Part shown: in pieces, positions 1 through 34,547 of the stretch | Position numbering within the stretch: the stretch's first letter is position 1 | Layout: each line of letters opens with the position of its first letter | Source: Verrucomicrobiota bacterium | GTDB taxonomy: Bacteria; Verrucomicrobiota; Verrucomicrobiia; Verrucomicrobiales; DEV007 | DNA length: 34,547 nucleotides | Assembly (NCBI GenBank): GCA_030625775.1 | Contig: DAOUQC010000056.1 | Location: 1 to 34,547, forward strand | Direction: 5' to 3' | Translations under genes and position numbers: made by a program | The notes under the pieces: generated by a model | Told to the model about the DNA's origin: nothing | Seen by the model: the letters and a program-made list of their open reading frames with translations, nothing else | The model's database searches: none

Positions 1-1
1 G

Positions 2-1285
2 ATCAATATTCTTGTGCACGAAGTGTTGCCCGGGAAACCCTACCGAATCCCCGTGCGTTTCATTGTGCCGATGGAGCAGAAAGCAAAAGGCTTCCATCTG
101 ACGGGTGGGCATCAGCTCAGACAATTTGATGGAGATGCAAAAATTTTCAGAGGAGATCAGGTGTTGCTTGAGGGTGGCGTGGGTCGTGTTCACACGATGA
201 TTCAGACTTTGAGCCAATCTGACCAGGCTGAACTGGGTAAAGCTTTAGACGCGAAGTTCATTGAAACACTCGACCCTAAATACTCCATTCAATATTACGG
301 GTGGCCTTTAACTTTAATGAAAGCAATCACGGCTGCCTATGCAGAAGGTGAGCATTTCGAAAAGGGTAAAATCGCCATGTCAGGGGGATCAAAAAACGGA
401 GCGACACCAAGTCTGGTTTTGAATGTTGATGACCGTACGTCAGCCGTTCATGGGGGTGTTTCGCCCATCTGGGACTCCCCGCTTCGGCTTTGTGATGAAG
501 CTCAATGGGAGAAGTTGCATGGTTATAACAAAAGTTATGCTTCCTCTGTGCAATCGAAAGGAAAAGTGTCACGGGGACGATTGCTGGAACATCCTTTTCT
601 TGGAGGCACCTACGGCCCCATTTACAATAAAAAAGCGCTTGCCGCTGGGCATAGCTGGGAAGAGTTGAAGAGTCTGGCTGAGGCCATGGCTGACAATGTA
701 TTTATAAGTAGGAATGTGGAGCAACTGAAAGCGCGCGGAGCCGAGTTCTTGTTTCACCCGGGAACCCATGACTTCGTCTGCTTTGATCTGATCTGGGGAG
801 GTCAACACCACCCGCAGATCCCGCTATACCTGCGGGCAAATAGTGGTCATGGAATCAAACCGTCCCATCCGCAGTCGGAGAAAGGTCAGGATAATCTTAC
901 TGCTTTTCTGTACCAGCACTTCTTTGACGATTTTGAAGGCAGTTTGTTGGAGGCGCCTGTTGTGAACAGTGAGCTCTTCGGTAATAAGCTTAAAGTTACG
1001 GTGAAATTTAAAGTGGGTTCCAAGGCGGAAAATGGAAGAATTTGGTGGATCTATGATCGTGGACCGGATGGCAGCGCTGCTTATATTCGCGAATTATTTC
1101 CCAACGATCAGTGGGCAGACATGAAATGGGACGGGTCAGCTAAAGTCTGGACCGTTGAAGTCCCAATCAAGGCAAGTCATCAGACGATCGATTTTTTTAG
1201 TAACCATAAAAAAACCCTTAAGTATCGTGGTGCAAATCTGCAAACCTACTTGTCGAGTCCCTATCAGCGGGTGGTTTTGAAATAG
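2..1285 (+). CDS. PhoPQ-activated (PqaA)-type alpha/beta hydrolase, 5'-truncated by window edge
   Basis: The frame is open from the first bases of the window, so the true start lies upstream and only the C-terminal ~427 residues are seen. The sequence resembles the PhoPQ-activated pathogenicity-related family, secreted or periplasmic alpha/beta hydrolases of uncertain substrate. A serine in a nucleophile-elbow-like SGGSKNG (about residue 126 counted from the GTG at 14) is followed by an aspartate in FHPGTHDF and a histidine in ANSGHG, in the right order for a Ser-Asp-His triad. The last ~110 residues (NGRIWWIYDRG to the end) look like the beta-rich C-terminal domain of this family. It converges on the sulfatase ending at 1307, with about 20 bp between them. 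The substrate cannot be read from sequence; an esterase acting on glycan decorations would suit the sulfatase context, but that is inference. Confidence 0.75.
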   Translation: MNILVHEVLPGKPYRIPVRFIVPMEQKAKGFHLTGGHQLRQFDGDAKIFRGDQVLLEGGVGRVHTMIQTLSQSDQAELGKALDAKFIETLDPKYSIQYYGWPLTLMKAITAAYAEGEHFEKGKIAMSGGSKNGATPSLVLNVDDRTSAVHGGVSPIWDSPLRLCDEAQWEKLHGYNKSYASSVQSKGKVSRGRLLEHPFLGGTYGPIYNKKALAAGHSWEELKSLAEAMADNVFISRNVEQLKARGAEFLFHPGTHDFVCFDLIWGGQHHPQIPLYLRANSGHGIKPSHPQSEKGQDNLTAFLYQHFFDDFEGSLLEAPVVNSELFGNKLKVTVKFKVGSKAENGRIWWIYDRGPDGSAAYIRELFPNDQWADMKWDGSAKVWTVEVPIKASHQTIDFFSNHKKTLKYRGANLQTYLSSPYQRVVLK

Positions 1286-1306
1286 GAAGATTTGGTGCGC
1301 TCTTGC

Positions 1307-2806
1307 TTATGGTTTTTTGTCAACCGCCCAGCCCTTGGTGCTGATTTTTCCGTAGTAGGGGTAGTAGTCCCAATCGACATTTCCACCGACAATGCGGGGA
1401 TCTTTGGTTTCCCTGAGATGATCAAATAGGCGTTGGCGCATGGATTGTTGAACCGTTTCATACGCGATAGAGCCTGCGAGGTTGTGTAGTTGATGGGGGT
1501 CGGTTTTCAGGTCGTAGAGTTCTTCGGCGGGTCGCATGCCGAAGGCCAATTCTGCCAGATGGGCAACGCCATGTTGATTGCGGTTTTCCATCATGAAGGT
1601 CTTGGTGGGGGAGTCATCGATTTCACCATAGGGAATCGAGCGAGCGCAGACCGAGGCATCGGGTGAGCCGGATGGCCAGCGACTGGGTTCGAAGTTGTGA
1701 ATGTAAAGGTAGTCCTTGGTGCGGATGGCGCGGCAGGGATATCCCTTGCCACCTTTGCGGCAGCCATCGTGACGCTCCATGGCGATGTAGGCTGCGTTGC
1801 GTTCATGCGATTCCTGATCTGCAAAAAGATCCATCAGGCTTCGTGCGCTCATCATTTTCGGTGTGGGCAAGCCGGCAGCTTCCAAAAAGGTGGGAGCAAC
1901 GTCGCTGAGATTGACAAAGGCGTTCACATCGCGCCCAGGATTTTTGATGCCTCCTGGCCAGCGAATTGCCAGAGGCACCCTCGAGCCGGCATCATACAGG
2001 CTGGCTTTGGCTCGGGGAAAGGGCATGCCGTGATCGCTGGTAACAACCACAATGGTATTTTCCAGCTGGCCTGATTTTTCCAGGGCATCAATGGCCTGTG
2101 CAACCATTTTGTCAAAATGCTCAATTTCCACGTAATAGTCGAGGATGTCATTTCTCACGATGTAATTATCAGGAAAGATTGCAGGCACCACTACCTTGGC
2201 GGGATCCTTTCCGGATAGCTTTCCAGAGCCTTTCTGGTAACCGCGATGAGGTTCACTGGTTCCGAGCCAGAAACAGAATGGTTTTTCATCAGAAGTCTTA
2301 GCAAGAAAGTCTTCAAAATTTCCCGCATAATCTGTATTGCGTATTCCTTTGTAAGGAGGTTTGAGTTTTTTGCTGTCAAATGCAGGGCCGGCTGGATTAG
2401 CGCTACGACCTCCGGCTTCGAGTCTGCCAGGACTCCATGCCTTTCCGGTGTAACCGAGTTGGTAACCTGATTTATGAAGCTCTTCGGTATAGGTGGTAAA
2501 TTTGGAGGGCAGTGTGCTGTGGATATTGCCGGCTTCTTCAAGCCGCCAGATGGGCTGGCCAGTGAGGATAGCACTGCGGGAGGGGCCGCAGGTCGGGGCA
2601 TCGCAGAAGGCATTGGTGAAACGCAGGCCCTCATTTGCAATGCGGTCAAAGGCCGGGGTCTGAACTACAGGGTCACCATTGGCGCCGGCGTGGGCGTAAC
2701 TCTGGTCGTCCGAGATACAGAAAAGGATATTGGGTCGCTTTTGTCCCTGGGCGGTGAGAACAAGGAAGAAGAAAGGGGATAGAAGAGCAAAGAGGAAGGG
2801 TTTCAT
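1307..2806 (-). CDS. Type-I sulfatase, heparan-N-sulfatase-like
   Basis: Formylglycine-dependent sulfatase of 499 residues with a Sec signal peptide (about 1-21), expected to hydrolyse sulfate groups from glycans outside the cytoplasm. The CGPSR motif at C73 is the site of Cys-to-formylglycine conversion; D33/D34 (ISDDQ) and the later VTSDHG are the calcium-site residues. The usual GKWHLG is replaced by GKAWSPG, so the lysine is kept but the histidine is lost. I recall a similar GKGWGPG in bacterial relatives of N-sulfoglucosamine sulfohydrolase, so this is probably a subfamily trait and not damage. It is the last gene of a leftward three-gene operon, 21 bp after the sulfatase at 2828-4420. 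The ATG at 2806 gives a well-formed signal peptide. Family membership is certain; the N-sulfatase substrate is only a similarity-based suggestion. Confidence 0.92.
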   Translation of the reverse strand: MKPFLFALLSPFFFLVLTAQGQKRPNILFCISDDQSYAHAGANGDPVVQTPAFDRIANEGLRFTNAFCDAPTCGPSRSAILTGQPIWRLEEAGNIHSTLPSKFTTYTEELHKSGYQLGYTGKAWSPGRLEAGGRSANPAGPAFDSKKLKPPYKGIRNTDYAGNFEDFLAKTSDEKPFCFWLGTSEPHRGYQKGSGKLSGKDPAKVVVPAIFPDNYIVRNDILDYYVEIEHFDKMVAQAIDALEKSGQLENTIVVVTSDHGMPFPRAKASLYDAGSRVPLAIRWPGGIKNPGRDVNAFVNLSDVAPTFLEAAGLPTPKMMSARSLMDLFADQESHERNAAYIAMERHDGCRKGGKGYPCRAIRTKDYLYIHNFEPSRWPSGSPDASVCARSIPYGEIDDSPTKTFMMENRNQHGVAHLAELAFGMRPAEELYDLKTDPHQLHNLAGSIAYETVQQSMRQRLFDHLRETKDPRIVGGNVDWDYYPYYGKISTKGWAVDKKP

Positions 2807-2827
2807 TGAGCGATCATTCCGGGGTTG

Positions 2828-4420
2828 TCATTTCCTGCCTGACCATAAATCCTTTGCCGGATCATAATCAGGATTGGGTTTCATCATCTGCGCATCGACA
2901 TCTTTGCGCCATTGATGGAGCTTTGCTGTCAGTTCTTTGGTTTTTTGAACTTCAATTTTCGACAAATCGTTTTGTTCGCCGAGGTCATTTTTTAAATTAA
3001 AAAATTGAACCGTTCCGTTTTCAAAATATTCGAGCAATTTATAATCGCCATCACGAATAGCGCCGCCCGGACTCTGCATCCCATGATTACTGTAATGTGG
3101 AAAATGCCAATAGATTGGACCTCTTTCCATCTCTTTCCCCCGCACCAAACGAGTGAAACTTTTCCCATCAATGTCTTTAATTTTATTTTCTGCACCGACC
3201 ATTTCCAGAATGGTGGGATAAAAATCGACGCTGATTATAGGTTCATCACAAACGATTCCCTTTTTGCCTTTTTTCGGCCATTTCACAATCATGGGAACCC
3301 TGATTCCGCCTTCGTAAAGCCAGCCCTTGGCACCACGCAACGGCAGATTTGACGAGGAAGCACGCTTATCTATTTTGTCTTTCGTAGTTTCGAACTTAGG
3401 AGTGCCGTTCATTATTGACATTCCTCCGTTGTCAGACATAAAAAAAATGATTGTATTCTCCTCAAGGCCAAGCTCTTTCAGCTTTGCCAGCAGTGTTCCA
3501 AGGCTCTGATCAACACTCTCAACCATTCCGGCAAATTCAACATTGTCCTGCCTCTGCTTAACTTTTATCAAATCGTTAGGATAAGATTTGTAGGTATCTC
3601 TATACTCCGGCAGCTTTATTAGTTCATCCAGCTCAGCTCTGCTCGGATAAGTCGGGCTGTCAGGATTTCCTTCGAGAATGAAGTCAGGGCCATTCTGCTG
3701 CGGCAGACTTGCCAATTTCTTTTTATATTTTTCAACCAAATCGGGTCTGCCTTGAATCGGGTCGTGCACAGAAAAGTGAGACATGTATAGAAGGAACGGT
3801 TTGTCTTTTTTCTCTTCTATGTAATCTGCGGCTAATTCAGCTAAACGGTCCGTTACGTATTCTCCCCCATCGAGTCCTGGAATTTTTTTGGGGTTAAGGA
3901 AACCTTTTCTTCCTAGATTTGAGTTAACAGAATACGGGGCATGAACATCAAAGCCGTGTTCTGTTGGATTGGTATTCCTCCCAAGATGCCATTTCCCAAA
4001 CAATGCAGTTTCATAGCCCAAGCCTTTCAACACTTCAGCAAGGGTCGTCTCATCATGATCCAGACTCATGGCTTTCTCAGCATTCAATAATACCTGGAAG
4101 GGAGTATTTCCTCTGCCATTGAGCCAATCGGTAAGATTTAAGGTTGCGGGGTACTTTCCCGTAAGGATACTCGCTCTAGTCGGTGAGCACACATGACAGG
4201 CGGCGTAGGCGTTGGTGAACTTTACTCCTTCCTCGGCGAGCCGATCGATGTTCGGTGTGTCATAGAAAGAGCTTCCGAAACAGCCCACATCGGACCACCC
4301 CAAATCATCGACGAGGAAAAAAACGATATTAGGTGGTCTGTCGGCGGCGATTATCTTTGGATTGGCAATAGCTGCCAAAGCTAGGAATACTAAGGAGAAC
4401 CGGAAGAGGAATTGATTCAT
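2828..4420 (-). CDS. Type-I sulfatase, CSPTR type
   Basis: Complete secreted sulfatase of 530 residues. The signal peptide covers about 1-26; PPNIVFFLVDDLGW carries the first metal aspartates (D38, D39); C78 in HVCSPTRASILTG is the predicted formylglycine; GKWHLG supplies the lysine and histidine of the active site; and FMSDNGG is the C-terminal metal motif. The long TDWLNGRGNTPF stretch after the catalytic motif resembles the large S1_16-type group, which acts on sulfated galactose or related sugars. That subfamily label is from memory and tentative. Base composition is visibly A+T-richer than the sulfatases at 8.6-11.6 kb. The gene starts 20 bp after the ThuA-like gene and ends 21 bp before the next sulfatase, so the three are probably one transcript. 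Confidence 0.93.
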   Translation of the reverse strand: MNQFLFRFSLVFLALAAIANPKIIAADRPPNIVFFLVDDLGWSDVGCFGSSFYDTPNIDRLAEEGVKFTNAYAACHVCSPTRASILTGKYPATLNLTDWLNGRGNTPFQVLLNAEKAMSLDHDETTLAEVLKGLGYETALFGKWHLGRNTNPTEHGFDVHAPYSVNSNLGRKGFLNPKKIPGLDGGEYVTDRLAELAADYIEEKKDKPFLLYMSHFSVHDPIQGRPDLVEKYKKKLASLPQQNGPDFILEGNPDSPTYPSRAELDELIKLPEYRDTYKSYPNDLIKVKQRQDNVEFAGMVESVDQSLGTLLAKLKELGLEENTIIFFMSDNGGMSIMNGTPKFETTKDKIDKRASSSNLPLRGAKGWLYEGGIRVPMIVKWPKKGKKGIVCDEPIISVDFYPTILEMVGAENKIKDIDGKSFTRLVRGKEMERGPIYWHFPHYSNHGMQSPGGAIRDGDYKLLEYFENGTVQFFNLKNDLGEQNDLSKIEVQKTKELTAKLHQWRKDVDAQMMKPNPDYDPAKDLWSGRK

Positions 4421-4440
4421 AACATTAGTGATTCACCGGC

Positions 4441-5346
4441 TTACTTTTTCTTTCTTTTGTCGTCGAGATTGGTCTTGATCTCTTCGTCAGTGGGAGTGGC
4501 TGAAGGAACTCCGTTGTCAGGCACTTTGACATGTGCTGTCCAGAGAATGGCATTGAGAACCACTTTACGGAAGTTGTCGTTCTGCCAGTTGGCGTGAACG
4601 TGAGCGCCGGTAAATCCAAAGCCACGCCCTTTGCCGTCCGGACGTTCGTAGGCCCACCCGACGTGTTGTTTTTCCCCATTGGCGACGGACTTGCGTACGT
4701 CCGGATTTCCACTGCGACTTCCGTCAGGTCGTTTGAGTGTTTCAGGTCCTGGTAAAGCGGAGAGAATAGGAGTGACGCCTTTCATGCCATCGACAAAACG
4801 CATGTGATAGTACCACTCGTCGTTTACACTGAACGGTTTTAATCCATTGGCGACCGGATGGTCCGGAAAATTGTCGAACTTAGGAGTCCAATGAGGATTG
4901 ACAGACCAGTCGAGATCGCAGAATCCTCCCATCCACTCGAGGAATTTTTTCCCGGGTTCGCCGCGTTCGGCTTCGGTGCCCCAGTGAATCATGACGACTC
5001 CGGTGCCTTTTTTCATCAGGGCATCGAATTCCTTTAGATGGGGATTCAGAAGGTGGCCTCTGTGGCCGGTACAGAAAACAACAATGGTTGCCGCATCTTG
5101 AAGGATGGCGGGATCCTTCGGGTAACCATTTTCTGGAAGGACGACGGCATTGATGCCCAGATCTGATTCATTGAGTCTTTTTGCGAGCAGCAGGTTTCCA
5201 GCACGATGTTCGTGAGACATCGGGCCGTGGCTGGGTTTGCCCGAAATAAAGACGATTTTGGTCTTATCGGCGGCTTGAATGGCGTTAGATGCAAAGCTGA
5301 ACCATAGGGCTGTAAGGCATATCAGGAGGGGGAGGTATTTTTTCAT
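4441..5346 (-). CDS. ThuA-like secreted protein
   Basis: 301-residue protein with a Sec signal peptide (about 1-26) followed by a ThuA-like fold related to class-I glutamine amidotransferases. KIVFISGKPSHG forms the first strand and loop, VVFCTGHRGH and VVMIHWGTEAERG the middle of the sheet, and a HVHANW segment lies near the end. ThuA was named for trehalose utilisation, but in PVC bacteria secreted paralogues are common beside sugar-oxidation and sulfatase genes and their reaction is not settled. The tail is short and strongly basic (DDKRKKK). It is the first gene of the leftward operon with two sulfatases and is divergent from the VCBS protein at 5485, with 138 bp between them that must hold both promoters. 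No convincing promoter boxes were identified there. Confidence 0.85.
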   Translation of the reverse strand: MKKYLPLLICLTALWFSFASNAIQAADKTKIVFISGKPSHGPMSHEHRAGNLLLAKRLNESDLGINAVVLPENGYPKDPAILQDAATIVVFCTGHRGHLLNPHLKEFDALMKKGTGVVMIHWGTEAERGEPGKKFLEWMGGFCDLDWSVNPHWTPKFDNFPDHPVANGLKPFSVNDEWYYHMRFVDGMKGVTPILSALPGPETLKRPDGSRSGNPDVRKSVANGEKQHVGWAYERPDGKGRGFGFTGAHVHANWQNDNFRKVVLNAILWTAHVKVPDNGVPSATPTDEEIKTNLDDKRKKK

Positions 5347-5484
5347 GACTGTGTGGGATAGAACAAGATAGGACAGAGAAAATAACAGGTCTTGGCTGAA
5401 TCGGTCTACTTTTATAACGAATAGGACATGTAATATCGATTCATTTTGTTTGAGTCGACTATGCTTTACTGATTAGTTTCAGGC

Positions 5485-6627
5485 ATGAAAATACTTTTAA
5501 TTGTTTCGGTAGTGGTCGCATTTTGTGGTAATGCGACAGCTCAAACTTGGAAAAAGCATGTCGTAATGGAGCAGGGGCATTGCAATACGGCGGTGGCTCT
5601 TGATGCGAATGGAGACAAAAATCTCGATATTATCGCCAGTTTTAATGGCCGAGTCAGTTTGTTCATTGCTCCCGACTGGAAGAAGGAGATTATCCTGTAT
5701 CGTTTTTCCGGAGCCGGAGGAGGTTGCATTCACAGTTCAGTGATCGATGCCGATGGTGACGGTGATCTGGATTGGGCGGGAACTCTATCGAATGCCCATC
5801 CCTTCTGGTTGGAAAATCCAGGCAAGGAAGAAGCACAGAAGGGGGCATGGACGTCGCGTGAAATCGATCCTGACATCACTGGTATCCATTGCATTCTCAC
5901 ATCAGATATCGACAATGATGGTAAAGAGGATCTGATCATCAATAATTTTGAACCCGAAAAGGGACTGGGGGATTCGATCGCCTGGTTCAGCGTTCCGAAA
6001 AATCCGCGCAAAGCAAAACAGTGGGACCGGCATGTCTTTGCCGATGGGGATGCGCGCGGTGGCAGTCATTACATGGGTGCGGGAGATATCGATGGCGATG
6101 GCTGGAAAGAGATTGCCGTGGGAGCAAAAGGGAAACCCTTTGAGGACGGCAACTGGTTTGCCTTCTGGACCAATCCGGGAAAGAAAGGCGTGAAGGGGGC
6201 TTGGAAAAAAACGATACTCGCGGAGAATCAACTCGCCGCGACGAACATTGTTCCCGCGGATGTGAATGGGGATGGTAAGGTCGATTGGGTGGCGACTCGT
6301 GGGCACAGTGCCGGCGTGCTGTGGTTTGAAAATCCGAGCTGGAAAATTCACGAGATCGATCCCGAGACCAAGCAGCCGCACAGCTTGACGGTGGCTGACT
6401 ACGATCAGGATGGTGATCAGGATGCAGCGAGTTGTGGTTACGAAAGTAAACTACTGCGCTGGTATGAAAACGACGGTAAGGGAAATTTCAAGATCCATAC
6501 CCTCGATGATGATCAGGAGAGTTACGACCTGCGCACCGTCGACATGGATGGGGATGGGGATATGGATCTATTGAATGCCGGTCGCGGATCGAAAAACGTG
6601 GCTTGGTATGAGAACCCCTTGAAATAA
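5485..6627 (+). CDS. Secreted VCBS/FG-GAP beta-propeller protein
   Basis: 380 residues with a signal peptide ending near TAQ (about 1-20). Seven aspartate-rich calcium-loop motifs of the D-x-D/N-x-D/N-G type are spaced regularly (about residues 40, 88, 141, 201, 259, 305 and 353; e.g. DADGDGDLD, DMDGDGDMD), which suggests a seven-bladed integrin-type propeller occupying the whole mature protein. Such proteins are extracellular and often bind or present ligands; no catalytic residues are evident. The gene is divergent from the ThuA-sulfatase operon and converges on the DUF1080 gene with a 43-bp gap. A role in glycan binding is inferred from the neighbourhood only. Confidence 0.85.
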   Translation: MKILLIVSVVVAFCGNATAQTWKKHVVMEQGHCNTAVALDANGDKNLDIIASFNGRVSLFIAPDWKKEIILYRFSGAGGGCIHSSVIDADGDGDLDWAGTLSNAHPFWLENPGKEEAQKGAWTSREIDPDITGIHCILTSDIDNDGKEDLIINNFEPEKGLGDSIAWFSVPKNPRKAKQWDRHVFADGDARGGSHYMGAGDIDGDGWKEIAVGAKGKPFEDGNWFAFWTNPGKKGVKGAWKKTILAENQLAATNIVPADVNGDGKVDWVATRGHSAGVLWFENPSWKIHEIDPETKQPHSLTVADYDQDGDQDAASCGYESKLLRWYENDGKGNFKIHTLDDDQESYDLRTVDMDGDGDMDLLNAGRGSKNVAWYENPLK

Positions 6628-6670
6628 GAGGGGTGTTGATAGCCTTCTGACAGAGTTTAGGAGCCCGGGC

Positions 6671-7402
6671 TTATTTGATTTCGCGGAAGCGGATGTTCTT
6701 GAACTCAGTCCACATTGGAGCACCGGCGTGCAGTTGCAATGCCAGGACGCCCTCGCTCAAGGCCTTGGGGTGGGTGTCGGTGAAGTCCAGAACCAGGCGG
6801 CCATTCATATAGTGTTGAATGTGGTTGCCCTTGGCGATGATGATCACATCATTCCACTGATCGACTTTGAATAGCTTGGCATATTCTTCTGCGGTAATGA
6901 GCGTGCCGACGATTTTCTTCTTACCATTGTCATCCACGACCGCTTTTTCGCCCACCAGGCAGGTACGACCACGCTTGCCGGCCAGGCCGCCCTCGTCGTA
7001 GATGAAGCCGCTAACGTCGGGGAACTTGTTCGAGTTGCGGATCTCATGCTGGTAGCCTCGCACGCGCCATTTATTTTTCTCGTTGGTTGTGGAGCGGTAC
7101 TGGATACCTGAGTTGTTGACAGTGCTGCATCGAAAGCTCAAACGCATTTCAAAGTTGGTGGTCTTGCCATCTTTCCAGACAAGAAAGGTGTTGCCCTTCG
7201 CCTTCTTATCTTTGTTGGTTTCGCCCCGAATCGCGCCATCCTTGACGGACCACAAGCGTGTGTCGCCATCCCAGCCAGTGAGATCCTTGCCATTGAAGAT
7301 GGGTTTTAGATCTTTGGATTCGGGCGGAGCCGAAACGGGATCAGCCGCAAATGTGGTGGATGCAATGGCCAGGACTGTGAATAAGGATAAACAGCGAATC
7401 AT
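6671..7402 (-). CDS. DUF1080 / 3-keto-disaccharide hydrolase-like protein
   Basis: 243 residues with a clear signal peptide (about 1-20, ending TTFAADP). The mature part starts with the hallmark IFNGKDLTGWDGD and continues as a concanavalin-like beta sandwich (FEMRLSFRCSTVNNSGIQYRS, then DQWNDVIIIAKGNHIQHYMNG, then LALQLHAG), ending about where the family usually ends. Some members of this domain family hydrolyse 3-keto-glycosides made by sugar oxidoreductases; whether this one does is unknown. It is transcribed alone leftward. The region 3' of its neighbour and 5' of the PD40 gene includes the first copy of the dispersed element at 7445-7502, which lies 42 bp upstream of this gene's start, on the other strand. 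Confidence 0.85.
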   Translation of the reverse strand: MIRCLSLFTVLAIASTTFAADPVSAPPESKDLKPIFNGKDLTGWDGDTRLWSVKDGAIRGETNKDKKAKGNTFLVWKDGKTTNFEMRLSFRCSTVNNSGIQYRSTTNEKNKWRVRGYQHEIRNSNKFPDVSGFIYDEGGLAGKRGRTCLVGEKAVVDDNGKKKIVGTLITAEEYAKLFKVDQWNDVIIIAKGNHIQHYMNGRLVLDFTDTHPKALSEGVLALQLHAGAPMWTEFKNIRFREIK

Positions 7403-7444
7403 GATAGGGTTCTCCAGTGGTTAATCAGTGTGGGTTGACTCTCT

Positions 7445-7502
7445 CCAACCCCGGTTCGGTAACTGAAGGGCAGGGGAGGTAAAAAAGCAAATTCCTAGCA
7501 GT
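7445..7502 (+). repeat. Dispersed directional element, copy 1
   Basis: A CCAACCCCGG block is followed 37 bp later by AAGCAAATTCCTAGCAGT inside an A-run. The second block is identical to copy 4 (25660-25718) and degenerate in copies 2 and 3. It lies upstream of the PD40 gene, about 118 bp from the preferred start. No published name is known to me. Confidence 0.7.
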
Positions 7503-7538
7503 AGTTCTCTGCTTGAGAGGCGGTGTTGCGTTGAGAAA

Positions 7539-7568
7539 TATTTCCGAATTTGCTTCGTCTGAGCGGAG
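7539..7568 (+). promoter_or_regulatory. TTTCCGAAT motif, weakest copy
   Basis: This 30-base stretch matches the motif at 14762-14791 at about 22 of 30 positions without gaps, sharing TTTCCGAAT, a CTT and a terminal GGAG. It lies 53 bp upstream of the PD40 gene start at 7621. It could be a regulatory site shared with the sigma-factor unit, or chance similarity. Confidence 0.3.
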
Positions 7569-7620
7569 TAAGGGTAGTGATAATTTTAATTATATGAATC
7601 ATAGTCAAAATATAACCACA

Positions 7621-8595
7621 ATGAAGCAACACGCCCGTCGAAAATTTATCAAAAACGCAGGTCTCGCGGCCAGTACCGTCTTCGCGGCCTCTATATGCAT
7701 CTTGCCTGCCGTTGGCGCTGAAGAAAAGCACAGATCTTCCTATTATAAGGATGGCGAGCTACACGTAAATATTTTAGGAACCCCCGAGGAAAAACCGCTC
7801 ACGACCGGTCACTGGGATTTCAAACCATCGTGGTCGAAGACCGGTAACAAGCTGGTCTTCTTCCGCCGTCTAGTGAATGACAAGGAAGTCAGTAACTGGA
7901 AGACAGCAATCTGTATTATCAATGTGGACGGCACGGAATTTCATCAGCTCACCGATGGCACTCACACTGATTTCAATCAAACCTGGACAAGGGATGGAAC
8001 CAATACGCCGATCTGGAATAGGAAGAAACCGGCAGGCGGCGGATACCGGGTCATGGCCGGCAAGATCGGCGGGAAACCCGGAGAGGAGATTGCTCTGACG
8101 GGTAAGGCTTACCATACATGGGGTTTCACCTGCCTCACGGATGGACGGATTCTCGTGGGTTCAACCCCGCCGAAGCAGAAGCGTGGTTACTATTTAATGA
8201 CGCCCAATAACGGCGGAGCGCCCAAGTTCGAACGCATTCAATGTGAACTTGATAAAGGGGGAGTTCTCGCTCGAGTCAGCCTCTCAACTGACGAGACGAA
8301 AGTTTGTTTCGAGTATCAGAAAGGATTCAAGAAATCCGTAAGTGGTCGGACGCTCTACCTTGCCGATTTCGACGCGCAGAAGTTAACGATGACGAACTTC
8401 AAGCCTTTTGCGAACGAGGCAGGAAAACCCATCTGGTTTGCCTATCCCCGATGGACCAAGGACCAGAGTGCGATCGTTTATCAAGCCGGGGGTAAATTGT
8501 TTCTCTACACACTCGCCGATGGCTCCACGCGGAAGGTTTCCACGGACGACAAAGCTGATTACCGCTATCCCCACGGCGAAGCGACGCCGAAATGA
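7621..8595 (+). CDS. Tat-exported PD40/TolB-like beta-propeller protein
   Basis: 324 residues from the ATG at 7621. The frame is open further upstream, to a TTG at 7513 and an ATG at 7594, but 7621 places a twin-arginine signal (ARRKFIKNAG then a hydrophobic stretch to AVGAEE) at the very N terminus. The rest is a WD40-like propeller with repeats of the form PSWSKTGNKLVFFRR, TWTRDGTNTPIW and YPRWTKDQSAIVYQAG, typical of PD40/TolB-like domains. Similar folds occur in oligogalacturonate lyases and in non-enzymatic periplasmic proteins; I cannot choose between them. Its stop codon overlaps the start of a 15-codon ORF that leads into the downstream sulfatase, suggesting translational coupling within an operon. 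Confidence 0.8.
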   Translation: MKQHARRKFIKNAGLAASTVFAASICILPAVGAEEKHRSSYYKDGELHVNILGTPEEKPLTTGHWDFKPSWSKTGNKLVFFRRLVNDKEVSNWKTAICIINVDGTEFHQLTDGTHTDFNQTWTRDGTNTPIWNRKKPAGGGYRVMAGKIGGKPGEEIALTGKAYHTWGFTCLTDGRILVGSTPPKQKRGYYLMTPNNGGAPKFERIQCELDKGGVLARVSLSTDETKVCFEYQKGFKKSVSGRTLYLADFDAQKLTMTNFKPFANEAGKPIWFAYPRWTKDQSAIVYQAGGKLFLYTLADGSTRKVSTDDKADYRYPHGEATPK

Positions 8596-8639
8596 TCAAG
8601 AATGCAAAACTCACACTTGAAGAACTGAAAGCAAAATGA
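8592..8639 (+). CDS. 15-codon ORF joined to both neighbours by ATGA overlaps
   Basis: Encodes MIKNAKLTLEELKAK. Its ATG shares bases with the stop of the PD40 gene (ATGA at 8592-8595), and its TGA shares bases with the ATG of the sulfatase (ATGA at 8636-8639). It could be a coupling peptide that carries ribosomes across the 40-bp gap by termination and re-initiation, the remnant of a lost gene, or coincidence. The peptide is lysine-rich and likely helical; no family is recognised. Confidence 0.35.
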   Translation: MIKNAKLTLEELKAK

Positions 8640-10138
8640 AACCACTACTGACTTTAATTACCTTCGCTGCTTTTTCCATTCAGGCAGCCTCTAAACCCAA
8701 CGTGGTGATTTTACTGGCCGATGATCTGGGATCACAGGATCTTGGTTGCTACGGAGGACCCGTCAAGACCCCGACTCTGGACAAACTGGCGGCCAGGGGC
8801 GTCAAGTTCACCGACTTTCATGCCGGGGCCGCGGTTTGCTCTCCTTCACGGGCGACCTTGCTGACGGGAAGGCAGAATCTGCGCACCGGTATTTACGGTG
8901 TCCTTCAGGATCACATGCACGACATGCACTTGCTCGAGCGGGAAGTGACGATCGCGGAAGTGCTCCAGAAGGCGGGATACGGAACCGCGCACTTCGGCAA
9001 GTGGCACGTCGGCATGACCTCCGGCAAACGCAAGAAGCCGTCGCCGACGCAGCACGGCTTTGACTACTGGTTTGGTTTATCCAACGGCGCCCAGCCCAGC
9101 CACCGAAACCCCACGAACTTTATGCGCAACGGCAAAAGGGTGGGGCCGATGAAGGGTTACTCCTGCCAGATCGTCGTCGACGATGTGATCAACTGGCTAG
9201 AGACAAAGCCAGATCCCGATCAGCCATTTTTTATGAACATCTGGTTCAACGAGCCCCACTCCAAGCTGGCCGCACCGGACGAAATCGTTTCGATCTACGG
9301 TGATCTGAAGGATGAGGCGGCGATCTATTCCGCCACGGTCGACAACACCGATCGCGCCATCGGACGCCTCGTCGAGAAGCTCGAGGCGATGGGCGAGCTC
9401 GACAATACCCTGATCATTTATTCCTCCGACCACGGGAGTTACCGACCGGATCGCAACGGTGGTTTGAAAGGTAGCAAAGGATCGTATTTTCAAGGCGGGC
9501 TGCGTTCGCCCGGCATCTTTTTCTGGCCGGAAGGCATTCGCGGCGGCCGGATCGAGAACACGCCATCGGGTGCGGTCGATCTGTTGCCGACCATCTGTGG
9601 CCTGGCCGGTATTGATAAACCCAAGGGAGTGCATCTTGATGGCGCGGATCTGACGCCTCTGTTGACTGAGAGTGGATCCTTCACACGCGCCCAGCCCCTG
9701 TTCTGGCTGGCGCCATCGTCCGGGCAGCTCGCGACCTTGCGTGACGGTCAGTACACGCTGATGGGCTTCAAGGATTACCAATTTCCCGCCGATCGCAAGA
9801 AACTCAATGAAATCCTGCAGAAGATGGCCAAGATGGCTGGCCTCGACCCATCGGGCCCCAACCTTCTGAGTCGCGTGAGTAACACGACGTTTTCGAGCCC
9901 CGAGTACAACCGCTTGCGCGCCGAAAAGGTTCGCCTGCAGACATTCCAGGAATCGTGGATTCCGATCATCAAGAAGGGCGGGTTCAGCCGCTTCGCGCTC
10001 TACGACTTAAAGGCTGACCCTCTGCAAAAGAAGGACATTTCAAAGCAGCGGCCGAAAGTCACGGCGCGCCTCAAGGAAAAGCTGCTGGCGCTCTACAAAG
10101 ATGTCATGGCCGATGCGCCGGACTGGCCCTCAAAATGA
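8636..10138 (+). CDS. Type-I sulfatase, CSPSR type (G+C-rich)
   Basis: 500-residue exported sulfatase. The signal peptide ends about residue 18; PNVVILLADDLGSQD carries D29/D30; C68 in AVCSPSRATLLTG is the formylglycine site; GKWHVG gives the catalytic lysine and histidine; and YSSDHGSYRP is the C-terminal metal motif. The C-terminal subdomain (YDLKADPLQKKDISKQ) is the usual sulfatase ending. Codon third positions are markedly G/C-rich compared with the sulfatases at 2.8-4.4 kb and 11.8-13.3 kb, so this gene and the next may have arrived together. It begins at an ATGA overlap with the 15-codon ORF and is followed 35 bp later by another sulfatase. Confidence 0.93.
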   Translation: MKPLLTLITFAAFSIQAASKPNVVILLADDLGSQDLGCYGGPVKTPTLDKLAARGVKFTDFHAGAAVCSPSRATLLTGRQNLRTGIYGVLQDHMHDMHLLEREVTIAEVLQKAGYGTAHFGKWHVGMTSGKRKKPSPTQHGFDYWFGLSNGAQPSHRNPTNFMRNGKRVGPMKGYSCQIVVDDVINWLETKPDPDQPFFMNIWFNEPHSKLAAPDEIVSIYGDLKDEAAIYSATVDNTDRAIGRLVEKLEAMGELDNTLIIYSSDHGSYRPDRNGGLKGSKGSYFQGGLRSPGIFFWPEGIRGGRIENTPSGAVDLLPTICGLAGIDKPKGVHLDGADLTPLLTESGSFTRAQPLFWLAPSSGQLATLRDGQYTLMGFKDYQFPADRKKLNEILQKMAKMAGLDPSGPNLLSRVSNTTFSSPEYNRLRAEKVRLQTFQESWIPIIKKGGFSRFALYDLKADPLQKKDISKQRPKVTARLKEKLLALYKDVMADAPDWPSK

Positions 10139-10173
10139 ACCGGTTCAGCATTTGACAACCAACGAAGCAACAA

Positions 10174-11610
10174 ATGACACATCGAATCCTCACATTTTTC
10201 TGCTTCCTGCTGCTGGTTAGCCCAGGTTTTGCCAAGGACAAACCGCCGAACGTCCTGTTCATAGCCGTCGACGATTTGAACGACTGGGCGGGTTGCCTCG
10301 GCGGACATGTCCAGGCGAAGACTCCCAACATCGACAAGCTTGCCCGCAAGGGGGTCCTCTTCGAGCAGGCCTATTGCTCCTCTCCACTCTGCAGTCCGTC
10401 TCGCACCGCGATCATGACGGGACTGCGCTCTTCCACCACGGGCATCTACGGTAATCTGAACTGGTTTCGCGACCTGCCTGATTACAAGGACTGGGTGACC
10501 CTGCCGCAATACTTTCGCCAACAGGGTTACCTCGCCTGGGGCGGAGGTAAACTTTATCACCAGGCCCACGGCAAATTCTCTGATGCCGAGGCGTGGGATC
10601 ATGTCTACTCCACCCGCACCGGCGCCCTTCCGCCGCCCAAAGGCGAACGCTACAAACACGGTCTGCACCCCAAGTTTGAATCCAATCCCATCCTGGCCCG
10701 ATTGATTGATTGGGGGCCGACTGATCATCCCATCGAAGCCAATCCCGATTGGAAGACGGCCGACGGAGCAGCCCGGTTTCTCGAGCGTGATCATGATAAG
10801 CCATTCTTTCTCGGCTGTGGTATCTATCTCCCGCATCTGCCCTGGTATGCACCGAGGAAGTTTTTTGAAATGCACCCTTTGCAGGACATCCAGCTGCCGC
10901 CGCACAATCCCGATGACTTCGATGATATTCCAGCCATCGGCAAACGCATGGGCGGGACCCATTTCAAACATATCCGGGAGAGCGGTAAATGGAAGGAAGC
11001 CGTCCAAGCTTGCCTGGCTGCGGATTCGTTTGCCGATGCCTGCGTCGGTCACGTTCTCGACGCCCTGGAGAAGAGCAAGCACCGCGACAATACGATCATC
11101 GTTCTTTGGGGGGATCATGGTTATGACATAGGCGAGAAAAAAATCGCCAAGTCCGCCCTTTGGGAGCAGACCACCCGCACGCCGCTGATCATCCATGTGC
11201 CGGAAAAGCTGAGAGACTCAAGGTGGAACACCACGGCCACCACCTGCAAACAACCCGTTAGCCTGCTTGATCTCTATCCCACTTTGATCGATCTCTGCGG
11301 ACTCCCGGTGAATGAAAAAAACGAAGGACGCAGCCTTGCTCTGCTGGTTCGCAACCCGGAAACGGACTGGCCCTGGCCGGCGGTGATCACGCACTCGCCG
11401 CATTGGCTCGGAAACAATCACGCAATACGCTCCAGGCGCTGGCATTACATCCACTACAGCGACGGAGGCGAAGAACTCTACAATGTGTTCTCCGATCCTT
11501 ATCAGTGGAACAACCTGAACAACGACACCGATCACGCAGCAGTAATAGAGGATCTGAAGCAATGGTTGCCGAAATCCAACGTGCCGCACTTTCGAGAAGG
11601 ATCGAAATAG
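10174..11610 (+). CDS. Type-I sulfatase, iduronate-2-sulfatase-like
   Basis: 478-residue exported sulfatase. The signal peptide covers about 1-20; VDDLNDWAGCLGG resembles the N terminus of iduronate-2-sulfatases; C73 in LCSPSRTAIMTG is the formylglycine site; GGKLYHQ keeps the lysine and histidine in the arrangement seen in iduronate-2-sulfatases (GKVFH); and LWGDHGYDIGE supplies the last metal ligands. It therefore fits the S1_7-like group. It shares the G+C-rich character of the gene before it. About 200 bp and one copy of the dispersed element separate it from the next sulfatase, so it is probably the last gene of the operon that starts at 7621. Bacterial members have varied substrates, so iduronate is not assured. 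Confidence 0.92.
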   Translation: MTHRILTFFCFLLLVSPGFAKDKPPNVLFIAVDDLNDWAGCLGGHVQAKTPNIDKLARKGVLFEQAYCSSPLCSPSRTAIMTGLRSSTTGIYGNLNWFRDLPDYKDWVTLPQYFRQQGYLAWGGGKLYHQAHGKFSDAEAWDHVYSTRTGALPPPKGERYKHGLHPKFESNPILARLIDWGPTDHPIEANPDWKTADGAARFLERDHDKPFFLGCGIYLPHLPWYAPRKFFEMHPLQDIQLPPHNPDDFDDIPAIGKRMGGTHFKHIRESGKWKEAVQACLAADSFADACVGHVLDALEKSKHRDNTIIVLWGDHGYDIGEKKIAKSALWEQTTRTPLIIHVPEKLRDSRWNTTATTCKQPVSLLDLYPTLIDLCGLPVNEKNEGRSLALLVRNPETDWPWPAVITHSPHWLGNNHAIRSRRWHYIHYSDGGEELYNVFSDPYQWNNLNNDTDHAAVIEDLKQWLPKSNVPHFREGSK

Positions 11611-11632
11611 AACTTTCTACATTTACTGACTT

Positions 11633-11665
11633 GTTCGAAGCGCCTGTCCCCGGGAGTTCGAAGCG
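11633..11665 (+). repeat. Short direct repeat GTTCGAAGCG x2
   Basis: The 10-mer GTTCGAAGCG occurs at 11633-11642 and again at 11656-11665, one 23-bp step apart, just 3' of the sulfatase ending at 11610. Each contains the palindrome TTCGAA. Function unknown; it may be a protein-binding site or chance. Confidence 0.3.
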
Positions 11666-11713
11666 AGAGGATTCGTTTGTGGGATGAGTATCGCGACAAT
11701 CACTGCATCCCCT

Positions 11714-11773
11714 CCAATCCCGGCTCTCGCCAGCAGTCAAGCATCAGGGTTGAAAAAGCAATTTCCTTACAGT
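11714..11773 (+). repeat. Dispersed directional element, copy 2
   Basis: CCAATCCCGG is followed 39 bp later by an A-run and GCAATTTCCTTACAGT. It aligns with copy 3 (13442-13500) over its whole length with one gap, sharing among others the CCAATCCC, CAATC/CAGTC, ATCA and GGTT stretches. It ends 37 bp before the preferred ATG of the next sulfatase. Confidence 0.65.
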
Positions 11774-11810
11774 AAATAGCTGGGTGAAGTCTATCATCCT
11801 TCGACGAATC

Positions 11811-13319
11811 ATGAAACAAATGTCCAAATTTCCTGTTTCGGTTTTCTTTTTCCTGCTACCGCTAACGCTTTGCGCGCAATCTGCCGACAAACCGAACATC
11901 CTCTTGTTCCTGGTTGATGACATGGGGACGCAGGACACATCGGTTCCGTTCAATTACGATAGCGATGATCAGCCGGTAATTTCTGAACTCAACAGAATTT
12001 ATCGAACTCCCAACATGGAGAAGCTCGCAAAAAACGCCCGGCTTTTTACTCAGGCTCACGCCTATTCTGTATGTTCCCCAACGCGAATCAGCCTGATCAC
12101 CGGACTCAACGCCCCGCGTCACAAAGTTACCCAGTGGACCCACCCCAAGACCTATAAATCAGAGCCGGGGGCCATTAAAACCAAAACTCTGAAGAATCCC
12201 GGGTGGGCAGTCAAAGGATTACCTGAAAATATCCCTACTCTTCCCGCCCTTCTTAAACAATCGGGATATACCACGCTGTTTGCCGGCAAAGCCCATTTTG
12301 GTCCGGATGACACTCCGAATGGCGATCCAAAAAACATCGGCTTCGACATCAACATCGCAGGTTTTGGCGGTGGTGGACCGGGCAGTTACTGGGGGAAATA
12401 TAATTACTCAGCCAACCATCGCAGCGGTGACCACGTTTGGGATGTGCCCGGGCTGGAAAAATACCACGGTACCGACACCTTCCTTACCGAGGCCATCACG
12501 ATAGAAATGAATCAGGCTATTGAAAATGCGGTTAGTGAAAACAAGCCATTCTTTGCCTACATGAGCCACTACGCCGTTCATGCGCCGTTTCTATATCCGG
12601 ATGCTCGCTTCGCTCAAAATTATCCCCAACTCAAAGGTAATGCACTTGCCTTCGCCACACTGATCGAGGGAATGGACAAATCCCTCGGAGACATGATTGA
12701 GAAGCTGCACGATTTAGGAGTCGCCGAAGAAACATTGATTATCTTCTATTCCGACAATGGCAGCGCCAATCCAATGGGAAGCAAGCCACTCCGCGGGATT
12801 AAGGGAAGCCGCCATGAAGGAGGCACCAGAGTTCCGCTAATGGTTGCCTGGGCAAAATCCAATCCGGACAATCGATTTCAAAAGCGCCTGCCTGTTAAAC
12901 AAGGCACTCGTGAAGACGCGCTGGTTGCCTGTACTGACTTCATGCCAACGATTCTCAAGATCGCCGGGGCGAAGCACCCGAATCCTGAAAGCCTCGACGG
13001 GTTTGATATTTCGCCTTACTTTTCAGGGCAGGACGCCAAACGCCCACAGGAGTTCCTGGTTCATTTCCCACATGCTCACAGGAACAATTTGTTCAGCACC
13101 TTCATCAGAAGTGATTGGAAAGTTATCTATAGTTATGCATCTATGGATTGGGAGTTATATAACCTGAAAGAAGACCCCTACGAGTTGCGGAATCTTGCAA
13201 AAGAATTTCCTGAGCGGTTGCAGTCGATGGCCGGACATATGATCGCCGAACTGGATAAAAACGAAGCCTCCTACCCTGTCTCTGTCGAAACCGGAGAACC
13301 GGTGAAACCAATCAGGTAA
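11811..13319 (+). CDS. Type-I sulfatase, CSPTR type (A+T-richer)
   Basis: 502 residues from the ATG at 11811. A GTG at 11784 is also in frame but would add a charged extension before the signal peptide MKQMSKFPVSVFFFLLP. PNILLFLVDDMGTQD carries the metal aspartates; SVCSPTRISLITG holds the formylglycine cysteine (about residue 88); FAGKAHFGP supplies the lysine and histidine; and FYSDNGSANP is the last metal motif. A long loop with four glycines in a row (FGGGGPGSYWG) follows the GKAHFG region. Base composition differs clearly from the two sulfatases just upstream. It stands alone between two copies of the dispersed element (11714 and 13442), like a single-gene cassette. Confidence 0.92.
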   Translation: MKQMSKFPVSVFFFLLPLTLCAQSADKPNILLFLVDDMGTQDTSVPFNYDSDDQPVISELNRIYRTPNMEKLAKNARLFTQAHAYSVCSPTRISLITGLNAPRHKVTQWTHPKTYKSEPGAIKTKTLKNPGWAVKGLPENIPTLPALLKQSGYTTLFAGKAHFGPDDTPNGDPKNIGFDINIAGFGGGGPGSYWGKYNYSANHRSGDHVWDVPGLEKYHGTDTFLTEAITIEMNQAIENAVSENKPFFAYMSHYAVHAPFLYPDARFAQNYPQLKGNALAFATLIEGMDKSLGDMIEKLHDLGVAEETLIIFYSDNGSANPMGSKPLRGIKGSRHEGGTRVPLMVAWAKSNPDNRFQKRLPVKQGTREDALVACTDFMPTILKIAGAKHPNPESLDGFDISPYFSGQDAKRPQEFLVHFPHAHRNNLFSTFIRSDWKVIYSYASMDWELYNLKEDPYELRNLAKEFPERLQSMAGHMIAELDKNEASYPVSVETGEPVKPIR

Positions 13320-13441
13320 AAATAGAAAAGGGGTGATCATCGCTTATTTTGTGGTGATAATGTTAGGGGAAGGCAAATGACAAAAGCCAATGAAGCAGGA
13401 AAGCAAAGTCACCGTGAAGGGAAGTAGGAAATCGCACCACT

Positions 13442-13500
13442 CCAATCCCTGCTCCCGCTAGCAATCATATATCAAGGTTAAAAAATAATTTTTCGGCAGT
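13442..13500 (+). repeat. Dispersed directional element, copy 3
   Basis: CCAATCCCTG is followed 39 bp later by AAAAATAATTTTTCGGCAGT. It is the most degenerate copy in its second block but close to copy 2 in the first block and centre. It ends only 7 bp before the rhomboid ATG, so here it would overlap the ribosome-binding region. Confidence 0.6.
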
Positions 13501-13507
13501 ATACATC

Positions 13508-14581
13508 ATGTTTCAGTGTGTTGATTGCAGAACTCGTTTAGAAAAGCACAAGGGTCCCTTGGGAGTTATTTGGTGGTGCCCCGATTGCGGCAGTCGTGCA
13601 GCCACTATTTCCTACCTCCGGAAGCATGTCCCTAAGCAGATCGCAAATTACATTTGGCAGCAAGCACGTTCGCCTGATGTAATTCACAAACGTGATTGCC
13701 CCGGCTGCGATGCTCAAATGGCTGAAGTTGATATGAAAGAGCATGCCCCTTTGGATGTGTGCACAAGATGTCATTTTGTCTGGTTTGATCCCGGTGAACA
13801 CGAAGCATTGCCCAAAGTTCAGAAGGAAATACCGGGAAAGGAGCCTCTTTCTCTAAAAGCCAGAGAAGTGATCGCCTTAGCTGGTCTCGAGTCTATCCGG
13901 GAAGAAGCTACGGGCAGTGACTGGGGAAACGATATGCCCGGTGAATTATGGAAATGGATTCCCCCCTTGTTGGGTATGCCGGTGGAACATGAAACGCATT
14001 ATTATAATAGAGTTCCGCTGGTAACGTGGGCACTGGCAATTTTGATCAGCATCATTAGCCTGTTAGTATTCTTTGATTCGGATATTATTCAGCGATACGG
14101 ACTTATTCCAGCAGATATGTGGCGGTATGGTGGAGTGACGCTGATAACGTCCTTCTTTCTCCATGGTGGAATCATGCACCTGATCGGGAACCTTTACTTT
14201 TTTCTCGTTTTTGGCGACAATGTGGAGGACTATTTGGGTCGCTTCCGCTTTGTCCTGCTACTTTTGCTGGCGACATTGGCAGGTGACTGGGCACATATTA
14301 TTGCTGATCCTGACAGCCAAGCTCCCTGCATCGGTGCCAGTGGTGGAATCTCAGGAGTAATCGCCTACTATGCATTGAGATTTCCGCGGGTAAGACTCGG
14401 ATTCATGTTGTGGTTGAGGTGGGTTCGTGCACCCGCCTGTTTCATGTTCATTTTATGGGTCGGGTTGCAGCTCTTCGGAGCATGGCAACAGCATATTGGA
14501 ATCAGCAACGTATCCTCGTTTGCTCATCTTGGCGGTGCGATAGTGGGAGTGATATTTTGGCTGCTCACCAGAAAGCAATGA
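13508..14581 (+). CDS. Rhomboid intramembrane protease with two N-terminal zinc ribbons
   Basis: 357 residues. The first ~100 hold two zinc-ribbon-like CxxC pairs: C4/C7 with C24/C27, then C64/C67 with C85/C88. The second resembles the zf-TFIIB type (CPGCDAQM ... CTRCHFVWFDPGEHEAL). A linker leads to a six- or seven-helix rhomboid domain from about residue 168. Catalytic residues are visible: S278 in GASGG and H340 in SFAHLGGA, plus the conserved HGGIMHLIGNLYFF helix. Rhomboids cleave transmembrane helices of other membrane proteins; the cytosolic zinc ribbons may recognise a partner or regulate access. No SD sequence stands out because a dispersed element ends 7 bp upstream. The gene is alone in its orientation block. 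Its substrate is unknown; the neighbouring FecR-like anti-sigma factor is a conceivable client (inference). Confidence 0.9.
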   Translation: MFQCVDCRTRLEKHKGPLGVIWWCPDCGSRAATISYLRKHVPKQIANYIWQQARSPDVIHKRDCPGCDAQMAEVDMKEHAPLDVCTRCHFVWFDPGEHEALPKVQKEIPGKEPLSLKAREVIALAGLESIREEATGSDWGNDMPGELWKWIPPLLGMPVEHETHYYNRVPLVTWALAILISIISLLVFFDSDIIQRYGLIPADMWRYGGVTLITSFFLHGGIMHLIGNLYFFLVFGDNVEDYLGRFRFVLLLLLATLAGDWAHIIADPDSQAPCIGASGGISGVIAYYALRFPRVRLGFMLWLRWVRAPACFMFILWVGLQLFGAWQQHIGISNVSSFAHLGGAIVGVIFWLLTRKQ

Positions 14582-14761
14582 GTCTATTCTCATGGCTGGA
14601 GGTGGATACAAGCATGGTAGCTACATTGCTTACGACGGCAAAGGCAACACGCCTCGCTGCAATCTGTTTGTCAGGATGTTACAGGGAATGGACATAGAAA
14701 CCGATGCCTTCGCGACGAGTTCAGGAGCTTTAAGCTGGTAGATAGGAGGATTTATGTAAAA

Positions 14762-14791
14762 TTTTTCCGAATATCCTTCTGCAGTGTGGAG
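14762..14791 (+). promoter_or_regulatory. TTTTTCCGAAT..TCCTT..GCA..GTGGAG motif upstream of sigma factor
   Basis: The blocks TTTTTCCGAAT, TCCTT, GCA and GTGGAG recur in the same order, with spacers of one or two bases, at 18473-18502 just before the giant redox gene. Shared sites upstream of an ECF sigma gene and a gene of its own unit are what autoregulation would produce. It is 135 bp from the sigma ATG. Confidence 0.4.
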
Positions 14792-14818
14792 TTATATTGA
14801 ATACCTAATGAGCGCATT

Positions 14819-14897
14819 CCCCGCGGGGTTAGCGAGTTCATTTATAAAATCGAAGGCAAGCTTGTATAGAATGATTCCCCGTGGCTTGCCACGGGGA
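14819..14897. repeat. REP-like pair of palindromes
   Basis: ATTCCCCGCGG and ATTCCCCGTGG mark two palindromes 57 bp apart. The first is CCCCGCGGGG (14819-14828). The second forms a perfect 10-bp stem, TCCCCGTGGC with GCCACGGGGA around TT (14876-14897). The layout resembles REP/BIME elements, which are usually moved by IS200-like REP-associated transposases; none is in the window. The second hairpin lies 29 bp before the sigma-factor ATG and could also act as an attenuator or terminator, but it has no following T-run. Confidence 0.55.
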
Positions 14898-14926
14898 GAA
14901 TTCAATAGTAATACATTTTTCATCTT

Positions 14927-15451
14927 ATGGATCAGACTGCAGAATATGTTCGACTCTGGACCCACCATCAGGCGGAGGTTGAACGCTATGTTTACATGAT
15001 GGTTCCGCGGGCAGCTGACGCAGCCGAGGTGGTGCAGGATGTTTCGGTGCTGCTGTGGAAAAAGTGGGATGCCTACGATCAGTCGAGACCCTTTGTTCCC
15101 TGGGCAATTCGCTTTGCTTATCTTGAGGTGTTGAAATGGAGGCAGAAGCTGGCGAGGGAAAAACTGGTATTTTCAGGCGACCTTCTGGAACAACTCCACG
15201 CTGCTCATGAAAATGAAGCTCCAATCATGGAAGCTCGGCAGAAGGCCTTGAATGGTTGTCTGTTACGGCTAAGCGAGCAACAGCGAAAATGGGTCGACAT
15301 GCGTTATGGTCGCCACGGTGCAATAAAAGAAGAATCCGAGCGTTCCGGGGTGAGCATGCACAAGTTGTATTACGCGCTTGAGAAGATTCGCTCGCAGTTG
15401 CTGGATTGTGTAGGGCAAACAATGAGAAAGGAGGGATGGAGTGATGTCTGA
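14927..15451 (+). CDS. ECF sigma factor (Rhodopirellula/Verrucomicrobium type)
   Basis: 174-residue extracytoplasmic-function sigma-70 factor. Region 2 spans about residues 10-85 (VERYVYMMVPRAADAAEVVQDVSVLLW, then FVPWAIRFAYLEVLKWRQK), with -10 recognition. Region 4 is near the C terminus (LSEQQRKWVDMRYG, then SGVSMHKLYYALEKIRSQL) and would bind the -35 element. It would direct RNA polymerase to a small regulon in response to an envelope signal. The FecR-like gene overlaps its end by 8 bp, so the two are translationally coupled. The ATG at 14927 has no obvious SD, but it is the first in-frame start giving a normal region 2. Likely targets include the genes that follow. Confidence 0.9.
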   Translation: MDQTAEYVRLWTHHQAEVERYVYMMVPRAADAAEVVQDVSVLLWKKWDAYDQSRPFVPWAIRFAYLEVLKWRQKLAREKLVFSGDLLEQLHAAHENEAPIMEARQKALNGCLLRLSEQQRKWVDMRYGRHGAIKEESERSGVSMHKLYYALEKIRSQLLDCVGQTMRKEGWSDV

Positions 15452-16736
15452 TTCATCGGAAAATAACAGACTGGATGAGCTTCTAGCTCGATTGGTAGAT
15501 GAAACTATCAATTCGGGAGAATTTAAGGAACTGGAAACATTGCTGGATGGAGACCTTCATGCTCAGCAGAGGTATATTAATTATCTCGGGCTTCACCGTG
15601 ATCTTGAGACTTCTTCGCTAAGTAAGGAAGAGAAACCTTTCGCCAAACAACCACTGCGTTTTTCAGGATACTCTACTCTGGCCATGGCCGCCATGGCAGC
15701 TGTCCTGGTGATGGTGGTGTCGATGTTGCTTGAGCCTAAAGAGCAAGGTCCCATTGCACACGTTGTGGACCTCGAGGGACCGATCGCCTGGACGGAGGAA
15801 GGCAGTGACAGCGTTCATCATCTCGAAGTTGGTAGCGAGTTGCAGGCTGGCTGGCTGGAATCTTTTGCAGCGGGGACCTGGGTTAAGGTCGAATTCAATG
15901 ATGGAACTTCCCTGGCAGTGTCCGGTTACTCTGTGGTTCGAATTTCCGATAGGGAAAATGGTAAATGGCTGGATATCGAGAAAGGGGATTTCTCCTTTGA
16001 TGTGGTGCCGCAGCCCGAAGGCAAACCCTTGCGCCTCATTACTCCCACGGCTGAGGCTGAAGTGCTGGGCACTCAATTCAATGTTCAGGCAAATGCAAAC
16101 TCCACTCGCTTGACGGTTAATGAGGGTAGAGTGCGAGTAAGACGCCTGGCGGATGGAAGTGTGAAGGAGGTGCCGGCCGACCACCTGGTGATTGCCGCCC
16201 TTGAGGTGGATACCTCGTTTGAGGTTAAACGCCGATCTCAAAATGCCGAGTCGTGGAAAGGCGAATTTCCACGCGATATTTTAGTAGGAAAATGGCGAGC
16301 AGAAGAAGAGCCCAATGGTCTGGTAAAGGCGAGCCCACATATTTACAAAGGGGACTGGGCGGGACCGGAGAAACCCGTTTTGCTGCATTCGGTGGTACTG
16401 GATCCCTCGGCTGGCAATCGCTCACCCTTAGTATTGTCTGCGGGTTTGCGAATTAGAGTTCATGGGAGAATCAAGACGGCTTACAAGATTAACCTTGGCT
16501 TTGCCACCCGTAAACCAAGGGGCGGATTTTACGGTAAGTATCAGATTAAAAAAGGAAGAATGATTCATCCTGATGCGGAGGGAAAATTTGTGATCGAACT
16601 GGACCTGAACGAATTCAATCGCAGGCGTGAGAGATTTCCTGAATCCCCTCTGGGTCACGAGATGGCCTATTTGTGGATACAGACGGTTAGGAAAGACGTG
16701 GGTTTATCGGTGGAAAGCGTGGAACTGAGCAAGTGA
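15444..16736 (+). CDS. FecR-like transmembrane anti-sigma regulator
   Basis: 430 residues from the ATG at 15444, which has a good SD (AAAGGAGGG about 9 bp upstream) and overlaps the sigma-factor stop. Order of parts: a cytoplasmic helical anti-sigma-type segment (1-72, LDELLARLVDETINSGEFKELE); one membrane helix (about 77-96, LAMAAMAAVLVMVVSMLL); a periplasmic FecR domain (about 105-255, with ITPTAEAEVLGTQFNV and LTVNEGRVRVRR); and a beta-rich C-terminal domain of ~150 residues resembling the sugar-binding-like sandwich often attached to PVC FecR proteins. It probably holds the sigma factor inactive until an outside signal arrives. The signal is unknown; the rhomboid at 13.5 kb might take part in proteolysis (inference). 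Confidence 0.85.
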   Translation: MSDSSENNRLDELLARLVDETINSGEFKELETLLDGDLHAQQRYINYLGLHRDLETSSLSKEEKPFAKQPLRFSGYSTLAMAAMAAVLVMVVSMLLEPKEQGPIAHVVDLEGPIAWTEEGSDSVHHLEVGSELQAGWLESFAAGTWVKVEFNDGTSLAVSGYSVVRISDRENGKWLDIEKGDFSFDVVPQPEGKPLRLITPTAEAEVLGTQFNVQANANSTRLTVNEGRVRVRRLADGSVKEVPADHLVIAALEVDTSFEVKRRSQNAESWKGEFPRDILVGKWRAEEEPNGLVKASPHIYKGDWAGPEKPVLLHSVVLDPSAGNRSPLVLSAGLRIRVHGRIKTAYKINLGFATRKPRGGFYGKYQIKKGRMIHPDAEGKFVIELDLNEFNRRRERFPESPLGHEMAYLWIQTVRKDVGLSVESVELSK

Positions 16737-16742
16737 GAGGTG

Positions 16743-17468
16743 ATGAGGAGGCTTGCATTCACATGGTTGTTTTTTTTGCCGAGCACCCTGTTTCAAACAG
16801 AAGCGGCGGACCCGTTTTTACCCGAATCGGTTGGAGATCAGCATTTCAGGGACTTGATCGAAAACTCACCTTTCACTCGTTCTCTCAATATATCTGATTC
16901 GCTTATTCTTACCGGGGTTGCTCACTTCGAAGGTAAGCCGTTGGCTACTGTGCTGGATACAGCAACCAGAGAGTCTTTTGTGCTATCGGAAACACCGAAT
17001 TCCGATGGCTGGAAGATGGTGGATTTTACTGTGGGTGAAGAATTGGATTTGATGATGGCAGAAATTGTCATTGGTGGAGGAGAGGTTGTAAAGGTGCGGT
17101 ATGATAAGGAAAGATTAGAGGATGAGCGGCAACATTCCAAGCGCGCGACCAGATACCGACAGTCTGCCTCTTCATCAAAAGATCGTTCCGGCAGAGGAGG
17201 AGCTATTTCCCAGGAACGTGCCAAGCTGTTATCCAATATAGAAAGCACTGACTTGCCTAAAGGCTATAATCCGGGCGCTGGAAAATCCAAGGAAGAGTCT
17301 CATAAGCTGCATCAGGGTTATGTCGATAATAGGATGTCGAAAATGAGCAGCCAGCAGAAGGGTCGGGTCGGGCAGCTCTGGTCAGAGAAGATGCGTGCAG
17401 ATCCTAAAATGTCCAATCGCGGGGCCTCCTTTGTCAAAATCATGGAGTACGTGGCTGAGAACGAATAA
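16743..17468 (+). CDS. Secreted protein with SPFTRSLN domain and C-terminal module shared with the giant protein
   Basis: 241 residues from the ATG at 16743, six bases after the FecR stop, with GAGAGG as SD. After a signal peptide (about 1-22) comes a ~95-residue domain (FRDLIENSPFTRSLN ... VVKVRYDKE) that is clearly related to residues ~48-138 of the next gene product. A basic, serine-rich linker follows (about 126-152). The last ~70 residues (KLHQGYVDNRMSKM ... GQLWSEKMRADPKMSNRGASFVKI) match a module at about residues 470-540 of the giant protein (GRLWKEQQRLYPNMKNKGASFIKI). No family is recognised. A scaffold or assembly partner of the giant protein is a reasonable guess. No catalytic motif is visible. 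Confidence 0.75.
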   Translation: MRRLAFTWLFFLPSTLFQTEAADPFLPESVGDQHFRDLIENSPFTRSLNISDSLILTGVAHFEGKPLATVLDTATRESFVLSETPNSDGWKMVDFTVGEELDLMMAEIVIGGGEVVKVRYDKERLEDERQHSKRATRYRQSASSSKDRSGRGGAISQERAKLLSNIESTDLPKGYNPGAGKSKEESHKLHQGYVDNRMSKMSSQQKGRVGQLWSEKMRADPKMSNRGASFVKIMEYVAENE

Positions 17469-17538
17469 TAACTTCAATCGCTTATATAAAGATGAGAATA
17501 CAAGCAAAGTATAAAAGCTGAAGTGCTGGATACTTCTT

Positions 17539-18438
17539 ATGACATTGGATAAAGTATTTACCTTTTTACTGGTGCTACTGATTTTTTATCACCCTGCTTC
17601 AGGGAAAGAATCTGGTGTGGCTGTAGTGGCCGTCAATGTCGAAATCGCCCTTCCTCAACCGGTTACCTCCTGGCATTTCCAGGCGGTTTTCGATCACTCG
17701 CCTTTCACCCGTTCACTGAATCTGCCCGGCAGCCTTGTGCTCAGTGGAGTCGCAGAAGTAAATGGACAAACGGTTACCACACTGATTGACACTGAGGACG
17801 GTCGTTCCATGGCCATCTCCGGGGTACCCAATCACCAGGGGTGGAAGTTGGTCGAGTTACAGAGGCAGAAAAACCTCGAGGTGGCCGTTGCCACGATTTC
17901 TATCGAAGGGGGAGAGGAAATCCGAGTTTATTATAACAAGGAGCAAGTCCAAAATGCAGGTCGGATTGCTGCTCGAGAGGCTAGGGGGCCGGGGCATCAA
18001 ATGGTGCTGCGGATGGGAACCCATACGCTGCCCGACTGGATTAAGCAGATCAAGGACCCGGTTGAGAGGGGAAAAGCCATCGCAAAATTGATCGAAGGTG
18101 GGCAGTTCGATAAGGCTCCTTTTGAAGCGGTGACACTGGCCCTTGCGCAGTCGGACCCCCAAGCCCGTGGCCCGGTTCTCTCAGCCGCATTCGGTAGATT
18201 GGGAGGAGGAGTAGGGGGAGTCAAAATCAACGCAGCAGTGAATCGCTTGAATTCACTGTCTGATGGAATGGACAAGGATTTTGCGATCAACGGACTGGCC
18301 CATGGTCTCGTCGGGTCGGATCCAAAAAGCGCGTTGAAATGGGCCAACTCGATTTCACAGGATGGATTTCGCAAAGTCGTGGTGGAGAATGTGACCCGGC
18401 GGATCGAAGCGCAGTCGTCCCAATCGGGCAGGAAGTGA
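17539..18438 (+). CDS. Secreted protein with SPFTRSLN domain and helical repeat module duplicated in the giant protein
   Basis: 299 residues; signal peptide about 1-22. Residues ~48-138 repeat the domain of the previous protein (FQAVFDHSPFTRSLN ... IRVYYNKEQ). Residues 175-299 form an alanine/glycine-rich helical module (FGRLGGGVGGVKINAAVNR, DFAINGLAHGLVGSDPKSALKWANSI) in the style of the xxALxWAxSI helical repeats common in Verrucomicrobia. This module is present again in the giant protein, with about 85% identical DNA and no gap over 375 bp. The gene lies 70 bp after the previous one and 82 bp before the giant gene, in the same direction. Function unknown; the shared modules suggest the three proteins work together. 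Confidence 0.75.
   Translation: MTLDKVFTFLLVLLIFYHPASGKESGVAVVAVNVEIALPQPVTSWHFQAVFDHSPFTRSLNLPGSLVLSGVAEVNGQTVTTLIDTEDGRSMAISGVPNHQGWKLVELQRQKNLEVAVATISIEGGEEIRVYYNKEQVQNAGRIAAREARGPGHQMVLRMGTHTLPDWIKQIKDPVERGKAIAKLIEGGQFDKAPFEAVTLALAQSDPQARGPVLSAAFGRLGGGVGGVKINAAVNRLNSLSDGMDKDFAINGLAHGLVGSDPKSALKWANSISQDGFRKVVVENVTRRIEAQSSQSGRK
18061..18435 (+). repeat. 375-bp direct repeat, copy A
   Basis: This is the 3' end of the gene at 17539-18438, up to the stop. It aligns without gaps to 21929-22303 inside the giant gene. Stretches such as GGGAGGAGGAGTAGGGGGAG and the bases for GFRKVVVENVTRRI are identical, including synonymous positions. Confidence 0.85.
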
Positions 18439-18472
18439 TTTATTTCCCTCTGAGAAAAATTAATCCCCACTT

Positions 18473-18502
18473 TTTTTCCGAATTCTCCTTGGCAACGTGG
18501 AG
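18473..18502 (+). promoter_or_regulatory. TTTTTCCGAAT..TCCTT..GCA..GTGGAG motif upstream of giant gene
   Basis: Second close copy of the motif at 14762-14791, with the same four blocks in the same order. It ends 18 bp before the giant gene's ATG, so it could be part of a promoter whose transcript starts close to the gene, or an operator. Confidence 0.4.
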
Positions 18503-18520
18503 AATAGGAAAGCCGACATC

Positions 18521-21500
18521 ATGAAAAATTATATTACTCTCTTTCTTTTTACCCTTTCGATTTTCGCGACCTCCGCGAGTCAGGCTCAATCGGTAGGGGA
18601 GAACTGGCATCAATGGCGTGGGCCTGAGAACAACGGTGTTTCTCGCACGGCGAAGCCACCGCTCAAGTGGGGCGAAAAAAGCAACCTGGGCTGGAAGGCC
18701 GAGATTAAAGGCATGGGTACAAGTAGTCCCGTCGTTTGGGGCAACAAGGTATTTGTCACCACCGCCATCAATACGGGAAAAGTCGATTCTTCCAAACCGA
18801 AACCGGAGGATCAACCCGAGCGGGTTTTTGGAATCAAGCATCCGAACACGAGCTACGAAATGGTTGTGTTGTGCTTTGACCGGAAATCCGGCAAACAACT
18901 CTGGCGCGAGGTGGCGACGAGCCTGGTTCCTCACGAAGGGCATCACAAGGACGCCAGCTTCGCCTCGGCTTCACCCTTTTGCGATGGAGAGAGAGTGTAT
19001 TTCTGGTTTGGCTCGGCGGGATTGTTTGCCTATTCGCTCGATGGGAAGAAACTTTGGGAACGCAAGCTCGGGCGAGCGAAAGTCGGGGCCAGTTTGGGGG
19101 AGGGGAGTTCACCCGTGATACACGATGGCAAGCTCGTGCTCGTTCGCGATCACGGCGGGCAATCGACGATCGAGTGTTTGGATGCAGCCAATGGGAAGAC
19201 ACTCTGGAAGAAAGACCGAGACGAGGGGAATACCTGGGCCACGCCTGCGATCGTGGAGCGCAACGGGGTCACTCAGGTGATTACGACCGGGACCAAAGCG
19301 GTGCGCAGTTACAATCTCGACAACGGCGAGATCATCTGGTGGGCGAGCGGTTTGACCAACAACAGCGCTCCTTGCCCCATCGTCGAGGGTGACACCGTGT
19401 ACTGCATGACGGGTTACAAGGGGCACGCTTTGCTCGCCATCCCGATCACCGGCAAGGGGGATGTGACGAAACAGATCCAATGGAAAGCCGATCGAGGAAC
19501 TCCCTATGTGCCTTCGTCTATTCTTTACGATGATCAGCTCTACTTCACGCAATCTAACCAGGGCATTCTCACTTCCCTGACAGCGAAAGATGGCAGTGAG
19601 GTGATCGAGCGCACCCGGGTTCCCGATCTCGGTGACATCTACGCCTCACCCGTGGGTGCTGATGGGCGGGTCTATTTAGTTGGTCGCAAGGGAACGACGG
19701 TGGTGATCGAGCATGGCAAGGCCTTCAAGGTTTTGGCCACCAATCAACTTGATGACAATTTTCACGCCTCACCGGCACTGGCAGGCAAGCAGATCTTTCT
19801 GCGTGGCATGCGGTTTCTCTACTGCCTGGAAGATGGGGGCACGGCTGATGGAAGCCGGGTAACCGCTTCGTCCACTCGCCCCTCCAAGGGAGAAACGCCC
19901 TCGCCCGCCAAACCGAAGACGGCTGATGGCGAACTCCGCCAACTTCTCGATACCATCGCCAAGCGTGCGATTCCGAAGGACTATGAGGGCGCAAAACATC
20001 AGTCGTTCGTAGACAAATGGTTTGCTTCCGCCCCGCCTGAAAAAGCCGGTGAAGTCGGCAGGCTATGGAAAGAGCAACAGCGCCTGTATCCGAACATGAA
20101 AAATAAGGGCGCATCATTCATCAAGATTCTCGATTACGTAAGCACGAAAGGAAATAAGAATGCAAAGGGTAACTCTAACACCAAGAAAAAGGGCAACCCG
20201 AACATAAAAAGAAAGGTAAAGGCAGAGATCCGCCACGAGCCGGGCAAACTATCCGGGAAAACCGGCACCATCTCCGGACAGGTTGCCAACGCTTCGGGGA
20301 AACCAATGAGCGGGGTGATGGTCTCCGCTATTGATGACGAGCTGCGCCAGAGCGTTTCGGTTTTTTCCCAGCCTGACGGGCGTTTCAAAATCAGCGATCT
20401 CCAGGAGGGCACCTTTAAGATTCGCGCCCGACTGCCCGGCCAACGGGATCACTGGATCGAAAAGGCAAAACTCGGAGACGATACCGTCAGCGTGACGATG
20501 GAGTCAGCGACCGGTGCGGAGTTAGAAGATCAACGTCCGGCCAGCGATGCTTTTGCCCAGCTGAAATTCGATTCCCCGCGAGACAGGCTGAATTTTAAAA
20601 TGATGTGCAGCTATTGTCATCAGATTGGGACGAAAGGTTTTCGATCGCCGGAGAAACCGGTCGACTGGGACACCATGATCAAGCGCATGAACGGTTTTGG
20701 GGGGCTGTATCCGCACACTAAGGAGACGATTGTGGAGCGCATCATCGCAACCTACAAAGACGATGCGGTTGATAAGTGGCCTGAATATATTCCACCTCCT
20801 GCTCCAAAGGGAATGGTGTCGAAGGCGAAGATCACCACGTGGGAAATGGGAAAACGCTTTGAAGGATCTTTTCATGATTTGGAAGTCGGTGACGATGGGC
20901 TTGCTTATGTTGTCCACATAGGTAGGCAGTACACTGCTACTCTGAACCCTAAGACCGGGGAGCGCTTTTATTATCGCCTTCCAAAAGGCTCACATGGTCC
21001 TCACTCTATCGAGCCTGATAACGACGGCGACATGTGGCTGACCCTCTGTGTCTCCGGCGAGATGGCGAAGTTGGATTTAAAGACCAAGGAATACACCATT
21101 ATATCCAGTGCCAAAGCGCCGGCGGAGCGCGGCTCCTGGCCGCATACCCTGCGCGTCGATCCGAAGGACTCGGATGGCTACATCTGGTATACCGACGCCG
21201 GTAGGAACTCGGTTTTCCGACTTCACCCGAAGACCTTCGAACGCAAGGAGTATCATCTTCTCGATGCGGGACAGGTTAAGGCCGGGGGTAAGGGCGAGTC
21301 TCGTGGCATCACGCCTTATGGTCTCGATTATTCGCCGATCGATGGAACGATCTGGTATTCCAAGCTCAACGGCAATCGTATCGGACGGATCGACCCGAAG
21401 ACTCCTGATGGTGACATCACCGAGTGGAATCCACCTTTTCGTGGGCCGCGTCGTCTTCATGTTGCTCCTGATGGAAATGTCTGGGTGCCGGGGTTCGGCT

Positions 21501-23509
21501 CCGGCGTGTTTGGTAAATTTGATCCCAAGACCGAAAAGTGGACGACCTATCCGCTGCCTGACTACATCAACCAGATCCCTTACGCGCTCAACGTCGCGCC
21601 GGATGGGATGGTGTGGATTTGTGGAACCGGGAACGATACCCTTTACCGATTCAATCCGGAAACCGAGTATCTGGTCGAGTTTCCTTTGCCGTATCAGGTC
21701 AGTTACACTCGCGAGATCGAGTTCGACAAAGAGGGGAACGTCTGGACCAGTACGAGTGGCCCGGCTCGGCACATGGAAAACGCCTGTGGTACCCTCATCA
21801 GGCTGGAACTGCCTGATAAAGTTGAGGAGTCCGGCGGCATGAAACTGACGTCAATTGTTTTGAGTCCGGAAGAGCAGGGAGTCCTGACCGAAGCGGAACG
21901 CGCGAAGCTGACCAAGAAGAAAGTTCCTGTTGGGAAAGGAAAAAATATCGCAAAATTGATCCAAGGCGGGAAATTCGATGCGGCTCCTTTTGATGCTGTG
22001 AAACTGGCCATGGCGCAGTCGGATCCCCAAGCCCGCGGTTCGGCTCTCTCAGCTGCGTTCGGTAGACTGGGAGGAGGAGTAGGGGGAGTCGAGATCAACG
22101 CAGTAGTGAAGCGCGTGAATTCGTTGGAAAACAGTCGAGACAGGGATTTTGCGATCAACGGACTGGCCCATGGCCTTGTTGGGTTGGATCCAAAAGGCGC
22201 GTTGAAATGGGCCAACTCGATCTCAGAGGATGGATTTCGCAAAGTCGTGGTGGAGAATGTGACCCGGCGGATCAAAGCGCAGCCGCCCCAATCGGGCAAG
22301 AAGCCCGGATCAAAACCTACCTCAAAATCGATGGAGAAAAAAACGGGCATCCATCGTCTCGAGAATGCACGTCGTTCCCCATTTGACGCATTTGTTTACG
22401 TGAACCGGGTGCCTGACAAATCCAGGGAGGAGGAGAGTCCTCGGCAGTTTGCAGGTCGGATTCACGGTCATCTTGCGAATCAGGAAGGCCGTGTTCTGCT
22501 GAAACTGCCACCAGGCATGGATAGGGCTGCCTATGACGGCTTCAAGACCTTTCTCGGATCTGAGGGTGATCCAAAAGTGACTAACTGCATCGCCTGTCAC
22601 GCACCCTCATCCTTTGGAATTGCTGATGGTGGATCGCTCCGAGATTTGAAGCTTCCGGATAAAGAAATGGAACAGGTGCTTCGCGAAAAAATCAAACGAG
22701 CCGAAAAGGGAGAGGCCGATTACGCCGGATTGAAGATTACGGAAAGTGATCTTCCCAAGCTGATCGCGTTTCAAAAAAGTTTGGCCGCAGTCAAAGACGA
22801 AGCATTTAGGGATATCATTCTGAGTGCCGAGGTCGTTGATGTGACAGCGTCCGGCAAAGCTAAAAGCAAAGCGGGGGAACCGAAACTTGTCGGACGGGTT
22901 CATTTCGAAGGTGAGCCGCCGAAACGCAATCCGGTCTCCATGGATGAAGCCAGCCGCAAGCTCCATAAGTCGAAGCCCCTCGACGAAAGTATTCTCGTCA
23001 GTGACTCCGGAGGTTTGGAGAATGTATTTATTTACGTAAAGAATGTGCCTGCCGGTAAATATCCGCCGCCTAAAGAGCCGGTAATTGTCGATCAACAAGG
23101 ATCAATTTTCATTCCCCGAGTGCAGGGGCTTCGCGCAGGACAGACCTTGCTGATGAAGAATGGCGATCCCTTCATTCACAACGTGCGCTCATTGTCGCGG
23201 ACGAACCGCCCCTTCAACATAGCGCAGCCACCGGGTTCTGCTGGCCGGGAGAGAGTCTTCGAGAAATCTGAAGGCCCCATCTCGATCAAGTGCGACTTCC
23301 ATCGCTGGATGACGGCCCACTTCTGGGTGATGGATCATCCCTTTTTTGCGGTCACGGATGCGGAAGGGAAGTTTGAGATTCCGGGTCTCCCGGCGGGCGA
23401 ATACACCCTCGTGGCGTGGCATGAAGTATTGGGAGAACGTGAGATGAGTGTCGTGTTGAACCGAAACACCCCCGGGGGTCCGGAGTTTCGCTTCCGGGCG
23501 AAAGACTGA
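18521..23509 (+). CDS. Giant secreted hybrid: PQQ-like propeller, CarboxypepD_reg, cytochrome c, Vgb-like propeller, helical module, cytochrome c, cupredoxin
   Basis: About 1,662 residues. The ATG at 18521 gives a clean signal peptide (MKNYITLFLFTLSIFATSASQAQS) with AGGAAA upstream; a GTG at 18497 is also open but would bury the signal. Order: PQQ-like propeller (~28-440, opening WHQWRGPENNG); module shared with the 16743 gene product (~470-540); Lys/Asn-rich linker (~543-580); carboxypeptidase-regulatory-like domain (~582-663); haem site C696-S-Y-C699-H700; virginiamycin-B-lyase-like propeller (~784-1097, repeated DxxxGxxW and GRIDPKT motifs); helical module shared with the 17539 gene product (~1137-1261); haem site C1356-I-A-C1359-H1360; and a cupredoxin-like domain (~1455-1661) with candidate copper ligands H1553, C1591, H1594 and M1597. 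Each part is known from separate PVC or Acidobacteria proteins; the combination suggests periplasmic electron transfer linked to substrate binding. Activity is unknown, and PQQ binding itself is doubtful. Confidence 0.85.
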   Translation: MKNYITLFLFTLSIFATSASQAQSVGENWHQWRGPENNGVSRTAKPPLKWGEKSNLGWKAEIKGMGTSSPVVWGNKVFVTTAINTGKVDSSKPKPEDQPERVFGIKHPNTSYEMVVLCFDRKSGKQLWREVATSLVPHEGHHKDASFASASPFCDGERVYFWFGSAGLFAYSLDGKKLWERKLGRAKVGASLGEGSSPVIHDGKLVLVRDHGGQSTIECLDAANGKTLWKKDRDEGNTWATPAIVERNGVTQVITTGTKAVRSYNLDNGEIIWWASGLTNNSAPCPIVEGDTVYCMTGYKGHALLAIPITGKGDVTKQIQWKADRGTPYVPSSILYDDQLYFTQSNQGILTSLTAKDGSEVIERTRVPDLGDIYASPVGADGRVYLVGRKGTTVVIEHGKAFKVLATNQLDDNFHASPALAGKQIFLRGMRFLYCLEDGGTADGSRVTASSTRPSKGETPSPAKPKTADGELRQLLDTIAKRAIPKDYEGAKHQSFVDKWFASAPPEKAGEVGRLWKEQQRLYPNMKNKGASFIKILDYVSTKGNKNAKGNSNTKKKGNPNIKRKVKAEIRHEPGKLSGKTGTISGQVANASGKPMSGVMVSAIDDELRQSVSVFSQPDGRFKISDLQEGTFKIRARLPGQRDHWIEKAKLGDDTVSVTMESATGAELEDQRPASDAFAQLKFDSPRDRLNFKMMCSYCHQIGTKGFRSPEKPVDWDTMIKRMNGFGGLYPHTKETIVERIIATYKDDAVDKWPEYIPPPAPKGMVSKAKITTWEMGKRFEGSFHDLEVGDDGLAYVVHIGRQYTATLNPKTGERFYYRLPKGSHGPHSIEPDNDGDMWLTLCVSGEMAKLDLKTKEYTIISSAKAPAERGSWPHTLRVDPKDSDGYIWYTDAGRNSVFRLHPKTFERKEYHLLDAGQVKAGGKGESRGITPYGLDYSPIDGTIWYSKLNGNRIGRIDPKTPDGDITEWNPPFRGPRRLHVAPDGNVWVPGFGSGVFGKFDPKTEKWTTYPLPDYINQIPYALNVAPDGMVWICGTGNDTLYRFNPETEYLVEFPLPYQVSYTREIEFDKEGNVWTSTSGPARHMENACGTLIRLELPDKVEESGGMKLTSIVLSPEEQGVLTEAERAKLTKKKVPVGKGKNIAKLIQGGKFDAAPFDAVKLAMAQSDPQARGSALSAAFGRLGGGVGGVEINAVVKRVNSLENSRDRDFAINGLAHGLVGLDPKGALKWANSISEDGFRKVVVENVTRRIKAQPPQSGKKPGSKPTSKSMEKKTGIHRLENARRSPFDAFVYVNRVPDKSREEESPRQFAGRIHGHLANQEGRVLLKLPPGMDRAAYDGFKTFLGSEGDPKVTNCIACHAPSSFGIADGGSLRDLKLPDKEMEQVLREKIKRAEKGEADYAGLKITESDLPKLIAFQKSLAAVKDEAFRDIILSAEVVDVTASGKAKSKAGEPKLVGRVHFEGEPPKRNPVSMDEASRKLHKSKPLDESILVSDSGGLENVFIYVKNVPAGKYPPPKEPVIVDQQGSIFIPRVQGLRAGQTLLMKNGDPFIHNVRSLSRTNRPFNIAQPPGSAGRERVFEKSEGPISIKCDFHRWMTAHFWVMDHPFFAVTDAEGKFEIPGLPAGEYTLVAWHEVLGEREMSVVLNRNTPGGPEFRFRAKD
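21929..22303 (+). repeat. 375-bp direct repeat, copy B
   Basis: In-frame copy within the giant gene of the 3' end of the gene at 17539-18438. Flanking DNA on both sides shows no similarity to copy A's flanks. The module therefore looks inserted between the Vgb-like propeller and the second haem domain. Confidence 0.85.
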
Positions 23510-23759
23510 ACACGTTTGTGATGAGTTCAAATGGTGAAAAGGCTTCGGACTGGAAGGGGCCAGAGTTGATAAGGGAAAGGACTGGAGGGGTGGGAGCTTG
23601 TCTTGGTGCGTCCGGTAGATATGAGAGCAGGCTCCTCGGCATTGGGTCGTGACCTTGTTCAAGAAGCTTAGACAAGAGTTTATTTTATCTCAGTAGCGTG
23701 GCACAGCTTTGGCTAATGGTTGCTACTAATAGTAGGACGAGTTTTCCAACCCGCGTTGC

Positions 23760-25727
23760 TCAGTCCGACTCCTCCACCAATCGCACGCTCCCATCCGCCC
23801 CTACTTCCGCAAAATTCGCGAGCGGGTAAAACTTGTTCTTCTCGGTCAGGTAGGCCCAGGCACGGATTTTCATGGGCTGGCCGGTAGCGGGGAAATCGGG
23901 GATTTGAGAAAAATCCAGTACCTCACGCCAGTTTGACCAGGTGCCGGTCTCGAGCGATTTTTGCTCCCACAGGACGGTGAACTGGATGTCGATCCGGTGA
24001 CGGGTCGGTAGCTGGGTGCCGGCAAAATCGGCGAGGGCGATGATGCGGGGCGATTTCAGGCCGGGGTGCTCCATCGTGAGGACGACGGCGTCGGCCGGGC
24101 GGCTGGACGAGTGAAACAAAGTCGTGCCGCTCAATTCCCACGTGCCTTCGGCTTCGCCGAGTGTGACGGAATTCAGGATGCCTTTCGAGGGCGGCAGCGG
24201 GGTATTAGTGTGCTTGAAATCCTCGAGGTTGAGCGATTTCACGAGCGGCGGATCGAGCCAGCCGCGTTCGTCCAGGATCGGAGCGTATTTCTGCACCGAC
24301 GGCGGCAGGTGAGCGAGAATCCGGATCGGCTCAGGCGTGAAGTGCGCGATGAACTGCACCTGCGCTTGCGCTTGTTCGCGGGAAATGCGCCACAGTTCCA
24401 TCAGCCGTGCGCCGTAAATCCACGGCTGGATTTGCAGGGTGATCAGCACGGCAAACACCGCCACGCCGGACCACGACGGCAGCCGTTCGGTCCATTTTTT
24501 GCCCCGGCAAAACAGGACGCCGAGCGCGAGAAACGCGACCGGCAGGTAAAGCGTGACGCTCAGGATCCGCGGCACGGTCGCGCGCGCCTGGGCCAGGATT
24601 CCCACCCGGCCGAGGCTGAAGCCGATCGCGATCGCGACGACCGCTCCGCCGAGCGCGAGCCAGGGCAGAGCTTTCACCCAGGTCTCGTGGTCCCGCCGTT
24701 TCCACGCGACAAAAATCGCCCAGCCGCCAAACGCCACGAAACCGGCCAGCATCAGCGCGCCGACAGTTTTTCCGGGCGGGAAAGGATCGATCGCAAACTG
24801 CCTCACGGCCGGGCCGCTCAGCGTGGTCAGGAAAAATTCGCGGAGGTCGGCAGCGGTGGCGACTTCGCGGCCGCCATCATCGACGTCCAATCCGAGAAAC
24901 CGTTTCAAATTCCAGACCAGCGGCGTGTCCTCCGTTCCGCGTGGGACATAGGAAAAATCGGAATCCGGGGTGTATTCAACCGTGAAATACGGGATCAAAA
25001 TCGCCGCAGTCAGCGCAGCAAATGCGGCAAGAAAAGCGGGCTTTTTCCCGAAGCCGGGCAGGAGCAACGCGAGGAAAAACACGGCCGGCCAGATGAACAG
25101 CCCGTGCGAAAAACTGTGCGTCCCGACAATCGCAAGGGCACCTGCGAGCAGCCATTTTTTCCACCACGCCCACGGCTGGATCGTCGCCCAGAGCGCCCAG
25201 ACGAGGCAGGCCATCGGCATCAAAAACGCAGTCTGGTAAGCCCACAGCCAGTTGTCATACTGCATCGGCGAGAAAATCCAGAGATTGCACAAAAACGCCG
25301 CGCCAGGGCCCCACGTGTTCTCGCCGAGGGTTGCCCGCGCGAGTTTCCAGATCCCGATTGCGGCCGCGACACCGAACCCGAAGCTGGCCATCATTTCCCA
25401 GCGCAAATCGCCGTCGCCGAGGTGGCCGAGCGCGATCATGAGCAGTCGCGGGAATACCATCCGGTGATCGATGTGCGGCGCGTACAGTTCAGCAAACGTG
25501 ATCGGTCCGTCGAACAGCGCGGTCCGTTCCCAGCCGTCGTAAACCGGAATGTTCACCCCGTTCTTCCCGATCAAAATCGCCAGCACGATCGCCGGCGAAA
25601 ACGCGATCGCGATCGGGAGCAGAGACGGAAGTCGGGCAAGAACCCGTTTCTGCCCCCCCCCAACCCCGGGCTGAGGGGAAGAACGGGCGGGTGGGCGAAA
25701 AAGCAAATTCCTAGCAGTTATAAACAT
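23760..25727 (-). CDS. Polytopic membrane protein, GT-C glycosyltransferase-like (G+C-rich)
   Basis: 655 residues if started at the ATG at 25727. The protein has roughly ten or more membrane helices over the first ~450 residues (e.g. LLPIAIAFSPAIVLAILIG, then a loop with VYDGWE and HIDHRMVFPRLL), followed by a ~200-residue soluble C-terminal part (KFYPLANFAEVGADGS near the end). An acidic loop after the first helix and the helix-rich layout fit GT-C-type glycosyltransferases using lipid-linked sugars, but no family motif is firm. Third codon positions are overwhelmingly G/C, unlike every neighbour, which points to transfer. The N-terminal ~27 residues are read through dispersed-element copy 4 and a run of C, so the native start may be lost or shifted. 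It converges with the giant gene. Confidence 0.65.
   Translation of the reverse strand: MFITARNLLFRPPARSSPQPGVGGGQKRVLARLPSLLPIAIAFSPAIVLAILIGKNGVNIPVYDGWERTALFDGPITFAELYAPHIDHRMVFPRLLMIALGHLGDGDLRWEMMASFGFGVAAAIGIWKLARATLGENTWGPGAAFLCNLWIFSPMQYDNWLWAYQTAFLMPMACLVWALWATIQPWAWWKKWLLAGALAIVGTHSFSHGLFIWPAVFFLALLLPGFGKKPAFLAAFAALTAAILIPYFTVEYTPDSDFSYVPRGTEDTPLVWNLKRFLGLDVDDGGREVATAADLREFFLTTLSGPAVRQFAIDPFPPGKTVGALMLAGFVAFGGWAIFVAWKRRDHETWVKALPWLALGGAVVAIAIGFSLGRVGILAQARATVPRILSVTLYLPVAFLALGVLFCRGKKWTERLPSWSGVAVFAVLITLQIQPWIYGARLMELWRISREQAQAQVQFIAHFTPEPIRILAHLPPSVQKYAPILDERGWLDPPLVKSLNLEDFKHTNTPLPPSKGILNSVTLGEAEGTWELSGTTLFHSSSRPADAVVLTMEHPGLKSPRIIALADFAGTQLPTRHRIDIQFTVLWEQKSLETGTWSNWREVLDFSQIPDFPATGQPMKIRAWAYLTEKNKFYPLANFAEVGADGSVRLVEESD
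25660..25718 (+). repeat. Dispersed directional element, copy 4
   Basis: CCAACCCCGG is followed 38 bp later by AAGCAAATTCCTAGCAGT within an A-run; the last block is identical to copy 1. It lies 27 bp upstream of the orphan signal-peptide ORF at 25746, in the same direction as the other copies. It also overlaps the 5' end of the leftward membrane-protein gene. Confidence 0.7.
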
Positions 25728-25745
25728 CTCCTCTCAAATTAACTT

Positions 25746-25877
25746 ATGATAAAAAGAGGGTATATTGCGCTAATTTTATCACTTCTACTATTTTTATCCT
25801 TAGCACATTCACAAAACTTTGATAATTTAGATCAAACTAGCACAAGCTCATTTGACATCTCAAACACAGAAAGTTGA
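25746..25877 (+). pseudogene. Orphan 43-codon ORF: signal peptide of a lost secreted protein
   Basis: Encodes MIKRGYIALILSLLLFLSLA followed by HSQNFDNLDQ and a Ser/Thr-rich end, then stops. The first ~22 residues are a textbook Sec signal peptide with a likely cleavage after AHSQ. The DNA is A+T-rich, in sharp contrast to the G+C-rich gene on its left. It ends just where sequence of the resolvase/IS3 region begins, so it is probably the 5' stub of a secreted-protein gene cut by that insertion or deletion. A real 43-residue secreted peptide is the alternative. Confidence 0.45.
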
Positions 25878-25880
25878 GCT

Positions 25881-26597
25881 GATGAACTGAATACCCTTTT
25901 TGGGCCACTTTAGGTGCTAGGTTTCCAGAGCCGTTTCTTGTTCTGGTTAAGCTGGCATTGATCGGAACGCAGGCGTAGCCGGAGCGGAGATCAATGCCAA
26001 TCGTTCATAGTTTGTAGCACACTCATCCGGGCTTTGGAAGCCCAAGTTACTGTGCGGGTGTATGCGGTTGTATAAGCGGCGCCATTCCTCAATAACAACA
26101 CGTGCCTCAGTCACGCTCGGGAACAGTTCCCGATTCAGGCATTCGTCCCTCAAGCGATTGTGAAAGCTCTCCACTTGTCCGTTTTGCCATGGGCTTCCGG
26201 GATCGATATAGATGGCTGCAAACGCAGCTTGAACATGAAGCATAAAGCGATCCTTCGTCGGCATATCGACAGCTAAGAACTCTACTCCGCTTTCCATGAG
26301 TCCAGATATGAAATGGACATTGCGGGCAAGCCTGTCGAGCGTGGCTATCACCAAAGTAGCTTTCTTCTTTTTACATAGCGCCAAGGCTTCCAGCAGTTGA
26401 GGCCTATCCGACTTCTTGCCTGTTTCTACTTCCACGAACTCTCCAATAATTTTGCCTTGTTTATGTGTAAGGAACCTTTCGACTGCTGATCGTTGGGCCA
26501 ATAAACCTAGCTGGCTTATTCCTTGTCGTTGCGTGCTTACTCGATAGTAGGTTACCGCAAGGGTTTTAGTTTTTTCTCGAGGAGTTGCATCTGTCAT
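25881..26597 (-). mobile_element. Remnant of an IS3-family element joined to a serine-resolvase gene
   Basis: The hybrid gene and its 3' flank carry IS3-type sequence. TGAACTGAATACCC at about 25881 looks like an IS3-type terminal end, but no inverted partner was found near 26600-26690. Only the downstream part of the IS is left, so the element should not move by itself. Boundaries are approximate. Confidence 0.4.
25947..26597 (-). CDS. Serine-resolvase N-terminus fused in frame to IS3 transposase C-terminus
   Basis: 216 residues. Residues ~13-127 match the catalytic domain of serine recombinases: YYRVSTQRQG with the nucleophile S21, then ATLDRLARN with R89 and R92, then FMLHVQAAFA. Where a resolvase would continue into its long helix and DNA-binding domain, the sequence switches at about residue 128 to the end of an IS3-type OrfB integrase core (YIDPGSPWQNGQVESFHNRL, then EEWRRLYNRIHPHSNLGFQSP). 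Only the last catalytic glutamate (E143) of the D-D-E triad remains, so transposase activity is very unlikely, and resolvase activity is doubtful without its own DNA-binding part. The frame is intact across the joint. It may be a deletion product, an assembly chimera or, less likely, a domesticated hybrid. Confidence 0.75.
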   Translation of the reverse strand: MTDATPREKTKTLAVTYYRVSTQRQGISQLGLLAQRSAVERFLTHKQGKIIGEFVEVETGKKSDRPQLLEALALCKKKKATLVIATLDRLARNVHFISGLMESGVEFLAVDMPTKDRFMLHVQAAFAAIYIDPGSPWQNGQVESFHNRLRDECLNRELFPSVTEARVVIEEWRRLYNRIHPHSNLGFQSPDECATNYERLALISAPATPAFRSMPA

Positions 26598-26726
26598 TTA
26601 GGAATATAACATGACCCCCTTCCGTGTACAATGTTACCAGGTGAACCAAGGCTGAAATGGTAAAGGATGGGCGCGACTGGAGCCGTCCAAGCGAATGAAC
26701 TTTCTTATTCCCAGGATCTTTTGGGT

Positions 26727-26740
26727 GGCGTTTTTACGCC
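26727..26740 (+). terminator. Weak terminator-like hairpin
   Basis: GGCGT-TTTT-ACGCC forms a 5-bp stem with a 4-base loop. T-rich sequence follows after a few bases (TCTTTTTGG), so termination is possible but weak. No intact rightward gene feeds into it. Confidence 0.3.
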
Positions 26741-26785
26741 TCCGATCTTTTTGGACTTTTTTTCTAAAAGCCCTATTTTCGAGGG

Positions 26786-26929
26786 ATGAAGCTCTTCCTA
26801 TCCCTCTTTTGCGGTGCCGCTCTGACAGGATTCACCCAGGATTTGTCTGCCACCCCGGATGTTGCCAAGCAATGGCAAGTGTATGACGGATATCAAGCAG
26901 AGGGTGATGAGAGGGGAGATGATTGTTGA
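26786..26929 (+). pseudogene. Orphan 47-codon ORF: signal peptide plus short mature stub
   Basis: Encodes MKLFLSLFCGAALTGFTQDL, then SATPDVAKQWQVYDGYQAEG and a short acidic end. It starts like a secreted PVC protein and then stops. The KQWQVYDG stretch distantly recalls the start of some ThuA-like proteins, a weak guess. GAGGG sits directly against the ATG, too close for a normal SD. Probably the 5' stub of a lost gene beside the disturbed IS region. Confidence 0.35.
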
Positions 26930-26941
26930 GTGATCAAAATA

Positions 26942-26958
26942 GTGAAAAACTTTTTCAC
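26942..26958. promoter_or_regulatory. 17-bp palindrome upstream of the esterase
   Basis: GTGAAAAACTTTTTCAC is a perfect palindrome around a central C, 48 bp before the esterase ATG. Its position and symmetry suit a dimeric repressor site. No other copy was noticed in the window. Confidence 0.4.
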
Positions 26959-27006
26959 AACATAAGATCCGCCCGAGGGTTTTACTTCTGAACCAAAAAA
27001 TCCCAT

Positions 27007-27903
27007 ATGAAATCATTACTGACTTTATTAATTGCTGCCCTGGCCTGCACTTCTCATGCCGGTGAGCGCAAATCCCGGACTGATGTCGCTTACGGTGAAC
27101 ATAAAGCGCAACAACTCGATGTGTATTGGGACTCCGATTTCAAAAGCGCACCGATCGTAGTAAACATCCACGGGGGAGGATGGCAGAATGGCGACAAGTC
27201 CAGCTTCGGCAATGCCGGTTTCCGGAATTTGTATGTCAATGAACTGGGCTGTGTTCTGGTCTCGCCCAACTATCGAATGATAGGCGACCTGGTGGAAGGT
27301 AAGATCACCAAAGCGACACGTGGCAAGTCTGCCGGCAAGGTTGATGCAATGATGAGTGATGTGGCCAGTGCGGTTGCATTCGTCCAGAGAAATGCAGCCA
27401 GATTTGGAGCAGATCCACAACGAGTGATCGTTTGTGGAGGTTCAGCTGGCGGTCATCTCAGTGCTGTGCTGGCCTACTGCAATTCCCGCGATTGGCTCGA
27501 AGGCACCAAGTATGCCGGGGACAAATTAAATATTGTCGGGTGGTTTGGAGATTGCGGGCCTGTCGACAAAACTCTCAACCCGCAAATCCCCTTCCTGGAT
27601 GACGCCATTCCGATATTGAATGTTGATAAAAAAGATCCGCCGGCATTTATGATCTATGGAACCAAGGATGGTTTGGTGCCCCTTGAGAATGGCACAAAAT
27701 TTCAAAAAGCCCTCAACGAAGCAGGGGTCTGGAATCAGGTAATGATTGTTGAGGGGGGAAGGCACGTAGTGGGCAAGCGGGTGGTGAATTACGAGCCCAT
27801 GAAAAAACCATTCGCGGCATTTTTAAAATTTGTCACGGGTGAAGGTGAGGCACCGCCATCGGGCAAAATCATTAAAGTTCCCAATCCAACGCGGGCTCGC
27901 TAG
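27007..27903 (+). CDS. Secreted alpha/beta hydrolase (BD-FAE / esterase-lipase type)
   Basis: 298 residues with a signal peptide (about 1-19, LAC-TSHA). The hydrolase fold shows the oxyanion-hole motif HGGGW at 55-59, the nucleophile S146 in GGSAGGH, the acid D221 in YGTKDGLVP and the base H253 in GGRHVV, so the triad is complete. Related proteins deacetylate or de-esterify polysaccharides (feruloyl or acetyl-xylan esterases) or act as carboxylesterases; the substrate here is open. It would fit removal of acetyl or acyl groups from the glycan targeted by the sulfatases. It converges with the sulfatase at 27923, 19 bp apart, and is preceded by a 17-bp palindrome that may regulate it. Confidence 0.88.
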   Translation: MKSLLTLLIAALACTSHAGERKSRTDVAYGEHKAQQLDVYWDSDFKSAPIVVNIHGGGWQNGDKSSFGNAGFRNLYVNELGCVLVSPNYRMIGDLVEGKITKATRGKSAGKVDAMMSDVASAVAFVQRNAARFGADPQRVIVCGGSAGGHLSAVLAYCNSRDWLEGTKYAGDKLNIVGWFGDCGPVDKTLNPQIPFLDDAIPILNVDKKDPPAFMIYGTKDGLVPLENGTKFQKALNEAGVWNQVMIVEGGRHVVGKRVVNYEPMKKPFAAFLKFVTGEGEAPPSGKIIKVPNPTRAR

Positions 27904-27922
27904 TCTGGCTTATCGGCAAAAT

Positions 27923-29557
27923 TCATTTCGCCTTTTTTGCATCAGCGGCTTTTTTCCTGGCGATGCCTGCCTTGCGTATGCTTTCTGAATGATAACGCAT
28001 ATTCAAGTTGCTTAGATCCTGTTTTTGAATGGCAGGCACATCATACTGCTTGCGCAGTGTATCAAGTTCACGATGCAGTCGCTTGCTGATTTTGGTGTAA
28101 TCAGGATGGCCATACATGCTTTTCATTTCCTTTGGATCTGACTTCATGTCGTAGAGTTCCCATTCATCGACGTCGTAATACCGCATCAGTTTGTATCGAC
28201 CGTCATAGACACCTTCGTGTCGTTGCACCATGTGCCAGCCGGGATATTCGTAATAATGATAATAATGACTGCTTCTCCAGTCTGCAGGTTTAGCACCTTT
28301 GAAAATAGGCACCAGACTGGCTCCTTGCATGTCTTTGGGGATCTTCGCTCCTGCCAGGTCGAGAAAGGTTTCGGCAAAATCGAGATTTGAAACCAGGTCC
28401 TGACTGATACTGCCTGGTTTGATTTTACCAGGCCAGCTGACGAGCAGGGGAGTTCGATAGGACTCATCGAACATGAAGCGCTTGTCGAACCAGCCATGCT
28501 CACCGAGGTAAAAACCCTGGTCACTGGAATAAATGAATACGGTATTTTCAGAGAGTCCGTTTTTTGTCAGATAATCCTGAAGTTCTCCGATGCTGTCATC
28601 GACGGATTTCACGCAACGCAGGTAGTCCTTCATGTATCGCTGGTATTTCCAACGGGTGAGCTCTTTCCCTTTCAACTTGGCGGCAAGAAAGGCGTCATTT
28701 TTTTTCTGATAAGCGGCGTCCCACATCGCTGCCTGCTCAGAGTTCAACCTGCCATATCCTCTCTTCATGAAGTTTCCGGTGACGTCTTTTTCTTTCACTT
28801 TGAGGTCGCGACCGAGGGTCATCGTTTTTTCGATTGTCATGTCCTGATCTCGTGCTGCAGTTCCTCGTCCAGTATAATCATCGAACAAGGTTTCCGGCTC
28901 AGGGATTTCCACATCATCAAAAAGGGTGAGGTATTTTGGTGCCGGATCCCACGCTCGATGCGGGGCTTTGTGTTGCACCATCAATATAAAGGGTTTGTCC
29001 TTGTTTCGCCCATCAAGCCATTCTTTTGCTTTATTGGTTACGATCTCAGTGACGTATCCCGTTTCACGATGTTTGCCTTCTTTGTTGATAAAATCCGGAT
29101 TGTAATAACTGCCCTGTCCGGGAAGGATTTCCCAGTGATCAAATCCTGTCGGTTTGCCGCCTAGATGCCATTTACCAATGATAGCTGTTTGATACCCGGC
29201 CTTTTGAAGAAGTTTAGGAAAAGTCTGTTGGGTGCCATCAAAGACAGTGGCTTCGTTGGTGTAGAATCCGTTTTTATGGCTGTACTTTCCGGTTAAAATA
29301 GTGGCCCGGCTGGGCCCGCAAATCGAGTTGGTGACCATGCAGCGGTTGAATCGCATTCCCTGTTCGGCTATGCGATCCAGATTAGGTGTAGGGGCGACCT
29401 TGGCCAGTCTCCCTCCATAAGCGCTGATCGCCTGGGTTGCGTGATCATCGGAAAATACAAACACAATATTGGGGCGAGTTTCCCCATAACTGACGGTTGC
29501 CAATGTGGTGATCGTTGATACAAGACAGAGTAATGATTTGAGCCAAATAGTTTTCAT
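27923..29557 (-). CDS. Type-I sulfatase, N-acetylglucosamine-6-sulfatase-like
   Basis: 544-residue exported sulfatase. The signal peptide covers about 1-25; [17 protein letters not shown] has D37/D38; C80 in [13 protein letters not shown] is the formylglycine site; GKWHLGG gives the lysine and histidine; [14 protein letters not shown] is the last metal motif, with glutamine where other members have histidine or asparagine. The C-terminal [19 protein letters not shown] block is characteristic of the S1_11-like group that includes N-acetylglucosamine-6-O-sulfatases, so a 6-O-sulfated hexosamine is plausible. The protein ends in an alanine/lysine tail ([12 protein letters not shown]). It is the last gene of the leftward trio, 30 bp after the isomerase-like gene. 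Confidence 0.93.
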
Positions 29558-29587
29558 GATTGTTTATTTTTGTTCGGGGTGCCGATT

Positions 29588-30487
29588 TCAGCCAAGTTCA
29601 GCCATCACCTTTTCGATTAGATCTTTAGTTTTATTGATTCCCTGAATGGGGTCAATATGATGCCCTTCAAATTCAATGCCGATGTAACCCCTGTATCCGC
29701 TGTCTTTCACGATCTTCAACATGCGGCGATAATCCACATTGGATTCATTGCCTTTAGAGTCAAAGCTCTTTGCTTTTGCGCAAACGATTTTGGCCCAGGG
29801 CATCATCTCTTCAACCCCTTTATAGGGATCATAGTCGGTGAAGTTTTGGAAGTCAGGCAGAGTGCCGCAGTTTTTGAGATCGACTGTTTTCATCAGGTCT
29901 GCAACCCAGGTTCCTGTGCTTGAATGCCCGCCGTGGTTCTCAATGACGATAGACAAATCAAATTCATCTCCTGCAATTGCGCTCAATGCGCGCAATCCTG
30001 CGGCCGCATGTTTTTTCTGTTCAAGAGGATCGCCTTTTGAGCGAACATCGACACGAATGCAAATTCCGCCGAGAGTTTTCATGGCTTCGAGCCAGGGGCG
30101 ATAACCCTCAATGGCAGCATCACGGATTTTTTTATCCGGGGAATCGAGCGCGTATTTGCTACGACAGAGAATCATTGTGTTTATCGCACCAAGATCATCG
30201 GTTCGCTTGCGGAGATTTTTGAAAAACTTTTGCTTACCCGCTTTTTCCTCCATGTGCCCGTTAAAGTATTCAAGCGCTTTGATGCCTGTTCCATCGACCA
30301 CCGTTTTTGGGTAATCAATGATCTTCAGCTTCCCTGCACGAAGCTGGTGATTGAAGCTGTATTGTTGAACGGCTAACTTGAGCCATGGTGATTGGCTTGG
30401 AGCAGCTCGTAGATTCGTAAACCCGACGGGCAGGGTGGCAATACCCGCTCCGAGAGCGAGTTGTTTTAGGGATTGGCGTCTATTCAT
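29588..30487 (-). CDS. Tat-exported sugar isomerase/epimerase-like TIM-barrel protein
   Basis: 299 residues. The N terminus is a twin-arginine signal (MNRRQSLKQLALGAGIATLP), so the folded protein is exported. The rest matches the xylose-isomerase-like / AP-endonuclease-2 TIM barrel: E183 in VIENHGG, D212 in LPDFQNF and E272/E274 in IGIEFEG are candidate metal ligands. The usual HxKD segment reads CAKAKSFD, so one common ligand may be missing or replaced. PVC genomes carry many exported members, some of which act on oxidised (3-keto) sugars or epimerise inositols; the reaction here is not known. It sits between two sulfatases, 75 bp after the first and 30 bp before the second, probably in one transcript. 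Confidence 0.82.
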   Translation of the reverse strand: MNRRQSLKQLALGAGIATLPVGFTNLRAAPSQSPWLKLAVQQYSFNHQLRAGKLKIIDYPKTVVDGTGIKALEYFNGHMEEKAGKQKFFKNLRKRTDDLGAINTMILCRSKYALDSPDKKIRDAAIEGYRPWLEAMKTLGGICIRVDVRSKGDPLEQKKHAAAGLRALSAIAGDEFDLSIVIENHGGHSSTGTWVADLMKTVDLKNCGTLPDFQNFTDYDPYKGVEEMMPWAKIVCAKAKSFDSKGNESNVDYRRMLKIVKDSGYRGYIGIEFEGHHIDPIQGINKTKDLIEKVMAELG

Positions 30488-30562
30488 TGGTCATTTATTT
30501 GTCAGCAAAGCGTAGTAAACGAGATTTAAAATGGCTGGGAATGGCTCAAAAAAATTGTGTTC

Positions 30563-32086
30563 TCAGTCCTTGTAGTCCGCTCCGCTGACACTTTTCATCA
30601 CGGATTCCTGCCATTCGCGTAACTGCTTCTCCAGTTTCTTGGCCACCTCGGGTTTATCCTTAATCAGATTGTTCTTCTCAGCAGGATCTTCGCGCATGTC
30701 GAACAATTCCTTGCCAGGCTCTTTTCCGCCATCGATCACCAGTTTGTAGCGATTGTCGAGTATGGATCTCGAGCCGCTATAGTCCTGTTCGGTAATCTCC
30801 GGTTGTTGGTAATTTTCAAAGTGCCGGGTGAAACGGCCATTCAGTATTTTCACCAGCGGGGTGGTTCCAACAACTTCATCGGGCTTGAACCAGGGTTTGG
30901 GATTACGGCTTCGCAGGTTAACATAATCATAGCCCCAGAAACAGATGGGAGAGGGGCGTTCGGTCATTTTCCCATCGATCATCGGTATCAAGCTGATGCC
31001 ATCCAGCGGGCGATCCGGTAAGGCTTGGCCGACCAGGTCGCAGAGCGTGGGCAGAATGTCACTGGTCACCGAGTTGACCGGGCTGATCATGGGTTTGGGA
31101 ATCCGTGCCGGCCATTCGATGATACCGGGAACGCGAATACCACCCTCATACATCGTTGCTTTCAGCCCACGCAGTGTCAGCGCTGCTTCGCCGCTGGCAG
31201 GGACCCCGTTGTCGCCGCAATACCACACCAAAGTATTTTCACGCAGGCCCTCCTTCTTGAGATAGTTCCTCAGGGTTCCGATGGAGCGATCCATGGCGGT
31301 GATCTCGGCGTAGCGTTCTCGCAATACTTTATCCAGGCGACGCTTGACCTGCTTTCCCGTTTTGTTACTGGTCAACTTGACCACCCGTTGCTGATATTCT
31401 TCAGGAAGATCATCGTAGAGAGCGAGATCTTTCTCCAGTCCGCTGTAAGGTTCGTGAGGTGAGCCAAACCAAACCACTGCCAGGAAGGGTTTCTTCTTTT
31501 TCTTTGAGGTTTCGATAAAACGAATCGTTTCATCAATCATAATTTCCGACCCCTCACCTTCAAACTTTACCGGAGGTCCGCCGTTGCGGGACAGCATCGG
31601 ATTCATTTCAAAAAAGTTGTCGTGGGAGAGCCACTCGTGGAATCCCATTTTGCCCGGGTTGGTGGGAGAGTCCGCTTTAACCGGACCGAGGTGCCACTTG
31701 CCAAAATGTCCGGTGTGGTAGCCGGCTTTAGCCATAATTTGAGCAATACTGATTTCCTGCGGACGGATCGTCCAACCCGGAGCAAAGGTTCCGGAACGAT
31801 TGGGATGTCTGCCGGTGAGAAAACTGGTGCGGGTGGGTGAGCAGGTTGGATGGCCTGAGTAAAAACGATCCAGCCGGAGTCCGGTCGCCGCCATCTCATC
31901 CAGCACGGGTGTTTTTAAATGTGGATGGCCGTTGTAAGCCGTCTCATCCCAACCGTGATCGTCGCCCATTAAAAGAACGATGTTGGGCAGTTCGGCAGCG
32001 GAAGCAGGAAGGCAGGTGAGGGCAATGACCGTAGTGAGAGCAATGGATCGCCATAGGGAATGCAAGGATGTGGGGAATTGGAACAT
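30563..32086 (-). CDS. Type-I sulfatase, CSPTR type
   Basis: 507-residue exported sulfatase and first gene of a leftward trio. The signal peptide covers about 1-30 (TCLPASAAEL); LLMGDDHGWDETAYNGH carries D42/D43; C82 in PTCSPTRTSFLTG is the formylglycine site; GKWHLG keeps the lysine and histidine; and WYCGDNGVPASGE is the last metal motif. A basic insertion (ETSKKKKKPF) precedes the second metal strand. The C-terminal part (ELFDMREDPAEKNNL) is the usual small subdomain. It is divergent from the ThuA-like gene at 32252. The 165 bp between them holds the palindrome ATCACGTGAT. The substrate class is not clear from sequence. Confidence 0.93.
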   Translation of the reverse strand: MFQFPTSLHSLWRSIALTTVIALTCLPASAAELPNIVLLMGDDHGWDETAYNGHPHLKTPVLDEMAATGLRLDRFYSGHPTCSPTRTSFLTGRHPNRSGTFAPGWTIRPQEISIAQIMAKAGYHTGHFGKWHLGPVKADSPTNPGKMGFHEWLSHDNFFEMNPMLSRNGGPPVKFEGEGSEIMIDETIRFIETSKKKKKPFLAVVWFGSPHEPYSGLEKDLALYDDLPEEYQQRVVKLTSNKTGKQVKRRLDKVLRERYAEITAMDRSIGTLRNYLKKEGLRENTLVWYCGDNGVPASGEAALTLRGLKATMYEGGIRVPGIIEWPARIPKPMISPVNSVTSDILPTLCDLVGQALPDRPLDGISLIPMIDGKMTERPSPICFWGYDYVNLRSRNPKPWFKPDEVVGTTPLVKILNGRFTRHFENYQQPEITEQDYSGSRSILDNRYKLVIDGGKEPGKELFDMREDPAEKNNLIKDKPEVAKKLEKQLREWQESVMKSVSGADYKD

Positions 32087-32172
32087 GGAATTAAGGGGAG
32101 AGGAGTGAATTCAATCGATCTAAACAGACTCGTGCAAGTTTGGCAAGGCAAGTGGGAAGCTTGATCAAGGGC

Positions 32173-32182
32173 ATCACGTGAT
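32173..32182. promoter_or_regulatory. ATCACGTGAT palindrome between divergent genes
   Basis: A 10-bp perfect palindrome lies about 87 bp from the sulfatase start and 70 bp from the ThuA start, flanked by TGATCA repeats on each side. The placement suits a shared operator for both transcripts. It is short, so chance is possible. Confidence 0.3.
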
Positions 32183-32251
32183 CAGGGGCGATTTGTGATT
32201 GGCGTATGAGGGCAGCTTGTGTTTTATTTCACACATAATTCCAAGCCACCT

Positions 32252-33124
32252 ATGAAACACAGCCATTTTTTCAAAACTCTCTCCATCCTGACCTTGCTAA
32301 CTGCCTTTATTGGTGGAAGCCCGGCCCAGGCAGCGGGACCTATCAAAGTCCTTATCATCGCAGGCGGCTGTTGTCATGATTACGAAGGGCAGCCCAAGGT
32401 GCTGAAAGCAGGCATCGAGTCCCGCATCAATGCGAAGGTGACTATCGAATACAACCCGGATACATCAACCAAGGCAACTTTTAAATCCTACGAAAAAGAT
32501 AACTGGGCCGACAAATACGATGTCATCCTGCACGACGAATGTTCGGCGAGTGTGACTGACAAGGCCTACGTCAAACGCATCCTCGATGCTCACCGCAAAG
32601 GAACTCCCGCAGTCAATGTCCACTGTGCCATGCACAGCTACCGCTGGGGTAATTTTAAAGAACCGGTCAAGCCCGGCGATGACAATGCGGGCTGGTATGA
32701 AATGCTTGGCATTCAATCCACCGGCCACGGTCCCCAGTCGCCGATCGATATTAAATACCAGGACAAGGGGCACCCGATCAGCAAAGGGTTGGCTGACTGG
32801 ACAACGATCAATGAAGAACTTTATAATAACGTGCAGGTTTTCGATTCGGCACACGTCCTTGCCAAAGGCACGCAGATGCAGAAACCACGTAAGAAAAAGG
32901 GCAAAAAAGCCAATCCCAATGCCAAGGCCAAAGAAGCCACTGCAGTGGTGACATGGACCAATGAATACGGCCCGAACAAAACCCGTATTTTCAGCACGAC
33001 CATTGGTCACAATACGGAAACCGTAGCTGATGATAAATACCTTGAACTGGTAACCCGGGGCCTGCTGTGGGTGACCAGGCACATTCAAGATGATGGAACG
33101 CCGGCAGAAGGCTATGGGAAGTGA
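32252..33124 (+). CDS. ThuA-like secreted protein
   Basis: 290 residues from the ATG at 32252; a GTG at 32219 is in frame but would put 11 residues before the signal peptide MKHSHFFKTLSILTLLTAFIG. The mature part is a ThuA-like domain: KVLIIAGGCCHDYEGQ, then YDVILHDECSASV, then GTPAVNVHCAMHSYRWG, then FSTTIGHNTETV. The paired cysteines (GGCCH) and HCAMHS suggest a metal or thiol site typical of one PVC ThuA branch. A basic low-complexity insertion (about 211-230, KKKGKKANPNAKAK) resembles the Lys/Asn-rich linker of the giant protein. It is divergent from the sulfatase trio and 59 bp upstream of the PQQ-like gene. It is distant from the ThuA-like protein at 4.4 kb. Confidence 0.85.
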   Translation: MKHSHFFKTLSILTLLTAFIGGSPAQAAGPIKVLIIAGGCCHDYEGQPKVLKAGIESRINAKVTIEYNPDTSTKATFKSYEKDNWADKYDVILHDECSASVTDKAYVKRILDAHRKGTPAVNVHCAMHSYRWGNFKEPVKPGDDNAGWYEMLGIQSTGHGPQSPIDIKYQDKGHPISKGLADWTTINEELYNNVQVFDSAHVLAKGTQMQKPRKKKGKKANPNAKAKEATAVVTWTNEYGPNKTRIFSTTIGHNTETVADDKYLELVTRGLLWVTRHIQDDGTPAEGYGK

Positions 33125-33137
33125 TTGATCGAATCTT

Positions 33138-33164
33138 CCAATTGCTTGAAGTAATTGCAATTGG
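33138..33164 (+). promoter_or_regulatory. CCAATTGC/GCAATTGG inverted repeat between ThuA and PQQ-like genes
   Basis: A perfect 8-bp inverted repeat with an 11-base spacer, ending 19 bp before the next ATG. It could be an operator or an mRNA hairpin controlling the second gene. No T-run follows on the + strand, so a terminator for the ThuA gene is less likely. Confidence 0.4.
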
Positions 33165-33183
33165 GTAAAAAACGGAATTACCC

Positions 33184-34437
33184 ATGAAAAAGTGTTTCAT
33201 CATTATCTCCTTTGTTCTTGCTGTTAATCTATCTGTGGTCGCGGGTAACTGGCCGCAGTGGCGTGGTCCTGACGGCACCAGTTTTGCCAAAGCGGGGGAC
33301 TACCCTGAAAAGTTTTCCAATACACAGAATGTGTTGTGGAAAGTGAAACTTCCGGGCAAAGGCAGCAGCACTCCCGTCATCTGGGAGGATAAAATTTTTG
33401 TTACCAGTGGGAATGACGGACAGGACGGGATCGAGGCTTACAATTGGGCAGGCAAGTTGCTTTGGGGCAAGACGCTCGGTGAAGAACGCCCAGGCAAACA
33501 CAAAAATGGCAGCGGTTCCAATCCGTCTCCCATTACCGACGGAAAGAATCTTTTTGTTTATTATAAGAGCGGAACGGTGGCGTCACTGACGCTTGACGGC
33601 AAAGTGAACTGGAAGATTAACCTTCAGGAAAAGTATGGAGAAGATACCTTGTGGTGGGATCTCGGCACCTCTCCAGTTTTTGCCGGGGACAACATTGTCA
33701 TCGCGGTGATGCAGGAAGGGGACTCTTATGTGATTGCGCTCAATCAATCAGATGGCAGTGTCGCCTGGAAAGTGGATCGCACTTACAAAGTGCAGAAAGA
33801 AACCGGGCAGTCCTACACCACTCCGTATGTGACGGAAATCGACGGCAAAAAAACCATAGTCATCTGGGGGGCGGATCGCCTGACCGGTCACGCTCCTGAA
33901 AACGGGAAAATTTTATGGACTTGTGAAGGCTTCAATCCGGAAGACAAGCCCATGTGGCGTGTTATAGCCTCTCCTGCTTTCACCGAAGGCATTGCGGTGA
34001 TCCCCTTCGGCCGGACCAAATTCTGCGCGGGTGTGCAACTCGGTGGCAGTGGTGATGTCACAAAAACTGCGCGCCTTTGGGAGCGTAAAGATTTGGGAGC
34101 TGATTGCCCGACGCCGGTGGCACATGGGGGTAAGGCTTACATTTTATCCGATCGCGGCCAGATCAACTGCATCGATTCCAAAACCGGAAAGGATCTCTGG
34201 AAGGGGGCAATTCCCCGGGCAAGCTCAAAATATTATTCGTCTCCGATCCTTGCAGGAGACTTGCTCTATTGCGCAAGGGAGGACGGGGTGGTAGCGGTCG
34301 TCAGAGTGAGCGACAGCGGTATGGAGGTTCTCGCACAGAATGAAATGGGCGAGCGTGTGGCAGCCGCCCCCGTCCCCATCAATAACAAGCTTTTGATTCG
34401 GGGGGTTGAGCATCTTTTTTGTCTGGAGGGTAAATAA
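33184..34437 (+). CDS. Secreted PQQ-like beta-propeller protein
   Basis: 417 residues; signal peptide about 1-20. The mature protein starts with the WPQWRGPDG motif also found at the start of the giant protein's first domain. It continues with PQQ-like blades (e.g. LDGKVNWKINL, LNQSDGSVAWKVD, IDSKTGKDLWKG) and ends with EHLFCLEGK, giving one complete propeller. Such proteins are very common in PVC genomes. Most lack proof of quinone binding and may be binding or assembly factors. It follows the ThuA-like gene by 59 bp in the same direction, so the two may be one operon. Confidence 0.88.
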   Translation: MKKCFIIISFVLAVNLSVVAGNWPQWRGPDGTSFAKAGDYPEKFSNTQNVLWKVKLPGKGSSTPVIWEDKIFVTSGNDGQDGIEAYNWAGKLLWGKTLGEERPGKHKNGSGSNPSPITDGKNLFVYYKSGTVASLTLDGKVNWKINLQEKYGEDTLWWDLGTSPVFAGDNIVIAVMQEGDSYVIALNQSDGSVAWKVDRTYKVQKETGQSYTTPYVTEIDGKKTIVIWGADRLTGHAPENGKILWTCEGFNPEDKPMWRVIASPAFTEGIAVIPFGRTKFCAGVQLGGSGDVTKTARLWERKDLGADCPTPVAHGGKAYILSDRGQINCIDSKTGKDLWKGAIPRASSKYYSSPILAGDLLYCAREDGVVAVVRVSDSGMEVLAQNEMGERVAAAPVPINNKLLIRGVEHLFCLEGK

Positions 34438-34520
34438 AAACGACGTGGCAGCATGAACGTTAGCGATTTTAATTTAATCATCGCAGAGTGGTAGTTTTTG
34501 CTGCGTAATCGCGGTTCGTA

Positions 34521-34533
34521 GTGTATAATACAC
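34521..34533. promoter_or_regulatory. GTGTATAATACAC palindrome
   Basis: A perfect palindrome around a central A in the last bases of the window. It includes TATAAT, so it could be a -10 element with operator symmetry for a gene beyond the edge. Nothing else supports it. Confidence 0.25.
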
Positions 34534-34547
34534 AGGGTATAGACTGG

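Follow-up and report, generated by a model that had tools for sequence, protein, structure and literature searches.

Sulfated glycans form a large carbon pool, and many sulfatases are encoded by Verrucomicrobiota and Planctomycetota, together with unexplained 'planctomycete-specific' cytochromes. He et al. 2017 (PMC5615132) describe PSCyt genes as having conserved families of unknown role as their usual neighbours, with sulfatases often close by, and state that nothing is known of the function of these cytochromes. For type II secretion, PMC12369372 presents the matching of cargo to the machine as poorly understood. The locus described below may bring together sulfatases and cytochromes, as well as a copper-type domain, under a dedicated sigma factor, as one testable regulon whose element is defined by three sites, and it offers a proposal for the way in which cargo of this kind is paired with the secretion machine. 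Our search of the literature, largely of openly accessible papers, found no description of this cluster, and our analysis suggests that the system is an undescribed bacterial way to process sulfated material outside the cell.

The window, i.e. the whole stretch of 34,547 nucleotides that was analysed, comes from a Verrucomicrobiota bacterium. Five genes running in one direction, for an ECF sigma factor, a FecR, two small proteins (P3 and P4) and a giant fusion, had been read there, and the ORF check finds all of them in place on the plus strand (Table 1). The FecR gene overlaps the sigma gene by 11 nt, and the best start of the giant is the ATG at 18521. These genes are part of one conserved system which is larger than first read and reaches upstream to a sulfatase operon beginning near 7.6 kb. 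As the giant has its own candidate promoter, a single five-gene transcript is not implied.

Table 1. Features of the locus, in window coordinates
Position	Strand	Feature	Basis or remark
7541..7568	+	candidate promoter/operator no. 1, before sulfatase operon	one of 3 N15 sites
7621..8595	+	exported protein, 324 aa, propeller-like by eye	RRKFIK twin-arginine-like start
8636..10138	+	sulfatase, likely orthologue of cluster sulfatase	PF00884, 217 bits
10174..11610	+	second sulfatase of operon	PF00884
14764..14791	+	candidate promoter/operator no. 2, before sigma gene	one of 3 N15 sites
14927..15451	+	ECF sigma factor	TIGR02989, 139 bits (cut-off 124.6); PF04542; dedicated clade
15441..16736	+	FecR-type regulator	PF04773, 57 bits (cut-off 24); hydrophobic stretch near residues 79-97
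16740..17468	+	P3, 242 aa	GspC/PilP-like HR domain ~16812-17126 (predicted), M1 17211-17465
17539..18438	+	P4, 299 aa	N-terminal domain as in P3 ~17641-17958, M2 ~18073-18414
18475..18502	+	candidate promoter/operator no. 3, before giant	one of 3 N15 sites
18521..23509	+	giant fusion, 1662 aa	N-terminal signal-like sequence
18521..19855	+	giant, PQQ_2/BamB-like propeller region, residues 1-445	PF13360, 91 bits
19922..20152	+	giant, module M1	M1 comparison
20606..20620	+	giant, first haem motif CSYCH, residues 696-700	CxxCH in 6/6 rows of A1
20975..21769	+	giant, Vgb-like propeller, residues 819-1083 (best Pfam stretch)	PF24684, 85 bits (cut-off 50)
21941..22285	+	giant, module M2	M2 comparison
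22586..22600	+	giant, second haem motif CIACH, residues 1356-1360	CxxCH reading
22811..23311	+	giant, cupredoxin-like region	H1553, C1591, H1594, M1597

The original prediction had the giant joining two propellers, two haem sites and a cupredoxin, and Pfam matches together with motif reading bear it out. The predicted order is a PQQ_2/BamB-like propeller, CarboxypepD_reg, CxxCH at 696, a Vgb_lyase propeller, CxxCH at 1356, the cupredoxin-like region and a second CarboxypepD-like region. The BamB-like family PF13360 matches the giant, and PF01011 is absent from its reported Pfam matches. CxxCH is found at the first haem position in 78/78 cases, a count which is partly circular because the loci had been chosen by patterns spanning that motif; the second haem motif is not universal, being kept in 39/46 homologous domains and gone in 7/46. 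The Vgb propeller matched the structures 2qc5 and 2z2p, and the His/Glu/His positions, which we take to be the catalytic set of virginiamycin B lyase, pair with other residues of the giant in a profile alignment where blades can slip. The giant possesses the type-1 copper ligand set (His plus C-x2-H-x2-M); the four ligand columns are invariant in 15 aligned rows, C..H..M occurs in 23/23 cases, and the region matches the blue-copper chain 5fc9 (E 0.0023). The structure model of the tail was left out of the claims on cytochrome, copper and M2, because its pLDDT is low (65.7) and its matches lie mainly on the C-terminal CarboxypepD-like part. In Planctomycetota the parts of the giant are separate genes, and their neighbours often include sulfatases, DUF1592 cytochromes and a pair of ECF sigma and FecR genes.

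The recurrent context of the system, missing from the first reading, is formed by sulfatases and DUF1592/DUF1552 genes, although in the window the giant is not flanked by a DUF1592/DUF1552 pair. The first sulfatase of the operon is 82-84% identical over 481-501 aa to the sulfatase domains of five other loci (L081, L069, L070, L148, L054), and the second is 79-80% identical over ~450 aa to sulfatases of the planctomycete loci L088, L093 and L098. The protein encoded before them, for which an alternative earlier in-frame ATG lies at 7594, has zero matches in Pfam, NCBIfam and PDB; its counterparts in five other loci, four from planctomycetes and one verrucomicrobial, share 66-73% identity with it. 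A same-strand sulfatase HMM match was found in 43/64 PVC loci vs 0/15 outgroup loci, where we made the split from record titles and identity, the PVC counts are favoured because most sequences behind the profiles came from PVC members, and part of the signal is background because PVC genomes are sulfatase-rich. One could also, with the original prediction, read the giant as an extracytoplasmic electron conduit or sink and regard the sulfatases as mere neighbours in a sulfatase-rich genome, since one polypeptide holds two CxxCH sites and type-1 copper ligands, and in L110 and L113 split CYTB, CCV and CUP genes adjoin sigma/FecR from behind with no same-strand sulfatase match at the locus. We consider this improbable, given the PVC/outgroup contrast, the loss of the second haem in part of the homologues and the sulfatases of other loci that are fused to M1, PQQ or CYTB parts like the giant's.

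P3 and P4 had been taken for two unknown secreted proteins. They are indeed real ORFs with shared modules, with zero matches in Pfam and NCBIfam at E≤1, but our analysis changes their description to proteins resembling GspC/PilP-type adaptors. The predicted model of P3 has a pLDDT of 84.8 and a predicted HR beta-fold, and by VIA its six best chains were of GspC/PilP type (PilP being that of the pilus machine) at Z 6.2-4.9, the next one following at 4.0; chains 3jc8_Pa and 4av2_M among the structures are presumably PilP, judging from context. A basal member of the P3/P4 family stands directly after GspL/GspM-like genes of a type II secretion operon, and the L-M-N order occurs in 17/48 loci of the family, with a member other than P3/P4 themselves. 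In the own genome the type II secretion neighbours of the family are a Pfam PilN match and a sub-cut-off T2SSM_b. Taken together, predicted fold and gene position support P3 and P4 as putative paralogues of a GspC/PilP-like subunit of the lineage's type II secretion machine. Sequence-level proof of GspC/PilP identity did not come out of the searches, as none of 21 family members matched PilP or T2SSC of Pfam at E≤5, and the HR-like domain had no match to PDB sequences at E≤10. These results, together with a best Foldseek E of 0.0042, 31/48 N-domain loci having no type II secretion gene in the stretch read, and a start of P3/P4 that by eye is a short hydrophobic stretch and not a clear membrane anchor, would fit another explanation of P3 and P4, namely that they are not secretion adaptors and that the HR-like fold is a generic beta-domain building a periplasmic scaffold with the giant. 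We hold the scaffold to be unlikely, the position of one family member right behind the GspL-/GspM-like genes in 17 loci being the evidence opposed to it.

The sharing of modules among the three unknowns is real: the N-terminal domain is common to P3 and P4, M1 to P3 and the giant, and M2 to P4 and the giant. In the whole own genome M1 has only two matches at E≤0.01, which are P3 and the giant, and both M1 and M2 were also found in partner sulfatases elsewhere. A PDZ domain was sought in P3/P4 with no match, M1 or M2 being there instead. With hhalign, M1 compared to the C-termini of the GspC-like family reached a probability of 89% for 24 orphan members and only 34% for 16 T2SS members, and from these sequence comparisons M1 may have descended from the C-terminal domain of that family. 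The M2 copies of P4 and the giant are identical at 329/389 DNA positions; recent gene conversion between them is unsupported, as the tree groups the P4 copies together and the giant copies mostly together.

The sigma factor belongs to a clade of 9 members (support 1.0), with identities across genomes of 65-80% and of ≤36% to other sigmas of its own genome; the label U206 was dropped, since the protein itself is a sigma factor. It was found in 10/57 genomes examined, the own one included, and 9/10 of these also carry M1; both are thus present in 9 genomes, 1 has the sigma without M1, 2 have M1 without the sigma and 45 have neither (Fisher 5.9e-8, kinship ignored). The original prediction was to fall if the small proteins and the giant were not found together elsewhere; it survived this first of its two tests, as P3/P4-type proteins and the giant recur together in other genomes, and overall it holds in part. 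The order SIG-FecR-P3-P4 is the same in G064, with the giant 7.4 kb further on the same strand, and in G011, with the giant 19 kb further on the same contig and strand, while L079 has FecR-P3-P4-divergent gene-giant and L192 has SIG-FecR-P4-giant. According to scans of all ORFs, from which the gene-context counts were drawn, an N-domain (P3/P4-type) gene was seen in only 5 of the 22 named loci where the giant is fused, and in 0/42 where CCV is a gene of its own, many of these loci lying on short contigs.

A candidate promoter element links the transcription units. TTTCCGAAT-N15-GGAG has exactly 3 sites in the 4.88-Mb own assembly, all within the window, and the reversed control pattern at N15 has 0. 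With the looser pattern [CT]T[CT]CCGAA[AT]-N-GGA, the collected loci gave 28 sites at spacer 15 (6 of them in regions fetched for having the motif) vs 0-7 at spacers 10-14 and 16-20; a chance origin was rejected, the reversed control giving 0-3 sites per spacer (10-20). Exact N15-GGA sites fall on the contigs of the system in 13/42 cases over ten genomes vs 0.40 expected by length, where G023 was tallied on its P3/P4 contig, so that the site which it has 61 nt upstream of its sigma gene (C156) is outside the 13; the background in genomes having neither a sigma-clade nor an M1 match is 2 (G001), 0 (G002), 4 (G005) and 1 (G017). The motif stands upstream of the sigma gene in G020, G063, G064 and G023 and upstream of the giants of G011, G063, G064, G069, G070, L064 and L065. 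In all these giants except L065, where the motif is 198 nt before, an in-frame ATG opening a signal-like sequence follows GGA by 14-20 nt, and 9 nt separate the motif from the ATG of a sulfatase-D1592 pair in G011 and of a D1592 gene in G070. At 7/18 checked sites the motif is inside the longest ORF reading, and a later start was therefore assumed there. No copy was found in front of the clade sigma genes in G011, G018 and G031, or in front of two giants, in G016 (L049) and L070; G016 has zero exact N15 sites genome-wide, and G069 has two, both on contigs other than that of its giant.

Such distances allow a different view of the regulation, in which the element is bound by a repressor or an activator, or belongs to the 5'-UTR and supplies GGAG as ribosome-binding site, as the start codon lies only 9-20 nt after the GGA end at most enzyme and giant genes checked. 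It is possible but not likely: at the four sigma genes checked the GGA end is 32-136 nt from the ATG, too far for GGAG to be a ribosome-binding site there, and an ECF promoter agrees with the fixed spacer and with the presence of a site in front of the sigma gene as well. The proposed control of the giant by the sigma factor is backed at the level of sequence only, by the shared motif and the phylogenetic profile, and weakened by the two giants before which the motif was not found.

From the data discussed above, it would be reasonable to suggest, and we lean somewhat towards this reading, that the locus is a dedicated sigma/FecR surface-signalling regulon of extracytoplasmic sulfatases, a multi-redox protein and secretion adaptors, acting on a sulfated substrate outside the cytoplasm. 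A signal passed on by FecR would free the ECF sigma, which would then transcribe three units of the window: the sulfatase operon (7.6-11.6 kb), the sigma-FecR-P3-P4 operon and the giant. P3 and P4, carrying system-specific M1 or M2 where GspC has a PDZ or coiled-coil domain, may recruit or tether the giant and the sulfatase cargoes at the secretin, a role proposed because M1 and M2 recur both in the giant and, elsewhere, in partner sulfatases. The sulfatases would take off sulfate, and the cytochrome-propeller, second cytochrome and type-1-copper-like region of the giant could pass electrons from substrate oxidation towards the respiratory chain. Besides the motif and the phylogenetic profile, the split CYTB, CCV and CUP genes next to sigma/FecR in L110 and L113 speak for the regulon. 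What speaks against it are the N-domain counts and the Z range given above, with the HR-like domain finding no sequence match to PilP, T2SSC or PDB chains, the genes at which the motif was not found, the presence of M1 in Planctomycetota without P3/P4, and a Pfam scan of 24 window proteins in which no TonB-dependent transducer of the FecA kind came up. We may even imagine a self-contained oxidative-desulfation exosystem, where one sigma makes both the cargo (sulfatases and the giant) and cargo-specific type II secretion clamp paralogues that bind or tether it through M1/M2, modules shared by the two sides, though this stronger version appears rather unlikely.

Compared with known systems, the locus shares with Fec-type signalling an ECF sigma with adjacent FecR and a candidate autoregulatory site, but here the sigma is of TIGR02989, the Rhodopirellula/Verrucomicrobium family, and it is proposed to act on sulfatase genes and on that of a redox giant. 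Polysaccharide utilisation loci are alike in clustered sulfatases and candidate co-regulation; SusC/SusD had no match among the window proteins scanned, and the only glycan-cleaving match in the window is to the 3-keto-disaccharide hydrolase family. The giant resembles virginiamycin B lyase by PF24684 above cut-off, whereas its propeller is fused to a c-type cytochrome and a CarboxypepD domain. PSCyt/PSD neighbourhoods likewise have cytochromes, conserved unknowns and sulfatases nearby; what sets our locus apart is a specific sub-cluster that combines a sigma of its own with M1/M2, GspC-like proteins and propellers of the PQQ and Vgb types. To GspC of type II secretion and PilP of type IV pili the P3/P4 family is close in the predicted HR fold, in a member placed after L and M and in a C-terminal extra domain; it differs from them in showing no sequence match, in having M1/M2 in place of the PDZ or coiled coil, and in extra paralogues that sit in a sigma-linked enzyme operon.

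The five genes, predicted earlier to run in one direction from an ECF sigma factor through FecR and two small proteins (P3 and P4) to a giant redox protein, are present as claimed, and the giant, whose best start is the ATG at 18521, has 1662 residues. From its N-terminus it joins a PQQ_2/BamB-like propeller (PQQ), module M1, a CarboxypepD domain, a c-type haem site, a Vgb-type propeller, module M2, a second haem site, a cupredoxin-like region and a second CarboxypepD-like region. P3 consists of a domain named here N followed by M1, and P4 of N followed by M2. A search of the own genome with a 41-row alignment (A2) found M1 exactly twice at E<=0.01, in P3 and in the giant; against Pfam M1 has no credible match, the weak scattered ones reaching 6e-5 in one of the 41 members. 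The 3' end of the P4 gene (18047-18435) and the M2 region of the giant (21915-22303) are identical at 329 of 389 nucleotides, with one block of 39 nt fully identical.

Features of the window and haem sites of the giant
Feature	Position	Strand	Remark
ECF sigma gene	14927-15451	+
FecR gene	15441-16736	+
P3 gene	16740-17468	+
P4 gene	17539-18438	+
Giant gene	18521-23509	+
Haem site 1	residue 696		CSYCH
Haem site 2	residue 1356		CIACH
Element, N15	7541		ahead of sulfatase operon
Element, N15	14764		ahead of sigma gene
Element, N15	18475		ahead of giant
Inverted repeat	14877-14896		GC-rich, CCCCGTGGCTTGCCACGGGG; between motif and sigma start
Three-gene run	7621-11610	+	one protein and two sulfatases
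Flanking sulfatase genes	1300-13320 and 27926-32086		seven; two in the 8.6-11.6 kb operon
ThuA-like genes	4444-5346 and 32219-33121
3-keto-disaccharide hydrolase gene	6674-7402
Resolvase/integrase ORF	25950-26597		resolvase N-terminal and integrase-core domains joined

The giant is a fusion of parts that are separate in other loci. A scan of named genomes for its CarboxypepD-cytochrome-Vgb core (CCV), selected by the haem-1 region, brought 79 loci, divided by record title and identity into 64 PVC loci, mostly of Verrucomicrobiota and Planctomycetota, and 15 outgroup loci from Acidobacteriota-type, Hydrogenedentota and similar bins. The full fusion with PQQ and cupredoxin occurs in 11 of the 64 and a partial one, often truncated where the contig stops, in another 11; in 42 the CCV gene lacks both parts, and in L110 and L113 sigma, FecR, second cytochrome (CYTB), CCV and cupredoxin are separate neighbouring genes. 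Same-strand components, counted over the whole of each of the 64 PVC loci (many of them on short contigs, so that the counts are lower bounds), were M1 (57), CYTB (45), sulfatase (43), PQQ (37), DUF1592 (28), cupredoxin (25), DUF1552 (23), M2 (15), sigma (14), FecR (13) and N (5); the same scan of the 15 outgroup loci gave one CYTB and one PQQ match and nothing else. Among loci with at least 6 kb of upstream DNA, sigma or FecR lay upstream in 9 of 26 PVC loci, again a lower bound, against 0 of 13 outgroup ones. Other giant fusions were also observed: PQQ-M1-propeller/ankyrin-type part with a weak MauG-like match (L056, G044), PQQ-sulfatase-DUF1592 (L057, G031), and propeller/ankyrin-type part-sulfatase-M1 (L164, G021), which sits behind a sigma of the window-sigma clade.

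Judged by its sequence, the window sigma is probably dedicated to this system. It belongs to a clade of nine (support 1.0), each from another genome and 72-80% identical to it; the 21 other sigmas of the own genome reach at most 36%. In the comparison set of 57 genomes, sigmas at least 65% identical to it occur in 10, own included (next best 43% and 42%), M1 in 11 and CCV in 6. Sigma and M1 are found jointly in nine genomes and neither in 45; one, G031, has the sigma without M1 and carries CCV, and two, G030 and G044, have M1 without the sigma (Fisher 5.9e-8, uncorrected for relatedness). The system is patchy, since the same-genus relatives G001 (73% complete) and G002 lack sigma, M1 and CCV alike. 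M1 is also rare outside this set, having one to five places per genome in 16 of the 17 genomes reached via CCV loci. The L070 giant adjoins a sigma of a different clade, and in L076, L078 and L079 the gene immediately 3' of the giant encodes a second and different ECF sigma.

A repeat common to the DNA ahead of the sigma gene and ahead of the giant defines an element, TTTCCGAAT-N15-GGAG. When any spacer from 5 to 25 is allowed, it matches seven times in the own genome; the three N15 matches all lie inside the window, and the other four have spacers of 24, 13, 12 and 8. A looser pattern gave, in the collected loci, 28 sites at spacer 15 (six from regions fetched because of the motif) against 0-7 at each other spacer from 10 to 20, and 15 of the 28 are near a gene start (sigma 4, giant/CCV 9, N 1, PQQ 1). 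The simplest reading of this sequence pattern would be an ECF promoter; it could, less simply, be an operator or a leader element. GGA ends 14-30 nt 5' of an in-frame ATG opening a signal-like sequence in all but one of nine giants or giant-type genes (198 nt from the ATG in L065), and ahead of four sigma genes it ends 32-136 nt upstream. In G011 it ends 9 nt 5' of a sulfatase gene that has DUF1592 after it, and in G070 9 nt 5' of a DUF1592 gene. Of eight clade sigma genes whose upstream DNA was examined, five (window, G020, G023, G063, G064) have the putative promoter, and ahead of those of G011, G018 and G031 it was not found; nor is it found upstream of the giants of G016 and L070. In L138, at about 8065 on the minus strand, a motif variant (TTTCCGAAA) points towards the gene that runs divergently from the giant and encodes a 500-aa protein with no Pfam match at E<=1e-4; the regulon may therefore have further members.

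The surroundings of the unit in the window are a sulfatase-rich island, possibly with a mobile element nearby, the resolvase/integrase ORF. No sulfatase, DUF1592 or DUF1552 gene lies directly 3' of the giant in the window. In L070 the giant is followed by a sulfatase (PF00884), a DUF1592/DUF1588/DUF1585/DUF1587/DUF1595 protein and a DUF1552 protein; L094 and L099 have the order sigma, FecR, DUF1559 pseudopilin-like protein, sulfatase-modifying-factor-like protein, sulfatase-M1-PQQ-CYTB fusion, CCV-M1, DUF1592, DUF1552, and L104 is similar but without CYTB. Within the three-gene run of the window, the non-sulfatase protein has counterparts of 66-73% identity in four planctomycete loci and one verrucomicrobial locus, the first sulfatase is 82-84% identical to cluster sulfatases over 481-501 aa, and the second shares 79-80% identity, over about 450 aa, with sulfatases from planctomycete loci. 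The nearest published context that we found is that of sulfatase and PSCyt neighbourhoods, whose function is given there as unknown (PMC5615132).

Haem site 1 is invariant across the six-row seed alignment, and site 2 is absent from 7 of 46 homologous domains. The copper ligand set is the same in all 15 rows, with C..H..M in 23 of 23, and its spacing resembles that of amicyanin. Weak PDB sequence matches point to cytochrome c6, at E 0.0016, and to a blue-copper domain, at E 0.0023; the Vgb catalytic set was not recovered in register. We propose that oxidation may be coupled to desulfation, the propellers serving as substrate-binding or catalytic parts. The suggestion of one system linked to the sigma was right, but incomplete as to what the system is.

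The small proteins and the giant recur together, which is the check that the original prediction had named, in several loci. The order sigma-FecR-P3-P4 is seen in G011 (L168), with the giant 19 kb further on the same contig and strand, and in G064 (L181), with the giant 7.4 kb further on the same strand and sulfatase-DUF1592-DUF1552 after it. FecR-P3-P4 is followed in L079 by a giant past one divergent gene and in L059 by the contig end; L192 has sigma-FecR-P4-giant, L076 a P3 end, PQQ, P4 and giant, and L064 an N-M2 gene immediately 5' of the giant. However, of the 22 named loci whose giant is fused only 5 have an N-domain gene, and among the 42 named PVC loci with CCV but no fused giant there is none.

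Sequence profile searches for the fold of P3 and P4 returned no profile matches. The predicted P3 model (pLDDT 84.8) found by Foldseek, as best PDB match, chain Pa of a type IVa pilus machine model (E 0.0042), taken to be PilP; in a second structural comparison the six best chains were of GspC or PilP type, two of them assigned from entry context, at modest Z values of 6.2-4.9 (next 4.0). One N-domain gene of the own genome lies directly 3' of T2SSM-like and PilN-like genes in a T2SS operon. The N-domain family occupies 87 places in 30 of the 57 genomes, and among 48 loci examined (40 of these places and 8 already collected) the L-M-N gene order occurs in 17. From this position, which is the independent evidence, together with the predicted fold, the best reading of P3 and P4 is that they are additional copies of the GspC/PilP-like subunit of the lineage. 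Four of the 31 loci without L-M-N order directly adjoin a sulfatase gene; in L061 (5168-7590) and L191 (5474-7644) a sulfatase gene is followed at once by a GspC-like N-domain gene, as if enzymes travelled with their own adaptor.

M1 may derive from the helical C-terminus of the N-domain family, to judge from hhalign, which gave a probability of 89% for 24 of 26 orphan C-termini and 34% for 16 of 17 T2SS ones, short ones being dropped from both sets. GspC usually ends in a PDZ domain and sometimes in a coiled coil (PMC3169554), and only a subset of substrates requires this PDZ domain (PMC12369372). P3 and P4 carry at this place M1 or M2, modules that the giant and some sulfatases have too.
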